64,000 bases of DNA, from NCBI RefSeq assembly GCF_900249755.1, contig NZ_LT976853.1:1023091-1087090 (forward strand), written 5' to 3'. Shown in pieces: positions 1 to 64,000 of the stretch. Position 1 is the first letter of the stretch. Every line of letters begins with the position of its first letter. A program made the position numbers and the translations under genes. Source of the DNA: Cupriavidus taiwanensis (GTDB lineage Bacteria; Pseudomonadota; Gammaproteobacteria; Burkholderiales; Burkholderiaceae). Under the pieces are notes generated by a model. The model was not told the origin of the DNA. It was given only the letters and a program-made list of their open reading frames with translations, and ran no database searches.

Positions 1-29
1 CGCGGCAGCGATCGCCGCGGACCGGTGCG

Positions 30-461
30 TTACTGCTTGGGCGCAGCCATTTCCTGCCGGGCCGCTGCATCCGCGGCCTTGTTCTCGACCTTGCGTTCCT
101 GCTTGGCCGAGCCGACTTCATCCTTGTACTCGCCCTTGGCAGCCTTCTTCTTTGCCTTGTATTCGGCGGCGGCCTGCGCGCGCGCCTCGCGGCGCTCGAC
201 CAGCGGGTCCTTCGGCGGCTGGATCTGGGTCACGCCGGCCGCGGCGCCCTGGCCGCCGGCAGGGCTGGCCGCGGTGGCCGGCACGGCAGGCGTTGCCGGC
301 ATGCCCTGCGCGGCAGGGGTGGCTGGCGTGGCCGGGGTGGCGGGTGCGGTGGTCTGTGCGATCGCCGCGGCACAGCCGAGGCTTGCCAGGCCTGCCGCAA
401 TCACGCTGGCGACGCGGGCATGGCGGGTGCGGGTACGGCGAGCGGGTTGTTTCGGATCCAT
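30..461 (-). CDS. Exported Ala/Pro-rich hypothetical protein
   Basis: A 143-residue protein of no recognised family. Residues 1-35 look like a signal peptide: a basic start (KQPARRTRTRHAR), a hydrophobic Ala/Leu stretch, then an AIAQ-type cleavage site. Residues about 36-75 are a low-complexity Ala/Thr/Pro segment with several PATPA repeats. The C-terminal half is highly charged and rich in Lys, Glu and Ala, likely helical. The ATG at 461 is preceded by a strong ribosome site, GGAGGT. It is probably a periplasmic or cell-envelope protein; the sequence does not show its function. Confidence 0.7.
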   Translation of the reverse strand: MDPKQPARRTRTRHARVASVIAAGLASLGCAAAIAQTTAPATPATPATPAAQGMPATPAVPATAASPAGGQGAAAGVTQIQPPKDPLVERREARAQAAAEYKAKKKAAKGEYKDEVGSAKQERKVENKAADAAARQEMAAPKQ

Positions 462-910
462 GGAATACCTCCAGGGTTAGGGTCGGAAGCGCCGGCCAAA
501 CGGCGTCGGCGCGACGTATGCCGCACGTTCCTGCCCGGCAGGCCATGCGGCGCGACGCGGTGATGAGAGCGACATGGCCAGTCTAGGTAGCGCGATGGCT
601 TCGCGCTGTCGGGCATGCGCCGATGAGATGCCGGAATTGCTCCTACAAAGCCGGCAGGCACGCCGCCCCGCCGCCCCGCCGGCTCCCCGGCTGCCTGGCT
701 GCTTCCGGGCTGCTCCCGGGCCGCTTCCGCTTTCAAGAATCTTTAAATCAGCGGCAATAAGATTCACTTCTGCCCTGGCAGCACTTCCGCCACCATGGCC
801 CCCACGAAAGCGTGACGCCCCGGTCCGCCCGGCCCGGACCAGCTGCCGGTGACGCTGTTGTCACGAGGTTGACGTAGCGTCCGATGGCACAGGAGCGGAT
901 GAGGGAAACG
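462..910. other. Intergenic gap without a recognisable gene
   Basis: About 450 bases between two divergent genes for exported proteins. The open frames here have no recognisable domain and no convincing ribosome site. The stretch must carry both promoters, but I could not pick out a clear -35/-10 pair. Around 655-730 the sequence is a GC-rich run of short repeated words (GCCGGC, CCGGGC) that may fold but lacks a T tract. Confidence 0.4.
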
Positions 911-1870
911 ATGCGAGCGCAAGGCCCCCTGGTATTCATGCTGCTGGCCGGCCTCGCGGCCGCACCCATGCCCGCGCTGGCCCAGGCGGAGCCGGCGTTC
1001 CGGGTGGTCGGCACCAATGTGCAGAAGCAGTCCAATGCGGTGCTGACGCTGATGTCGTTCGCGGTAGTACCGGACCTGGCTTCGAGCTCGCTTTCGATCA
1101 GCAATGCCAGCACCGACAACCCGGACCTGACCCTCTGGCAGCTCGGCGGGGGCTTTACGCTGAGCCAGTCGTTCCCGCTCTATCTTGAGGGGTCGATCGC
1201 GTACAACCGCTACGACCCGGCCTTTGTCGCCACCAACGGGCGCGAGTCGCGCCGGCTGCCGGCCAAATGGAACACGTTTGCCGGCACGGTCGGGGTGGGC
1301 TGGGATTTTCCGCTGATTCCCAGCAAGGAACTGGTGTTCCGCCCCATCTTCAATGCTTCGATCGGCCGCGTCGCCAGCGACCTGTCGATCGCCCAGTTCG
1401 CGGTCGAGCACAAGACCGAGCGCGACATCGCCTTTCTCGACGACGGCGCGATGAATGCCTATGGCCTGGGCGGATCGGTGATGCTCGACTGGGAAAGCCA
1501 CCGCGACAACCGCGATATCGACGTGGAACTGCGCTATACCAACATCTACCTGCGCAGCCTCGGCGCCTCGTCCGGCGTGGAGGCCTCTTCCGCCGCGCAA
1601 ACCGCCAGCCTGTACGCGCGCTGGCGCGCCCCGACCGGGCTGCGCGCGCTCGACCGGCCGGTGCGCTATGTGCTGGAGCTGTCGCATTCGCATTACTTCG
1701 GCAACCAGGCCGGGGCGCTGGGCTTCAACTCCCTCACCACGCTGGGCACGGGGCTTGAACTCGATACCAGTGCCCACGAAGTGTTCGTGACCCGGATTCG
1801 CGCGGTGGCGCGCTACGTCTTCGGCAACAACGTTTCGGGCGTGTCGCTTGGCCTGGCCGTCAGTTTCTAG
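911..1870 (+). CDS. Outer-membrane beta-barrel protein (autotransporter-barrel-like)
   Basis: A 319-residue protein with a clear signal peptide (MRAQGPLVFMLLAGLAAA, cleavage near ALAQA). The mature part alternates short amphipathic strands and turns rich in Gly, Tyr, Trp and Asn, and ends in ...LGLAVSF. A terminal Phe is typical of outer-membrane barrels. The pattern resembles solitary autotransporter-type barrels without a passenger domain. I chose the ATG at 911 because GAGGGA lies 5 bases upstream; an in-frame ATG at 884 would put extra charged residues before the signal peptide. The role (porin-like, adhesin anchor or structural) cannot be told from sequence. Confidence 0.7.
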   Translation: MRAQGPLVFMLLAGLAAAPMPALAQAEPAFRVVGTNVQKQSNAVLTLMSFAVVPDLASSSLSISNASTDNPDLTLWQLGGGFTLSQSFPLYLEGSIAYNRYDPAFVATNGRESRRLPAKWNTFAGTVGVGWDFPLIPSKELVFRPIFNASIGRVASDLSIAQFAVEHKTERDIAFLDDGAMNAYGLGGSVMLDWESHRDNRDIDVELRYTNIYLRSLGASSGVEASSAAQTASLYARWRAPTGLRALDRPVRYVLELSHSHYFGNQAGALGFNSLTTLGTGLELDTSAHEVFVTRIRAVARYVFGNNVSGVSLGLAVSF

Positions 1871-1872
1871 CG

Positions 1873-2205
1873 GTGCTCCGGCTGGCTGTCGAGGCTCAAA
1901 AAGCCGACGCCGGACCGAGCGGTGTTGACCGGCATGCGCTCTGGCATCGCGCGGAACCCGACATCACGCAGTTTGACGCTCTGGTCGAGGCAGTTCCTTC
2001 CATTCGCGGAAAGCGCGGACGCCCTCTGCGCAAGCCGAAAATCGTCCAAGGCGATCGAGGCTACAGTTCCGAGCCACACCGACAGCGCTTGCGCAGGCGC
2101 GGCATCACGCCCGTGCTTGCCAAAATCGGCTCGCCTCACGGCAGTGGCCCGGGCGAAGGAGCGTCTGATCGGCTACGCGCATTGAGGGAATATGATTATC
2201 CCTGA
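1873..2205 (+). pseudogene. IS5-family transposase remnant
   Basis: This frame keeps the signature of the C-terminal catalytic half of IS5-family DDE transposases: a D..QF.ALVEAVP segment, then IRGKRGRPLRKPK, then QGDRGYSS with the conserved DRGY, then RRRGITPVLAK and SPHGSG. The N-terminal half is missing. After GSG the normal VVERT..WLH block appears only in another frame (ERLIGYAH around 2160-2185), so there is a frameshift as well. No terminal inverted repeats were identified. This is a dead fragment, not a mobile copy. Confidence 0.72.
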
Positions 2206-2257
2206 CAGCGCACGGTTGGCTTTGCGCTGATGGGCCGCCGAAACCGCCAGGTGAACA

Positions 2258-2905
2258 TCAGGCGGAAACCACCATGCGATCAACCATCGCCTCGCACAGG
2301 TGCATCAGCTTTTGCGTATCCAGAGTCTTGGTCTGCGCGGTAGCGTTGATGGAATAGATCTGCGCGATGCCACGCATGTTGGCGACAATGAAAGTGGCCA
2401 GGCTGTCCAGATCGGACTCGATGAAGCGGGTGCCGCGGGCCTGTTCTAACTCCAGGCACTCGCGCACGAAGGCGATCGTGGCATCGTTCATGCTCGCGAC
2501 GTCAGCCGCGAACTCCTGATCCTGGAAGATGGCTTCCGACAACAGCGCCGAGAACACCTGGGTGTTGGAGTCCGGCTTGCTGAGGCTGCCGAAGTGCGTG
2601 CGTATGAAGCTGCGCAGGCGTTCGAGGCCGACCGTGTGCCCTTCCGCCTGCTGGAAACGCTTGGCGAAATCGGCGCGCAACTCGGTCAGCACGGCCAGTT
2701 GCAGGGCCTGCTTGTTGCCGTACAGGTGAACGACGAGACCTTTGCTGACCCCCGCGGTCTCGGCCACCTCGGCAATCGTCATGCCGCCTACACCCTTGGC
2801 GCGCATGACCGTCATGGCGGCATTGATCAAGGCCAGCTCCGACGTGGCGCGCCGCTCCTCCTGGGTGCGACGGGTTCGGGCGATATGGGATGTCATGGAA
2901 GTCAT
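2258..2905 (-). CDS. TetR/AcrR-family transcriptional regulator
   Basis: A 215-residue protein of normal length for the family. Residues about 15-65 form the TetR DNA-binding domain, with the typical GVGGMTIAEVAETAGVSKG helix-turn-helix followed by LVVHLYGNKQALQLAV. The rest is the variable ligand-binding domain. The gene lies 13 bases after the racemase-like gene on the same strand, so the two are probably co-transcribed. The inverted repeat at 4127-4148, between this unit and the divergent catabolic operon, is the obvious operator. The family usually represses and is released by a ligand, here presumably an acyl-CoA of the pathway; the ligand is inferred. Confidence 0.9.
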   Translation of the reverse strand: MTSMTSHIARTRRTQEERRATSELALINAAMTVMRAKGVGGMTIAEVAETAGVSKGLVVHLYGNKQALQLAVLTELRADFAKRFQQAEGHTVGLERLRSFIRTHFGSLSKPDSNTQVFSALLSEAIFQDQEFAADVASMNDATIAFVRECLELEQARGTRFIESDLDSLATFIVANMRGIAQIYSINATAQTKTLDTQKLMHLCEAMVDRMVVSA

Positions 2906-2918
2906 TAGTTAAGCAAAT

Positions 2919-4052
2919 TCAGGCGCTTTGTGAACGGAGCAGATTCTCCAGATTATCGGGCGTGAGAGCCAGAGTGCTCAGGATTTCGCGCGTGTGGGTG
3001 CCGACGGGCGCGATGTCCCGCATCTCCAGAGGCGTGGCCGAGAACCGCGGCGCGGGGGCGGCCTGCAGCACGCCGCCACGCTCGACATAGCTCTGCCGTG
3101 CTGCCATGTGTGGGTGGCAGGCGGCCTCGTGCGGCGCCAGCACGGGCGCCCAGCAGGCGTCACTGCCACCCAGGCAAGCCTCCCATTCGGCGCGTGTACG
3201 CGAGCGCATGAGTGCGGCCATGGCTTGCCTGAGCTCGGGCCACAGGCCGGGGTCGTTCTGGCCGCGGACAAAGCGCGCGTCGCCGTCCAGCCCCAGGCGC
3301 GCGAGCAACTCGGCATAGAACTTGGGTTCGAGCGGCGCAAAGTTGATCCAGCCGCCGTCCTTGCACTGGTAGCTTTGCGCCGCCCAGTGCGAACTGTCAA
3401 AAGCCTGCGTGCCGCGCTCGAAGCCGCCGCCGCGCCGCTGGATGGCGCCCAGCATCAGGTTCAGCATGTGGGCCGCGCCATCGACGATGGCGGCATCGAC
3501 GACCTGCCCTTGCCCCGTGCTGCGCGCATGCTGCAGCGCGGCCAGCAGCCCTACCGCCAGATACAGCGCGCCGCCGGCCACGTCGCCCAGTACGGTGGAC
3601 GGCGCCATCGGCGGTTCGCCGGCCGGGCCGGCAAACCACAGGGCGCCGCTGAGGGCAGTGTAGTTGCTGTCATGGCCGGCGCGCGGCGCCCACGGCCCAT
3701 GCTGGCCCCAGCCTGTCATGCGGCCGTACACCAGGGCAGGCCGCCGCTGCAGGCACACCTCCGGCGCCAGGCCCAGGCGCTCCATCACACCCGGGCGCAT
3801 GCCTTCGATCAGCAGGTCGGCGCCCTCGCACAGGCGCAGCACGGCCTCTACGGCGGCAGGGTCCTTGAGGTTCAGCACCACCGATTGCTTGCCGCGGCTG
3901 GTGATGGCATGGGGCCGTTGCGGCGCGGCCAGGCGCTCCGGCGGCTCGACGGCGATGACGGTCGCCCCCAGGTCGGCCAGCAGCATGCCGCAGAACGGAC
4001 CGGGTCCGATGCCGCTGATTTCGATCACTTTGACGCCTGCGAGTGGGCCCAA
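2919..4052 (-). CDS. Alpha-methylacyl-CoA racemase-like CaiB/BaiF family protein
   Basis: 377 residues of the CaiB/BaiF (class III CoA-transferase) fold. It keeps the racemase hallmarks rather than only the transferase ones: AGHDSNY with His127 and VLGDVAGG with Asp157. In the mycobacterial racemase the catalytic pair is His126/Asp156. The motif LEPKFYAELLARLGL also matches the racemase branch. Racemases of this type interconvert (2R)- and (2S)-methylacyl-CoA so that only the S form enters beta-oxidation. The start is a TTG at 4052 with AAGGAG 7 bases upstream; no ATG fits the domain boundary. It is divergent from the catabolic operon and leads the tetR gene. A formyl- or succinyl-CoA transferase remains possible. 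Confidence 0.82.
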   Translation of the reverse strand: MGPLAGVKVIEISGIGPGPFCGMLLADLGATVIAVEPPERLAAPQRPHAITSRGKQSVVLNLKDPAAVEAVLRLCEGADLLIEGMRPGVMERLGLAPEVCLQRRPALVYGRMTGWGQHGPWAPRAGHDSNYTALSGALWFAGPAGEPPMAPSTVLGDVAGGALYLAVGLLAALQHARSTGQGQVVDAAIVDGAAHMLNLMLGAIQRRGGGFERGTQAFDSSHWAAQSYQCKDGGWINFAPLEPKFYAELLARLGLDGDARFVRGQNDPGLWPELRQAMAALMRSRTRAEWEACLGGSDACWAPVLAPHEAACHPHMAARQSYVERGGVLQAAPAPRFSATPLEMRDIAPVGTHTREILSTLALTPDNLENLLRSQSA

Positions 4053-4126
4053 GCTGTTGCTCCTTGTTGAGATGGATGGGATGGAAAGGCAGGACCTGCG
4101 GAAAACCCTATTGCCAAATCATACAA

Positions 4127-4148
4127 ACTTACCGACCATATGGTAAGT
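4127..4148. promoter_or_regulatory. Probable TetR operator between divergent operons
   Basis: A perfect inverted repeat, ACTTACC-N8-GGTAAGT, with a smaller palindrome ACCATATGGT inside. It sits in the 112-base space between the racemase/tetR unit and the DUF35/thiolase operon, placed to control both directions. The shape (7-base arms, short spacer) is typical of TetR-family operators next to acyl-CoA genes. Binding by the adjacent TetR protein is inferred. Confidence 0.7.
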
Positions 4149-4164
4149 AAGTTGAGGAAAAAAC

Positions 4165-4575
4165 ATGAAGACAGACGACACAACTTCCCGGATAGAAAAG
4201 CCCAGCCTCTGTGGTCGGGGCGCCCATCAGACCCCTTTTCTCAAAGGAGTCCGCTGCACAGCGTGCAATGAAGTGGCATTCCCACCGCAGCACTACGGCT
4301 GCGAGTGCTGCGGCAGCGCCGAACTGGCCGATATCGAACTGGCCGCGCAAGGGGTGGTGCTCGGCAGCAGCCAGGTCCACATCCATGCCCAGCCGGAGCC
4401 TGCGGTGCCGTTCACGGCGGCCGAGGTCCGGCTCGACGCCGGCCCGGTGGTGCGTGCCCTGCTGGACGTGGGGCACGAGGCGGGCGACTGGCACGGCCGG
4501 CGCGTCCATGGCGTGCTGCGTCAGCGCGGACAAGACCCCGCGGTTCTGGAATTCCGATTCGGGGTGACGGCATGA
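4165..4575 (+). CDS. DUF35 Zn-ribbon/OB-fold acyl-CoA-binding protein
   Basis: 136 residues. The N-terminal rubredoxin-like Zn ribbon has CTAC (Cys31, Cys34) and CECC (Cys46/Cys49), followed by an OB-fold domain (residues about 55-130). Proteins of this family pair with SCP-x/Ltp-type thiolases or aldolases and help bind the acyl-CoA. The stop codon overlaps the thiolase start (ATGA, 4 bases), so the two are translationally coupled, as expected for partners. GAGGAAA precedes the ATG. It is the first gene of the seven-gene operon and lies just downstream of the TetR operator. Confidence 0.87.
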   Translation: MKTDDTTSRIEKPSLCGRGAHQTPFLKGVRCTACNEVAFPPQHYGCECCGSAELADIELAAQGVVLGSSQVHIHAQPEPAVPFTAAEVRLDAGPVVRALLDVGHEAGDWHGRRVHGVLRQRGQDPAVLEFRFGVTA

Positions 4576-5717
4576 AGCGGACACTGAAGGACCTGCGGCC
4601 GGTCTACGTCGTAGGCATTGGCTGGCATCGCTACCAGGATCCGTCGGATACGTCGTACGTGACGCTGGGCCTGACCGCCGCGCGCCAGGCGCTGGCCGAC
4701 GCGGGCGTGTCCATTGCCGGCGTGGACACCGCCTATGTTGCCCGGGCGCTGCTGGGCATGGCCTGCGGGCGGCCCATCCTGCGCCACCTTGGGGCGACGG
4801 GCCTGCCTATCGCCCATGTCGAAAACGCCTCGGCCTCCGGTTCGACGGCGTTCCGCAATGCCTGTATCGAAGTGGCCAGCGGCCTTGCCGATACCGCGCT
4901 GGTGCTGGGCGTGGACAAGCGCGCGCCGGTGGCCCGCGCCGAGACGCAGGCCGGGATCGAGCAACTGGCCAGCGAGTACATCGCGCCGTTCACACACTTT
5001 GCGCTGCTGGCAGACAAATACGTGCACCGCTCCGGAGCCGACATGCGCGACATCGCGCTGGCCGCGGTGAAGAACCACAACAACGGCGCGCTCAACCCGA
5101 ACGCCCAGCGCCAGAAGCCGCGCACGCTCGAGGAGGTGCTGGGAGGGCGCAAGGTGTCTGGCGAGCTCACGGTGCTGCAATGCACGCCGGTCGGCGAGGG
5201 CGCGGCGGCTGTGGTGCTGATGTCCGAAGATGCAATCAAGGCGCACGGCATCGATCCCGGCCGCGCGGTGCGGGTGCTGTCGTCGGCCGCCCGGAGCCAG
5301 GCTGTTTACAAGGACGCTACAGCGTTCGACGAACTGCTCACGCAGGCCACCTGCCTGCAGGCGCTGCAGGAGGCCGGCGTCGCACCCACGGCGCTTGACG
5401 TGGTCGAGCTGCACGACGCCTTCGCGATCGAGGAAGTGCTGTACGTCGAGGCCATGGGTCTGTGCAAGCCGGGCCAGGCCATACCCGCTCTGAAGGGGGG
5501 CGAGTTCCACATCGGCGGCAAGGTGGCAGTGAGCCCATCTGGCGGGCTCATTGCCATGGGGCATCCGATCGGCCCCACCGGCGTGGGCCAGATCGCCGAA
5601 ATCACGCTGCAACTGCGCGGCGAGGCCGGGCAGCGGCAGCAGCCCGGGGCGCGCACGGGGATGGCGCACATGGTGGGCGTGGGCGCTGTCTGCTACGCGC
5701 ACGTGCTGGCCATCTGA
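4572..5717 (+). CDS. SCP-x/Ltp-type thiolase-like protein lacking the usual nucleophilic Cys
   Basis: 381 residues of the thiolase fold, lipid-transfer (SCP-x/Ltp) branch. Seen in order: VVGIGWHRY near the N terminus, HVENASASGSTA around residues 82-92, VELHDAFAIEEVLYVEAMGLC, GHPIGPTG with the conserved His, and a C-terminal GVGAVCYAHVL. In ordinary thiolases the block at 84-90 reads N-x-C-A-S-G; here the codon is TCG, so Ser87 replaces the nucleophilic Cys. Ltp2-type members of this branch act with a DUF35 partner as retro-aldolases and need no such Cys, so this may be an aldolase rather than a thiolase. The start overlaps the DUF35 stop. The substrate is unknown. Confidence 0.83.
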   Translation: MKRTLKDLRPVYVVGIGWHRYQDPSDTSYVTLGLTAARQALADAGVSIAGVDTAYVARALLGMACGRPILRHLGATGLPIAHVENASASGSTAFRNACIEVASGLADTALVLGVDKRAPVARAETQAGIEQLASEYIAPFTHFALLADKYVHRSGADMRDIALAAVKNHNNGALNPNAQRQKPRTLEEVLGGRKVSGELTVLQCTPVGEGAAAVVLMSEDAIKAHGIDPGRAVRVLSSAARSQAVYKDATAFDELLTQATCLQALQEAGVAPTALDVVELHDAFAIEEVLYVEAMGLCKPGQAIPALKGGEFHIGGKVAVSPSGGLIAMGHPIGPTGVGQIAEITLQLRGEAGQRQQPGARTGMAHMVGVGAVCYAHVLAI

Positions 5718-5754
5718 GCCGCAAATCACATCAGCAATATCAGGAGACAGAGAC

Positions 5755-6900
5755 ATGATCGACTACATGGTTGAATTCGACGAAGACACGCGCGCCATCG
5801 TGGACCTCACCCGCAAGCTGGTGCACAAGCACCAGATGCCGCTGGAGGCCAGGAAACTGCAAGGCGGCGAGATCACCCCGGAGGACCTGTTGCCCGGCAC
5901 CAGAGCCGCCAGGGAGGTGGGCCTGTGGGGCCTGACGCTGCCCGAGGCCCTGGGCGGCGCAAAGCTGACGGTAACGCAGCAACTGGCGGTCATCGAGGAG
6001 AATTTCCGGTGCCTGGTGCCGCTGCAGTTCGGGGGCCGTGTGCCGCCGTTCCTCTTCAACGCCACGGGCGTGCAGAAGGCGCGCTACCTCGATCCCTGCC
6101 TGGAGGACCGGCTGCAGTACGCGTTCGCGCAGACCGAGCCTTCGGGTGGCGCCGACCCCGGGAATGCGATCCAGACCAGGGCCGTCAGGCGGGGCGACAA
6201 GTGGGTGATCAACGGCACCAAGGTCTTCATCTCCCACGTCGGTCCGGCCGAGGTGATCTTCGTCGTGGCCGTGACCGACCAGGAAAAGCGCCAGCACGGC
6301 GGCATCTCCATGTTCGCGGTGGACAAGTCCAACCCCGGCCTGAACGTGTCGCGCGACATCCAGACGCTGGATGGCATGATCATCAACGAGCTGATCTTCG
6401 ATAACTGCGAGGTGCCCGAGGACGCGATGATCGGCGCCAGCGGCGCAGGCTTCCGCAATGCGCAGATCATCCTGTCCCAGGCGCGCTTCGGTGTGGGCGC
6501 GCGCGCGATGGGCATCGCCATGCGCACGCTCGAGATGATGACCGAGTACGCGAAGCAGCGCGTGGCCTTCGGCTCCGCCCTGTCGCAGAAGCAGGCGGTC
6601 CAGGCCATGGTCGTGGACTCGTGGATCGACATCAACCAGTGCCGCTTGATGATGTATGCCGCCGCCAGGAAGGCCGATGCCGGCCACGACACCCGCGTCG
6701 AGGCCAGCACGATCAAGATGCAGGCTACCGAGGTGGTCGGCCGCGTGCTCGACCGCGGTGTCCAGATCTTCGGCGCGGCCGGGGTGTCGCTGGATAACCC
6801 CATTGCGCACTGGTATCGCTCGCAGCGCCCCGCCCGCATCTATGAAGGCCCGACCGAGGTGCACAAGTACCACGTGCTGGCCCGCCACCTGTTCCGCTGA
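5755..6900 (+). CDS. Acyl-CoA dehydrogenase
   Basis: 381 residues, normal for an FAD-dependent acyl-CoA dehydrogenase, which forms the 2,3-double bond of an acyl-CoA and passes electrons to ETF. Visible family blocks are: YAFAQTEPSGGADPGNAIQT (the FAD/substrate motif), KWVINGTKVFIS, AQIILSQARFGVGARAMGIAMR, QRVAFGSALSQKQAVQ and, near the end, QIFGAAGVSLDNPIAHWYR followed by RPARIYEGPTEVHK. AGGAGA precedes the ATG at 5755. It lies 37 bases after the thiolase gene and its stop overlaps or abuts the ligase start region, so it is part of the same operon. Confidence 0.93.
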   Translation: MIDYMVEFDEDTRAIVDLTRKLVHKHQMPLEARKLQGGEITPEDLLPGTRAAREVGLWGLTLPEALGGAKLTVTQQLAVIEENFRCLVPLQFGGRVPPFLFNATGVQKARYLDPCLEDRLQYAFAQTEPSGGADPGNAIQTRAVRRGDKWVINGTKVFISHVGPAEVIFVVAVTDQEKRQHGGISMFAVDKSNPGLNVSRDIQTLDGMIINELIFDNCEVPEDAMIGASGAGFRNAQIILSQARFGVGARAMGIAMRTLEMMTEYAKQRVAFGSALSQKQAVQAMVVDSWIDINQCRLMMYAAARKADAGHDTRVEASTIKMQATEVVGRVLDRGVQIFGAAGVSLDNPIAHWYRSQRPARIYEGPTEVHKYHVLARHLFR

Positions 6901-6914
6901 TGGGTGGACACCCG

Positions 6915-8450
6915 ATGACAACCGCACCAAACTTGCCTGAACACTGGGCGCAGGTCCAGCCCGACAGGCCCGCCGTGGTCGCCGCAGACCAGACCCTGAC
7001 CTGGCGCGAGCTCAACACGCTGGCCGACAACATCGCCAACCAGCTCGCCCGGCGCGGCGTCGGCGCCGGCGATATCGTGGCGCTGCGCATGCAGACCACG
7101 TCGCAATGGGTCGCGTTGATGCTGGCGCTGTCCAAGCTCAAGGCCCGGCTGCTGGGCATCAACTGGCGCCTGGTCGCCGACGAGGTCGACTATGTGCTGG
7201 AGAATGCCGGCGCCAGCATGCTGATCCTGGACGACGAGCAGCCGCAGGCGTTCATGGACAAGATCTCCGTGCTGCCGCCGGACGCCATGATTCCGGTGAC
7301 CACGACCGGCGCAGCAAGCCAATGGAACGTGCTGACCCAGCCGGGCGGAGCGCCGCTCACCATGGACGAACTGTGCGAGCAGATCATCTACACCTCGGGT
7401 ACCACGGGCAGGCCCAAGGGCGTGGCGCGCCATCTGCGGCCCGAGCCGGGCAATGAGCGCCTGAACCGCTACCTCGAAGCCCGGGGCGGCGCGTACAAGC
7501 GATACCAGGCGGCCGACGTGGTGCTGGTGTCCATGCCGTTGCATCACGGCTCAGGCCCTTCGCAGGTGCGCACGGCGATGGCGCACGGCTCCTTGCTGGT
7601 CCTGCAGAACCGCTTCGATGCCGCGCATTGGTTTGACCTGGCCGAGAAGCACGGCGTCACGCACTGGACCGGCGTGCCTACCATGTACAAGCGGCTCAAG
7701 AGCTACCAGGAGACCTCGGGCCGCCAGGTGCCGCGCCTCAAGAGCATGGGCATTGGCGCCGCGCCGGTACCCATGGCGATCAAGCAGTGGGTCCACGAGC
7801 AGTTCGGGCCGGTGCTGCATGAGGGCTACGGCTCCACCGAGACCGGCATGATCGCCGGCATGAAGGCAGACGACCACTTCCGGAAACCCGGCTCCAGCGG
7901 CCTGCCCTATGACGGCGTGGTAGTGGAGATCCGCGACGAGGACGGCAAGCCCTGCGCTTGCGGCACCGTCGGCGAGATCTGGGTCAATACCCCGGCCGTG
8001 ATCAGAAACTATCTCAACGCGCCGCCGCTGGATGAAGACACGCTCGATGCGCGCGGCTTCTTTCGCACGGGCGACATGGGAAAACTCGATGCGGACGGCT
8101 ATCTCTACATCACCGACCGCGCCAAGGACATGATCATCTCGGGCGGGGTCAACATCTATCCCGCGGAAATCGAGGCGGCGTTCTACCAGCACCCCGGCTT
8201 GCTCGACATCGCGGTGGTCGGCCTGCCCGACGAAGAATTCGGCGAGAAGGTGGTGGCCTACTACGAATCCAGGAACGGCCAGCCCATTCCCGGCGATGAA
8301 CTGGCTGCGCTGGGGCAAGCGCAGCTGGCATCGTACAAGCGGCCACGGTATTTCGTGCATGTCGCCGAACTGCCGCGCAATGCCGTCGGCAAGATCCTGA
8401 AGCGCGAGCTTCGCCAACCTCATTGGAACAACCAGGAGCGCAACGTATGA
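6915..8450 (+). CDS. AMP-forming acyl-CoA synthetase (ligase)
   Basis: 511 residues of the ANL superfamily. It carries the P-loop YTSGTTGRPKGVAR, the A5 motif YGSTETGMI, the hinge region TGDMGKLDADGYLYITDR and the C-terminal lysine motif PRNAVGKILKREL. The enzyme activates a carboxylic acid with ATP and CoA and probably starts the pathway. I used ATG 6915 because GGTGGA lies upstream. An ATG at 6900 overlaps the dehydrogenase stop by one base and would add five residues. The next gene starts inside its stop (ATGA). The substrate acid is not evident from sequence. Confidence 0.92.
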   Translation: MTTAPNLPEHWAQVQPDRPAVVAADQTLTWRELNTLADNIANQLARRGVGAGDIVALRMQTTSQWVALMLALSKLKARLLGINWRLVADEVDYVLENAGASMLILDDEQPQAFMDKISVLPPDAMIPVTTTGAASQWNVLTQPGGAPLTMDELCEQIIYTSGTTGRPKGVARHLRPEPGNERLNRYLEARGGAYKRYQAADVVLVSMPLHHGSGPSQVRTAMAHGSLLVLQNRFDAAHWFDLAEKHGVTHWTGVPTMYKRLKSYQETSGRQVPRLKSMGIGAAPVPMAIKQWVHEQFGPVLHEGYGSTETGMIAGMKADDHFRKPGSSGLPYDGVVVEIRDEDGKPCACGTVGEIWVNTPAVIRNYLNAPPLDEDTLDARGFFRTGDMGKLDADGYLYITDRAKDMIISGGVNIYPAEIEAAFYQHPGLLDIAVVGLPDEEFGEKVVAYYESRNGQPIPGDELAALGQAQLASYKRPRYFVHVAELPRNAVGKILKRELRQPHWNNQERNV

Positions 8451-9244
8451 CATTGAACCTGACCGACCTCAACGGAAAGATCGCGGCCGTCACCGGCGCC
8501 GGCCAGGGTGTGGGCCGCGAGGTGGCCCTGCACTTCGCCAGGAGCGGCGCCGGGGCCGTCATCGTCAACGACTTCTATGCCGAGCGGGCCCAGGCAGTGG
8601 TCGAGGAAATCTGGGCACTGGGCGCGAAGGCCGTGGCTGCCGTGTGCGACGTGACCGACCAGGCGCAGGTCAAGGCTGTGTTCGCGCAGGCCACGGACGA
8701 GGCCGGCGGCAGCATCGACATCCTGGTCAATAACGCCGGCAATTCCGGCGTCAACCCCGATCCCGAAGCGCGCAAGCATTTCTGGGAAGTCGGCGAGGCA
8801 GCCTGGGACAGCTTCATCCGCGTCAATTTCTACGGCGTCATCAACTGCACGGCGGCGGTAGTGCCCGGCATGATCGAAAAGAACGCGGGCCGGATCATCA
8901 CCATCATTTCCGACGCCGGCCGTGTGGGCGAGCCCAACCTGGAAATCTATTCCGGTGCCAAGGCCGGGGCCGCCGGCTTCATGCGCGGCGCGGCCAGGGC
9001 CCTGGGGCGCTACAACATCACGGCCAATTGCGTCGCCATCTCCGCCACGGCAACGCCGGCGATCGCGGCGCGCCTGGAGGCCGATCCCGACAGGAAAAAG
9101 AAGATGCTCTCGAACTACGTGATCCGCCGCGTGGGGCAGCCTGAGGACGTGGCCAACATGGTGTTGTTCCTGGCATCGGGATCGAGCTCGTGGATCACGG
9201 GCCAGACCTATCCGGTCAACGGCGGGTTCTCGTTCAACCTGTGA
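8447..9244 (+). CDS. Short-chain dehydrogenase/reductase
   Basis: 265 residues. The Rossmann cofactor motif TGAGQGVG is at 16-23, NNAG at 95-98, and the catalytic residues Ser155, Tyr168 and Lys172 (YSGAK) are all present. It is therefore an intact classical SDR. In this operon the likely job is oxidation of the 3-hydroxyacyl-CoA made by the hydratase. If the thiolase acts as an aldolase, it may instead act on a released aldehyde, ketone or alcohol. ATGA overlap with the ligase stop shows translational coupling. Confidence 0.9.
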   Translation: MTLNLTDLNGKIAAVTGAGQGVGREVALHFARSGAGAVIVNDFYAERAQAVVEEIWALGAKAVAAVCDVTDQAQVKAVFAQATDEAGGSIDILVNNAGNSGVNPDPEARKHFWEVGEAAWDSFIRVNFYGVINCTAAVVPGMIEKNAGRIITIISDAGRVGEPNLEIYSGAKAGAAGFMRGAARALGRYNITANCVAISATATPAIAARLEADPDRKKKMLSNYVIRRVGQPEDVANMVLFLASGSSSWITGQTYPVNGGFSFNL

Positions 9245-9254
9245 GGAGCGCACC

Positions 9255-10025
9255 ATGACCACCGAGCAAGCTGCAATGCTGGAGAAGAAGGACGGGGTGG
9301 CAGTCATCACCCTGAACCGGCCCGAAGTCAAGAATTGCTGCAACAACGCGATGGCGATCGCACTGCAGGACATCATGGACGAAATTGACGAGGACAAGAA
9401 CTGCTTCGTTGCCGTCATCCATGGCGCCGGCGGCAATTTCTCTACCGGCGCCGACCTGAAGGAAGCGGCCAGCGGCGTCAAGCGCACCAGACTGCGCCGC
9501 GGGGGCTTCGGCTGCTTCGTGCATCCGCTGCGCAAGCCGCTGATCGCCGCCGTCGAGGGCTATGCGGTGGGTGGCGGCTTCGAGCTGTGCCTGACCTGCG
9601 ACATGGTGGTGGCCGCCGCCAACGCCAAGTTCGGCCTGCCCGAGGTCCGGCACAACCTGGTCGCGGTCGGCGGCGGGCTGTTCCGCCTGCCCAAGAAGAT
9701 TCCCTACAACATCGCGTTCGAGATGGCCCTGACCGGCAAGATCTACGACGCCGATTTCCTGCGGCCCTATGGCATCCTGAACCGGGTGGTCGAGCCGGGC
9801 GCGACCCTGGAAAACGCCATGGAGCTGGCCCGCTCGCTGCTGGTGAACGGCCCGACGGCGCTGGCCGCGTCCAAGCGCATCATGTCCAAGGCCTTCGAAT
9901 GGCAGGAACTGGAAGCCTGGGACAACCAGATGCCGATTGCGCAGGTCGCGCTCAACTCAAAGGACCGGGTGGAAGGGCTCAAGGCCTTCGCCGCCAAGCG
10001 CGCGCCGGTCTGGTCGGGCGAATAG
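9255..10025 (+). CDS. Enoyl-CoA hydratase/isomerase family protein
   Basis: 256 residues of the crotonase fold. The oxyanion-hole segments GNFSTGADLKEA and EGYAVGGGFEL are present. Both catalytic glutamates of true hydratases are kept: Glu130 in LPEVRHN and Glu156 in AFEMALTG. It should hydrate the enoyl-CoA made by the dehydrogenase. AGGAG lies before the ATG and only 10 bases separate it from the SDR gene. Confidence 0.92.
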   Translation: MTTEQAAMLEKKDGVAVITLNRPEVKNCCNNAMAIALQDIMDEIDEDKNCFVAVIHGAGGNFSTGADLKEAASGVKRTRLRRGGFGCFVHPLRKPLIAAVEGYAVGGGFELCLTCDMVVAAANAKFGLPEVRHNLVAVGGGLFRLPKKIPYNIAFEMALTGKIYDADFLRPYGILNRVVEPGATLENAMELARSLLVNGPTALAASKRIMSKAFEWQELEAWDNQMPIAQVALNSKDRVEGLKAFAAKRAPVWSGE

Positions 10026-10050
10026 CGCCCGGAACAAAGAGGAGACAACG

Positions 10051-11019
10051 ATGCAAAGACGAAGCTTTCTGCTGGGCTCCGCAGCGGTGGCCACGGCATG
10101 GGCAGCGCATACGCCACTGCTTGCGCAGGACAAGACCCCGATCAGCATCATCATGCCGCTGGGCGGCGGCACAGGCGCCGACACCAGCACGCGTATCCTT
10201 GCTGACGTCCTGTCCCGTGAACTGCAGCGCACGGTGATCGTCGAGAACAAGCCAGGCGCCGACACCATGATCGCCACGCAATACGTGCTGAACGGACCGG
10301 CCGACGGAACGCGCGTACTGATGCTTTCGCCCAGCAACATGGTAATTGTTCCGCTGGTCAACAAGAGCCTGCGCTTCAATCCCGAAACCCAGCTGCAGCC
10401 CGTCATCACCTCGGTGCGCGGCGGTGCCGCCCTGGTCGTGAAGGCGGGCAGGCACAAGTCGCTGGCCGAGTTCGTTGCCTACGCCAAGGCCAACCCGGGC
10501 AAGACGTCGCTGGCCACCTACAGCGGGCACTACTACAAGCTGCTGGCGCTGATGATCCAGCGCGACCTCGGCATCCAGCTCAACAACGTGCAATACAAGG
10601 CCCCGGCGCCCGCGCTCAACGACGTGGTCGGCGGCAATGTCGACGCAATGATCATCGACGCCGGCGCCGCGCGCGAGTTCTTCCGCGCGGGCAAGGTCCA
10701 CCTGCTGGCCTTGACGCACGAGCGCAGGCCCCCGGCCTTCCAGGATGTGCCAACCTTCAGCGAGCTCGGCTATCCCGATTCGACGGCTTACGTCTGGATC
10801 GGCTACGGGGTCAAGGCCGGTACGCCACCCGAGATGGTGCAGCGCCTGTACAAGGGATTCTCGGCCGCGCTCAAGTCCAAGGAGTATCTGGCCTACGTGG
10901 AGCAATCCAGCGCCGGCTCCGAGACGGTCGATCTGGACCCCGAGAAGACCAGGCTCTATGCGCAGGAGGAGCGCAAGCGCTTTGCCCGCCTGATCGAAAA
11001 GACCGGCTATACAAACTGA
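10051..11019 (+). CDS. Bug-family tripartite tricarboxylate transporter substrate-binding protein
   Basis: 322 residues. The N terminus MQRRSFLLGSAAVATAWAA is a signal peptide with an RR motif, cleaved near LLAQ. The mature part shows Bug-family blocks: ISIIMPLGGGTGADTSTRILAD, VIVENKPGADTMIATQYV, LATYSGHYYKLLALMI and a C-terminal LYAQEERKRFARLIEKTGY. Bug proteins are very numerous in Cupriavidus, Bordetella and relatives and bind organic acids in the periplasm. As last gene of the operon it probably captures the acid that the pathway degrades. No TctA/TctB membrane genes are adjacent, so the permease would be encoded elsewhere. Confidence 0.9.
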   Translation: MQRRSFLLGSAAVATAWAAHTPLLAQDKTPISIIMPLGGGTGADTSTRILADVLSRELQRTVIVENKPGADTMIATQYVLNGPADGTRVLMLSPSNMVIVPLVNKSLRFNPETQLQPVITSVRGGAALVVKAGRHKSLAEFVAYAKANPGKTSLATYSGHYYKLLALMIQRDLGIQLNNVQYKAPAPALNDVVGGNVDAMIIDAGAAREFFRAGKVHLLALTHERRPPAFQDVPTFSELGYPDSTAYVWIGYGVKAGTPPEMVQRLYKGFSAALKSKEYLAYVEQSSAGSETVDLDPEKTRLYAQEERKRFARLIEKTGYTN

Positions 11020-11121
11020 TCGGACTGATGGATTGACATGGCTTGGTGCACCTCATGGTCGGCGGATGCCCAAGCATTTGATAGTGGGGATTGCACGAGT
11101 TTGCCTTCACCGCTGGCGTAG

Positions 11122-11670
11122 CGCCTGCGACTGCCGCTGATTGCCGCGCCGATGCTGCGCGTGTCCGGCCCGGACCTGGTGATGGCCGCATGCCGCAGCG
11201 GCGTCATCGGCGCGTTTCCCACGGTCAACGCCCGCGGCGCCGAGCAGCTGGACGCCTGGCTTGCCCAGATCAAGTCCCGGTGCGCCGAGGCGCCCGGCTT
11301 GCTCGCGCCGGTCTGCCCCAACATCATCATGCGCCGCCAGGCCACGCTGGATGAGGACCTGCGGGTCCTTATCCGCACCGGGTGGAGATGGTCCTCGCCA
11401 GCGTAGGCTCGCCCGAAGCCGTTAGGCACGCGCTTCATCGCCACGCCCGAGAGCCTGGGCGCCGGCCGCTACAAGGCCATGCTGGTGCACAGCCGGCTCG
11501 ACGACGTGTTGCTGACCCAGGCCTTCACGGGACTGGATGCCAACATGCTGCGACCCTCCATCATGGCGGCGGGGCCGGACCCGCAGACCCTACAGGGCAT
11601 GGTGTCTCCCGAGCGCGCCCGCGAACTGTTCAGCGAGCATGGCCGGGAGGCGCACGGCCTTGAAAAATAA
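11122..11670 (+). pseudogene. Decayed nitronate monooxygenase gene
   Basis: The piece 11125-11384 translates to the N terminus of a nitronate monooxygenase (2-nitropropane dioxygenase family): LRLPLIAAPMLRVSGPDLV, then GVIGAFPTVNAR, then PNIIMRRQ. An in-frame TAG at 11119 removes the start. Near 11383 the frame shifts (MEMVLASVGSPEAV continues in another frame). The central FMN-binding core is then missing, and the C terminus resumes at about 11434 with [30 protein letters not shown] and NMLRPSI. It cannot make an active enzyme. It marks old rearrangement at the boundary between the catabolic cluster and groESL. Confidence 0.78.
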
Positions 11671-11779
11671 GGGGATACAACCAAGTAACGATCTGGGCAG
11701 TTCAGGGTTGAGTGGACGAAGTTCAACGTTGCGTGAATCTCGACACTGGCTCCGGGAAAACCCGCATTCGGCCCCTGTC

Positions 11780-11808
11780 TTGAAATGCCCCCACCCCGTC
11801 CCTATAAT
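11780..11808 (+). promoter_or_regulatory. groESL promoter (sigma-70 with overlapping heat-shock elements)
   Basis: TTGAAA at 11780-11785 and TATAAT at 11803-11808 are separated by exactly 17 bases, a near-perfect housekeeping promoter. The C-rich stretch before the -10, together with CTTGAAA, also resembles a sigma-32 (RpoH) promoter. The -10 box touches the CIRCE operator, so HrcA binding would block it. Confidence 0.8.
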
Positions 11809-11834
11809 TAGCACTCGTCAGGGGGGAGTGCTAA
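11808..11834. promoter_or_regulatory. CIRCE element (HrcA operator)
   Basis: TTAGCACTC-N9-GAGTGCTAA, a perfect match to the CIRCE consensus. The HrcA repressor binds this site and is inactivated by heat stress. Its position at the end of the -10 box and upstream of groES is standard. Confidence 0.96.
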
Positions 11835-11926
11835 CAACCCTGCGACACCTGAACATTTCTGACGGCCGTCGCCTCGGTAGCCGGCCGATTTGTGATCAAA
11901 AACACACTTTGTATCTAGGAGTCCGT

Positions 11927-12217
11927 ATGAATCTGCGTCCTCTGCACGACCGCGTGATCGTGAAGCGTCTGGACAACGAAACCAAGACCGCGTCCGGTAT
12001 CGTGATTCCCGACAACGCTGCCGAGAAGCCCGATCAAGGCGAAGTGCTGGCAATCGGTCCCGGCAAGAAAGACGACAAGGGCAACAACATCGCCCTGGAC
12101 GTCAAGGTCGGCGATCGCGTGCTGTTCGGCAAGTATGCCGGCCAGGGCGTGAAGGTGGATGGCCAGGAACTGCTGGTCATGCGCGAAGAAGACATCATGG
12201 CCGTGGTCAACAAGTAA
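11927..12217 (+). CDS. groES: Co-chaperonin GroES
   Basis: 96 residues beginning [15 protein letters not shown], with the mobile-loop region [13 protein letters not shown] and the C-terminal [10 protein letters not shown]. GroES forms the heptameric lid of the cytoplasmic GroEL folding chamber. AGGAG lies before the ATG at 11927. It is the first gene of the heat-shock operon under the CIRCE-controlled promoter, 47 bases before groEL. Confidence 0.98.
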
Positions 12218-12231
12218 TCCGTTACTTGTAG

Positions 12232-13908
<1,677 letters not shown>

Positions 13909-13952
13909 TTTGTGCCGACCGACTGCCTTCACGGGCAGGCTGTCTTGAAGAA

Positions 13953-13985
13953 ACCCCCGCGGGCGTGAGTCCGCGGGGGTTTTTG
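13953..13985 (+). terminator. Rho-independent terminator of groESL
   Basis: A 10-bp stem (ACCCCCGCGG with CCGCGGGGGT, 8-base loop) followed by TTTTG, 45 bases after the groEL stop. Confidence 0.9.
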
Positions 13986-14014
13986 TTTGGATGGCCGCCG
14001 CGATCGCGATCGCA

Positions 14015-14788
14015 TCACACCTCAACCACGCAGCACCAGTCGAACGACTTGTTCTCCACCTCGCCGGTGCGGCGGCTGACATAGCCGCGCGGGTTGCACA
14101 CCACGCGCGTGTTGTCGACGCAGTAATCGAAGCTGGTATGGGTATGCCCGTGGATCCACAGGTCCGCCTGCGCCACCAGGTCGGGCCGGCGCGACAGGAA
14201 GCCGCCGGAGACCAGGTCGTGCGAGAAGCGCGGGTCCAGGCTGCCCAGGTCCGGGCCGTGGTGCGTGACCACGACCGTCTTGCCCGCGTAGGGCAGCGCC
14301 AGTTGCGCAGACAGCCAGTCAGACGCGGCCAGGTGGCGGGCCAGCGCGTCCTGCGGCGTGAACTGGCGCATGCTGCCGTCCTCGCCGCGGATTTCGATCA
14401 GCCGGTGGTCGTACATCGCTTTCGCGCATGCCTGCATCGCTTCGTCGCGCCGGTCGGTGCCGAACAGCGTGTAGTCGGTCCACCAGGTCGTGCCGATGAC
14501 GCGCACGCCGTCGAATTCCGCCACCTCGCCATTGAGCACGCGCACCTGCGGATGCGCAGCGGCGGCTTCGGCCAGCTGCTGGTCCACGGTGGCGAAATTG
14601 CTCTCGTAGTACTCGTGGTTGCCGGGCACGTAGACCACCGGCTGGCTGAACGTGCTGACGGCCCAGTCGATGCCGTCGCGGCCGTTGGCGATGTCGCCGG
14701 CCAGGACCACGAGGTCGGCATCGCACGCGGGCACGGACTGCGGCAGGTTGTGTTCGATGTGGAGGTCGCTCAGGATGCGTAGCTTCAT
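14015..14788 (-). CDS. Calcineurin-like metallophosphoesterase
   Basis: 257 residues. It starts MKLRILSDLHIEHN with the metal-binding D-x-H motif. It then has LVVLAGDIANG, VYVPGNHEYYESN (GNHE), VVVTHHGPDLGS and WIHGHTHTSFDY (GHTH). All five blocks of the calcineurin-like phosphoesterase fold are present, so a two-metal active site is expected. The ATG at 14788 starts directly at the domain; the longer open frame upstream is not conserved-looking. It is convergent with groEL. The substrate is unknown. Confidence 0.88.
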   Translation of the reverse strand: MKLRILSDLHIEHNLPQSVPACDADLVVLAGDIANGRDGIDWAVSTFSQPVVYVPGNHEYYESNFATVDQQLAEAAAAHPQVRVLNGEVAEFDGVRVIGTTWWTDYTLFGTDRRDEAMQACAKAMYDHRLIEIRGEDGSMRQFTPQDALARHLAASDWLSAQLALPYAGKTVVVTHHGPDLGSLDPRFSHDLVSGGFLSRRPDLVAQADLWIHGHTHTSFDYCVDNTRVVCNPRGYVSRRTGEVENKSFDWCCVVEV

Positions 14789-14902
14789 CGGGACTCCAGG
14801 CGGGTAGGGCGCGCTGCATGATCTCGGCGCCGGCAGGGGGATTGCCTGCATTCTTGATAACACTGCCGCTCTGGTCAAGCCCCGGCCATCGGCCGGGCAA
14901 GC

Positions 14903-14930
14903 AAAAAAGCCCGGAACCTGGGTTCCGGGC
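14903..14930 (-). terminator. Terminator of the Tad pilus operon
   Basis: Read on the minus strand, a perfect 10-bp stem (GCCCGGAACC/GGTTCCGGGC, 2-base loop) is followed by six T residues. It lies 70 bases after the stop of tadC, the last gene of the Tad operon. A second hairpin without a T tract (GGGAAAC-N7-GTTTCCC, 14971-14991) lies between the stop and this terminator. Confidence 0.88.
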
Positions 14931-14998
14931 AAGTGACTGTCTGGCCGGCATTGCACCGGGAGACAGCCGGGGGAAACGGTCGCGGTTTCCCGGAAGTG

Positions 14999-15973
14999 CT
15001 ATCCCGCTTGCCCCGCCATGGTCGGCAGCAGGACGCGATAGATCTGGATGAAGGCCGGCCCCAGCAGCACCAGCAGCAGCGACGGGAAGATGGTGAAGAT
15101 CAGCGGGAACAGCAGCTTCAGCGCAATCTTGGCGGCCTGCTCCTCGGCGCGCATGCGGCGCTTGGTGCGCAGCATGTCGGACAGCACGCGCAGCGACTCG
15201 CCCAGGCTGGTGCCGAAGCGGTCGGCCTGGACCAGCATCGACGCAAACTTGTCCACGTCTTCGACGCCGGTGCGCAGCGAAAGGTTGGTCAGCGCCTTTT
15301 CCTTCGAGAACCCCGAGCGCAGCTCCAGCAGCATCAGTTGCAGCTCGTCGGCCAGCACCGGGCAGCGCAGCGCCAGTTCGTCGGCCACCCGCATCAGCGC
15401 GGCATCCAGGCCGAGGCCGGCCTCGACGCAGACGGTGAGCAGGTCGATCACGTCGGGGAATTCTTCGAAGACGGTGCGCTGGCGTTGGGACACCTTGCGG
15501 GCGAGGACTATGTTGGGGAGGTAGTAGCCGATGGCGCCGAGCACGGCCAGCAGCACGAACATCAGTTGCTGGCTTTGCAGCCCGGGCTGGCTGCTGACCG
15601 CCACCAGTCCAAGCATCGGCAGGCCGACGGCCAGAACGGTCTTGGCGCCGAAGTACAGCGGCGCGGCGCTGGCGCTGCGCCAGCCGGCGTTCATGAAGCG
15701 CACGCGCAGCTGTGAATGCTCCCAGCCCTCCTTGGGCAGCGACAGCCGCGATACCGGCTGCGCCCACTTCACCAGCGTGTCGATCAGCGCCTGCTGCCGC
15801 CCCGCGTCAGCCTCGAACGGACCGGACTGGCCGGCGATCTGCTCGGCCCGCCCGCGCAGCCGGTGGGGCGCCAGCACATAGAGCACGCCGAACACCGTGC
15901 CGAACGCCGCCACGAAGATCAGCGCGAGCACGATCATCTGGTCGCCCTGGAACCCCTGGATAATTTCCTGCAT
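14999..15973 (-). CDS. tadC: Tad pilus assembly inner-membrane protein TadC
   Basis: 324 residues of the GspF/type II secretion F family. The T2SSF domain lies in the second half: VFEEFPDVIDLLTVCVEAGL, then KEKALTNLSLRTGVEDVDKFASML, then GTSLGESLRVLSDMLR, flanked by transmembrane segments near residues 8-25, 95-125 and 290-315. With TadB it forms the inner-membrane platform on which the TadA ATPase acts. The ATG at 15973 has GGGGAG upstream; a longer frame to 16003 lacks a good ribosome site. It is the last gene of the operon. Confidence 0.93.
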   Translation of the reverse strand: MQEIIQGFQGDQMIVLALIFVAAFGTVFGVLYVLAPHRLRGRAEQIAGQSGPFEADAGRQQALIDTLVKWAQPVSRLSLPKEGWEHSQLRVRFMNAGWRSASAAPLYFGAKTVLAVGLPMLGLVAVSSQPGLQSQQLMFVLLAVLGAIGYYLPNIVLARKVSQRQRTVFEEFPDVIDLLTVCVEAGLGLDAALMRVADELALRCPVLADELQLMLLELRSGFSKEKALTNLSLRTGVEDVDKFASMLVQADRFGTSLGESLRVLSDMLRTKRRMRAEEQAAKIALKLLFPLIFTIFPSLLLVLLGPAFIQIYRVLLPTMAGQAG

Positions 15974-16049
15974 GATGGACTCCCCGTCAGTATGGCTGTC
16001 CAAGCCCTGCTTCTTCTGTCTCTGCGCTGCGGCAACCGCGGCCGGCGCT

Positions 16050-17027
16050 TCAGACCCGGATCCGGATGATCTTGCGCATCCACAGCACGCCGAAGCTCAT
16101 CGACACCAGCGCCCCGCCGATCATGCGCAACCCGAGCGGGTCTTCCCACAGCACGTTCATGAAGCCGGGGTTGACCACCAGGATCAGGCCGGCGGTGCAG
16201 AACGGCAGCAGCCCCAGCACCCATGCGGACATCTTGCCTTCGGCCGACAGCACGCGGATCTTGTCGAACAGCTTCAGGCGCTCGCGCACCATGGTGCCGA
16301 TGGTGTCGAGGATCTCGGCGAGGTTGCCGCCGCTCTCGCGCTGGATCAGTACCGCGATGACGAAATAGCGCAGGTCGGCCACCGGCACGCGCATGGCCAG
16401 GTTGGTCATGGCCTCGTCCAGCGCCACGCCGTAGTTGATCTCTTCGAAGGTGGTGCGAAACTCCGGCCCGATAGGGGCCTTCATTTCCTGGCCGACCATG
16501 CTGAGCGCCCCGCTGAATGAATGCCCGGCGCGCAGCGCGCGGCTGATCATGTCGACCGCATCAGGCAGTTGCGCCTCGAGCTGCTTGAGCCGCCTGGCAC
16601 GCAGGCGCATCACATGCAGTACCGGCAGCATCGCGGTCAGCACCGCGCCGAGCAGCACCAGCGAAGCCGGCAGGGGCAGCAGCGGGATCAGCGCGAGCGT
16701 GCACAGCACCACCATCGCGCAGTAGCCCAGCAGCTGGGCCACCGACCAGGTGCTGCCGGACTGCTCGAGCCAGCGGTCGAGCGCGCCGATGCGCGGCACG
16801 CGCATCAGCCACTGCTGCATGCGCGGCGAGCCGGCCAGCATGCGCTTCTTCAGGATCGAGAGCTGCTCGGCACCAACGTGCCCGCCCGCCGACAGCGCGC
16901 GCAGCCGGGCCTCGATGCGCTTGGCCGCGGGCCCGTGGGCATTGTTCCACCACAGGTAGATGCCCTCGACGCATAGCACCACGGCGACGAACAGCAGGAT
17001 GCCGAAGGCGTAGAAGATCGTGCTCAT
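16050..17027 (-). CDS. tadB: Tad pilus assembly inner-membrane protein TadB
   Basis: 325 residues, GspF family. It has an N-terminal membrane segment (ILLFVAVVLCVEGIYLWW), a middle hydrophobic pair, the T2SSF block LPDAVDMISRALRAGHSFSGAL with GVALDEAMTNLAMRVP and RESGGNLAEILDTIG, and C-terminal membrane helices. It is the TadC partner in the inner-membrane platform. GGGGGAGCT lies before the ATG. The order tadA-tadB-tadC is the usual one. Confidence 0.93.
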   Translation of the reverse strand: MSTIFYAFGILLFVAVVLCVEGIYLWWNNAHGPAAKRIEARLRALSAGGHVGAEQLSILKKRMLAGSPRMQQWLMRVPRIGALDRWLEQSGSTWSVAQLLGYCAMVVLCTLALIPLLPLPASLVLLGAVLTAMLPVLHVMRLRARRLKQLEAQLPDAVDMISRALRAGHSFSGALSMVGQEMKAPIGPEFRTTFEEINYGVALDEAMTNLAMRVPVADLRYFVIAVLIQRESGGNLAEILDTIGTMVRERLKLFDKIRVLSAEGKMSAWVLGLLPFCTAGLILVVNPGFMNVLWEDPLGLRMIGGALVSMSFGVLWMRKIIRIRV

Positions 17028-17072
17028 GTGTAGCTCCCCCGGATGGATCGTATGGGTATGGGCCCTGGCAGG

Positions 17073-18443
17073 TCAGACTTCGTAGCGCTTGGCCGGGTCG
17101 TAGGTGTCATCCGGCAGCCCCACGCCGAACACGCGCAGCCGCTCGGCAAACTTCGGATACACCCCGGTGGCGCGGAAGTTGCCGCGCACGGTGCCGTCCT
17201 TGTCGACCCCGGTGCGCTGGAACGTGAAAATCTCCTGCATGTTGATGATGTCGCCCTCCATGCCGGTGATCTCCTGGATGCTGACGATCTTGCGGCGCCC
17301 GTCGGTCATGCGCGCGGCCTGCACGATCACCGTGATGGCCGAGGCGATCTGCTGGCGCATGGCCTTGGCCGGCATGGTCAGGCCCGCCATGCTGACCATG
17401 TTCTCCAGCCGCGTCAGCGCATCGCGCGGGGTGTTGGCGTGGATGGTGGTCAGCGAGCCTTCATGGCCGGTGTTCATCGCATTGAGCATGTCCAGCGCCT
17501 CGCCGCCGCGCACTTCGCCCAGGATGATGCGGTCCGGGCGCATGCGCAGCGCGTTGCGCACCAGCGCGCGCTGCGTGATCTCGCCCTTGCCTTCGATATT
17601 GGGCGGGCGCGTTTCCAGCCGCAGCACGTGCGGCTGGCGCAGCTGCAGTTCCGCCGCGTCTTCGATCGTGACCACGCGCTCGTCTTCCGGGATAAAGCCC
17701 GACAGGATGTTCAGCAGCGTGGTCTTGCCGCTGCCGGTGCCGCCGGACACCAGCACATTGACCTTGGCCTGCGACAGCGCCTGCAGCAGCTGCGCCATCG
17801 GCGGCGTCAGGCTGCGCAGGCTGACCAGGTCGGCTACCTGCAGCGGATTCACGGCAAAGCGGCGGATCGACAGCAGCGGCCCGTCGATGGCCGACGGCGG
17901 AATGATGGCGTTGACGCGCGAGCCGTCCGGCAGGCGCGCGTCGACCATCGGGCTGGTTTCGTCGATGCGGCGGCCGACGCGCGACACGATCTTCTCGATC
18001 ACCTTCATCAGGTGCGCGTCGTCATAGAACAGGACGTCGGTCAGTTCCAGCTTGCCGCGCCGCTCCACGTAGGTCTGGCGCGCGGTGTTGACCAGGATGT
18101 CCGACACCGTCGGGTCCTTCAGCAGCGGCTCGAGCGGGCCGAAGCCGAACATTTCGTCGTAGATCTCGACGGTCAGCTGGCGGCGCTCGTTGTCGTTGAG
18201 CAGCACCTTCTGCTCGTCGACGATCAGGTTGACCAGCGCGGTGATCTCCTGGCGCACCTGTTCCTGCGGATAGCGTGCCAGCCGCTCCAGCTCGACGCGG
18301 TCGAGCACGGTCTCGTGCACATCGCGCTTGAGCTGGTGGTAGCCGCCCGAGACGGAGGCTGCCGAGGTCGCAAACTGGATCGCGGCGTGGCCGTTGGCGG
18401 TGAAGGCAGGCTCGGCATTGGCCAGTTGTTCTCGGATCGACAT
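17073..18443 (-). CDS. tadA: Tad pilus secretion ATPase TadA (CpaF)
   Basis: 456 residues of the type II/IV secretion ATPase family. Walker A is [12 protein letters not shown], followed by the Asp box [11 protein letters not shown], Walker [16 protein letters not shown] with the Arg/Glu pair, and a His-box region [20 protein letters not shown]. It energises Flp pilus assembly from the cytoplasm. I chose ATG 18443 ([14 protein letters not shown]) because AGGAGT lies just upstream; the longer frame to 18590 overlaps tadZ and is Pro/Arg-rich noise. Confidence 0.94.
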
Positions 18444-18502
18444 GGTGGACTCCTCGTTAATCGGGTGCGGTGGACCGTATCGGTCGGCGGCAATCGGTGG
18501 AT

Positions 18503-19696
18503 TCAGGTGCTCTTCGCGCGCAGCATCAGCCGGCGCAGCGGCGATGCGGTTTCGGTCCGGCTGCGCCGCTCCGCCTCGGCCGGGGTGCACAGCTGCGTGG
18601 CCATCGCCTGCAGCGCGCGCGTCATGGCGCTGCGCCGGCTCAGCTTGGCGACGGGCTCGCCATGGCTGATGGCCTCGTCCACCGCGGAGGGGTCGTCGGG
18701 CAGCGTGAACGCGGCCTTCATGCCGAAGATCTCTTCCATGGTCGCGCGCGGCATCTCATGCTTGCGGCCGGTGCGGTTGAGCACCAGGCGGACCTTGTCG
18801 GCGGGGTAGTGCAGGGCACTGAGGATATCGAGCAGCCTGCGGCCCGGACGACCGAAGGAAATCGCGGGTTCGGCCACCACGCAGATGCGGTCGCTGTGGT
18901 CCAGCACGCTGATCGACAGCGGGTCGATGCTCTGGCCCAGGTCGAAGATCACGAAGTCGTAGGCGGGCTGCACCACCGACAGGATCCACTCCAGCTTGTC
19001 CTTCTGGATCTGGCTGGCCTTGACCGGGTCGGATGCGCCCGCGAGCATGTCGAAGCCGTTGTCCACGTGCACCAGGCAGGCCTCGAGGAAGGCGCTGTCC
19101 ATGCGGTCGATCTGATTGCAGATCTCGGGCAGCGTGGACGGCGGGACCTTGTCGCTGACGATATAGGTCAGGTCGCCGAAGTGGCGGTTCAGGTCGACCA
19201 CCAGCACGCGCTTGCCAAGATGGCGCGCCAGTGCGTCGCCCAGGTTGGCCGCGATGAAGCTGGTGCCGGCGCCGCCCTTGCACGAGATCAGCGAAATCAG
19301 CTGCCCGTGGTCCTGCGCGCGCGGCACGTGCGACGCCTCCACGCGCCGCAGCGCCTCTGCCAGCTGGCCTTTGTCCAGTGGCCACGGCAGTACGTCGCGG
19401 ATGCCGGCGCGCATCGCCTTGATCAGTACCTCCGAGCCGGGTGCCGGCGTGATCAGGATGCAGGGCAGTTCGGGATGCTGCTGGCGCAGCAGTTCGATCG
19501 CCTGCATCTGCTGCGCGTTGATGGCGGGCAGTTCCAGGATCAACAGGTCCGCCATGCGCAGCCGGCTGGCGTGCAGCGGGAAGCGGCCCAGGCCCTCTTG
19601 CAGCGTCATGGCCTGGAAGTTGCCCACTGCGGCGCTGACCCGGTGGATCTCGGCAAGCCGGTCGGCGTCTTCGGAAACGATCAGAATTCTGAGCAT
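18503..19696 (-). CDS. tadZ: Tad pilus localisation protein TadZ (CpaE-like)
   Basis: 397 residues. The N-terminal about 120 residues are a degenerate receiver-like domain (MLRILIVSEDADRLAEIH...LLILELPAI). A MinD/ParA-like ATPase domain follows. Its P-loop SCKGGAGTSFIAANLG lacks the usual second Lys (GGxGKT becomes GGAGTS), as is common in TadZ. Members of this family position the Tad machine at the pole. AGGAG lies 6 bases before ATG 19696; an ATG at 19714 would add only six residues. Confidence 0.9.
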   Translation of the reverse strand: MLRILIVSEDADRLAEIHRVSAAVGNFQAMTLQEGLGRFPLHASRLRMADLLILELPAINAQQMQAIELLRQQHPELPCILITPAPGSEVLIKAMRAGIRDVLPWPLDKGQLAEALRRVEASHVPRAQDHGQLISLISCKGGAGTSFIAANLGDALARHLGKRVLVVDLNRHFGDLTYIVSDKVPPSTLPEICNQIDRMDSAFLEACLVHVDNGFDMLAGASDPVKASQIQKDKLEWILSVVQPAYDFVIFDLGQSIDPLSISVLDHSDRICVVAEPAISFGRPGRRLLDILSALHYPADKVRLVLNRTGRKHEMPRATMEEIFGMKAAFTLPDDPSAVDEAISHGEPVAKLSRRSAMTRALQAMATQLCTPAEAERRSRTETASPLRRLMLRAKST

Positions 19697-19719
19697 GATG
19701 TGCTCCTGGTTCATGCGCG

Positions 19720-20178
19720 CTAGTTGCAGATCTTGCCGCCGGTGGAAGAGTCAAGGCTCTCCCGCGGCAGCGTGGTCGAGAACGGGGGCAGCGACACCGT
19801 GATCGGCACCACCGGGATGAAGGTCTTGACCGAGACGTTGGCCACGCTGACGGTGACGGAGCGGCAGGTATTGCGCGCGGTATCGGCGTCGGCGTCGCAG
19901 CCGCTCGGTTCGAAGGCGACCTGGATATTGGTGGCCTTCAGCAAAGGCATCAGGTGCGTCATCCTGTCCTTGATGGCGGTGTCGGTGACGTCGCACACCA
20001 CCGCGATGCGCGCCCCCAGCCGGGTGGCTTCGCCGGCGGTGTTCCAGTAGAACAGCACGCGCGAAAACTCGGCGATGCCGATCAGCAGCATGAAGAAGAT
20101 GCTTGCCACCAGGGCGAACTCGATGGCGGCGGCGCCGCTCTGGCGCAAGCGCGGACGCGGGGCGCGGATCGGGCTCAT
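19720..20178 (-). CDS. TadE/TadF-like minor pseudopilin (second copy)
   Basis: 152 residues. The N terminus is RQSGAAAIEFALVASIFFMLLIGIAEFSR, with Gly followed by AAAIEF: a TadE-type pseudopilin signal with Glu at +5 of the mature form, then one hydrophobic helix and a periplasmic domain with three Cys. Its start overlaps the stop of the upstream tadE gene by 4 bases. It is most like TadF by position. The prepilin peptidase at 26652-27185 should process it. Confidence 0.85.
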   Translation of the reverse strand: MSPIRAPRPRLRQSGAAAIEFALVASIFFMLLIGIAEFSRVLFYWNTAGEATRLGARIAVVCDVTDTAIKDRMTHLMPLLKATNIQVAFEPSGCDADADTARNTCRSVTVSVANVSVKTFIPVVPITVSLPPFSTTLPRESLDSSTGGKICN

Positions 20179-20684
20179 AGCACCTGCCTCATGACGGTTG
20201 CGATATCGGAGAACGCCAGCGCGCCCACGTTGAGGTAGCTTTGCATCGGCGCGTAGGTGAAGCCCGAGATCTTCACTTCCACCAGGTTGATGGTCCCCGC
20301 CGGCGTGCCGGAGCTGCCCCCGCCCTCGTAGATGGCGACGTTGGCGAACTGCTTGCCGGCGCAGCCGGTCGAGTCGACGCGGTCGCAGACCACCACCATG
20401 GATGTGCTGAGACCTTTCACCAGCGCCGTGCCGCCGCAAGTGGTCTTGCCGTAGACGGCGACGCATTTCGCCTGCTCGACCGGGTAATTCGCCTCGCTGG
20501 GCGCGTATTGCGACAAAAAGCGCGCGGCGTCGCGCGTGGCCTTGGCCAGCGCGTTGTACTGGTAGATGGCGCGCCCGTACTCCGCCACCCCGGTCACCAG
20601 CATCAGCAAGGGCACCAGGACCAGCGCGAACTCCACGGCGACCGCGCCGCGTCGATTGCACCTGCGTTGCCAGCATCGCTTCAT
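20175..20684 (-). CDS. tadE: TadE-family minor pseudopilin
   Basis: 169 residues. The basic start MKRCWQRRCNRRG is followed by AVAVEFALVLVPLLMLVTGVAEY. This is the TadE prepilin signal (cleavage after Gly, Glu +5) and a single membrane helix, then a periplasmic domain with paired Cys. ATAGGAG precedes the ATG. It lies between tadG and the second TadE/F-like gene. Confidence 0.9.
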   Translation of the reverse strand: MKRCWQRRCNRRGAVAVEFALVLVPLLMLVTGVAEYGRAIYQYNALAKATRDAARFLSQYAPSEANYPVEQAKCVAVYGKTTCGGTALVKGLSTSMVVVCDRVDSTGCAGKQFANVAIYEGGGSSGTPAGTINLVEVKISGFTYAPMQSYLNVGALAFSDIATVMRQVL

Positions 20685-20693
20685 GATCGGCTC

Positions 20694-21950
20694 CTATTGC
20701 ACCAGCACCGGCACGCGCGGGCCGTTGCCCGTGCTGGAGCCGGGCACACCCTGGGTCGCGCACGGGCTGGTGGGATCCTTCGAATCGCCGAGGTACTCGA
20801 TGTAGGTCACATCCTTTGCGCTGGGCTCCTGCATCGGCTGCACCATCAGCATGCAGGCCCACGAGGCCACCGTGGCCTGCTTGGACGAGGCCAGCTCGTT
20901 GCAGTCCACCACCGGCACCTGTACCAGCCTGCGGTCGGCGCCCGCCTGGTGGACCTGCCGGGTCGACGGCGAGCCCTTGGTGACCAGTCCGGCGTTGGCG
21001 TCGGTCTGGTACGGCTCGTTGGCGGCGCGCTTCTGGATGAAGTCCGGGTAGGCGTTGCCGCCGTTGGGCGGATTCCATGACTTGACGCTGTAGGCATAGC
21101 CGGCAAAGTCGGGGGCGCCATGCTCCGGCCCCTTGTAAGAGCCGGTATAGAGCCCGAAGCGGGTATTCCACGCCGGTATCAGCGACGAAATGCTGCCCGG
21201 CTGGCCGACCTTGGATCCCACCACCGACATGTCGCACTGTCCGGAACCGGCAAGGAGTTCCGCCAGTTCGGAGGCGCCGCCTCCCGGGGGCGACAGGTCG
21301 GCCCAGCCGAAGCTGCCGGGACCGTACGGGTCCTTCTCGTCCTTCGAGCGGATCCAGTCGCCGCGGTTGTACGCGGTCCTGACCGGGTTCGCCGTCTGCG
21401 GCGTGCAGATGTAGACCGGGATGGCGCACGCGGTCTGCGCGCTGGTGGTGGTGGCGACCGCCATGGCATTGACGGTGCTGGGCTGGATATTCATCCCCGG
21501 CAGCGCATTGAGGACCTGGATGAACCAGTGCGCAATGCCGGTGCGCTCGGCCGTGCATCTGACGTACTTGATCTTGTCGAGCGCGTAGGGGACCTTGTCC
21601 TTGGTGTAGAAGGTGTTGTCCGGGCTGTCGCTGTACGAGACGTTGAGGTTCTCGAACATTTCCACGGCCTTGCCCTGGAACAAGGCCGCGTTGCTCGAGC
21701 CGGTGGTGAGGCCGGCCGCTTCGGAGACCAGCAGCGGCGTGGCCCCGGTGACGTCGCGCGCGGCCGCCAGCGCGCAGGCATCGACGCTGTTCTGCAGCTC
21801 GCTCTTGGTCACGAAGAGCTTGCCCAGGTCGAGCGCCAGCCCGACAAAGCCGATCAGCACGGCCAGCGACAGCCCGACGATGATGGCCACTGCGCCACGC
21901 TGGCGCTTGCGCCGCGTCAGCGTGGCTCGTGCAAAGCCCGATGCAGACAT
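20694..21950 (-). CDS. tadG: Tad pilus assembly protein TadG
   Basis: 418 residues. It begins with a basic stretch and RQRGAVAIIVGLSLAVLIGFVGLALDLGKLFVTKSELQN, which contains the TadG-type N-terminal membrane helix and the Flp-assembly TadG motif. The long extracytoplasmic C-terminal region has many Pro/Gly and several Cys and shows no clear von Willebrand domain. TadG is thought to help anchor or assemble the Flp pilus. GGGGGAGG lies before the ATG. Confidence 0.86.
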   Translation of the reverse strand: MSASGFARATLTRRKRQRGAVAIIVGLSLAVLIGFVGLALDLGKLFVTKSELQNSVDACALAAARDVTGATPLLVSEAAGLTTGSSNAALFQGKAVEMFENLNVSYSDSPDNTFYTKDKVPYALDKIKYVRCTAERTGIAHWFIQVLNALPGMNIQPSTVNAMAVATTTSAQTACAIPVYICTPQTANPVRTAYNRGDWIRSKDEKDPYGPGSFGWADLSPPGGGASELAELLAGSGQCDMSVVGSKVGQPGSISSLIPAWNTRFGLYTGSYKGPEHGAPDFAGYAYSVKSWNPPNGGNAYPDFIQKRAANEPYQTDANAGLVTKGSPSTRQVHQAGADRRLVQVPVVDCNELASSKQATVASWACMLMVQPMQEPSAKDVTYIEYLGDSKDPTSPCATQGVPGSSTGNGPRVPVLVQ

Positions 21951-21974
21951 GATCGCCTCCCCCGGTTCCGGTGC

Positions 21975-22313
21975 TCAGCGGCCGCCGCCGCCACCCATGC
22001 CCACGCCGCCATAGCCGCCGGCGCCGAAATCGATGGTCATCGACGGCGCCCCGCCTTGCTGGCCCTTCGACAGCGAGCGGTCGAAGTTCTTCATCGCCGC
22101 CACGGCGGTCTTGCCGTCGGTGCCGGTGACGGTCGGCAGGCCGGCCGGTGCGTCCGGGTTGATGATCTGCATCTGCGTGACGGTGGCCAGCGCGACGCCG
22201 CGCTGAGCGTCCCAGACGGGCGTCGTGGTCATGCAGGCTGACAGTCCGAGGCAAGCCAGTCCGCCCAGTACCACCACAGTGGCGCCGCGCGAAAGCTTCA
22301 GGGTCTTGTTCAT
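21975..22313 (-). CDS. Tad-locus lipoprotein, Gly-rich C terminus
   Basis: 112 residues. The signal peptide ends in the lipobox LSAC, so Cys27 should be lipidated. A short middle domain follows, and the end is Gly-rich (GAGGYGGVGMGGGGGR). It lies between the secretin and tadG. By position it could be a pilotin or assembly lipoprotein for the secretin, but it does not show a recognisable TadD TPR pattern. Function unknown. Confidence 0.8.
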   Translation of the reverse strand: MNKTLKLSRGATVVVLGGLACLGLSACMTTTPVWDAQRGVALATVTQMQIINPDAPAGLPTVTGTDGKTAVAAMKNFDRSLSKGQQGGAPSMTIDFGAGGYGGVGMGGGGGR

Positions 22314-22346
22314 GGTCGTTCTCCGGTTCTGCTGGTGCGCGGCGGA

Positions 22347-24206
22347 TCAGTTGCCGCCCGATGCGGTGCGGCCGGCGGTGGCCGTGGCCCTTGCCTGAGC
22401 CAGGCGGGCAGCGGTGGCTTCGATGCGGGCAATGCGCGCGGCGGTGTCTTCGGCGGGTGGTGTCGCCACCGTGCTGCTGCGGGCCGGTGCCGCCGGCGCG
22501 GGCAGGGACGGACGCGGGCTGGCTGCCGCCGCGGGTTGCGCGGTAGCCGGCGCCGGATCCTCCAGCGGCCTGCCGGTCGGCACGGCCGAGACCGCAGTCG
22601 CCGGCGCGCCTTCGCTGCGCGGTGCCGCGGGCGGTGCGGCCGGCACCGCGGCCGGCGCGGCGGGCTGCGACGGCGCCGGGGCGGGCTGGGTCGGACGCTT
22701 GCCGTCGCCTTCCATATTGCCCATGAAGTACAGCGACAGCGGGTTGGGCGTGGAGAAGCTGTCGGTCGGCAGCGGGTAGTTGCTGGTCTGCATCGGCTTG
22801 ACCAGGCGCGGCGTGATGATGAACACCAGCTCGGACAGGTCCTGCTGGTATTGCGTGCTGCGGAACAGCGTGCCCAGCACCGGCACTTCGCCGGCGCCCG
22901 GCAGCGCCTTGAGCGAGCCGCGCGCGCTGTCGGTCAGCAGGCCGCCGATGGCGAAGCTCTCGCCGTCGCGCATCTGCACGGTGGTCGAAGCGCGGCGGGT
23001 GGTGATGACCGGCAGGATGGTCTGGCCTGCCAGCGTGCCGCCACGGATGGTGGCGCCCGTGGGCGAGAGCTCGGACACTTCCGGCGCAACCTTCAGGTGG
23101 ATGCGGCCATTGGCCAGCACCGTGGGCGTGAACTTCAGGCCGACGCCGAACTCTTCTTCCTGCAGCGTGACGGTGCCCGCGCCGTTCAGCACGTTGGCCT
23201 GCGCCACCGGGATATAGATCTTGCCGCCCGCCAGGAAGCTCGCTTCCTGCCCGCTGATGGTAACGAGGTTCGGCTCGGCCAGGATCTTGACCAGGCTGTC
23301 GTTCTTCTGCGCGTCGAGAGCGAACTCGAACGGCCGGTTGTTGGCCTTGCTGCCGAAGATCGCTGTCGATGCACCGGTCAGCAGCGACGTCACCAGGCCG
23401 CCGCTCCAGGAGCCGAAGCCGCCCTGCAGGTTCACCGCGGAACCGAGCTGGTTCAGCAGCGTCTTGGAGACTTCGGCCACCTTCACTTCCAGCATCACCT
23501 GCTGCGGCGTGTCGACCGACAGCATGTTCAGCACGCTGCCCTTCTTGTTGCCGTCGCCGCCCTGCGCCGCATTGGCGTAGGCCTGCGCGATCTCCATGGC
23601 CTGCTGCGCCGCCTGCGCGTTGGTGACACTGCCGGTCAGCACGAGGTTGTCCGCCGCCGTGGTCACGCGGATGCCGGGCTCGCCGGGCAGCAGCTGGCCG
23701 AGCGAGGTCTGCAGCCCGCCGGCATCGGCGTTGACCACCACGTTGATGATGCTGCAGCTGCCGCTGCGGCCCTGCACGATCATGTTGGTGGTGCCCACCG
23801 TGCGGCCCAGCACATAGAGCGTCTGCGGCGCCACCATGGTGGCCTGCACCACGCCCGGGTTGCCCAGGGTACGGTTGCGCACCGGCTCCTGCAGCGTGAT
23901 CAGCTGCGACTTGCCGACCGGAACGACCACGCTCGATTCACTGCGGATGGCGCCCGTGCAGTTGGGCCCGCGCGCCTCCGCGGCCGGCGCGGCCGGTGCC
24001 TGCGCGGCCGGCGCGGCGCCGGGCGTCATGCTGATGGTCATCTGCATCGGGCCCTGGGGCGCCCTGGCGGCGGCCGGTGCTGTGGCCTTGGTCAGGTTGC
24101 CGGCCTCGACTGCGGCCTGCGCCGCGGCGGCAAGAGGCGTGCACAGGATGGCGGCCAGCACCAGGATGCGGGTGCCGCCGGCGGCTTCGGATCGTGTCTG
24201 GTTCAT
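22347..24206 (-). CDS. rcpA: Tad outer-membrane secretin RcpA (CpaC)
   Basis: 619 residues. Signal peptide (LVLAAILCTPLAAAAQA), then the BON/pilus N-domain (VPVGKSQLITLQEPVRNRT with NMIVQGRSGSCSIINVVV), then the secretin domain (PQQVMLEVKVAEVSKTLLNQLG ... VPVLGTLFRSTQYQQDLSELVFIITPRLV), and a Pro/Ala-rich tail of about 120 residues. It forms the outer-membrane channel for the Flp pilus. ATG 24206 has GGGGGAG upstream; the frame extends to 24281 without a better start. The long Pro/Ala tail is unusual for the family. Confidence 0.93.
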   Translation of the reverse strand: MNQTRSEAAGGTRILVLAAILCTPLAAAAQAAVEAGNLTKATAPAAARAPQGPMQMTISMTPGAAPAAQAPAAPAAEARGPNCTGAIRSESSVVVPVGKSQLITLQEPVRNRTLGNPGVVQATMVAPQTLYVLGRTVGTTNMIVQGRSGSCSIINVVVNADAGGLQTSLGQLLPGEPGIRVTTAADNLVLTGSVTNAQAAQQAMEIAQAYANAAQGGDGNKKGSVLNMLSVDTPQQVMLEVKVAEVSKTLLNQLGSAVNLQGGFGSWSGGLVTSLLTGASTAIFGSKANNRPFEFALDAQKNDSLVKILAEPNLVTISGQEASFLAGGKIYIPVAQANVLNGAGTVTLQEEEFGVGLKFTPTVLANGRIHLKVAPEVSELSPTGATIRGGTLAGQTILPVITTRRASTTVQMRDGESFAIGGLLTDSARGSLKALPGAGEVPVLGTLFRSTQYQQDLSELVFIITPRLVKPMQTSNYPLPTDSFSTPNPLSLYFMGNMEGDGKRPTQPAPAPSQPAAPAAVPAAPPAAPRSEGAPATAVSAVPTGRPLEDPAPATAQPAAAASPRPSLPAPAAPARSSTVATPPAEDTAARIARIEATAARLAQARATATAGRTASGGN

Positions 24207-24271
24207 TTTGAATCTCCCCCCGGAGAGGCTGTGTTGCAGCTCAGAATTCGTGGATGCGTGGGTGCAGGCGC

Positions 24272-25111
24272 TCAGAAGCATTCGATGCCGCCCTGCATGC
24301 CTGCCAGCACGCCGATGCAGTTGCCGCGGGCGGGCGCTGCCGCCACCGTGCGCGTCTTGACCACGGTGCGGGTCTCGGTCTTTGTCACGACCTTGGCCGG
24401 TGCCTCGGGTGCCTTGCCCAGCAGCGTTCCCTTGGTGGCGCCGCCGGTGTTGATGTCGGCCACGTCGAGCTGGTTGCGCAGCACCAGCGAGAGCGTGCCC
24501 ACGCTGCGCGCCACGTCGAGCTTCTCGGCCTGGTCGGGCGTGACTTCGAGGGTCACGGCGTTGACCACCTTGGGCTGGGTTTCGTCGCGGCTGACCTGCT
24601 GCGCGACCGCCAGCACCAGGATCTTCTCGAGCACGATCTTCGAGATGCTGCTGTTCTGGTTGCTCTTCGCTTCTTCGTTGGTGTTGACGATCACGTCGAC
24701 GTAGTTGCCCGGCAGCGCGAAGCCGGCCACGCCCACCACGTCGTTGACGCGGACCGTGATGGCGCGCTTGCCGTCGTTGATCACCGCCGACAGCCCGCCC
24801 TTGGTGCCGACCGGTGCCAGCTTGGCGTCCAGGATCGGTTCGCCGCGCTGCAGGCTGGTGCGGACCACGCGACCTTCCAGCGCCTTCAGGTCAGTGAAGG
24901 CACCGGGCGGCACGCTGCCCGCCGGCCAGCTGACCATGCGCAGTTGCCCGCCATTGAGCGGCTGGCCCAGGTTGAGGTCGTTGGCCGCCACCACCACCTG
25001 CTTCACGGAGCCGGACGACTGCTGCACCAGCCATCGCGACGCCGATACCACCGCCGCCACGCCGGCGACCAGGGCGATCAGCAGCATCAGGATTGCGCGT
25101 GTGTTCTTCAT
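24272..25111 (-). CDS. cpaB: Flp pilus assembly protein CpaB (RcpC)
   Basis: 279 residues. One N-terminal membrane segment (ILMLLIALVAGVAAVVSA), then an SAF domain (VVAANDLNLGQPLNGGQLRMVSWP...RVVRTSLQRGEPIL), then the RcpC/CpaB C-terminal domain (VNDVVGVAGFALPGNYVDVIV). It is periplasmic and lies next to the secretin gene, as usual. GGGGAGAG precedes the ATG. Confidence 0.92.
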   Translation of the reverse strand: MKNTRAILMLLIALVAGVAAVVSASRWLVQQSSGSVKQVVVAANDLNLGQPLNGGQLRMVSWPAGSVPPGAFTDLKALEGRVVRTSLQRGEPILDAKLAPVGTKGGLSAVINDGKRAITVRVNDVVGVAGFALPGNYVDVIVNTNEEAKSNQNSSISKIVLEKILVLAVAQQVSRDETQPKVVNAVTLEVTPDQAEKLDVARSVGTLSLVLRNQLDVADINTGGATKGTLLGKAPEAPAKVVTKTETRTVVKTRTVAAAPARGNCIGVLAGMQGGIECF

Positions 25112-25155
25112 GATGACTCTCCCCTACAGTTGTCCCGAGTATTCGGTAGTGCAGT

Positions 25156-26574
25156 TCAGCTGGCGGCGCGGTGATCGTCCGCCCATCGGTGAGCGGCGCC
25201 CAGATGCGGCATCGGTTCGGCCGGAGTGCGCAGTCCGTAGTAGCTCTGCCACGCCGACACCAGCCCGGCCTCGGTGACCTGCGTGGCCTGCCCGTGGTAG
25301 CGCACCCCGGAATCCACCAGGCGCAGCAGGTCGCGCGGAATGCACGCCAGCAGCGGCGTATCGCTGGCGTAGTGAAGGCTGTCGACCAGGAAATCGAACA
25401 CCGCGTCGGTGCTGGTCAGCCCGAATTCGGCGACGGTGCGGTGATAGATCTCGCGGTAGTCGTCCACCGACAGCGGCCCCACATAGAGCTTGCTGCCCAG
25501 CCGGCGCAGGAAGGCATCGTCGCCGAGCGCCGTCGGCTCGAGATTGGTAGAGAACACCGGCCAGACGTCGAACGGAACGGAGAAGCGCACGCCCGTATGC
25601 AGCGTGAACATGTCGACCGAGCGGTCCAGCGGCACGATCCACCGGTTCAGCAGGTCGGCGACGCCGACCAGTTGCCGGCCCAGGTCGTCGACGATGTAGA
25701 TGCCGTTGTTGGCCTTCATGTGCGGGGGCGCCTGGTAGAAGCCGGAGGCGCGGTCATAGCGCAGGTCCAGCATCGACAGCGTCAGCTCGCCGCCGGACAG
25801 CACCACCGGGCGGTGGCACAGCGTCCAGCGCCGATCCAGCGAGCGGTGCGCCAGCGAGGCTTCGCTGTCGTCGAAGGGCACATGGACCAGCGGGTCGAAC
25901 ACCTGGACGATCTCGCCGCCCACGGTGATCGCGTGCGGCACCGGCACCGCGCCGGGCAGCAGCGTGCCCAGCCGTTGTGCCAGGTAGGTCTTGCCGCTGC
26001 CGGCCGGTCCGTAGATCATCAGCGCGCGGCAAGTGTTCAGCGCCATGCCGATCGAATCGAGCAGCTGCACCGGGATCACCAGGTCATGGAAGGCCGCGGT
26101 GACGTCGGCCTTGGTCACGCTGGCGTGGTTGACGGAGTGATGCCTGACGGCGTCGATATACGCGTCGAGCGTGACCGGCGCCGTGCCGACATAGCTGCAG
26201 CGCGCCGCGGCTTCGGCCGCGCGGGCATAGCCTGCATCGGTCAGGCGGAAACGCACATCCAGGTCGCTGGCGCCGCGGTGCGCGATCTCCAGCAGGCGCT
26301 CGCGCACGGCGACGGCGGCGATCTCATTGACCACCAGTGCCGGCAGCTTGAGCGTGTCGGTCAGTACCGCCAGCGTGACGGTGCGGTGCTGGTAGGCGGA
26401 CTTCATCAGCAGCCCGAGCAGCTGCGCGATCTCAAGCCCGGTATCGGCGATCGTGCGCGGCAGCACGTGCCACGGCGGCAGCGGCGGCGTGCCATGCTCG
26501 GCGCGAACATTCCTGCCGGTCGCGACGGGCTCGAGGAGCCGTGGTGCGTGACCTGTGTCGTGATGCTCGTTCAT
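25156..26574 (-). CDS. AAA+ ATPase of the Tad locus, function unknown
   Basis: 472 residues. The Walker A is IYGPAGSGKTYLAQRL at about residues 187-202. The Walker B/sensor region includes NNGIYIVDDLGRQ and VFSTNLEP. It thus resembles a MoxR/AAA-type ATPase rather than the secretion ATPase TadA. The N-terminal 150 residues look like a winged-helix domain (LLGLLMKSAYQHRTVTLAVLTDTLKLP...LRFRLTDAGYARA-like). It lies between cpaB and the prepilin peptidase gene, inside the Tad operon, and is not part of the classical Tad set. A remodelling or regulatory role in pilus assembly is an inference. Confidence 0.82.
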   Translation of the reverse strand: MNEHHDTGHAPRLLEPVATGRNVRAEHGTPPLPPWHVLPRTIADTGLEIAQLLGLLMKSAYQHRTVTLAVLTDTLKLPALVVNEIAAVAVRERLLEIAHRGASDLDVRFRLTDAGYARAAEAAARCSYVGTAPVTLDAYIDAVRHHSVNHASVTKADVTAAFHDLVIPVQLLDSIGMALNTCRALMIYGPAGSGKTYLAQRLGTLLPGAVPVPHAITVGGEIVQVFDPLVHVPFDDSEASLAHRSLDRRWTLCHRPVVLSGGELTLSMLDLRYDRASGFYQAPPHMKANNGIYIVDDLGRQLVGVADLLNRWIVPLDRSVDMFTLHTGVRFSVPFDVWPVFSTNLEPTALGDDAFLRRLGSKLYVGPLSVDDYREIYHRTVAEFGLTSTDAVFDFLVDSLHYASDTPLLACIPRDLLRLVDSGVRYHGQATQVTEAGLVSAWQSYYGLRTPAEPMPHLGAAHRWADDHRAAS

Positions 26575-26651
26575 TGCCTTCCCCCGTTCCTGATCAGTTC
26601 GTTCTTGTTGCCGCAGCGCCCCGCTGCTGGCGGTGCGCCGCCTGGCTTGCG

Positions 26652-27185
26652 TCATGTGCCTGCGAACAGCATGGTCAGCGTTCCCGCGGCAATCGCCACG
26701 CCGTAGGGCATGGAGCCGGCGGAAATCCCGGCCTGGGGCCGCGCGGAGCCGGCGCCGGGCGTCACGGAGGCTTTCAGCATGTGTCCCACGCGGGCCAGGG
26801 TGGAGCGCCCTTGTCCGGTCGCAAATACCTGGACCAGGGCCCACAGCCCGCCGATCACGAAGGTGGCCAGCGCAATCTTCAGGGCCATGCCGACGCCCAG
26901 CCAGGCGCCCACGGCGGCCATCAGCTTGACGTCGCCGGCCGCCATGCCGCGCAGCAGGTAGAAGGGCAGGAACAGCACAAGGCCCACCATCCAGCCCGAC
27001 AGCCACGCGAGCGCGCCGCCGGCCAGGCCGTGCATGGCTGCCATCACGGGCAGCGCGGCGATCCAGGCGCCGAAGGTCAGCCAGTTGGGAATGCGCCGCC
27101 GCTGCAGGTCGATGGCCGCGGCGGTGAGCACGATGCCGATCGTGGCAGGGCCGATGAAGGGCGCGAGGGCGGTGGCGGCTTGCAT
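26652..27185 (-). CDS. tadV: Flp prepilin peptidase TadV (CpaA), A24 family
   Basis: 177 residues with several membrane helices. The two catalytic aspartates of aspartic prepilin peptidases are visible: Asp26 in AAAIDLQRRRIPNW and Asp85 in the GxGD-type motif AAGDVKLM. It is a short form without the N-methylation domain, typical of Tad loci. It cleaves Flp and TadE/F prepilins in the inner membrane. It lies directly after the two flp genes. Confidence 0.92.
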   Translation of the reverse strand: MQAATALAPFIGPATIGIVLTAAAIDLQRRRIPNWLTFGAWIAALPVMAAMHGLAGGALAWLSGWMVGLVLFLPFYLLRGMAAGDVKLMAAVGAWLGVGMALKIALATFVIGGLWALVQVFATGQGRSTLARVGHMLKASVTPGAGSARPQAGISAGSMPYGVAIAAGTLTMLFAGT

Positions 27186-27244
27186 GGTGAGGGGCGCTGG
27201 CGGCTTGGTTGTGTTCGGGTATGGGGTGGCCGGATGCGGAACGC

Positions 27245-27418
27245 TTAAGGCATCTTGCCGGCGATCCGCTCGTACATGCCTTGCACGCTCTCGCCGAGCG
27301 TCACCACGGTGCCGAAAATGGCCATGGCGATCAGGCTGCCGAGCAATGCGTATTCAATCGACGTGACACCGTGGTCGTCGCGCAGAAAGCCGGTTGACCT
27401 GGCGATGAGCTTTGACAT
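27245..27418 (-). CDS. Second Flp-family prepilin (57 residues)
   Basis: A short gene from ATG 27418 to TAA 27245. The N terminus MSKLIARSTGFLRDDHG is followed by VTSIEYALLGSLIAMAIFG: a Flp cleavage site after Gly17 with the Glu22-Tyr23 pair of type IVb pilins and one hydrophobic helix. The C terminus is short (MYERIAGKMP). It lies 59 bases before tadV and 93 bases after flp1. It may be a minor or alternative pilin subunit. Confidence 0.88.
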   Translation of the reverse strand: MSKLIARSTGFLRDDHGVTSIEYALLGSLIAMAIFGTVVTLGESVQGMYERIAGKMP

Positions 27419-27511
27419 CTGGTGTCTCCGGTGTTTGTGTTGTCTGTATTCGGTTGGGCCGCGTGCCGCATGACCGCCCGGAGCCGGGCAGCCATGCGGG
27501 CTCGCCGGCTA

Positions 27512-27700
27512 TCAGGCGGGCAGGGCGTTGGTGAGGGTGTCGCCGATGAAGTCGAAGATGATGTTCAGGTTCGTGCCGATCAGGCGGACCGAAACGATGA
27601 TCACGACGGCAATCAGCGCTGCAATCAGGCCGTATTCGATGGCGGTCACGCCGTCTTCGTCGCGGATGAATTGCTTCAGCATGGTGGTCAGGTTTTGCAT
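27512..27700 (-). CDS. flp: Major Flp prepilin
   Basis: 62 residues. The basic leader is followed by DEDG and VTAIEYGLIAALIAVVIIVSV: cleavage after Gly17, Glu22-Tyr23, then the hydrophobic assembly helix. The remainder ends ...GDTLTNALPA. It is the first gene of the 14-gene operon and probably the main pilin. AAGGAG is 8 bases before the ATG. The nearest sigma-54-type promoter is at 28123-28137, which would give a leader of about 410 bases. Confidence 0.95.
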   Translation of the reverse strand: MQNLTTMLKQFIRDEDGVTAIEYGLIAALIAVVIIVSVRLIGTNLNIIFDFIGDTLTNALPA

Positions 27701-28122
27701 GACTAACTCCTTGGGTTGGGAACAAGCACTGCAGGACTACGGAACTGCGATCGGGTGGATGGCGCCGGGTATCAGCGCCTGGAACCCCGGCGGCAGGGCG
27801 GCGCGCAGATCGCGCAGGCATGGAACGGCCACCTGCCGGAACCGCCGTGTTCACCGCGCGGGCTGCGTGACTGCAGCCGGCGTAGCGCCGACGCATGCAT
27901 GCAACGTGCGGCGTGCTGGACATGGCCTGCGCGCGCCCTGCAACGGAACGGCGCGCCGCCGGTGCCCCTGGCAGCGGCAGCGTGGCCGGTGTTCCGGTGT
28001 GGCATCGCAAGTTGGCGCACGGCTGGCATGGTCAGGCTCCCCGTATCGTTCTTGGTCAATGCCAGCGAGCGTTGCGCCGGCATTGCGGCAACCAGGACTG
28101 CGGTACCGCATGCCTGGCATAG

Positions 28123-28137
28123 GCAAACGGCGGGCCA
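28123..28137 (-). promoter_or_regulatory. Candidate sigma-54 promoter for the Tad operon
   Basis: On the minus strand: TGGCCCGCCGTTTGC. It has the obligatory GG and GC spaced by 10 bases and matches TGGCACG-N4-TTGC at all but one constrained position. It points to flp, about 420 bases downstream. The nearest inverted repeat (28234-28251) begins about 97 bases upstream, the usual enhancer distance. Confidence 0.55.
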
Positions 28138-28233
28138 GGCCACCGGGAACCGTTGTGCCACAAGGCTTTGCGGGTAGCGCCGCGCGGTCGCCGCGGGCCC
28201 GGCGGGGCCGCGCGAGGCATTCCGGCCGGGCTT

Positions 28234-28251
28234 CGTTGCTGGGTGGAAACG
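28234..28251. promoter_or_regulatory. Inverted repeat, candidate activator site (gap A, copy 1)
   Basis: CGTTGC-N6-GAAACG, one mismatch between arms. It is the repeat nearest the candidate sigma-54 promoter of the Tad operon. Confidence 0.5.
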
Positions 28252-28478
28252 CGGCGCGGACAAGCCATTCCACAGGTCGCTACGAATGCCCTGGATCGCA
28301 CAATGTGCCCATGTGCGCGGGTTGATGCGCGACGGTCTGCAACGTCATCCAAAAGCATGAGAGCGCGATTGCACGGCGGGGCGGCATGCGCCACAAGCCG
28401 TAGTCTTGCTGCGTGCCCTGACCGCATAAGCCGCTGCCGGACAGACTGACGGATGAGGAGGGTCCCTTGAAAGCGCGG

Positions 28479-28496
28479 CGTTTCCGGTTCGAAACG
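28479..28496. promoter_or_regulatory. Inverted repeat, candidate activator site (gap A, copy 2, perfect)
   Basis: CGTTTC-N6-GAAACG with perfect 6-base arms. An identical pair of arms with the same spacer length recurs at 30874-30891. The spacer sequences differ, so this is a binding motif rather than a duplicated DNA segment. Confidence 0.62.
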
Positions 28497-28593
28497 TCGC
28501 GACCGGGAACGGGGTTGCGCGAAGGCCGGCGGAGTTACCGCGCATAGCCGCGACGCCCTTGTGTGGCAAGGCTTGCAGCCTTGCGCGGCCGCG

Positions 28594-28611
28594 TGATTCA
28601 TCGCGGAAACA
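28594..28611. promoter_or_regulatory. Inverted repeat, near copy (gap A, copy 3)
   Basis: TGATTC-N6-GAAACA. It shares the left arm TGATTC with the copy at 30977-30994. Confidence 0.42.
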
Positions 28612-28672
28612 TGGGGCGCGAGACGGCGGATCATCGCTGCAGTTCCGGACTTGCACGCGGGCGGCCGCAGCT

Positions 28673-28690
28673 CGTATCCCGGGGGAACCG
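28673..28690. promoter_or_regulatory. Inverted repeat, near copy (gap A, copy 4)
   Basis: CGTATC-N6-GAACCG, one change in each arm relative to the consensus. Confidence 0.38.
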
Positions 28691-28964
28691 GAGCATGGGA
28701 ACGCTTGGGTTCATGCAGCCTTCGCGTCCTGGCTTGCGCTGCCGCAGGCCGATGGAGCGGGGCTTGGGAAAGGTGTCGCGATGGTGTTGGCGACGTGCGC
28801 CGCAGGGCTGCGGCAACCGCGGGATGCAGACGGTGGCGCGGACCCTGCGGATGGCGCGGGCCTGGCGGGCGCGCAGGGATCCCACGCAGCCCGCCCTGTC
28901 GCGGGCAGAGAGGTATGGCGCGACCTGCCGCAGCCATGGCGGACTCCGGCCATGGCGCGTCGGG

Positions 28965-29000
28965 CCGTGCGCGTATCCGGCTAGCCGGATACGCGCACGG
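28965..29000. repeat. 36-base perfect palindrome
   Basis: The arms begin CCGTGCGCGTATCCGG and meet at CTAG; all 18 bases of each arm match. It starts 18 bases after the stop of the minus-strand membrane-protein gene. There is no T tract on either side, so it is not a standard terminator, though the extruded hairpin could still slow polymerase. Two GCCATGGC palindromes 16 bases apart lie just beyond it. Confidence 0.9.
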
Positions 29001-29017
29001 GCGGACAGCAGGCGGTC

Positions 29018-30487
29018 CTAGCGTTCGCGGACATAGGCGACGGCCACATCATCCTGGTGGACTTTGCGCCAGCCCGGCAAGTCATCGATCCACTTCGATG
29101 CAGGACTCCCGGGTTCAAGAACCGCCCAGCCGATCTGGTATTGCTCGAACATGGCCTGCAATACGTCGGCATCGCCCGCATAGGCTTTCATATACCTTCG
29201 CACGAAGGCGTCGCCGTAGAGATCGGCGCGGCCGTCGATGAGCGGGGCAATGCCGGAGAAGATCAGGTAGCCCCCGAAGTTGTAGCTGTTGAACACCGGC
29301 CCGCCACCCCCTGCCGCCATGGCCGCGCTGACGGCCTCGCGCGGCTGTATGCGGCGATGGTCGTGCTCGATGCCGTTGGCAAGCAGGACGATGCTGGTCA
29401 TGAACAGTGCCAGGCATAACGCGGTAAGCGTGCGTAGCAGCGGCGGCGACAGGTTCAGCTTGATCTCCGGACGGATTGCCGCGCGCAGCTGGGGCCCGAC
29501 GCTTGGCATCAGCAACAGCGGGGCCAGCAACCCGAGCAGTTCGGCATAGCGCGCCGAGACCAGGGTCAGGTGGACCAGCCCGAAGCACATCACGATGCGC
29601 ATCGCCGGCAGGCGGAAGCCGAAATAGAGCGCACCGAACAGCACAAAGCCAAGCCACAGCTCGATGGGCTGGACCAGGCGGAAATCCGGCGCCTTCCATT
29701 CGCCGATGACGCTGAGCGTATAGCTCATGCCGGAGACGTGGAAGGGAAAGAGCAGGCCGTCCACGCCGTTTGGCGTCAGCAGGCCCGCCAGCACGGTGAG
29801 TGCAAGGAAAGGGGCCCATGCCTTTGCGCTGCGGACCGGCTGCTTGTCGGCAAGGACGGCCTCGGCGGCCAGCGCGCCTGCCAGGCCGATGCCGAGCAGG
29901 AAGCTGCCGTGCAGGTTGGCCCACGCCAGCATCACGAGCAGCAGCCACAGGCCCGGCCGCTTGCCTTGCTCGCGCGCAAGCACCAGCTGCGCGGTCCAAA
30001 TCACCATCAGCGGCCAGGCCATGGCGTGCGGGCGGGCAACCAGGTGCTGGGCCAGCGTCAGGAAGGTGAGCAGGGTTGCGCTGAACGCGTGCAGCGGTTC
30101 GATATAGCGCAGCAGGAACCGCAGCAGCACGGTCAGCGTGACGGCGGTCGCCAGCGCGGTGACCAGTACCGGCCCCGCCCAGCCGAACCAGGCATGGGAA
30201 GCGGCAAGGATAACTTCGGCGAGCCATTCATGAGGGACCCATTTGGCGCCGTGAAACGAGAAGGAGAAGGGATCGGTGGAGGGTACCGCCTGGTTGGCAA
30301 GGATCCATTTGCCGGCGGCGATATGCCAGAACGTATCGGCATCCACCAGCAATCGGCCGCCGGCAAATGACAGCAGCGAGAACACGCCGAGCCCGTACAG
30401 CGCTGGCCAGAACCAGCGTTGCCTGGCGCACTGCCGGAGCAGGCTGTCCGAGCCGGCTGCCCCGACCCAAGTGGTATTGGTTTTCAT
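29018..30487 (-). CDS. Polytopic membrane protein, probable glycan-related transferase
   Basis: 489 residues with about ten hydrophobic helices. Near the N terminus are the acidic loop motif LLVDADTFWHIAAGKWIL and STDPFSFSFHGAKWVPHEWLAE. These resemble the first periplasmic loop (Asp-rich, DPF/HEW) of lipid-linked-sugar-using GT-C type proteins. The C-terminal soluble part (FNSYNFGGYLIFSGIAPLIDGRADLYG) is periplasmic-looking. I used ATG 30487 because upstream in-frame residues are not membrane-like. A strong sigma-54-type promoter lies about 87 bases upstream. A role in surface glycan synthesis or pilin glycosylation is inferred. Confidence 0.7.
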   Translation of the reverse strand: MKTNTTWVGAAGSDSLLRQCARQRWFWPALYGLGVFSLLSFAGGRLLVDADTFWHIAAGKWILANQAVPSTDPFSFSFHGAKWVPHEWLAEVILAASHAWFGWAGPVLVTALATAVTLTVLLRFLLRYIEPLHAFSATLLTFLTLAQHLVARPHAMAWPLMVIWTAQLVLAREQGKRPGLWLLLVMLAWANLHGSFLLGIGLAGALAAEAVLADKQPVRSAKAWAPFLALTVLAGLLTPNGVDGLLFPFHVSGMSYTLSVIGEWKAPDFRLVQPIELWLGFVLFGALYFGFRLPAMRIVMCFGLVHLTLVSARYAELLGLLAPLLLMPSVGPQLRAAIRPEIKLNLSPPLLRTLTALCLALFMTSIVLLANGIEHDHRRIQPREAVSAAMAAGGGGPVFNSYNFGGYLIFSGIAPLIDGRADLYGDAFVRRYMKAYAGDADVLQAMFEQYQIGWAVLEPGSPASKWIDDLPGWRKVHQDDVAVAYVRER

Positions 30488-30573
30488 GGCGTCTCGCGAT
30501 GGCTTCGATGATGGCCCGTTCCCGTCGACCCGGCGCGCACTTCCCCAATGCGGCACGCGGGCGCGTTGCGTGG

Positions 30574-30590
30574 TTGCAAGGACTGCGCCA
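30574..30590 (-). promoter_or_regulatory. Candidate sigma-54 promoter for the membrane-protein gene
   Basis: On the minus strand: TGGCGCAGTCCTTGCAA. It has GG-N10-GC and the full TTGCAA end, the best sigma-54 match in the window. The start codon lies about 87 bases downstream. The inverted repeat at 30675-30692 begins about 85 bases upstream, and the perfect copy at 30874 about 285 bases upstream. Confidence 0.62.
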
Positions 30591-30674
30591 TTGCTGGGAA
30601 TGCCTTGGTTTTACCGGGTTTTCCGGCTTGGCGCGTGGATCCGGCCCGGCTTGCGGGCGAGGGAACGGGGCCGC

Positions 30675-30692
30675 CGTTTCCGCTTCGAATCG
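30675..30692. promoter_or_regulatory. Inverted repeat, near copy (gap B, copy 1)
   Basis: CGTTTC-N6-GAATCG, one mismatch. It is placed like an enhancer for the sigma-54-type promoter at 30574-30590. Confidence 0.5.
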
Positions 30693-30873
30693 TGCTTAAT
30701 TTCCTGTTGGACGACGGCCTGTGCAGCAGGATGGCAATATCCCGCCAGTTCTGCGCCGAAAGGATGATCAGGAGCGCGCCACGCACCGTGCCTTTGGCGG
30801 ATCAGGCCACGAAAAGATGCGGCTACGTCATGGCGCATCGCGCTTCGCCAGGCTCGGGGCGCCGGAAGCCCGG

Positions 30874-30891
30874 CGTTTCAGGTGAGAAACG
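30874..30891. promoter_or_regulatory. Inverted repeat, perfect copy (gap B, copy 2)
   Basis: CGTTTC-N6-GAAACG, both arms perfect. It lies almost midway between the two divergent glycan genes. Confidence 0.62.
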
Positions 30892-30976
30892 CGGACGGAT
30901 GGCGGTGGCATGCGAGCTTTCGCTCGCGACCCGCAGGAATCCAGAGGCCATGCGGGCGCGCAGCCGAATCAGACGG

Positions 30977-30994
30977 TGATTCAACCTGGAAACG
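30977..30994. promoter_or_regulatory. Inverted repeat, near copy (gap B, copy 3)
   Basis: TGATTC-N6-GAAACG, with a perfect right arm. It shares its left arm with the copy at 28594-28611. Confidence 0.45.
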
Positions 30995-31256
30995 CTTGCG
31001 CAAGGCGGATTTTCTGGCTTGGCCAGCGGGCCTCGGTGGTGCTTGTATATCCCTGGTCGGCTGACCAGAATGAAGCGAATGCATCGATGCGTCGCGGCTG
31101 CATTTTTCAGGGCAACGCAGCGACAGCAGGCAGCGGCAGGATGGGCGCCGCACGACGTGCCGTGCCATCCGGCAGCCGCACCGATAACAAGACCATGCGG
31201 ACGACCGCGCAAGCACGACGGCGTCCACCAACGCCAGGCCGTCCGGGGAGAGCATC

Positions 31257-32279
31257 ATGTCGGGTCCATACGAAAGCAGGCTGCTGTCTCTGGTGGTGCC
31301 CTGCTACAACGAATCCGAAAGCATCGGCCAGTTCTTCGCCAGCGTCATCCCCGTGCTCGAGTGCATCGACGCGATCCGCTTCGAGATCGTGCTGGTGAAC
31401 GACGGCAGCACCGACGACACCCTGGAACGGCTGGTCGCCCATTCGCAGCGCGACCCGCGCGTGCGCGTGGTGGACCTGACCCGGAACTTCGGCAAGGAGG
31501 CGGCGCTGACGGCCGGGCTCGACGAGGCCCTGGGCGATGCGGTAATCCCCATCGACGCCGACCTGCAGGACCCGCCCGCTTTGATTCCGGAGATGGTCAG
31601 GCGCTGGCGCGAGGGCGCAGAGGTGGTGCTGGCGCAACGCAGCAGCCGAGCCTGCGATTCCTGGCTCAAGCGTGTGACGGCAGGGGCTTACTACCGCGTC
31701 CACAACAAGCTGTCCGACCAGAAGCTGCCGGTGAACGTCGGCGATTTCCGTCTGATGGACCGGACCGTGATCAACGCGCTCAAGCAATTGCCGGAGCGGC
31801 ATCGCTTCATGAAGGGCCTGTTCGCCTGGGTCGGCTACCGCACCGTGATCGTGCCGTACGAGCGCGAGGCGCGCAGCGCCGGACGGTCGAAGTTCTCCGG
31901 CTGGCGCCTGTGGAATTTCGCGCTGGAGGGTATCACCAGCTTCAGCACCATGCCGCTGCGCAGCTGGACTTACATCGGCGTGGCGATCGCGCTGGGGGCG
32001 TTCGGCTACGGCGCGTTCATCGTGGCGCGCACGCTGGTGCTGGGCGTCGATGTGCCGGGCTATGCCTCGCTGCTGTCGGCGCTGCTGTTTCTCGGCGGCA
32101 TCCAGCTGATCGGGCTGGGCGTGGTCGGCGAATATGTCGGGCGCATCTACGACGAAGCGAAGGGCCGGCCGATCTACCTGGTGCGGCGGCGCTACCAGGA
32201 GACCGGGCAAGGCCGGAACCTGGCGTCGGGACGGCGCGTGATCCGGATCGATCGCGGGCAAGTCAGCAACGGCCGCTGA
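31257..32279 (+). CDS. GT2 glycosyltransferase (GtrB/dolichol-phosphate-sugar synthase type)
   Basis: 340 residues. The GT2 N-terminal domain reads LLSLVVPCYNESESIGQFF, then VLVNDGSTDDTLE, then PIDADLQDPPALIPEMV (Asp motif for metal and nucleotide sugar), then GDFRLMDRTVINAL. Two C-terminal membrane helices follow (YIGVAIALGAFGYGAFIVART and SLLSALLFLGGIQLIGLGVVGEYVGRIYDEAKGRP). Such enzymes load a sugar onto polyprenyl phosphate for later transfer outside the membrane. GGGGAGA precedes the ATG. It is convergent with the gtrA gene, whose product is the usual flippase partner. Confidence 0.92.
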   Translation: MSGPYESRLLSLVVPCYNESESIGQFFASVIPVLECIDAIRFEIVLVNDGSTDDTLERLVAHSQRDPRVRVVDLTRNFGKEAALTAGLDEALGDAVIPIDADLQDPPALIPEMVRRWREGAEVVLAQRSSRACDSWLKRVTAGAYYRVHNKLSDQKLPVNVGDFRLMDRTVINALKQLPERHRFMKGLFAWVGYRTVIVPYEREARSAGRSKFSGWRLWNFALEGITSFSTMPLRSWTYIGVAIALGAFGYGAFIVARTLVLGVDVPGYASLLSALLFLGGIQLIGLGVVGEYVGRIYDEAKGRPIYLVRRRYQETGQGRNLASGRRVIRIDRGQVSNGR

Positions 32280-32309
32280 GGTTTGCCGTCTCCAAGGCCC
32301 TGCCGCGCA

Positions 32310-32699
32310 TCAATCGCGGTAGGTCCAGGTGCGGTGGAGCAGGTAGGTGAACACCGGCACGGTCAGCACCACGCCAGCCAGCCCGGTCCAGTAGCTGGCC
32401 CCGAGCCGCTGCGCCGTCCACGCGATACCCATGGTCAGCACCAGCCCCAGCAGCGAGACCCCGGCAAAGCGCCACAGGGTGCGGCTGTGCAGGCGCGACG
32501 AAAAGCTCCACAGAGTGTTGAGCAGGTACGAGCATGCCGTCGCGCAGAGAAAGGCGACGCAGTTGGCCGCTACGGGCGAGGCCCCGCTCGCGCTCACCAG
32601 CGTTGCCGTGATGGCGACATGCACCCCGGTCGAGGTCGCGCCGGAAACCAGGAAGCGCGTGAACCGGCGCAGCCCGGCTGCGGTGCCGCTGGCGTTCAC
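32310..32699 (-). CDS. GtrA-family membrane protein
   Basis: 129 residues with four membrane helices, matching GtrA (FTRFLVSGATSTGVHVAITATLV, then NCVAFLCATACSYLLNTLWSF, ending FTYLLHRTWTYRD). GtrA proteins are thought to flip polyprenyl-phosphate sugars across the inner membrane. The start is a GTG at 32699 whose bases overlap the methyltransferase stop (GTGA, 4 bases), so translation is coupled. The neighbouring convergent GT2 gene supplies the matching transferase. Confidence 0.87.
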   Translation of the reverse strand: MNASGTAAGLRRFTRFLVSGATSTGVHVAITATLVSASGASPVAANCVAFLCATACSYLLNTLWSFSSRLHSRTLWRFAGVSLLGLVLTMGIAWTAQRLGASYWTGLAGVVLTVPVFTYLLHRTWTYRD

Positions 32700-33430
32700 G
32701 ATGCGCGCAGCACTGCCATCAGCGAAATGCCGAACGGCAGCGAGCCGTGCGCAAGCCAGTGGCGCTCGGTGCGGAACACGCGGTGCAGCGCGCCGTTGAC
32801 CGGTGCGGGCGGGACGGCGGCGCCGCTTGCGTGGCGGCTGCCGCGCAAGCGGTCGCCGATGCGCGCGGCGACTGCGAGCGGGAACAGCATCGTATTGAAG
32901 TACGACATCCGTTCCACGCGCAGGCCGCAGCGGCTGGCCAGTGCGTGCAGCGAACCCTTGCTGTAGCGGCGCTGGTGATGCAGGAACACGTCGTGCGCGC
33001 TCCACAGCCACTGGTACGCGGGCACGGTGATGAAGACCGCGCCGCCCGCCTTCAGCAGCCTGGCGGCGCAGTCGAGCGAGCCGGCATCGTCGGCGATGTG
33101 CTCGAGGCAGTCGAGCAGGCAGACCAGGTCGAAGCTGCGCTCGGCGAACGGCATCTGGTCGGGGCACTTGCCGTGGCGAAGGTCATAGGCGTCAGCGGTT
33201 TTCTCGCGAGCCAGGCGCAGCGCGGTGCCGTCCATTTCCACCGCGCTGACCTTGCCGAACTGCGACAGCATCGCCAGGTTGCCGCCGGTGCCCGCGCCGA
33301 TCTCGAGGATAGCCGCATGGCGCGGCAAGGCCAGGCCGCAGAGGATGGTGGCGACGATCTCGCGCCGGCCACGGAACCACCAGTGGCTGGCCTCGGTGTC
33401 GGCCATTTCGAGGTAGGCGTCAGGGGACAT
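32696..33430 (-). CDS. Class I SAM-dependent methyltransferase
   Basis: 244 residues. Motif I is ILEIGAGTGGNLAMLS, followed by VSAVEMDGTALRLA, FDLVCLLDCLEHIADD and GGAVFITVPAYQWLWSAHDVFLHHQRRYSK. The last stretch is typical of methyltransferases in surface-glycan and lipid loci. ATG 33430 has AAGGA upstream; a TTG at 33451 would add seven residues. The gene follows the sigma-54 activator on the same strand and is coupled to gtrA. The acceptor (sugar, lipid or other) is unknown. Confidence 0.88.
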   Translation of the reverse strand: MSPDAYLEMADTEASHWWFRGRREIVATILCGLALPRHAAILEIGAGTGGNLAMLSQFGKVSAVEMDGTALRLAREKTADAYDLRHGKCPDQMPFAERSFDLVCLLDCLEHIADDAGSLDCAARLLKAGGAVFITVPAYQWLWSAHDVFLHHQRRYSKGSLHALASRCGLRVERMSYFNTMLFPLAVAARIGDRLRGSRHASGAAVPPAPVNGALHRVFRTERHWLAHGSLPFGISLMAVLRAS

Positions 33431-33462
33431 GGGGCGATCCTTCAGTGGCAAGCGTCGCGGTG

Positions 33463-34839
33463 TCAGCCCTGCACGCAGATCAACCCCAGGTCTCCCTTCT
33501 TCACCTGCAGCTTGTAATCCCGCATCAACCGGAACAACGTCACCCGCGAGATCCCCAGTTCGGCGGCCACGTCGATCAGCCGTTCATGGTGGCGCTGCAG
33601 CGCTTCGACGATGGCGTTCTGTTCGGCGGCCTCGCGGATCGCGGCGAGCGTCAGCGGGCGCTCGTCCGCGGGCGCGGCCAGTTCCAGGTCTTCGGGCTGG
33701 ATCACGCCGTCTTCGCACATCGCGGCGGCGTGGCGGATGCGGTTGATCAGCTCGCGCACGTTGCCGGGCCAGGTATGCAGCTGGATTGCGCGCAGCGCCA
33801 TCGGCGAGAAGCCGCGGATGCGCGCCGGCGACTGCTTGCGCACGGTCTCCAGCACATGTTCGGCGATCAGCAGGATGTCGCTGCCGCGCTCGCGCAGCGG
33901 GGGCTGGCGCACGCGCAGCACGCACAGCCGGTGGTACAGGTCGCCGCGGAAGCGCTCGGCGGCGATCGCGGCTTCCAGGTCGACATGGGTAGCGGAGATG
34001 ATGCGCACATCGACTTCGACCGACTCGGTGCCGCCCAGCCGCTCGATGCGACCGGTCTCCAGGAAGCGCAGCAGGCTGGTCTGGCTTTCGATCGGCATGT
34101 CGCCGATTTCATCGAGAAACAGCGTGCCGCCCTGCGCCATCTCGATGCGGCCGGGCTTGCGCTTGGTGGCGCCGGTGAACGCGCCGCGCTCATAGCCGAA
34201 CAGCTCGGACATCAGCAGCGTGGGCGGGATCGCCGCGCAGTTGACCGCGATGAACGGGCGCGACGCCCGCACCGAGGCGCGGTGGATGGCCTGCGCGGCG
34301 AGTTCCTTGCCGGTGCCGGACTCGCCCGAGATCAGCACCGGCGTATCCCAGCGCGACACCTTCTCGATGCCGCGGAACAGCGATTGCATCGCCGGGCAGC
34401 TGCCGATCATGCCATCGGGACGGCCTGTGCGCGCGGGCTCGTGCTGTGCGCCGGGCCGCAGCCGGGCCATGCCCAGCGCATGCCCCAGGGCCTCGGCCAG
34501 GCGCGGGTGCTCGAGCGGGGCGGTGTGGTAGTCGACGAAGTACAGGCCGAGCAGCCGGCGCGCGCTTTCGCTCAGCGCATGCTCGCCGGCGACGATGCCG
34601 ATCCAGCCGATGTGCCGCTGCGCCAGCCACGGCTCGAACGCCTCCAGTTCGGCATCGCCGAAACCGCCTTGCAGGTCCAGCAGCGCGGCCAGCGGCTGGT
34701 TGCCTGGAGGCAGCGCGTGCAGGTCCTGCAGGTTCGATGCGAAACTGATTTTCCAGCCACGCTGGGCGAACAGCCGGCACAGCGAGGCGTCGTGGTGCTG
34801 CGACAGGTACAGCAGCGGGCGGTTGGCGTACGCGCTCAT
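33463..34839 (-). CDS. Sigma-54-dependent activator (VpsR/NtrC-like)
   Basis: 458 residues. The N-terminal about 125 residues resemble a receiver domain with Asp55 in LLDL but no acidic pair at the usual place, so phosphorylation is doubtful. The AAA+ domain has Walker A GESGTGKE (172-179), the sigma-54-contact loop GAFTGA (219-224) and Walker B FLDEIG. The C-terminal Fis-type helix-turn-helix is DVAAELGISRVTLFRLMRDY. It activates sigma-54 promoters from distant sites. The gene heads a unit with the methyltransferase and gtrA. Its own upstream gap carries a sigma-54-type promoter, so autoregulation is possible. It is the best candidate to bind the repeats in the nearby gaps. Confidence 0.92.
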   Translation of the reverse strand: MSAYANRPLLYLSQHHDASLCRLFAQRGWKISFASNLQDLHALPPGNQPLAALLDLQGGFGDAELEAFEPWLAQRHIGWIGIVAGEHALSESARRLLGLYFVDYHTAPLEHPRLAEALGHALGMARLRPGAQHEPARTGRPDGMIGSCPAMQSLFRGIEKVSRWDTPVLISGESGTGKELAAQAIHRASVRASRPFIAVNCAAIPPTLLMSELFGYERGAFTGATKRKPGRIEMAQGGTLFLDEIGDMPIESQTSLLRFLETGRIERLGGTESVEVDVRIISATHVDLEAAIAAERFRGDLYHRLCVLRVRQPPLRERGSDILLIAEHVLETVRKQSPARIRGFSPMALRAIQLHTWPGNVRELINRIRHAAAMCEDGVIQPEDLELAAPADERPLTLAAIREAAEQNAIVEALQRHHERLIDVAAELGISRVTLFRLMRDYKLQVKKGDLGLICVQG

Positions 34840-34874
34840 GATATTTCCCCGGATTTTTGTTTTTAGCGGAACTG

Positions 34875-34895
34875 GCGGCCGGCATGGCCGGCCGC
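34875..34895 (-). other. Hairpin in the leader of the activator gene
   Basis: GCGGCCGGC and GCCGGCCGC form a 9-bp stem around a 3-base loop, 36 bases upstream of the activator start codon. It has no T tract. It could affect translation or mRNA stability; this is inference. Confidence 0.45.
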
Positions 34896-35320
34896 TCGCT
34901 CCGTTGGCTCTAAGGCTTGCGCCGGCGCATCATGCCGATGCGCGCGGCGCGCTCCCCAATTTCTGTTGTCCACCCCGTTCTTATCCGGGCGCACCGGCAT
35001 GCCGGCCCGTCCGCTTGCTGCCTGCGAGACGCCGGATTGGCCGGCATGCCGCAGCAATCCAGGTTGCACGGACCGCTTGCTTGCGCTCGCGGCCCGTGTC
35101 CTGAATGACCTCCGCCTTGTCTTGTCGACGCCCAGGCCGTGGCCGGTGCCGATGCGGGCCAGTTCCTGCCGCGTGGCCCCCGCTTACAGCGCCAGTCCAA
35201 TTCCCGCCCTGGGTTGCGGGGTCGTCCTGAAACTGATCCTCGGCGAACGCGTGCCAGTTGTTTGCCGCTCTCGTTCCAGACTTCCCCTTTGTGCCGGGCT
35301 TCTGTTCGCGCCGACATATC

Positions 35321-35336
35321 TGCGACGAATGTGCCA
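35321..35336 (-). promoter_or_regulatory. Candidate sigma-54 promoter upstream of the activator gene
   Basis: On the minus strand: TGGCACATTCGTCGCA. The -24 half is a near-perfect TGGCAC and the GG-N10-GC spacing is right; the -12 half is TCGC rather than TTGC. It would give a leader of about 470 bases. Confidence 0.45.
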
Positions 35337-35412
35337 GAGAGGTCTAAGCCGTTGAAAGGAAAGGGAAAGCAATTTTGGGGTGGGCGCTCCCCGGCCCACG
35401 GGCGATGCAAAA

Positions 35413-35430
35413 CGTTCCGCCCTTGTTACG
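35413..35430. promoter_or_regulatory. Inverted repeat, weak copy (gap C)
   Basis: CGTTCC-N6-GTTACG, 9 of 12 arm bases matching the consensus. It begins 77 bases upstream of the candidate sigma-54 promoter, similar to the layout in the other two gaps. Confidence 0.28.
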
Positions 35431-35853
35431 TCGCGCGGCTTTTTTATATTGCATTGCAAAAAAACTTCCCTGGGCAAAGGTACGTATCGGGCACAGCAAT
35501 GCCGGTCCCGGTGGACGGCAAGGCATTTATCGTTTGCCACACCTACCTGAATGAGGGAGTGCAAAACCGGCAACGCCGGCGATGGGGGGCTCCGATACTG
35601 CACGTCGCTGTCCTTCGAAACAGTTTCGTTTCCGATACAAGGATTTGAACTGCATACATCTTTCGCTGACATTGACGCCGCCGGAAACCTCAGCCATTTG
35701 GTGTCGCGCGCACCGTCGCAGCGGCGGCGGGATGAAGACAATCGGCGCGTTGACAGGCTTTCGCACGAAGCGCGGCTGTGGCCCTCAGCCGCTTCTCATC
35801 TGTTTGGATGGGGCGGGTAAGTTTTTCAGTGTGGCGGGCATGCCGATGCGAAT

Positions 35854-35871
35854 GGTTGCATCCGTGAAACT
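35854..35871. promoter_or_regulatory. Inverted repeat, near copy (gap C)
   Basis: GGTTGC-N6-GAAACT. The core GTTGC/GAAAC matches the copy at 28234-28251. Confidence 0.35.
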
Positions 35872-36006
35872 CGCACATCGTGAACACGGGGTTGCGGCGC
35901 CTTGGCATGGCGCGTGGCGGTACGGCCCGGGCGACCCTCAAGCCCTTGATTTTGCGGCGCTAGACGAAAATGATTCGTATTGCCAACATCGCCGCGCCAA
36001 ACAATT

Positions 36007-36999
36007 TCACGGATGAAACCGCCCGGCATTGCCGGCGTCGACGGTAGTCGCCCGCGCGCCTTCCTGCCGCACCTGTTCCTGCAGCCAGGCATGGAACTGC
36101 TGGATCGCTTTCTCGCGCGGGTTGCCTTCGCGCCAGGTCACCCAGTAGTGCAGGCTCGACGGGATCCGGGTGGCACCGATCTGCACCAGCTCGCCGCTGG
36201 CCAGGTAGTCGTGCGCCAGCTGCGCGCGCGCCGTGGCCACGCCCAGCCCGGCCACGGCGGACTGCAGCATCAGGCCCGCATCCTGGAAGATCGGGCCGCG
36301 CTCGGGTTCGTCGCCGGGCAGGCCGGCGGCTTCCAGCCAGTCGCGCCAGGGGCGCAGGGCAAAGCGCAGCATCGGCAGGCGCGGCACGTCGGCCAGCGTA
36401 AAGCCGGGGTAGCGCGCCAGCAGCGCCGGGCTGGCCACCGCGATCACATGGTCTTCGATCAGGTTGTGGCACTCGAAGCCGGGCAGGTCGATGCGCTGGT
36501 GCCAGATGCCGACATCGACGCTGTACGGGTCCGGCGGCGTGATCTCCGCGTGCAGGCGCAGGTGCAGGTCCAGCGACGGCACCTGCGCGTGCAGGCTGGG
36601 CAGGCGCCGGATCAGCCAGGCATTGGCGAGGTCGGCCATCACGCTGACCTGCAGCCGGATTACCGGCGGCGCGGCGCTGTTGCCGGCCTCGCGCAGCGCG
36701 CTTTCGATGCCGTCGAGCGCGCCGCGCACCTGTTCGGCCAGCCGCGCGCCCACGCTGGTGGGCACCATCTGGCTGCCGCTGCGCTGGAACAGCTTGGTGC
36801 CGAGGCTGGTTTCCAGCGCGCGGACATGGTGGCTGATGGCGCTGTGGGTCAGCGCCAGTTCCTCGGCCGCGCGCGAGAAGCTGCGGTGGCGCGCGGCGGC
36901 CTCCAGTGCGCGCAGCGCTTGCAGCGGCGGCAGGTGGACGGGGTGTCGGGCGCGACCTTGGGCGCGAGCTTGGGCGGGTCTGGCGGGGGCTTTGGCCAT
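36007..36999 (-). CDS. LysR-family regulator (GcvA-like)
   Basis: 330 residues. The N-terminal winged helix reads LPPLQALRALEAAARHRSFSRAAEELALTHSAISHHVRALE, typical of GcvA-type LysR proteins. The effector-binding domain follows (VSVMADLANAWLIRRLPSLHA...). ATG 36999 is used; a TTG three codons upstream is possible. It is divergent from an MFS transporter gene 69 bases away, which it probably controls. The effector is unknown. Confidence 0.9.
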   Translation of the reverse strand: MAKAPARPAQARAQGRARHPVHLPPLQALRALEAAARHRSFSRAAEELALTHSAISHHVRALETSLGTKLFQRSGSQMVPTSVGARLAEQVRGALDGIESALREAGNSAAPPVIRLQVSVMADLANAWLIRRLPSLHAQVPSLDLHLRLHAEITPPDPYSVDVGIWHQRIDLPGFECHNLIEDHVIAVASPALLARYPGFTLADVPRLPMLRFALRPWRDWLEAAGLPGDEPERGPIFQDAGLMLQSAVAGLGVATARAQLAHDYLASGELVQIGATRIPSSLHYWVTWREGNPREKAIQQFHAWLQEQVRQEGARATTVDAGNAGRFHP

Positions 37000-37068
37000 G
37001 GCCGTCAAATTCTACTCACAATTGCCGCGGGTATCTTTCGTTGGCTTTGCACCGGGATGGGGAAGACA

Positions 37069-38379
37069 ATGCAGGCCATCATGACGACTTCGACTTCCAA
37101 CTTGTCTTCCGCATCCTCGCAGCCCTCGCATGCGCAACCGGCCGCCGGTGCCGCGGCCGGCGCCCGCTGGCGCGTGCTGGCCGTGTTCTCGCTGGGCTTC
37201 CTGGTGTCCTATGTGTTCCGCGGCGTCAACCTGGGCTTCGCCCCGCACCTGACGCGCGAACTCGGCCTCAATGCCGGCGACCTGGGCCTGCTCACCAGCT
37301 TCTACTTCCTTGGCTTTGCCTGCGCCCAGCTGCCGGCGGGTATCCTGCTGGACCGCTACGGCCCGCGCCGCACCGAGGCGGCGATGCTGCTGGTGGCGGT
37401 GGCCGGCTCGCTGGTGTTTGCGCTGGCGCCCGGCATGGCCGGGCTGGCCGCCGGCCGGCTGCTGATCGGGGTCGGCGTGTCGGTATGCCTGGGTGCCGCG
37501 ATCCAGGCACTGTCGATGTGGTTCCCGCTGTCGCGCATGCCGTTGCTGAACGGCGTGGTGATGGCCATCGGCGGCCTTGGTGCAGTGCTCGTCGGTACGC
37601 CGCTGACTTGGCTGCTGTCGTTCACCGACTGGCGCACGATCAGCATCGGCCTCGCTTGCGTGTCGTTGGCGATGGCGGCGCTGCTTTGGTTCGGCGCGCC
37701 CGACAAGCCCCGCGTCGGCAAGGAAAGCCTGCGCGAGCAGCTGCGCGGCACGCGCCAGATCCTGGGCAGCGAGCGCTTCTGGCGCGTGGTGCCGCTGACG
37801 CTGCTCAACCAGGGCGTATTCCTGGCGGTGCAGACGCTGTGGGTTGGCGCCTTCCTGCGCGATGTGTCCGGCTACGATGCGGGCACCGGCGCGCGGCTGG
37901 TGTCGGTGATCGGCTTCGCCATGATGGCCGGCTGCGTCGGCTCGGGCTGGGCCGCGCGCCACCTGGAACGCCTGGGCGTGAGCCTGTATGCCTTTGCCGG
38001 CATCGGCATGACCGGCTTTATCGTGGTCCAGCTGCTGCTGATGGCGCAGGTGCCGCTGCCGCCGGTGCTGCTGTGGGCCGCGTACGGTGTGTTCGGCTCC
38101 AGCGGCATCCTGACCTATGCGGTGCTGGCGCGGAGCTTTCCGGATGCGCTGATCGGCCGCGCCACCACGGCGCTGACGCTGACCGTGTTCCTGTCGACCT
38201 TTGCGTGCCAGGTGGGCGTCGGCTTCGTTCTGGACCTGTGGCCCGCCACCGGCGGCCACTACCCCAAGGCGGCGCACCTGGCGGCATGGGCCGGGCTGGT
38301 GGCGCTGCAGGGGCTGGCGGCGGTGTGGTATGCGATCGGCGGGCGGCGCGCGCGCCGCGAGGCGGCGGCCGCCCGCTGA
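37069..38379 (+). CDS. MFS transporter
   Basis: 436 residues with twelve predicted helices after a Ser/Ala-rich N-terminal tail of about 30 residues. The family motif between helices 2 and 3 is seen as GILLDRYGPRRTEA. GVNLGFAPHLTRELGLNAGDLGLLTSFYFLGFACAQLP matches the N-terminal MFS signature. ATG 37069 follows GGGGAAG; ATGs at 37057 and 37081 are in frame. It is divergent from the LysR gene. The substrate cannot be told from sequence. Confidence 0.85.
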   Translation: MQAIMTTSTSNLSSASSQPSHAQPAAGAAAGARWRVLAVFSLGFLVSYVFRGVNLGFAPHLTRELGLNAGDLGLLTSFYFLGFACAQLPAGILLDRYGPRRTEAAMLLVAVAGSLVFALAPGMAGLAAGRLLIGVGVSVCLGAAIQALSMWFPLSRMPLLNGVVMAIGGLGAVLVGTPLTWLLSFTDWRTISIGLACVSLAMAALLWFGAPDKPRVGKESLREQLRGTRQILGSERFWRVVPLTLLNQGVFLAVQTLWVGAFLRDVSGYDAGTGARLVSVIGFAMMAGCVGSGWAARHLERLGVSLYAFAGIGMTGFIVVQLLLMAQVPLPPVLLWAAYGVFGSSGILTYAVLARSFPDALIGRATTALTLTVFLSTFACQVGVGFVLDLWPATGGHYPKAAHLAAWAGLVALQGLAAVWYAIGGRRARREAAAAR

Positions 38380-38394
38380 ACCTGGCGGGTCCGG

Positions 38395-38898
38395 TTACAG
38401 GAACACCGGCCGATCGTCCAGCTCGTTCGGGTTATGCCCGCCATCCGACGGAAAGTGCGTGGCCAGCAGCGCATGGATGCGCGCCACCGTGGCCAGCACC
38501 GGCCGCACCGACAGGTCTTGCCGCAGCCCCTGCGCCAGTTCGTCGCACAGCTCGCGCCAGGTGGCCGGGCCCACGCTGGCGTCGATGCCGCGGTCGGCCA
38601 GCAGCTCGACGGCGTGGTCGGCCAGGTTGATGTAGAGCAGCACGCCGGTCTTGTCGGCGGTGTTCCAGACTTCGAGCGCGCCGAACAGGAAGCGCGCGCG
38701 CTCGCGCGGCGTGACGCCGGCCCAGGCGTCGCCTACCGGCAGGCTGGCTTCGATCACCACGCGGATCTCGCCGCGGTGGCTGGATTCGCCGGCGTGCACG
38801 GCATGGTGCAGCTGCTGCTGCGCTTCCGGCGGAAACAGCTTGCGCGTGGTGCCGGCGGTGGTGGCGATATGGTGCAGGGCGCGCTTGAGATGCGGCAT
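38395..38898 (-). CDS. TPM-domain protein
   Basis: 167 residues. The TPM domain is visible from GEIRVVIEASLPVG through TADKTGVLLYINLADHAVELLADRGID. No signal peptide or clear membrane segment is seen, so it is probably cytoplasmic or membrane-associated. It is the last of three linked genes lemA - TPM (YgcG type) - TPM. The biochemical role of these proteins in bacteria is poorly known. Confidence 0.83.
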   Translation of the reverse strand: MPHLKRALHHIATTAGTTRKLFPPEAQQQLHHAVHAGESSHRGEIRVVIEASLPVGDAWAGVTPRERARFLFGALEVWNTADKTGVLLYINLADHAVELLADRGIDASVGPATWRELCDELAQGLRQDLSVRPVLATVARIHALLATHFPSDGGHNPNELDDRPVFL

Positions 38899-38918
38899 GG
38901 TCGTCGTTCCTCGTGCTG

Positions 38919-39800
38919 TCACCAGTTGCCGGACGCGCCGCCGCCGTCGAAGCCGCCGCCGCCCCCGCCGCCAAAGCCACCGCCGCCACCAAAGCCGCCG
39001 CTGTCACCGCCGCCGCCCCAGCCGCCGCCCCAGCCGCCGCTGCGCCGGCCCCAGTCCTGCCCGATGGTGTAGCCGCCCAGGCCGCCAAGGCCGCCGGCGA
39101 TCACGTCGCGGCCGCGCCGGGTGGTGACGATCTGCGGCCCGCGCCGGCGCAGGATGGCGCTCAGGAAGAAGAACACGATGATCGCCAGCGGCAGCAGCGC
39201 CGGCAGCCACTGGTCCAGCGCCGAGGCCTGCTGCGCCTTGCGCTGCGGCGCGGCCAGGCCTTCCTTGTCGATGGTGGCCTGGATCGCCGAGATGCCGGCC
39301 GCCAGCCCGCCGTAGAAATCGTTCTGGCGGAAGTGGGGCGCCATCACGTCCTGCAGGATGCGCTTGGACATGGCGTCGGTCAGCGAGCCCTGCACGCCGC
39401 GGCCCACCTCCAGCCGCATCTTGCGCAGGCCGGGCGGGTTGTCCTTGGCGATCAGCACGATCACGCCGTCGTCGATGCCCTGGCGCCCGGCGCGCCAGGC
39501 GTCGGCCACGCGGATGCTGTAGGCGTCGATCGGTTCCGGATCGGTGGTGGGCACCATGAGCACGAAGATCTGGCTGCCGCGCTGCTGCTCGTATTCGGCC
39601 AGCACGTTTTCCAGCGCGCCGCGCTGCTGCGGCGTCAGCGTGTTGGTCAGGTCGGTGACGCGCTGGGTCAGCGGCGGCACCGCGACGAAGCCGTCGGCGG
39701 CCAGCGCCGGGCTGCCCAGCAGCGCCGCCAGCCACAGCAGGACGGCGGCCAGCCAGCCGTGCCGGGCGCACCAACGCCAGGGGTGGCGCATCGCTGCCAT
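38919..39800 (-). CDS. TPM-domain (YgcG-like) exported membrane protein
   Basis: 293 residues. Signal peptide (WLAAVLLWLAALLGSPALA), TPM domain (VTDLTNTLTPQQRGALENVLAEYE...IVLIAKDNPPGLRKMRLEVGRGVQG), one membrane helix (ALLPLAIIVFFFLSAIL), then a long Gly-rich tail (GGGGGFGGG-type) ending GASGNW. The layout matches the YgcG family that accompanies LemA. The gene lies 4 bases after lemA. Confidence 0.88.
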   Translation of the reverse strand: MAAMRHPWRWCARHGWLAAVLLWLAALLGSPALAADGFVAVPPLTQRVTDLTNTLTPQQRGALENVLAEYEQQRGSQIFVLMVPTTDPEPIDAYSIRVADAWRAGRQGIDDGVIVLIAKDNPPGLRKMRLEVGRGVQGSLTDAMSKRILQDVMAPHFRQNDFYGGLAAGISAIQATIDKEGLAAPQRKAQQASALDQWLPALLPLAIIVFFFLSAILRRRGPQIVTTRRGRDVIAGGLGGLGGYTIGQDWGRRSGGWGGGWGGGGDSGGFGGGGGFGGGGGGGFDGGGASGNW

Positions 39801-39804
39801 CCCG

Positions 39805-40431
39805 TCAGAACTTGACTGCGGGCGGCGTGGAGATGGCCTTCTCGTTTTCCACGGTGAACGAGGGCTTGACCGGGTACTTGAAGATCATCGCCGTCAGGTT
39901 GGTCGGGAAGCTGCGCGCCAGCACGTTGTACTGCTGCACCGCGGCGATATAGCGCTGGCGGGCCACGGTGATGCGGTTCTCGGTGCCCTCGAGCTGCGAT
40001 TGCAGGTCGCGGAACGAGGCATCGGCCTTGAGCTGCGGGTAGTTCTCGGACACCGCCAAGAGCCGCGACAGCGCGCCGGACAGTTCGCCCTGCGCCTGCT
40101 GGAAGCGCTTGAAGGCTTCCGGGTCGTTCAGGGTCTCGGGCGAGACCTGGATGCTGGTGGCGGCGGCGCGCGCCTTGGTCACGGCCTCGAGGGTCTCGCG
40201 CTCGTGCGAGGCGTAGCCCTTGACGGTGTTGACCAGGTTGGGGATCAGGTCGGCGCGGCGCTGGTACTGGTTGATGACTTCGCCCCAGGCTGCCTTGACC
40301 GCCTCGTCCTGGGCCTGGAAGTCGTTGTAGCCGCAGGCGGACAGCAGGCTGGCCATGACCGCCAGCACCAGCCAGCGCAACACGGACAGCGGCGAGCGGG
40401 TGGGCAGCGAAGAGGACGAGGATGCGCGCAT
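39805..40431 (-). CDS. lemA: LemA-family lipoprotein
   Basis: 208 residues. The N terminus has a signal with the lipobox LLSAC (Cys33), then the LemA domain: [33 protein letters not shown] with the conserved long coiled helices, ending [18 protein letters not shown]. LemA proteins are envelope proteins of unclear role, commonly paired with TPM-domain proteins as here. A longer upstream frame is antisense-like noise. Confidence 0.9.
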
Positions 40432-40540
40432 CGGAGGCTCCGGCGGTTGGACGAACTTGAAGTGTAGCGCACCGCCCTTGCCGTCACGCGTGGGCCGCCG
40501 GCGCAACGTCGCGCCGCCGGCCCATCGGCCCGCGGGGCGC

Positions 40541-41833
40541 TCAGCAGGCCGCGAAAGCCTTGCGCGCGGCGTCGAAGGTGGCGTCGAGGATGGCGTCGTC
40601 GTGCTGCGCGGAGACGAAGCCGGCTTCGAAGGCCGAAGGCGCCAGGTAGACGCCGTGGTCCAGCATGGCGTGGAAGAAGCGGTTGAAGCGGGCGGTGTCG
40701 CTCTGGGTGACTTCGGCGAAGCTGCCGGGCACGCCGTCGCGGAAATAGAGCCCGAACATGCCGCCGACCGCATCCGCGGCGAACGGCACGCCGGCCGCCC
40801 GGGCGGCTTCGGCCAGGCCGTCGGCCAGCTTGCGCGTCTGCGCGGCCAGGCGGTCATGGAAGCCGGGCGCCTGGATCAGCTTGAGCGTGGTCAGGCCCGC
40901 CGCCACCGCCAGCGGGTTGCCGGACAGCGTGCCGGCCTGGTACACGCCGCCCAGCGGCGCCAGGCTGGCCATGATGTCGCGCCGTCCGCCGAAGGCCGCC
41001 GCCGGCATGCCGCCGCCAATGACCTTGCCCAGGCAGGTCATGTCGGGGCGGATGCCGTAGTGCGCCTGCGCGCCGCCCAGCGCCACGCGGAAGCCGGTCA
41101 TGACTTCGTCGAAGAGCAGCACCGCGCCGTCGCGCGTGCACAGTTCGCGCATCGCCTGCAGGAAGGCGTCGGTGGCGCGCACCAGGTTCATGTTGCCGGC
41201 CACCGGCTCGACGATCACCGCGGCGATCTCGCCGGCATGCTTGGCGAAGGCCTGCTCCAGCTGCTCGACGTTGTTGTACTCCAGCACCATGGTGTGGCGC
41301 GTCACGTCGGCCGGCACGCCGGCCGACGACGGCGCGTTGCGGGTGGTGTCGGCAAAGGTCAGCAGGCCCGAGCCGGCCTTGACCAGCAGGCTGTCGGCGT
41401 GGCCGTGGTAGCAGCCTTCGAACTTGATGATCAGGTCGCGGCCGGTAAAGCCGCGCGCCAGGCGCAGCGCGCTCATGGTGGCTTCGGTGCCGGAGGAGAC
41501 CAGGCGCACCTGCTCGATCGACGGCACCAGCTTGCAGATTTCCTCGGCCATGGTGATCTCGGCCTCGGTCGGGGCGCCGAACGAGAAGCTGTGCGCGGCG
41601 GTGTCCTGGACCGCGCGCACCACCTCCGGATGCGCGTGGCCGACGATCATCGGGCCCCACGAGCCGATGTAGTCGATATAGCGCTGGCCGTCCGCGTCCC
41701 ACATATATGCGCCCTCGGCGCGCGTGATGAAGCGCGGCGTGCCGCCCACCGAACGGAAGGCGCGCACGGGCGAATTGACGCCCCCGGGAATGGTCTGCTG
41801 GGCGCGGTCGAAAAGCTGCTGATTACGGGACAT
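40541..41833 (-). CDS. hemL: Glutamate-1-semialdehyde 2,1-aminomutase
   Basis: 430 residues, standard length. It is a class III aminotransferase that converts glutamate-1-semialdehyde into 5-aminolevulinate in the C5 haem pathway. Visible are [10 protein letters not shown], the PLP block [18 protein letters not shown], and [11 protein letters not shown] with the PLP lysine Lys270. ATG 41833 begins [18 protein letters not shown], the usual start; the longer frame is not conserved. It is divergent from the rubredoxin gene. Confidence 0.97.
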
Positions 41834-42073
41834 GGCGTTGAGGTGAGGACTGGACTGCAGGGATCGTGCTCGGCGGGCCTGGCGCATGCCTTTGACATGC
41901 GGCAAAAACAGCGGAAGTTCGCTGCAATTGCCCGCCAATCGTGCGCTAACAAGGCGCTATCGGGTGCGAACACGGCGGAACTGGCCCGATTCCGGCCGCG
42001 TCCGGCTGGCGCCGGCGGCACGGTTTCGGTACCATCTGCGCTGGATTTTAATGGAGAGTGGCCAGAGCCTGTT

Positions 42074-42244
42074 ATGGAATACAAGACTTGGATGTGCCTG
42101 ATCTGCGGCTGGATCTACGACGAAGCCGCAGGCGCGCCGGAAGACGGCATCGCCCCCGGCACCCGCTGGGAAGACGTGCCGATCAACTGGACCTGCCCGG
42201 AATGCGGCGCGCGCAAGGAAGATTTCGAGATGGTCGCGATCTGA
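42074..42244 (+). CDS. rubA: Rubredoxin
   Basis: 56 residues, typical size. Iron ligands are Cys8 and Cys11 (MCLICG) and Cys41 and Cys44 (CPECG), with the conserved GWIYDEAAG and [14 protein letters not shown] context. It is a small cytoplasmic Fe electron carrier. It lies in the gap between hemL and pilG, an order seen in Ralstonia/Cupriavidus relatives. Confidence 0.95.
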
Positions 42245-42582
42245 GCGGCCTCTATCCAGAAGAACAACGATACGGCAGGCGCGCGCGTCGCGCCGATGCG
42301 ACAGAACGCCGCCGGGGGCTGGCCGCACCGGATTGACGGCCCCCCGGCGTCTTGTCACACTCTGTTGCAAAATGACTGGCCGTCCATCCGCCTTTGGTGG
42401 GGAGGACGGCGGGCCGATGCGGGGATCACGCATCGCCGCTGCCGGGCTCAGCCCGGCCTTGGAAGGGAAATAAGAAGAATTTTCGGGGGTCCGTCGGGGC
42501 GCGCATGGGTCGCGTTGCTCCGCACGGGTGTTCTCTGGTGCTTGCCGGCGCTCCGCCAGGAGCCGCTGGTCGCGGGAACAAC
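42245..42582 (+). other. Gap between rubredoxin and pilG
   Basis: About 340 bases without a convincing gene. A GC-rich hairpin (GCCGGGGGC with GCCCCCCGGC, one bulge, 42311-42348) followed by GTCTTGT is a possible terminator for the rubredoxin gene. The rest probably carries the promoter of the pil-chp operon; I did not find a clear consensus. Confidence 0.4.
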
Positions 42583-43101
42583 ATGCGGGTCGCTCAATTA
42601 GAAGACAACCAGCGGGTCAATACCGCCGGCGCCCAGGGTGTGGCGCCTGGCGTTCCTGTTCCGGGTACCGCGCCGGACATCATCACGCCTGAAACCGCTT
42701 CGCAGCCGCGCCGCAAGGTGCTGGTCATCGACGATTCCAGCACCATCCGCCGTACCGCGGAAATCTTCCTGGCGCAGGCCGGCTACCAGGTGACGCTGGC
42801 CGAGGACGGCTTCGAGGCACTGGCCAAGGTGGGCGAGCTGCACCCCGACCTGGTCTTCTGCGACATCCTGATGCCCCGGCTGGACGGCTACCAGACCTGC
42901 TCGCTGATCAAGAAGAGCCCGCGCTTCCACGCCATTCCCGTGATCATGCTGTCCTCGCGCGACGGCGTGTTCGACCGCTCGCGCGGCCGCCTGGTCGGCG
43001 CGCATGACCACCTTGCCAAGCCATTCACCCGTGACGCGCTGCTGCAGGCCGTGCAGGCCTGCCTGCCATGCCGGCCCGCGGGCGAGGCGTTGCCCGCCTG
43101 A
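42583..43101 (+). CDS. pilG: Twitching-motility response regulator PilG
   Basis: 172 residues. After an N-terminal extension of about 45 residues comes a receiver domain: KVLVIDDSSTIRRTAEIFL (acidic pair), LVFCDILMPRLDGYQ (phospho-acceptor Asp), VIMLSSRDG and the Lys in HLAKPFTRD. It is a stand-alone CheY-like protein. It is the first gene of the pilG-pilH-pilI-pilJ-chpA operon that controls type IV pilus twitching. ATG 42583 gives the best fit; the frame continues upstream without a domain. Confidence 0.9.
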   Translation: MRVAQLEDNQRVNTAGAQGVAPGVPVPGTAPDIITPETASQPRRKVLVIDDSSTIRRTAEIFLAQAGYQVTLAEDGFEALAKVGELHPDLVFCDILMPRLDGYQTCSLIKKSPRFHAIPVIMLSSRDGVFDRSRGRLVGAHDHLAKPFTRDALLQAVQACLPCRPAGEALPA

Positions 43102-43139
43102 GCGGCAGGCACGCCGTGTACGAATCGAAGGAAAACCTC

Positions 43140-43511
43140 ATGACCGCCATTCACAAGATCCTGATCGTCGACGACTCCCCGACCGAAGCGCTGTTCATGT
43201 CCGACCTGCTCGGCAAGCGCGGCTTCAAGGTCGCGGTCGCCAGCAACAGCGAGCAGGCCTTCGCCCGCCTGCAGGCCGAAGCCTTCGACCTGATCCTGAT
43301 GGACGTGGTAATGCCCGGCCAGAACGGCTACCAGGCCACCCGCGCGATCAAGCGCGACGACCGCTTCAAGGACATCCCCGTGATCATGTGCACCAGCAAG
43401 GGCCTGGACACCGACCGCATCTGGGGCATGCGCCAGGGCGCGTCCGACTACATCGTCAAGCCCGTCGACGGCGAAGAGCTGCTGGGCAAGATCGCCGCGC
43501 TGGCGCACTGA
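43140..43511 (+). CDS. pilH: Twitching-motility response regulator PilH
   Basis: 123 residues, a bare receiver domain: KILIVDDSPTEALFMSDLL, LILMDVVMPGQNGYQATR with the phospho-Asp, VIMCTSKG and YIVKPVDGEE. It is the second CheY-like protein of the Pil-Chp system; in the known system it acts opposite to PilG. It lies 38 bases after pilG. Confidence 0.93.
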   Translation: MTAIHKILIVDDSPTEALFMSDLLGKRGFKVAVASNSEQAFARLQAEAFDLILMDVVMPGQNGYQATRAIKRDDRFKDIPVIMCTSKGLDTDRIWGMRQGASDYIVKPVDGEELLGKIAALAH

Positions 43512-43564
43512 GCCGCCAGCGCGGGCCGCACGGCAAGCCACTGCCACCTGTTCCGGGGACCGCC

Positions 43565-44128
43565 ATGAACGCGCCACGCCAAGACCTTCGCGCCCGCCAC
43601 ACGCGCCTGCAGGACTACCAGGCCATGCTGGCCCGGCGCCTGCGCGAGGCGCGCAGCCTGCCGGCCGCCGACAGCTACCTGGCGCTGCAGGTCGGCGCGC
43701 GCCACTGGCTGCTGCCGCTGGCCGATGCCGGCGAGGTGCTGGACATGCGCCAGCCCAGCCCCGTGCCGCTGACGCAGCCGTGGTACAGCGGCCTGGTCAA
43801 CGCGCGCGGCAGCCTGCTGGGCGTGATCGATTTCAGCCTGTTCTGCGGCGGCGCGCCAACGCCGTTGCAGCCGGGCAGCAAGATCGTGGTGCTGTCGCGC
43901 GACGCGGAGCGCGCCTGCGCGATCCTGGCCACGCGCGTGGCCGGCCTGCGCCATGCGGCGGACCTGGGTTTGCCGCACGGCGATGCCGCCGCCCCCGGCC
44001 CGGGCGCGGCCCCGCCCTGGGAAGGGCAGCGCTATGCCGACCGCGAGGGCCGCGACTGGCAGGTGCTGGACGTGCGCGCGCTGCTGGACGCGCCCGCCTT
44101 CCTGCAGGCCGGCCGGGCCGCCGCCTGA
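43565..44128 (+). CDS. pilI: CheW-like adaptor PilI
   Basis: 187 residues. A CheW domain is visible: YLALQVGARHWLLPLADAGEVLDM, then WYSGLVNARGSLLGVIDFSLF, and VLDVRALLD near the end. It links the PilJ receptor to the ChpA kinase. A loop around residues 138-155 is Pro/Ala-rich. Between pilH and pilJ, the usual place. Confidence 0.91.
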   Translation: MNAPRQDLRARHTRLQDYQAMLARRLREARSLPAADSYLALQVGARHWLLPLADAGEVLDMRQPSPVPLTQPWYSGLVNARGSLLGVIDFSLFCGGAPTPLQPGSKIVVLSRDAERACAILATRVAGLRHAADLGLPHGDAAAPGPGAAPPWEGQRYADREGRDWQVLDVRALLDAPAFLQAGRAAA

Positions 44129-44249
44129 CCACACGCGCGCACACGCGCCGGTCACGCCAGGCACAGACAATGACGGCGCGCAGGCCAGCGCCTGCCGCAC
44201 CCGGCACTAGCCGCCGGGCATGACAACGATAAAACGAAAAGAGGGTGCC

Positions 44250-46469
44250 ATGGGTTTCAAGAAATTCAGCCTGGGCCGGCGCACGCCGGCCGCCGACGCT
44301 GCCACCGGCCTTGCGGATGGCCTGGACGGGACGGGCCTGGCCTATGCCGGCGGCCCCGAACCCGCGCCGCTGCCGCCCGCCGCGGGGCTGGGCGCGACGC
44401 CGCTGGAGCACGTGGGCCGCTGGCTCGGGCGCATGCCGTTCACGTCGCAGCAGCGGCTGCTGACCGTGGGCGTGGTGGTGTCGCTGGTGGCGCTGCTGGG
44501 CTCGGTCTACCTGGACAACCGCATCGCCAACAATGCCGCCGCGCAGATCGAGGTGGCCGGCGACATGCTGATGCACTCGCAGCGCCTGGGCAAGGCGGTG
44601 CCGGTGGCGCTGCTGGGCAATGCGCAGGCCTTCACCCAGCTGCGCCAGTCCAGGGACGCGCTGTCGGGCGACCTGAAGGCGCTGCAGCAGGGCAGCGACG
44701 AAAAGCGCGTGCGCGCCACCACCGGCGCGGCCGAACCGCTGCTGGAGGCCGCCATGGCGTCATGGCAGCGTTCCGAGAAAAGCGCCGCCGACGTGCTGGC
44801 GCAGCAGCCGGTGCTGACCACCATCGGCCAGACCCTGCAGATCTTCAACGCGTCCAACCCCGAGCTGCTCGAAGCCGCCGAACAGGTGGCGGCGATCAAG
44901 CTGCAGTCCGGCGCCAATGCGCGCGAGGTGGCGGCCTCGGCGCAGCTGGTGATGCTGACCCAGCGCCTGGGCAAGAACCTGAACGAGTTCCTGGCCGGCG
45001 AAGGCGTCAACCCCGAGACCGCGTTCCTGCTGGGCAAGGACACCAATACCTTCCGCGAGACCCTGGACGGCCTGCTCAACGGCAGCGAGGCGCTGCGGCT
45101 GTCCGCCGCCGCCGACGAAGAGACGCGCGGCTACCTGCAGCAGCTGTCGCAGCGCTTCGAGGCGGTGCAGAAGACCACCCAGACCATCCTGCAGAACCTG
45201 CCCGGCCTGATCGCCGCCAAGCGCGCGCAGCAGCAGATCTTCAATGACAACGAGGCGCTGCGCGCCGAGCTCTCGGCGCTGCAGCGCGCCTACGCGCAGT
45301 CGGCGCGGGTGCGCCCGGTGACGCTGGGCGCGACCGTGGTGTCGGCGGCGCTGACGCTGCTGTGCCTGGTCGGCCTGGCGGCGCTGTACCTGCGCGATTC
45401 GCGCATGCGCGCGCTGGAAGCCGAAGCGCGCGAGCGCGAGGCCGAGGCCCGCCGGCTCGACGAAAAACGCAACAACGACAACACCCAGAAGGCCATTTTG
45501 CAGCTGATGAACGAGCTGCAGGACATCGCCGACGGCGACCTGACGCGCCAGGCCACCGTGACCGAGGACATCACCGGCGCGATTGCCGACTCGGTCAACT
45601 ACACCGTGGAAGAGCTGCGCGAGCTGGTCGGCCGGGTGCAGCAGACCGCGGGCGAGGTGACGCAGGCGTCGGGGCAGGTGCAGTCCACCTCGACCCAGCT
45701 GGTGTCGACCACCGAAGAGCAGTCGCGCCAGATCCGCCAGACCGGCGAGTCGGTGGTGGAGATGGCCGACCGCATCACGCAGGTGTCGCGCGGCGCGGCC
45801 GAGTCCGCCAACGTCGCGCGCGCTTCGCTGTCGGCGGCGGAACAGGGCCAGCAGGCGGTGCAGAACGCCATTGCCGGCATGAACGACATCCGCGAGCAGA
45901 TCCAGGAGACCTCCAAGCGCATCAAGCGGCTGGGCGAGTCGTCGCAGGAGATCGGTGAAATCGTCGAGCTGATCTCGGACATTACCGAGCAGACCAACGT
46001 GCTGGCGCTGAACGCCGCCATCCAGGCGGCGTCGGCCGGCGAGGCCGGGCGCGGCTTCTCGGTGGTGGCCGAAGAAGTGCAGCGCCTCGCCGAGCGCTCG
46101 GGCGAGGCCACCAAGCAGATCGGCGCGCTGATCCGCACCATCCAGACCGATACCCAGGACGCGGTGCACGCGATGGAGCGCAGCACCCAGGGCGTGGTGG
46201 AGGGCGCGCGGCTGTCGGACAACGCCGGTGCCGCGCTGGTCGAGATCGGGCGCGTGTCGCGCCAGCTCGCCGAACTGATCGAACAGATCTCGCAGTCCAC
46301 CTCGCACGAGGCCGACCTCGCCACCACCGTGGCGCGCCATATCGAACGCATCCTGCAGGTCACCGAGCAGACCACCACCGGCACGCGCCAGACCGCGCAA
46401 TCGGTGCGCCAGCTGACGCTGCTGAGCGAGGAACTGCGCAACTCGGTGTCGCGCTTCAAGATCGCCTGA
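44250..46469 (+). CDS. pilJ: Methyl-accepting chemotaxis protein PilJ
   Basis: 739 residues. There are two membrane segments ([19 protein letters not shown] near residue 75, and [23 protein letters not shown] near 360) around a periplasmic PilJ sensor domain. A HAMP region ([17 protein letters not shown]) and the signalling domain with the hairpin-tip motif [35 protein letters not shown] follow. It senses surface contact or ligands and signals via PilI to ChpA. ATG 44250 has GAGGG upstream; an earlier ATG at 44220 is possible. Confidence 0.93.
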
Positions 46470-46596
46470 GTGGCCGGATGACGCCTGCGACCGCTTCCGC
46501 GCACCGCTTCCCCGCGCCTTATGCCAACTCCGCGCCCGCCGCCCGTTGCGGCGGGCGGCCCGCGGCTGCCGTGCCGGCGCCGCACTGGAAGCCGTC

Positions 46597-49500
46597 ATGT
46601 CCCTGAATCTTCCCGTCCCGCGCGACGCTGCCGCAGCCGGTGTGCCGGCCGGCGCCTTGCCCGAACCCGAACCCGCACCGTTGCCGGCCGGCGCGCAGCC
46701 GTCGCCCGAAGGCGGCGCCGCGCGCGACCTGTCCGGCCTGGCGTGGCTGGCGCCCAGCCTGCGCAGCGCGCTGGAAGAGGCCGCCGCGGAGCTGGGCCAC
46801 TATGTCGATGAAGTGCGCCAGGCGCCCGAGGCGCTGGGCGCGCGCGACACCACCTCGCTGCGGCTGGCCGGCCAGCACCTGCACCAGGCCGCCGGCGCCG
46901 TGCATATCGTCGGGCTGCGCGGCACCGATCCGTATTGCCAGGCACTGCGCCGCCTGCTCGACGCCATCGACGCCGGCGCCGTCGCCGCCGACCCCGAGGC
47001 GCTGGCGGTATTCCGCGCCGGCGTGCAGGCACTGGCCGAATACGTCGACGACCTGATGGCCGGCGACGACGAAGCCCCGCTGCGCCTGTTCCAGCCCTAT
47101 GCGGCCGTGCTGGCCCGATTGGGCGAGGAACGCGTGCATCCCGCCGACCTTTGGCTCGACGAACTGCAGATGCTGCCCGGCATGCTGCTGCCGGCCAAGG
47201 GGCCGGCAGCCGTCACGCGCGCGCGCCAGCAGTTCGAATCGGCCCTGCTCAAGGCGCTGCGCCTGCCCGCGCCGTGCGCCGACGCGGCGCTGCTGCGCGA
47301 GGCCTGGCTGCCGCTGCACGCGGCGCTGGAGGAACTGCGCGCCAACGAACAGGATGCGCGCCGCGCCGCCGACCATCCCGACCGCGGCGTCTGGCATGTG
47401 CTGGGGCTGGTGTGCCGTGCGCTGGCGCTGGGCCTGCTGCCGTCGGACCTGCTGGCCAAGCGCCTGGCCGGCCGCGTCAACCTGTTGCTGCGCCAGTACC
47501 AGCAGGGCCATGTGCGGGTGCCGCAGGCGCTGCTGAACGATGCGGTGTTCCTGCTGGTCTGCACCGGGCTGGGCGAGGGTGGCAACGATAGCGCCAACGA
47601 CAGCGACAACGACGCGGTGTCGCTGCGCGCCGATATCGCGCGCACGCTGGCGGCGTTCCGCCTCGATGGCGCGCATGCGCAGGCCAATGCCGATTTCCGC
47701 CGGCGCTACTACGGCTGGCTCGACCCCATCGACACGCGCAACCTGCAGCAGGCCGCGGCCGGGCTGGAACGCGCCGCGGCGGCCGACCAGGCCGCCTGGG
47801 AAATCGCGCTGGCCGCGCTGGCCGAGGCGGCGCTGCCGCTGGCGCAGCCGCCGCTGCAGCGTTGCCTGGCGCGGGCCGCGATGCCGGGGCGCGAGCGCGG
47901 CGCCGGCGATGCGCTGGGCGCCGCCGGCATCGCGCTGTTCCTGTCGCGCGCGCTGGCGCTGCCGTGGCGCGTGCACGGGCAGTCCGCCCATCCGGCCGCG
48001 GCGCGCTTTGCCGCGCAGTGCGACGCGCTCGCCGCCAGCCTGGCCGACCCTGCCGCCGCCGCGCCGGCCTGGCTGGCGCGCATGGTCGACGAGGCGCGCG
48101 CGCAGGCGCTGCGCAGCGAAGCCGTGGCGCAACTGCGCGCCCAGCTCGACAGTGGCGAGTCCTGGCTCGACAGCTACGACCGCAATGCGGCGCGCGCCGA
48201 CGGCGCCGCGCACCTGCGCGACGCGCGCCAGGCCTTCGCCGCGCTGCAGGCAACGCTGGCGCAGCTGCAGGGCTCCTGCGCACTGCCGGCGGCGCTGGCC
48301 GGCGAAGCGGCGCAGGCCAGCGCGGCGGTGCAGGGCGTCGCGGCGCGGCTTGCCGATGCGGGCGAGCTCGCCGACGCCGGCGCGCGCGCGGCGCTGCTGC
48401 GCACGGTGGCGGCGGAGCTGGGCGCGGTCCACGCGTTCGCCGATGCCGTCGAATTCGGCCGCGTGCGCCGCGCGGACGCATTGCCGGATGCCGCAGACGC
48501 GAGCGAAGCGCAGGCGCCGCAGGATCCGCTGGCCGCCGCGCGCGCCGCCGCCGACGAAGCGCTGCGCGCCGGTGCCAGCGCCGATGCGCCGGCAGTGCAG
48601 CGGCTGCGTGCCGCGCTGCAGGCGCTGGCCGACCAGGCCGCCATCGACGACGATGCCGCGCTGCGCCGCCTGGCCACCGATGCCGTCACGCAGTGCAACG
48701 CCTGGCTTGCCGGCAGCGACGACGCCGGCGCCCGCATGGTGATGGCGCTGGCCGCGATCCCGGCCGAGCCTGCGCCGATGCCGGCCAGCGCAACCACGCC
48801 GGCGATGCCCGCCGCCGGCGACCACGCCGCCATCGATGCGGAACTGCTCGACATCTTCCTGAACGAGGCCGACGAGGTGCTGGCCGGCATCGCCGGCGAC
48901 CTCGGCGCCGGTGTCGAGGCGCTGCGCGATGCCGACACGCTCAGCCGTCTGCGGCGCGCATTCCATACGCTCAAGGGCTCGAGCCGCATGGTCGGCCTGC
49001 ATCGCTACGGCGAAGCGGCGTGGGCGGTGGAGCAGGTGATGAACCTGTGGCTGGCCGAAGCGCGCGAGCCCGCGCCGGCGCTGCTGGCGCTGCTGCGCCG
49101 CGCGCATGCCGAGCTGTCGGCGTGGGTCGCGCGGCTGCACGGCGATGCCGCGGCCTGGCACGACATCGCGCCGCTGGTCGCCGCCGCCGAAGCGCTGCGC
49201 GATGCCGGCGCCGCCGCCGACATGGCGCTGGCGCCGGACGTGCCTGAAGTGCCTGAAGTGCCTGGCGACGACGTGCCGAGCGAGGAGCCGGAGGCCGCCG
49301 CCACCGCGGACACGGATACCGATACCGATACCGGCGCCGACGCCGACGCCGCCACGCCCGACGACAACGTGATCCCCTTCCGCCTGGCCGGCGGCCTGTC
49401 GGACGAGGACGACCATTACAAGGTCATCGGCCCGGTGCGCATCGGCCTGGCGCTGTACAACGTCTACCTGCAGGAGGCCGACGGCCTGCTGCGCCAGTTC

Positions 49501-52500
49501 GCCACCGATATCTCCGAATGGCGGCACGAGGCCCACCCATGCCCGAGCGAGCTGGCGCTGCGGGTCGCGCACACGCTGCAGGGCAGCGCGTCGACCGTGG
49601 GCCTGGAGCCGGTGCGCGAGATTGCCGAGGCGCTGGAAGCGTTGCTGCTGCAGCTGGGCGCGCATCCGGTGGCGATGCATGCGGGCGACTTCCGCCTGCT
49701 GGAGCAGGCCGCCGAGCGCATGCGCGGTATGCTGCACCAGTTTGCCGCCGGCATCTGGCCGCAGGCCGATGCCGGGTTGCGCCGCAGCCTGGTCGAGTTC
49801 GGCGAGCGCGCACTGCTGCGCCCGCGCGTGGCAGTACCCGTGCCGCAGCCGCCGGCCGAGAGCGATGACGCGATGGCGCAGATGTTCGGCCGCTTGCCGC
49901 CCGCGGCACAGGATGCAGCGGCGCTGCCGCCTGCTGCCGATGCTGCTGAAGCTGCCGAAGCCGATGCAGCGCCGCCCGCCACCACGCATGACGCGGTCGT
50001 GATCGCGCTGCCGACGGCGCAGCGTGCGCATGAGGCGGCGGCTGCCGACGCCAACGTTGCCAACGTCGCCGACCCGGCCCTGGTGCAGATCTTCCTGGAA
50101 GAGGCGCAGGGCTCGCTGCCCGAGCTGGGCAAGCTGTTGCGCGGCTGGGAAGCCGCGCCCGCCGACGCGCGCCATGGCGGGCTGGTGCTGCGCGCGCTGC
50201 ATACGCTCAAGGGCAGCGCGCGCATGGCCGGCGCGATGGCGCTGGGGCAGGCCGCGCACGAGATGGAAACGCTGCTCGACAGCACGCTGCGCGGGCAGGG
50301 GCAGCAGCCGGTTGCGCCCAAGGTGTTCGAGCGGCTCTACGCCTGGTACGACCGCATCCTCGCGCATGCCGAGGCCTTGCAGGCCGGCCGCCTGCTGCCG
50401 GCCGACGATCCCGATGTGGTCAACGGCCTGGCCGAACCCCTGCAGGCGGCCGACGCCGCCATGCCGCAGCCTGAAGCCGCTGAAGCGCCCGACGCTTGCG
50501 CGGCAGCAGCGCCCGCGTCCGACCCCGATCGCGACCTGCCCGCGGTGCCGGGGCCGGCCGACGTGATGGTGCCGATGCCGCCGGCCGCTGCGCTGGCTCC
50601 GCTCGCGCCGCTACCTGCGCTGGCTCCGGCCGAGCCGCAGCGCGCGCTGGTCCGCGTGCAGGCGCGCGCGCTCGACACGCTGATCAACGAGGCCGGCGAA
50701 GTCGGCGCCACGCGCGCGCGCCTGGACAGCGAGCTGGAGGCGATGCGCGCCTACCTGGGCGAACTGAACGACAACGTCGCGCGCCTGCGCGGCCAGTTGC
50801 GCGAGATCGAGATCCAGGCCGAATCGCAGATGGCGTCGCGCATTGCCGACGCGCAGCACAAGCAGGAATTCGATCCGCTCGAGTTCGACCGCTTCACGCG
50901 CTTCCAGGAGCTGACGCGGATGATGGCCGAGTCGGTCAACGACGTGGCCACCGTCGAGCAGAACCTGCAGCGCGGCTTCGACCGCGCCGCCGGCGACCTT
51001 GCGGCGCAGGCGCGGCTCACGCGCGGGCTGCAGCGCGGACTGATGCAGGCGCGCATGGTGCAGTTCGACGCGCTGGCCGAGCGCCTGTACCGCGTGGCCC
51101 GGCAGGCCGCGGCCGAGACCGGCAAGGAAGTGCGGCTGCTGATCAAGGGCGGCACGGTGGAGATCGACCGCTCGGTGCTGGACCGCATGGCCGGCCCGAT
51201 CGAGCACCTGATCCGCAACGCGGTGGCGCACGGCATCGAGCCCTCTGCGCAGCGCCGCGCCGCGGGCAAGCCTGCCACCGGCGCGCTGACGCTGGAGGTG
51301 CAGCAGGAAGGCAACGAGGTGGTGCTGCATTTCATCGATGACGGCGGCGGGCTCGACCTGGCGCGCATCCGCGCGCGCGCGGTCGAGCGCCGGCTGCTGG
51401 CGCCGGACGACGACGCCAGCGAAGCGCGCCTGACCGAGATGATCTTCACCCCCGGCTTCTCCACCGCGCAGGAAGTGTCCGAACTGGCCGGCCGCGGCGT
51501 CGGCATGGACGTGGTGCGCGCCGAGACCGTGGCGCTGGGCGGGCGCATCACGCTAACGTCGCAGCCGGGGCAGGGCACCACCTTTACCGTGCACCTGCCG
51601 CTGACCACGGCCATCACGCAGGTGCTGGTGTTCGCGCTGGGCGCGCGCCGCTATGCGGTGCCCAGCGGCATGATCGACCAGGTGCAGCAACTGCGCGCGC
51701 CGGCGCTGCTGGACGCGTACAACCACGGCCGCCTGGGCGTGGCCGGCGCCGAGGTGCCGTTCTTCTATTTCGGCGCGCTGCTGGAACAGGGCAACGCCGC
51801 GACGGCGGGGCGCAAGTACTCGCCGGTGGTGGTGGTGCGCAGCGGCGCCGAGCGCGTCGCCGTGCATGTGGACGACGTGGTCGGCAACCGCGAAGTGGTG
51901 GTCAAGCACATCGGCCCGCACCTGGCGCGCCTGGAGGGCATCGCCGGCGCCACCACGCTGGGCGACGGCGAGATCGTGCTGATCTACAACCCGGTGGTGC
52001 TGGCGCAGCGCTTCGTGCGCGAGCGCGGCCAGTCACGCCCGCTGGATCCGCCCGCGCTGCCGCAGACGCCGACTCAGCCGGTCGCGCAGATGGGCGCGGT
52101 GGCGGAACTGGCGGGCGACGGCAGTGCCGAGCCCGTGCCGGGCCTGGCGCTGCAGCCCACCGTGATGGTGGTCGATGATTCGCTGACCGTGCGCAAGGCC
52201 ACCCAGCGCCTGCTGGGCCGCGCCGGCTACCACGTGGTGCTGGCGCGCGACGGCGTCGACGCGCTCAAGCAGCTGCAGGACGTGATGCCGGACGCGATGC
52301 TGGTGGATATCGAGATGCCGCACATGGACGGCTTCGACCTGACCCGCAACGTGCGCTCCGACGCGCGCACCGCGCACCTGCCGCTGGTGATGATCACCTC
52401 GCGCACCGCCGACAAGCATCGCCGCTATGCCGAGGAAATCGGCGTCAACGTGTACCTGGGCAAGCCTTATAACGAGGATGAACTGCTGGGGACGCTGCAC

Positions 52501-52575
52501 CGGCTGCTGGGCGAGCGGGCGGCGGGGACGGCGGGGTCGGTGGGGCAGATGCTGGGGGATACGCCGGCGGGCTGA
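46597..52575 (+). CDS. chpA: Giant hybrid chemotaxis kinase ChpA/PilL
   Basis: 1992 residues, CheA-type. The N-terminal 700 residues hold degenerate Hpt-like helices. Three Hpt domains keep the phospho-His: His790 (AFHTLKGSSR), His992 (VAHTLQGSAS) and His1202 (LHTLKGSAR). Next come the dimerisation helices, HATPase with IEHLIRNAVAHGIEP (about 1537), a CheW-like domain and a C-terminal receiver with VVDDSLTVRKA and Asp in LVDIEMPHMDG (about 1903). Low-complexity linkers (VPEVPEVP, DTDTDTD, Ala/Pro/Asp) join the domains. It phosphorylates PilG and PilH. ATG 46597 is chosen; pilK/chpB-type cheR/cheB genes are absent here. Confidence 0.94.
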   Translation: MSLNLPVPRDAAAAGVPAGALPEPEPAPLPAGAQPSPEGGAARDLSGLAWLAPSLRSALEEAAAELGHYVDEVRQAPEALGARDTTSLRLAGQHLHQAAGAVHIVGLRGTDPYCQALRRLLDAIDAGAVAADPEALAVFRAGVQALAEYVDDLMAGDDEAPLRLFQPYAAVLARLGEERVHPADLWLDELQMLPGMLLPAKGPAAVTRARQQFESALLKALRLPAPCADAALLREAWLPLHAALEELRANEQDARRAADHPDRGVWHVLGLVCRALALGLLPSDLLAKRLAGRVNLLLRQYQQGHVRVPQALLNDAVFLLVCTGLGEGGNDSANDSDNDAVSLRADIARTLAAFRLDGAHAQANADFRRRYYGWLDPIDTRNLQQAAAGLERAAAADQAAWEIALAALAEAALPLAQPPLQRCLARAAMPGRERGAGDALGAAGIALFLSRALALPWRVHGQSAHPAAARFAAQCDALAASLADPAAAAPAWLARMVDEARAQALRSEAVAQLRAQLDSGESWLDSYDRNAARADGAAHLRDARQAFAALQATLAQLQGSCALPAALAGEAAQASAAVQGVAARLADAGELADAGARAALLRTVAAELGAVHAFADAVEFGRVRRADALPDAADASEAQAPQDPLAAARAAADEALRAGASADAPAVQRLRAALQALADQAAIDDDAALRRLATDAVTQCNAWLAGSDDAGARMVMALAAIPAEPAPMPASATTPAMPAAGDHAAIDAELLDIFLNEADEVLAGIAGDLGAGVEALRDADTLSRLRRAFHTLKGSSRMVGLHRYGEAAWAVEQVMNLWLAEAREPAPALLALLRRAHAELSAWVARLHGDAAAWHDIAPLVAAAEALRDAGAAADMALAPDVPEVPEVPGDDVPSEEPEAAATADTDTDTDTGADADAATPDDNVIPFRLAGGLSDEDDHYKVIGPVRIGLALYNVYLQEADGLLRQFATDISEWRHEAHPCPSELALRVAHTLQGSASTVGLEPVREIAEALEALLLQLGAHPVAMHAGDFRLLEQAAERMRGMLHQFAAGIWPQADAGLRRSLVEFGERALLRPRVAVPVPQPPAESDDAMAQMFGRLPPAAQDAAALPPAADAAEAAEADAAPPATTHDAVVIALPTAQRAHEAAAADANVANVADPALVQIFLEEAQGSLPELGKLLRGWEAAPADARHGGLVLRALHTLKGSARMAGAMALGQAAHEMETLLDSTLRGQGQQPVAPKVFERLYAWYDRILAHAEALQAGRLLPADDPDVVNGLAEPLQAADAAMPQPEAAEAPDACAAAAPASDPDRDLPAVPGPADVMVPMPPAAALAPLAPLPALAPAEPQRALVRVQARALDTLINEAGEVGATRARLDSELEAMRAYLGELNDNVARLRGQLREIEIQAESQMASRIADAQHKQEFDPLEFDRFTRFQELTRMMAESVNDVATVEQNLQRGFDRAAGDLAAQARLTRGLQRGLMQARMVQFDALAERLYRVARQAAAETGKEVRLLIKGGTVEIDRSVLDRMAGPIEHLIRNAVAHGIEPSAQRRAAGKPATGALTLEVQQEGNEVVLHFIDDGGGLDLARIRARAVERRLLAPDDDASEARLTEMIFTPGFSTAQEVSELAGRGVGMDVVRAETVALGGRITLTSQPGQGTTFTVHLPLTTAITQVLVFALGARRYAVPSGMIDQVQQLRAPALLDAYNHGRLGVAGAEVPFFYFGALLEQGNAATAGRKYSPVVVVRSGAERVAVHVDDVVGNREVVVKHIGPHLARLEGIAGATTLGDGEIVLIYNPVVLAQRFVRERGQSRPLDPPALPQTPTQPVAQMGAVAELAGDGSAEPVPGLALQPTVMVVDDSLTVRKATQRLLGRAGYHVVLARDGVDALKQLQDVMPDAMLVDIEMPHMDGFDLTRNVRSDARTAHLPLVMITSRTADKHRRYAEEIGVNVYLGKPYNEDELLGTLHRLLGERAAGTAGSVGQMLGDTPAG

Positions 52576-52584
52576 GGCTTTGCT

Positions 52585-52706
52585 CCCCTCTCCCGCTTGC
52601 GGGAGAGGGGCCGGGTGTGAGGGCCGGGCGGTGGCAATGGCGACGGCCTTCACTTCGTCGACATTCCCGGCCCTCACCCCAACCCTCTCCCGCAAGCGGG
52701 AGAGGG
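52585..52706. repeat. Paired REP-like palindromes in inverted orientation
   Basis: Two hairpins: CCCCTCTCCCGC-TT-GCGGGAGAGGGG (52585-52610) and CCCTCTCCCGC-AA-GCGGGAGAGGG (52683-52706). They are flanked inward by complementary arms GTGTGAGGGCCGGG and CCCGGCCCTCACCCC. The whole unit is a mirror pair, like a bacterial interspersed mosaic element. It lies just after the chpA stop, convergent with the next gene. Confidence 0.85.
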
Positions 52707-52757
52707 AGTACCCAGGCGGTCATGCAAGGCGCGTCACTGTATTACAGTCGAGCAGCG

Positions 52758-53540
52758 CTACCACCGCATCTGCGCATTCTTGCTATTCGTACTGACCGTC
52801 ATGGTCTTGGTCCTGCCCTGGTACGTCGCGCGCACGTTGTACGTGCCCGACGGCGCCTTCAGCAGGCAGCGCGGCCCGTCCGCGACAAAGCTGGCGACTT
52901 CCTTGCCGCCGCGCATCAGCTTGACGTCGACATCCGACAAGTACTCGCCGCGCGCGCCCTGCGTGAACAGCAGGCTCATGTTGTACTTGCGCGCCTGCGA
53001 TTGCAGCGCGACCTGCTCGTCCTCGGCGACGCCGCCGCAGATATAGGCGACGGGCCCGGCCTGGCGCTGCACCATCGCGTCACGCGGTGGCGGCGGGGGC
53101 GGCACGGTAAGCGGGGGGCTGGGCTGCGCGGGGGCTGCCATGGGCGGCGGGGCGGGCACCGCGGGCGGCGTGCCGGTCGGCGCGGGCATCGGTGAAGCCG
53201 TTGGCGGCGGGGCGGCCGTGGCGGGCGCCGCTATGCCGGGTGCTGGCTGGGTGGCGGGAGGCATGGTGGCGGCCGGCGGCACCGTCGTTGCGGGCGGCGT
53301 GGTCGCGCCCGGTGTCGGTGCCATGGTGCCTGGTGCGGGTGTCGCGGCCGGCGTTGCCGGCGCGGGATTGGCATCGACTACGGGTGCCTGCGCATGGCTC
53401 GCTGCCGGCACCAGGGCCAGCAGCGCGACCACGCCGGCGCTCAGTGCGAGCACCAGGCGCTTTACGCGCGAGCGGCGTGCCAGGCGCGCTTCGACAACCT
53501 TCAGCGAACGGGTAGGGGCAAACGGGGGCAGTTGCGGCAT
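52758..53540 (-). CDS. Exported Pro/Ala-rich protein with a C-terminal beta domain
   Basis: 260 residues. A basic N terminus is followed by a membrane/signal segment (LVLALSAGVVALLALVPAASHA). A Pro/Ala/Thr-rich stretch of about 100 residues comes next, then a C-terminal domain of about 105 residues: VAYICGGVAEDEQVALQ, then YLSDVDVKLMRGGKEVASFVADGPRCLLKAPSGTYNVRATY. The last part resembles carboxypeptidase-regulatory/Ig-like beta folds and has two Cys. ATG 53540 has AAGGAGG upstream. Probably periplasmic; function unknown. Confidence 0.78.
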   Translation of the reverse strand: MPQLPPFAPTRSLKVVEARLARRSRVKRLVLALSAGVVALLALVPAASHAQAPVVDANPAPATPAATPAPGTMAPTPGATTPPATTVPPAATMPPATQPAPGIAAPATAAPPPTASPMPAPTGTPPAVPAPPPMAAPAQPSPPLTVPPPPPPRDAMVQRQAGPVAYICGGVAEDEQVALQSQARKYNMSLLFTQGARGEYLSDVDVKLMRGGKEVASFVADGPRCLLKAPSGTYNVRATYQGRTKTMTVSTNSKNAQMRW

Positions 53541-53712
53541 CGTGGCCTCCTTGGCAAGCTTGGGAATCCGATGCCCGGAGGACCCCGTCGGGATCACTCC
53601 GGGTGTCTCTTTTCCATGCTAGGGCCAGGGAACAGGCGACACTGCCGGGCGCGGTCCTACATCCGCGTCAGCCGACGGCGCATTCGCGCCGGCAAGCGGC
53701 GCGCGCGCGACT

Positions 53713-55020
53713 TCACTTCGGGCCCACCAGCCGCTTCGGCACCGACAGCGTCAGCGCCGCGCCGACCACCAGGCACGCGGCCAGCAGATACATGCCGGAA
53801 TCCGTGCTGTGGGTCAGGTCCTTGAGCCAGCCCACCGCATACGGGCTGAGAAAGCCGGCGAGGTTGCCCAGCGAGTTGATCAGCGCAATGCCCGCGGCCG
53901 CGCCGGTGCCGGCCAGGAACGCCGTGGGCAGGCTCCAGAACAGCGGCAGCGTGGTCAGGATGCCGATCGTCGCCAGCGTCAGCGCCACCATCGCCAGCGT
54001 GGTGTCGCCGTGCCATTGCACCGACAGCAGCAGCCCCAGCGCGCCGGCCAGCGCCGGCAGCGCGATATGCCAGCGCCGCTCGCCGCTGCGATCCGCGCTG
54101 TAGGCCACCAGCACCATGCCGATCACCGCGCAGCCATAGGGAATGGCGGTCAGCAGCCCGATATCGAGCGCGCCCTTGACGCCGGTCTGCTTGATGATGG
54201 TCGGCAGCCAGAAGCTGACGCCGTACAGGCCCATGACGAAGCAGAAATAGATCGCGCTCATCAGCCACACGCGCGGGCTGGACAGCACGGTGCGCACCGG
54301 CGGGTCTTCCTTGTGCGCGTTCTCGCTGGCGATATTGCGCTCGAGCAGCGCCTTTTCCTCGGCCGTCAGCCACTTTGCATGGGCGATGCGGTCATCGAGG
54401 TAGGCCAGCACCCACAGCCCCACCAGGATCGACGGAATCCCTTCGAGCAGGAACATCCACTGCCAGCCGGCCCAGCCGTTGTGGCCGTCGAAGGACTGCA
54501 TGATCCAGCCCGACAGCGGCCCGCCGATCACTCCCGACAGCGCGATCGCGGTCATGAAGAAGGTGGTGGTGCGCCCGCGCCGGTTGGCCGGATACCAGTA
54601 GGTCAGGTACAGGATGATGCCGGGGAAGAAGCCGGCCTCGGCGATGCCCAGCAGGAAGCGCAGCACGTAGAACATGGTCGGCGTGGTGACGAACATCATC
54701 GCCGCCGAGATCGCGCCCCAGGTGATCATGATGCGCGCGATCCAGATGCGCGCGCCCACCTTGTGCAGGATCACGTTGCTCGGCACTTCGAACAGGAAGT
54801 AGCCGATGAAGAAGATGCCCGCGCCCAGGCCATAGACGGTCTCGCTGAACTGCAGGTCGTTCAGCATCTGCAGCTTGGCGAAGCCGACGTTGACGCGGTC
54901 CAGGTAGGCCACCACGTAGCACAGCAGCAGGAAGGGCACCAGGCGCCAGCTGACCTTGCGGTAGGTGGCGTCTTCGAAGGCGGCGTCGCTGACGCCCGGG
55001 TTGACTGCGGTCGTTGTCAT
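53713..55020 (-). CDS. MFS transporter, anion:cation symporter type
   Basis: 435 residues, twelve helices. The ACS-family blocks are visible: RLVPFLLLCYVVAYLDRVNVGFAKL, FFIGYFLFEVPSNVIL, RFLLGIAEAGFFPGIILYLTYWYPANRRGR. Such carriers take up organic anions such as phthalate, tartrate or galactonate. AGGAGA precedes the ATG. It is followed (upstream on the strand) by an SDR gene and probably belongs to one catabolic unit with the SDR; the substrate is unknown. Confidence 0.88.
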   Translation of the reverse strand: MTTTAVNPGVSDAAFEDATYRKVSWRLVPFLLLCYVVAYLDRVNVGFAKLQMLNDLQFSETVYGLGAGIFFIGYFLFEVPSNVILHKVGARIWIARIMITWGAISAAMMFVTTPTMFYVLRFLLGIAEAGFFPGIILYLTYWYPANRRGRTTTFFMTAIALSGVIGGPLSGWIMQSFDGHNGWAGWQWMFLLEGIPSILVGLWVLAYLDDRIAHAKWLTAEEKALLERNIASENAHKEDPPVRTVLSSPRVWLMSAIYFCFVMGLYGVSFWLPTIIKQTGVKGALDIGLLTAIPYGCAVIGMVLVAYSADRSGERRWHIALPALAGALGLLLSVQWHGDTTLAMVALTLATIGILTTLPLFWSLPTAFLAGTGAAAGIALINSLGNLAGFLSPYAVGWLKDLTHSTDSGMYLLAACLVVGAALTLSVPKRLVGPK

Positions 55021-55102
55021 GCTGTCTCCTGAGGAAATGGCGTTTCTGTGTGACGCGTTCTTGCAGCTACCGTACGACTGGAAAAGCGGGTGGGAGGCGG
55101 TC

Positions 55103-55861
55103 TCAGACGCAGCGGCCGCCGTCCACTTCGATGCAGGTGCCGGTGATAAAGGCGGCTTCGTCCGACGCCAGGTACAGGCAGGCGTTGGCCACGTCCTGCG
55201 GCGTCGACATGCGGCCCATCGGGATGGTGGCGAGGAACTTCGCGCGGTTCTCGGGCGTGTCGGGCATGCCCATGAATTCTTCGAGCAGCGCGGTGGCGCC
55301 GATTACCGGATTGACGCAGTTGACGCGGATATTGTCCGGTCCCAGCTCGGCGGCCATGGCCTTGCTGGCGGTGATTACCGCGCCCTTGCTGCCGTTGTAC
55401 CAGACCAGCCCGGGACGCGGGCGGATGCCGGCGGTGGAGGCGATATTGACGAACACGCCGCCGCCGCGCCGGCGGAAATGCGGGACAAAGGCGCGCGCCG
55501 ACCAGTAGATGCTCTTGACGTTGACGGCGTAGACGCGGTCGAACTCGTCCTCGGTGACTTCAAGGACGGGCTTGTTGCGATGGGTGGTGCCGGCGTTGTT
55601 GACGACGATATGAACGTCGCCGAAGGTGGCCAGCGCGGCCTCGCGCATGGCCTCGGTATCGGCCTCGCGCGAGACATCGGCGCGCACCGCGCGGGCACGC
55701 CCGCCGGCGTCGCGGATCGCCGCGGCAACGCGCTCGGCGGCATCCTCGCGCAGGTCGGCCACCACCACGTTGGCGCCTTCGCGCGCAAAGGTGTGGGCAA
55801 TGCCTTCGCCGAAGCCGGAACCGCCGCCGGTGACGATCGCTACCTTGTTGGTGAGTCTCAT
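55103..55861 (-). CDS. Short-chain dehydrogenase/reductase
   Basis: 252 residues. Cofactor motif TGGGSGFG near residue 12, NNAG near 89, the catalytic Ser (IASTAG), YNGSKGA (Tyr and Lys) and a C-terminal FITGTCIEVDGGRCV. A full classical SDR. It is on the same strand as, and upstream of, the MFS transporter gene (82-base gap), suggesting import and oxidation of the same compound. Confidence 0.9.
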   Translation of the reverse strand: MRLTNKVAIVTGGGSGFGEGIAHTFAREGANVVVADLREDAAERVAAAIRDAGGRARAVRADVSREADTEAMREAALATFGDVHIVVNNAGTTHRNKPVLEVTEDEFDRVYAVNVKSIYWSARAFVPHFRRRGGGVFVNIASTAGIRPRPGLVWYNGSKGAVITASKAMAAELGPDNIRVNCVNPVIGATALLEEFMGMPDTPENRAKFLATIPMGRMSTPQDVANACLYLASDEAAFITGTCIEVDGGRCV

Positions 55862-55923
55862 GGCTTGTCTCCAGATGTTGTGGTTCTTGGGTATTGCTGC
55901 AGCCTTTCAAGATCTGCCGGTTT

Positions 55924-55955
55924 GCTCCCCTCTCCCGCAAGCGGGCGAGGGGAGC
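55924..55955. repeat. REP-like palindrome, third copy
   Basis: GCTCCCCTCTCCCGC-AA-GCGGGCGAGGGGAGC, the same core as the pair at 52585-52706 with one mismatch in the stem. It lies in the gap between the SDR and the small membrane-protein gene. Confidence 0.82.
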
Positions 55956-56010
55956 GATCACGACGGGCGTTGGCAAGTTCAGGCGCTATCGATGACGTGC
56001 CTGGGTCCCC

Positions 56011-56253
56011 TCAATGCGAAAACGGCCCCCGTCCCCGCACTGCATTCGCCACCATCATCAGCGCCAGCAAGAACGGCAGCGCCACATACAGGCACCAGTG
56101 CACGCGGTCGCCCATCACATCGCCCCACTTGCGCTTGAACACCTGCAGCCGCGGCATGCCGGAAGGGTTGGTGGCGCGCTTGTTCCGCACATGCCATGCC
56201 ATCCAGAAAAAGAAGATGGCAAAGGCGACCGACAGGAAATTGATGTTACCCAT
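56011..56253 (-). CDS. Small two-helix membrane protein, unknown
   Basis: 80 residues. Helix 1 is about residues 6-22 (FLSVAFAIFFFWMAWHV) and helix 2 about residues 52-70 (WCLYVALPFLLALMMVANAV), with a basic loop between. The gene overlaps the stop of the aldehyde dehydrogenase by 8 bases, so it is probably translationally coupled to it. Function unknown. Confidence 0.65.
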   Translation of the reverse strand: MGNINFLSVAFAIFFFWMAWHVRNKRATNPSGMPRLQVFKRKWGDVMGDRVHWCLYVALPFLLALMMVANAVRGRGPFSH

Positions 56254-57682
56254 GTTGAATGGCGATAGTTTTCAGTGTGGTGAATCCGTACAGGGCCTCG
56301 AAGCCCTTCTCGCGGCCGTAGCCGGACTGGCCGCTGCCGCCGAAGGGCAGTTCGACGCCGCCGCCGGCGCCGTAGTTGTTGATAAAGACCTGGCCCGCGC
56401 GCAGCTTGTGCGCCAGGCGCAGCTGGCGCCCGCCGTCGCGGGTCCAGACCCCGGCGACCAGCCCGTAGGGCGTGCCGTTGGCCAGCGCGATGGCCTCGGC
56501 CTCGGTGTCGAACGGCATCGCGGCCAGCAGCGGGCCGAACACTTCTTCCTGCGCCAGCCGGTGCGCCGGCGGCACGTCGCGGAACAGCATCGGCACCTGG
56601 TAGTAGCCGGCCTCGGGCGCCTCGGCCACGATCTGGCCCTGCGCCATCACCGCCACGCCGGCGTGCTGCGCGTCCGAGACGAAGTCCCACACGCGCTGCT
56701 GCTGCTTGCGGCTGATCAGCGGGCCGCACTCCAGGTCCAGCTCGGACGGGCCCACGCGCAGCGACTCGAACACCGACGCCAGCCGGTCGAGCAGCGCGTC
56801 ATAGACCGGACGCTCAACCAGCAGGCGGCTGCCGGCCGAGCAAGTCTGGCCGGCGTTCTGCACGATGCCGTTGACCACCACCGGCACCACCGCGTCGAGG
56901 TCGGCATCGGCAAACACGATCTGCGGCGACTTGCCGCCCAGTTCCAGCGTGACCGGCACGTGGTTCTCGGCGGCCAGCTGCGACACCAGCTTGCCGGTCT
57001 GCGGCGAGCCGGTGAACGAGATATGGTGGATGCCCGGGTGGCGCGCCAGCGCGGCGCCGGCTTCATGGCCATAGCCGGTGATGATATTGAGCGCGCCTTC
57101 GGGCAGGCCGGCTTCCGCGGCGATCTCCGCCACGCGCAGCAGAGACAGGCACGCATCCTCGGCCGGCTTGACCACGCACGCGTTGCCGGCGGCCAGCGCC
57201 GCACCGACGCTGCGCCCGAAGATCTGCAGCGGGTAGTTCCACGGGATGATGTGGCCGGTCACGCCGTGCGGCTCGCGCACGGTCAGCACGGTGTAGCCGG
57301 GGTTGTAGGGGATGGTCTGGCCGTGCAGCTTGTCGACCGCGCCGGCGTAGAACTCGAAGTAGCGCGCCACCGCGCGGGCGTCTGCGCGCGCCTGGCGCAG
57401 CGGCTTGCCGGTGTCGCGGGCCTCGAGCGCGGCCAGCTCTTCTTCGTGGGCGATCAGCACCACGGCGACGCGGTTGAGCAGGCGCACCCGCTCGGCCGGG
57501 GCCATCTGGCCCCAGGCGCCTTCGGCGGCCTGGCGCGCGGCATGGACGGCGACATTGATATCGGTGGCGTTGCCGCGCGCGATCTCGGCGAACGGCTCGC
57601 CGTTGGACGGATCGAACACCTTGATGCGCAGGCCGTTGTCGGGCGCGATCAGGCGGTTGGCGACGAAGTGCTGGGCGTGCAT
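56246..57682 (-). CDS. NAD(P)-dependent aldehyde dehydrogenase
   Basis: 478 residues. The family blocks are clear: IPWNYPLQIF, VTLELGGKSPQIVFADAD (catalytic Glu), NAGQTCSAGSRLLV (nucleophilic Cys), QEEVFGPLLAAM and INNYGAGGGVELPFGGSGQSGYGREKG. It oxidises an aldehyde to its acid. I used ATG 57682; ten extra residues upstream are possible. The small membrane-protein gene overlaps its 3' end. Resembles betaine/gamma-aminobutyraldehyde-type enzymes, but the substrate is not certain. Confidence 0.92.
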   Translation of the reverse strand: MHAQHFVANRLIAPDNGLRIKVFDPSNGEPFAEIARGNATDINVAVHAARQAAEGAWGQMAPAERVRLLNRVAVVLIAHEEELAALEARDTGKPLRQARADARAVARYFEFYAGAVDKLHGQTIPYNPGYTVLTVREPHGVTGHIIPWNYPLQIFGRSVGAALAAGNACVVKPAEDACLSLLRVAEIAAEAGLPEGALNIITGYGHEAGAALARHPGIHHISFTGSPQTGKLVSQLAAENHVPVTLELGGKSPQIVFADADLDAVVPVVVNGIVQNAGQTCSAGSRLLVERPVYDALLDRLASVFESLRVGPSELDLECGPLISRKQQQRVWDFVSDAQHAGVAVMAQGQIVAEAPEAGYYQVPMLFRDVPPAHRLAQEEVFGPLLAAMPFDTEAEAIALANGTPYGLVAGVWTRDGGRQLRLAHKLRAGQVFINNYGAGGGVELPFGGSGQSGYGREKGFEALYGFTTLKTIAIQHG

Positions 57683-57891
57683 GGGTGGCTCCGGGGCAGC
57701 AGGGTGCAACAAGAGAGGGCAGGGCAGCGGGGGTGCTGCGCTATTCAGCGACGGCTGAAGAATGCGCCATTATCGCCGACGCCGGCCGGCCTGCAAGGCG
57801 CGGCGGCGGGCCCGCGTGTCAGCCTGCGGTCAGGCATGAGCCGCTATAATGCCCGCCATCCAACACTCACCGCAGGCATCTGGAGAACCGC

Positions 57892-58419
57892 ATGAGCTTC
57901 AATCTCGTATCCCCGGGCAAGGACATCCCCAACGATTTCAACGTCATCATCGAGATCTCGGCCCAGAGCGATCCGGTGAAGTACGAGGCCGACAAGGAAA
58001 CCGGCCTGCTGTTCGTCGACCGCTTTATCGGCACCGGCATGCGCTATCCGGCCAACTACGGCTACATCCCGCAGACGCTGTCGGGCGACGGCGACCCGGT
58101 CGACGTGCTGGTGCTGTCCCCGTTCCCGATCCTGGCTGGCGCCGTGGTGCGCTGCCGTGCACTCGGCATGTTGAAGATGACCGACGAAGCCGGCGTGGAC
58201 GCAAAGCTGGTCGCCGTGCCCGTGGACAAGCTGTCGCCGGCCACCGCCTACATGAAGGGCCTGTCGGACGTGCCGCAGAACCAGCTGGACCAGATCAAGC
58301 ACTTCTTTGAGCACTACAAGGCACTGGAAGCCGGCAAGTGGGTCAAGGTCGAAGGCTGGGCCGGCATCGAGGAAGCCCACAAGGAAATCACCGACGGCGT
58401 GGCCAACTACAAGAAGTAA
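57892..58419 (+). CDS. ppa: Inorganic pyrophosphatase
   Basis: 175 residues, family I. Active-site blocks: [44 protein letters not shown] (metal-binding Asp residues) and [22 protein letters not shown]. It removes pyrophosphate in the cytoplasm. GGAGAA precedes the ATG; TATAAT at 57845-57850 is a likely -10 box. A terminator follows at 58441. Confidence 0.98.
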
Positions 58420-58440
58420 GCGCAACCGCCGCTGACCAAG

Positions 58441-58463
58441 CCCCGCTCCGGCGGGGTTTTTTG
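58441..58463 (+). terminator. Rho-independent terminator of ppa
   Basis: CCCCGC-TCCG-GCGGGG followed by six T residues, 21 bases after the ppa stop. Confidence 0.9.
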
Positions 58464-58543
58464 TTGCCGCGCGCTTGATGCACGGCAGTACCCGGGCAAG
58501 TGCGTTGCGCTACGCTATGCGGGTGCTGACAACAGGAGTCCCC

Positions 58544-59116
58544 ATGCCTTCCCTCTCCGAACTCCAGGCATCGCCGCAGACTTTTTCGTCATCGTCCCGC
58601 TACGACCGGCTCGCGGTGTCGCTCCATTGGATCGTGTTCGTGCTGGTGGCGCTGGCCTATGCCGCGATCGAGCTGAAGGGCAGTTTCGCCAAGGGCACGC
58701 CGCCGCGCGCGCTGGCCATGGCGGTGCATGAATGGGCCGGCGCGCTGGTGCTGGTGCTGGCGGTGCCGCGCCTGCTGTGGCGGCTGCTGCGCGGCGCGCC
58801 CGCGCCGGAGCCCGGCGCGCGCTGGATGCAGCTGGCCGGCGCGGCCATGCACTGGGTGCTTTACCTGTTTATCCTGGCGCAGCCGCTGCTGGGCCTGCTG
58901 GCGATGAATGCCGGCGGCCACCTGCTGGCGCTGCCTTCGCTTGGGATCGAAGTGCCGGCGCTGGTCGCGGCCGACCCGGCGCTGAAGGACACCGTCAAGG
59001 AGCTTCACGAAACCCTGGGCACCGCGTTCTACCTGGTTATCGGGCTGCACGCGATGGCGGCGCTGTTCCACCACTACATGCTGGGCGACAACACGCTGCG
59101 GCGCATGTGGCGCTGA
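58544..59116 (+). CDS. Cytochrome b561
   Basis: 190 residues with four membrane helices. The likely haem histidines are in the helices: His in VSLHWIVFVLVALAY, MAVHEWAGALVLVLAV, AAMHWVLYLFILAQP and VIGLHAMAALFHHYMLGD. The family includes CybB-type superoxide/quinone oxidoreductases of the inner membrane. AGGAG lies before ATG 58544. It is convergent with the acetyltransferase gene. Confidence 0.9.
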   Translation: MPSLSELQASPQTFSSSSRYDRLAVSLHWIVFVLVALAYAAIELKGSFAKGTPPRALAMAVHEWAGALVLVLAVPRLLWRLLRGAPAPEPGARWMQLAGAAMHWVLYLFILAQPLLGLLAMNAGGHLLALPSLGIEVPALVAADPALKDTVKELHETLGTAFYLVIGLHAMAALFHHYMLGDNTLRRMWR

Positions 59117-59133
59117 GCGCCAATGCCGCGGCC

Positions 59134-60372
59134 TCAGGCGCGTGCGAACGGGTTGCGCTCGTTCAGTTCGTCGAGGTAGGCGTCGATGCCCTGGCGCTCG
59201 CGCGCGAGGAAGCGCTCGACGGCGTCGGCGAAGGCCGGGTGCGCCAGCCAGTGGGCCGAGCGCGTCGCCACCGGCAGGAAGCCGCGCGCCATCTTGTGCT
59301 CGCCCTGCGCGCCGCCTTCGAAGGTGCCGATGCCGTGCTCGATGCAGAATTCCAGCGGCTGGTAGTACGCGGTCTCGAAATGCAGGCAGGGGTGGTATTC
59401 CAGCGCCCCCCAATATCGCCCGTATAGGGTGCTGACCTCGGGCGCATCGTCATAGACCAGCAGCGAACTGGCGATGGGCTGGCCCGCGCGCTCGGCAATC
59501 ACCAGCAGCAGGTGCTGCGGCATGGCGGCGCCGATGCGGCGGAAGAAGTCCAGGTTCAGGTAGGGCGTGGAATGGTGCTCGCGGTAGGTCTGGCGATAGC
59601 AGCGGTTGAAGAACTTCCACGCTTCGTCGTCGATCTCGGCGCCGCGCAGCCGGCGGAAGGTGATGCCGGCCTGCGCCACCTGCCGGCGCTCGGCGCGGAT
59701 GTTCTTGCGCTTTTTCTGCGACAGCGTGGCGAGGAAGTCTTCGAAGCTGCCGTAGCCGCCGTTGCTCCAGTGGAACTGCACGCCGTGGCGCATCAGCATG
59801 CCGGCCTGCTCCATCATGGCGGCCTCCGCCTGGTCCGGAAACAGGATGTGCAGCGACGACATCTGGCTGTCGGCGGCGAGCGCCAGCGCGACCTGCAGCA
59901 GCAGCCGGCGCGCATGGGCGTCTTCGGCCAGCAGCCGCGCGCCGCGCACCGGTGTGAACGGGATCGCCGCCAGCCACTTGGGGTAGTACTCGATGCCGTT
60001 GCGGGCATAGGCATCGGCCCAGGCCCAGTCGAAGACATACTCGCCGTACGAATGCGCCTTGGCATAGAGCGGCATGGCGGCGGCCAGCCGTTGCGGGCGT
60101 CCGGCCGCGGCGGGTGCCCACAAGGTCAGGTAGCGCGGATGCCAGCCGGTGTCAGGGCAGGCGCTGCCGCTGGCGTGCAGCGCGTGCAGGAAGGCATGCT
60201 TGAGGAAGGGCGTGGCGTCGGCGTGGCGGGCCACCAGCGCGTCCCAGGCGGCGGCGTCGATCTGGCCCAGGTCGGAGACGATCTCGGTACGGTATTCGGG
60301 GGCGGCATCCGCCTGGTTGCGCGTTTGCCGCGCCGGCTGCCCGTGGCCGGGCACGCATGATTCAGACTGCAT
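59134..60372 (-). CDS. FemAB/GNAT-like acyltransferase (DUF482 type)
   Basis: 412 residues. The pattern [85 protein letters not shown] and [22 protein letters not shown] is characteristic of the DUF482 family of GNAT-fold proteins. GAGGGA precedes the start. It is divergent from nadE. The acyl donor and acceptor are unknown; a peptidoglycan-related role has been proposed for the family. Confidence 0.88.
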
Positions 60373-60554
60373 TGCACGAGTTCCCTCTGTGGACCGGTCG
60401 AGTCTACCGGAAACACTGCGTCAGGGCCGGCGTCGTAAAATGGAGCATCCTGGTCAATAGTGCTTTCCCAGGCATCCACGGATGCACCGGGCGACCCGCA
60501 CGCTTGCGGCTGGTCCAACGACCACCGCATGACTCCCAACACCAAGGCGCCGAT

Positions 60555-62603
<2,049 letters not shown>

Positions 62604-62673
62604 GCGCCGGACCGGTGGATGTCGCCCTGGAGTGCCGGCTTGTGCACAGGTTCTCCAGTGGCTACCCACAGGG

Positions 62674-62682
62674 TTATCCACA
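62674..62682 (+). other. Isolated consensus DnaA box
   Basis: TTATCCACA, a perfect match to TTATNCACA, in the nadE-glnB gap. Imperfect relatives (TACCCACAG, TGTGCACAG) lie within 35 bases. There is no AT-rich unwinding element or dnaA/dnaN gene nearby, so it is not an origin. Confidence 0.5.
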
Positions 62683-62824
62683 GGCGCGGACGGCGCCCAA
62701 CGCGCGCCAGCCCACGCAGCGGCCGCGCCGGCTGTGGCGCTGGCGGAAATGCAAGCGTCCAAGGGCTGTTAAAATGCCCTCCGGAGAGCGCCGCGTCCGC
62801 GGCGAAGCGCCGCCAGGCGCGTGA

Positions 62825-63187
<363 letters not shown>

Positions 63188-63218
63188 ACCATCGGCCGGG
63201 ATCGGCCAGCGCAGCGAC

Positions 63219-63244
63219 AAGCCGCCTTGCAGGGCGGCTTTTTC
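63219..63244 (+). terminator. Rho-independent terminator of glnB
   Basis: AAGCCGCC and GGCGGCTT form an 8-bp stem and the descending arm runs into a stretch of five T residues, 32 bases after the glnB stop. Confidence 0.88.
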
Positions 63245-63269
63245 ATGGGCGAGCGCCGCAGGCGCCCGC

Positions 63270-63911
63270 TCAGCTGGGCAGCTTCCAGCCGTAGCGCACC
63301 GACGCCAGGCGCATGGCGATAATCGCCAGCGCGCCGGTCAGCAGCGCCGCCTCCTGACGGACCTCGAGCCAGGTCAGGCCGATATAGATCCAGCAGCCGA
63401 TAAACGAGCAGGTGGCGTAGGGCGAGCGGTCGCGCAGGATCATCGGCACTTCATTGCACAGCACGTCGCGCACCACGCCGCCGAACACCGCCGAGATAAT
63501 GCCCATCATCACCGCCACGGTGGGGGTCATCTGCGCCACCAGCGCCAGCGAGGCGCCGGTGACGGAGAACAACCCCAGGCCGATGGCATCGGCGAAGATC
63601 ATGGCCCGGTCCGAGGCCACCCGGCTGACCACGCGCAGCACGAACGACGCGCCGAACGACATCACGAAGATCAGCAGCACATAGCCTTCATGGTCGACCC
63701 AGTAGAACGGGCGCCGGTCGAGCAGCACGTCGCGCACGGTGCCGCCGCCGAAGGCGGTGGCAAAGGCCACCACGAAGGTGCCGACCACGTCCAGGCGCTG
63801 CTTGCGCGCGTCGACCACCCCCGAGACCGCGAAGGCGAGCACGCCGATCACCTCCATGATGTGGAGGATCAGGGGCAGACGCCCCATCAGCAATTCGAGC
63901 GGAAGGTGCAT
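63270..63911 (-). CDS. TRIC/UPF0126-family membrane protein
   Basis: 213 residues with seven helices built from two repeats. Each repeat carries the characteristic glycine motif: FAFGGGTVRDVLLDRRPFYWV-like (residues about 53-71) and SAVFGGVVRDVLCNEVPMIL. Members are trimeric cation channels or were annotated as glycine transporters (YicG). It is convergent with glnB. Confidence 0.92.
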   Translation of the reverse strand: MHLPLELLMGRLPLILHIMEVIGVLAFAVSGVVDARKQRLDVVGTFVVAFATAFGGGTVRDVLLDRRPFYWVDHEGYVLLIFVMSFGASFVLRVVSRVASDRAMIFADAIGLGLFSVTGASLALVAQMTPTVAVMMGIISAVFGGVVRDVLCNEVPMILRDRSPYATCSFIGCWIYIGLTWLEVRQEAALLTGALAIIAMRLASVRYGWKLPS

Positions 63912-63923
63912 CCGGGCGCGGCG

Positions 63924-64000
63924 TCAGGCGCGCGGCTGGCGCAGCAGCACCATCAGCGCGCCGGCGCCGCCTTCGGCCTCGCGCGCCTGCACGAAGGCCA
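63924..64000 (-). CDS. Smr-domain protein, 3' end only
   Basis: Only the last 24 complete codons lie in the window; the gene continues past the edge. The end AFVQAREAEGGAGALMVLLR matches the final strand of Smr (small MutS-related) domains, which are nucleases or DNA/RNA-binding modules. It lies 12 bases upstream (on the minus strand) of the TRIC-family gene and may be co-transcribed with it. Confidence 0.7.
   Translation of the reverse strand, partial: AFVQAREAEGGAGALMVLLRQPRA

Follow-up and report, generated by a model that had tools for sequence, protein, structure and literature searches.

A conserved, predicted sigma-54 promoter with putative upstream activator sites, a small gene and a probable VpsR-type activator at a Tad pilus locus of Cupriavidus taiwanensis

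Organisation of the Tad locus

The window, that is, the whole 64-kb stretch of DNA analysed here, lies on contig C1 of the 5.95-Mb genome of the soil bacterium Cupriavidus taiwanensis and carries, on the minus strand, a system for the Tad pilus, an adhesive surface thread; its genes run from 27700 to 14999 (Table 1). Upstream of flp there are a conserved intergenic region, a gene (29018-30556) encoding a 512-aa membrane protein with no Pfam match and, 5.8 kb from flp, a gene encoding a VpsR-type bacterial enhancer-binding protein. In relatives (loci L177-L196) the interval from flp to the latter does not always hold the same genes (glycosyltransferase, methyltransferase, 512-aa membrane protein), while its regulatory ends stay constant. 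A 293-aa open reading frame at 28056-28937 had no Pfam match and was read as a chance ORF in GC-rich DNA. To our knowledge, how Tad pili are regulated has been worked out for few bacteria.

Table 1. Features of the Tad locus and of its upstream region (window coordinates)
Feature	Position	Strand	Basis or remark
Other Tad genes, first part: prepilin peptidase, AAA ATPase, RcpC, secretin, TadG, TadE	within 14999-27185	-	
Other Tad genes, second part: TadZ, TadA, TadB, TadC	within 14999-27185	-	
Second Flp/Fap pilin	27248-27418	-	
flp, Flp/Fap pilin	27512-27700	-	
Previously unrecognised 85-aa gene, first in transcript	27772-28029	-	Coding selection, conserved start
Predicted 5'UTR, ~82 nt	28030-28111	-	From usual sigma-54 promoter spacing
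Sigma-54 promoter of tad operon, TGGCCCG-N4-TTTGC type (-24/-12)	28123-28137	-	30/30 Cupriavidus regions and sister genus
Conserved block directly upstream of -24 box, CGCAAAGCCTTGTGGCACAA	28153-28172	-	Footprint
Activator dyad UAS3 (putative), GTTTCCACCCAGCAAC	28235-28250	-	113 bp upstream of promoter, conserved
Second conserved dyad type (TCAT...ATGA), TCATGCTTTTGGATGA	28345-28360	-	Footprint
Conserved block TCATCCGTCAG	28446-28456	-	Footprint
Activator dyad UAS2 (putative), GTTTCGAACCGGAAAC, perfect	28480-28495	-	358 bp upstream of promoter, conserved
Activator dyad UAS1 (putative), GTTTCCGCGATGAATC	28595-28610	-	473 bp upstream of promoter, conserved
Second sigma-54 promoter-like site, TGGCGCAGTCCTTGC	30576-30590	-	Conserved in 5 genomes with same gene arrangement
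Three GTTTC-type dyads	30676-30691, 30875-30890, 30978-30993	-	101, 300, 403 bases upstream of 30590
VpsR-type bacterial enhancer-binding protein with GAFTGA, probable cognate activator	33463-34839	-	
Third sigma-54-like site, TGGCACATTCGTCGC, upstream of activator gene	35322-35336	-	18/21 aligned genomes
Weaker dyad GTATCGGAAACGAAAC upstream of activator gene	35623-35638	-	Alignment
Dyad GTTTCACGGATGCAAC upstream of activator gene	35855-35870	-	19/21 in alignment

A conserved sigma-54 site faces flp

A sequence-only reading of this DNA had described TGGCCCGCCGTTTGC as a minus-strand sigma-54 promoter of exact GG-N10-GC spacing that faces flp. The motif occurs once in the window, with this spacing, strand and orientation. 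It agrees with the consensus TGGCACG-N4-TTGC in 10 of 11 bases, its TGGCCCG departing from the usual A at base five. Taken alone, TGGCCCGCCGTTTGC is weak evidence, because a site scoring at least 9 on one strand appeared in 20% of shuffled versions of the intergenic region and the whole window holds 26 sites scoring at least 9 and three scoring at least 10.

The flp loci were taken from 60 Cupriavidus genomes, and 30 upstream regions were aligned and compared. All 30 of them had a site scoring at least 9, located -357 to -518 from flp and mostly 430-448 bases ahead of it, with a chance of 3% per region for such a site in the same interval; as the genomes are related, the 30 regions are not statistically independent. 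Across the 30 regions the promoter bases T, GG, C, TT and GC do not vary, whereas the spacer takes 14 forms. The site reads TGGCAAAGCTCTTGC in those genomes that have diverged most, and in genome G047 no site scoring at least 8 was seen. It is this conservation of both position and sequence among the Cupriavidus regions that makes the match significant.

Three conserved dyads lie upstream of the promoter

An inverted-repeat scan of this GC-rich stretch returned 36 pairs. Four inverted repeats, 97 to about 550 bases upstream of the promoter, had been proposed as enhancers; these distances fit the sequence, and three of the repeats are conserved dyads, but the fourth (28674-28689) is not conserved across the Cupriavidus regions and was rejected as an activator site. 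Footprinting of the aligned regions gave the pattern GTTTC-N6-G[AC]A[AT]C (GTTTC-N6-GAAAC-like) for the three dyads, and two or three of them are found in 29 of the 30 regions, with none in 99.7% of shuffles. A genome-wide pattern search for GTTTC-N6-GAAWC found 12 places, five of which fall inside 2.5 kb here.

In most genomes the dyads stand 473, 358 and 113 bases from the promoter, in several about 462, 347 and 102, and in a few these distances are shifted by other amounts. The displacement seen in several genomes comes close to one helical turn, which would agree with DNA looping that requires the sites to keep to one side of the helix. The same footprint revealed three blocks of other sequence, TCATGCTTTTGGATGA, TCATCCGTCAG and CGCAAAGCCTTGTGGCACAA, which suggest sites of additional binders. 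Blocks resembling those at 28345-28360 and 28446-28456 are also present upstream of the activator gene.

A linked VpsR-type protein is the probable activator

The protein encoded at 33463-34839 combines an AAA+ Sigma54_activat domain (E 2e-68) with an intact GAFTGA loop motif, ELFGYERGAFTGATKRKPGRIE, a Fis-type DNA-binding domain (HTH_8, 26 bits, cut-off 22) and, at the N-terminus, a VpsR domain (Pfam PF20161, 53 bits), and aligns along most of its length with the solved VpsR chain 7v2b. A close orthologue of it (at least 69% identity in the aligned portion) and flp of the present type (E <1e-13) occur in an identical set of 41 of the 60 Cupriavidus genomes. The two genes share a contig in every one of these except G019, where they are on two contigs, each of them lying close to the end of its contig or on a contig that is short. 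The genome has a single rpoN gene (E 1.2e-68). The footprinting, this linked, co-occurring GAFTGA protein and the single rpoN strongly support the earlier proposal of a sigma-54 promoter that faces the Tad operon and has activator sites upstream, and we infer that tad expression would depend on RpoN. The linked protein is the probable cognate activator of the tad promoter, and its VpsR-like domain makes cyclic di-GMP a plausible ligand.

Similar arrangements were found at two other places of the locus. The site preceding the 512-aa membrane-protein gene has three GTTTC-type dyads of its own, conserved in the five genomes that share this gene arrangement. Upstream of the activator gene, the third sigma-54-like site is accompanied by two dyads; this suggests that the activator gene controls itself, a weaker claim, as the layout there is less regular.

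The sigma-54 promoter could be real and yet respond to another enhancer-binding protein, or to two acting jointly, with the TCAT...ATGA dyad serving a different factor. Such a reading draws on the two unlike conserved dyad types upstream and on the number of strong Sigma54_activat domains in the genome, about 15, since each of the about fourteen found in other proteins is conceivable at the tad promoter. We consider it unlikely, given that the linked protein and this flp type are found in precisely the same genomes and that GTTTC dyads also lie ahead of the gene for this protein, a comparison in which the linked activator was analysed in greater depth than the other Sigma54_activat proteins.

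A small gene occupies the interval between promoter and flp

The leader of about 410 bases previously assigned to flp is correct as a distance, but it is not untranslated, as it holds a conserved 85-aa gene. With transcription predicted to start near 28111, about 12 bases past the GC as is usual for sigma-54 promoters, what looked like a long leader would become an ordinary UTR of ~82 nt, since this gene occupies the interval. Its Shine-Dalgarno sequence, GGGGAG, seven bases ahead of the ATG, is conserved together with the start codon, as are the frame and a C-terminal core, GRWPFHACAICAPP, with 15 invariant columns in 24 sequences. Median dN/dS was 0.29 in frame, whereas the two remaining sense frames gave 1.23 and 1.51 and the antisense frames 0.47-1.46; the antisense frame at 0.47 has the same variable codon position as the sense frame. 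Judged by this pattern of selection, 28029-27772 is a protein-coding gene.

The core of the small protein is recognisable in the 41 genomes that have this tad locus, sometimes in altered form (e.g. HAFAICGPP or GQWQFHACAACGPP). No accepted family match was obtained for the protein in Pfam, NCBIfam or PHROGs, and no annotated orthologue of its gene was found in plasmid records. A strict CxxC metal site was rejected, as F replaces the first Cys in three genomes. The AlphaFold model is of low confidence (pLDDT 54), with one possible helix at 33-54. The N-terminus is not hydrophobic, which points to a cytoplasmic protein, and the conserved Cys and His residues suggest a binding role; our guess is that this small protein has an accessory or regulatory part in the pilus system.

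With a coding gene intervening, the sigma-54 promoter might mainly serve the small gene, flp having its own promoter either inside that gene or in the 71-nt gap that follows it, and Flp pilins are usually produced in large amounts. A scan of 27400-28760 detected neither a sigma-70-like promoter nor a terminator between promoter and flp, although sigma-70 promoter scans are weak in GC-rich genomes, and the 71-nt gap has no conserved promoter-like block except the flp Shine-Dalgarno sequence. We therefore regard a separate flp promoter as quite improbable. More doubtful still, indeed very improbable, is that the conserved stretch functions as leader RNA (a riboswitch or attenuator) and not as a gene: its length and conservation, and the conserved leader without a shared frame of the activator gene, would agree with this, but among the sense frames purifying selection acts in one only, the start codon and Shine-Dalgarno sequence are conserved, and the promoter-flp leader has no Rfam match.

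The architecture is shared with a sister genus

Eight loci from a sister genus in the family of Cupriavidus show the same promoter-dyad architecture, together with the core of the small protein. Seven of these eight loci have a sigma-54 site scoring at least 10, and three have relatives of the activator (73-74% identity) upstream of flp; the small protein is mostly shorter there, ~50 aa. Among about 75 Tad loci from other genera, only one had a site scoring at least 10 in the 1.2 kb before flp. A single match of such quality is unremarkable in GC-rich DNA, but that the sigma-54 site should be due to chance is scarcely credible in view of the conservation of its position and sequence in all 30 Cupriavidus regions and in another genus.

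Proposed circuit and its significance

We consider it very probable, from the comparative sequence evidence, that the Tad operon is governed by a local circuit in which a VpsR-type activator acts through three dyads on a sigma-54 promoter, with the small gene first in the transcript. The tad operon would be read by sigma-54 RNA polymerase from 28137-28123 and would remain silent without the activator, which, as we infer, binds the three GTTTC-N6-GAAAC dyads 113-473 bp upstream. The bound activator would then loop to the closed complex and open it by ATP hydrolysis, giving a transcript that would start near 28111 and encode, after its short UTR, the 85-aa protein followed by flp and the other Tad components. 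Probably the activator would drive the 512-aa membrane-protein gene too, from the promoter at 30590-30576, as well as the gene that encodes it, from 35336-35322, so forming a local surface-structure regulon.

A broader reading, on which we are evenly divided, is that this is a lineage-specific VpsR-type/RpoN regulon of Cupriavidus and its sister genus, comprising the pilus, a glycan-adjacent membrane-protein gene and the activator, in which the undescribed Cys/His small protein (core W-P-F-H-x-C-A-x-C-[AG]-P-P) would be a pilus part or a regulator. A complete testable circuit, with promoter, three putative sites and a probable dedicated activator, can be read across two genera, and the conserved small gene comes to light where a long leader would otherwise be assumed. 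Through its VpsR-like domain, the activator links the production of pili with cyclic di-GMP as a possible signal.

Comparison with known regulators

VpsR of Vibrio cholerae resembles the window protein in its PF20161 domain and through the 7v2b match. Because Vibrio VpsR acts without RpoN (PMC5552954), the name of the domain alone is no proof of sigma-54 use; unlike VpsR, the window protein retains GAFTGA, and its presumed sites lie far upstream of a -24/-12 promoter. In Burkholderia cenocepacia, BerB and RpoN control biofilm genes (PMC5552954). From its description, BerB, a cyclic di-GMP effector, appears similar to the window activator in being a GAFTGA enhancer-binding protein that works with RpoN on a surface structure in the same bacterial family. 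It differs in driving berA and, through berA, the Bep polysaccharide instead of Tad pili (PMC5552954), and it is described as having no N-terminal input domain.

In Desulfovibrio vulgaris, according to the accessible part of PMC3333781, the sigma-54-dependent regulator DVU2114 acts at Tad-like pilin genes, binding upstream of genes of the cpa/tad type at a site conserved in a few relatives. DVU2114 is, unlike the window protein, a two-component response regulator from an unrelated lineage, and that same part of the paper reports no small gene before the pilin. Examples of sigma-54 control of a Tad locus were found only for Desulfovibrio, in a literature search with limited coverage of subscription papers, and no report that RpoN controls tad in Cupriavidus or Ralstonia was found among what were mostly non-subscription papers; the accessible portions of the Ralstonia rpoN papers report no tad control. 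In Pectobacterium, as far as the available text goes, the sigma-54 activator VasH left flp/tad expression unchanged by qPCR. The regulators dedicated to other Tad loci are likewise local, with no comparable sigma-54 promoter architecture described in the portions of those papers at hand.

Additional features

A second tad locus on contig C2 (G000:C2:28187, locus L218), which is without the GTTTC dyad cluster, has a perfect 11/11 sigma-54 site, TGGCACGCGCCTTGC, ~190 bases ahead of a lipoprotein-like gene that itself precedes flp at C2:29954. The leader of the activator gene (34840-35320, minus strand) spans ~480 bases, the first 200 of which are strongly conserved; a hidden gene was rejected there, as no frame is open across relatives, and the leader is possibly a structured RNA or a place of further regulation. 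Finally, just past the end of the 29018-30556 gene there is a loopless 24-nt inverted repeat (28959-29006, 92% complementary), perhaps the terminator hairpin of that gene.
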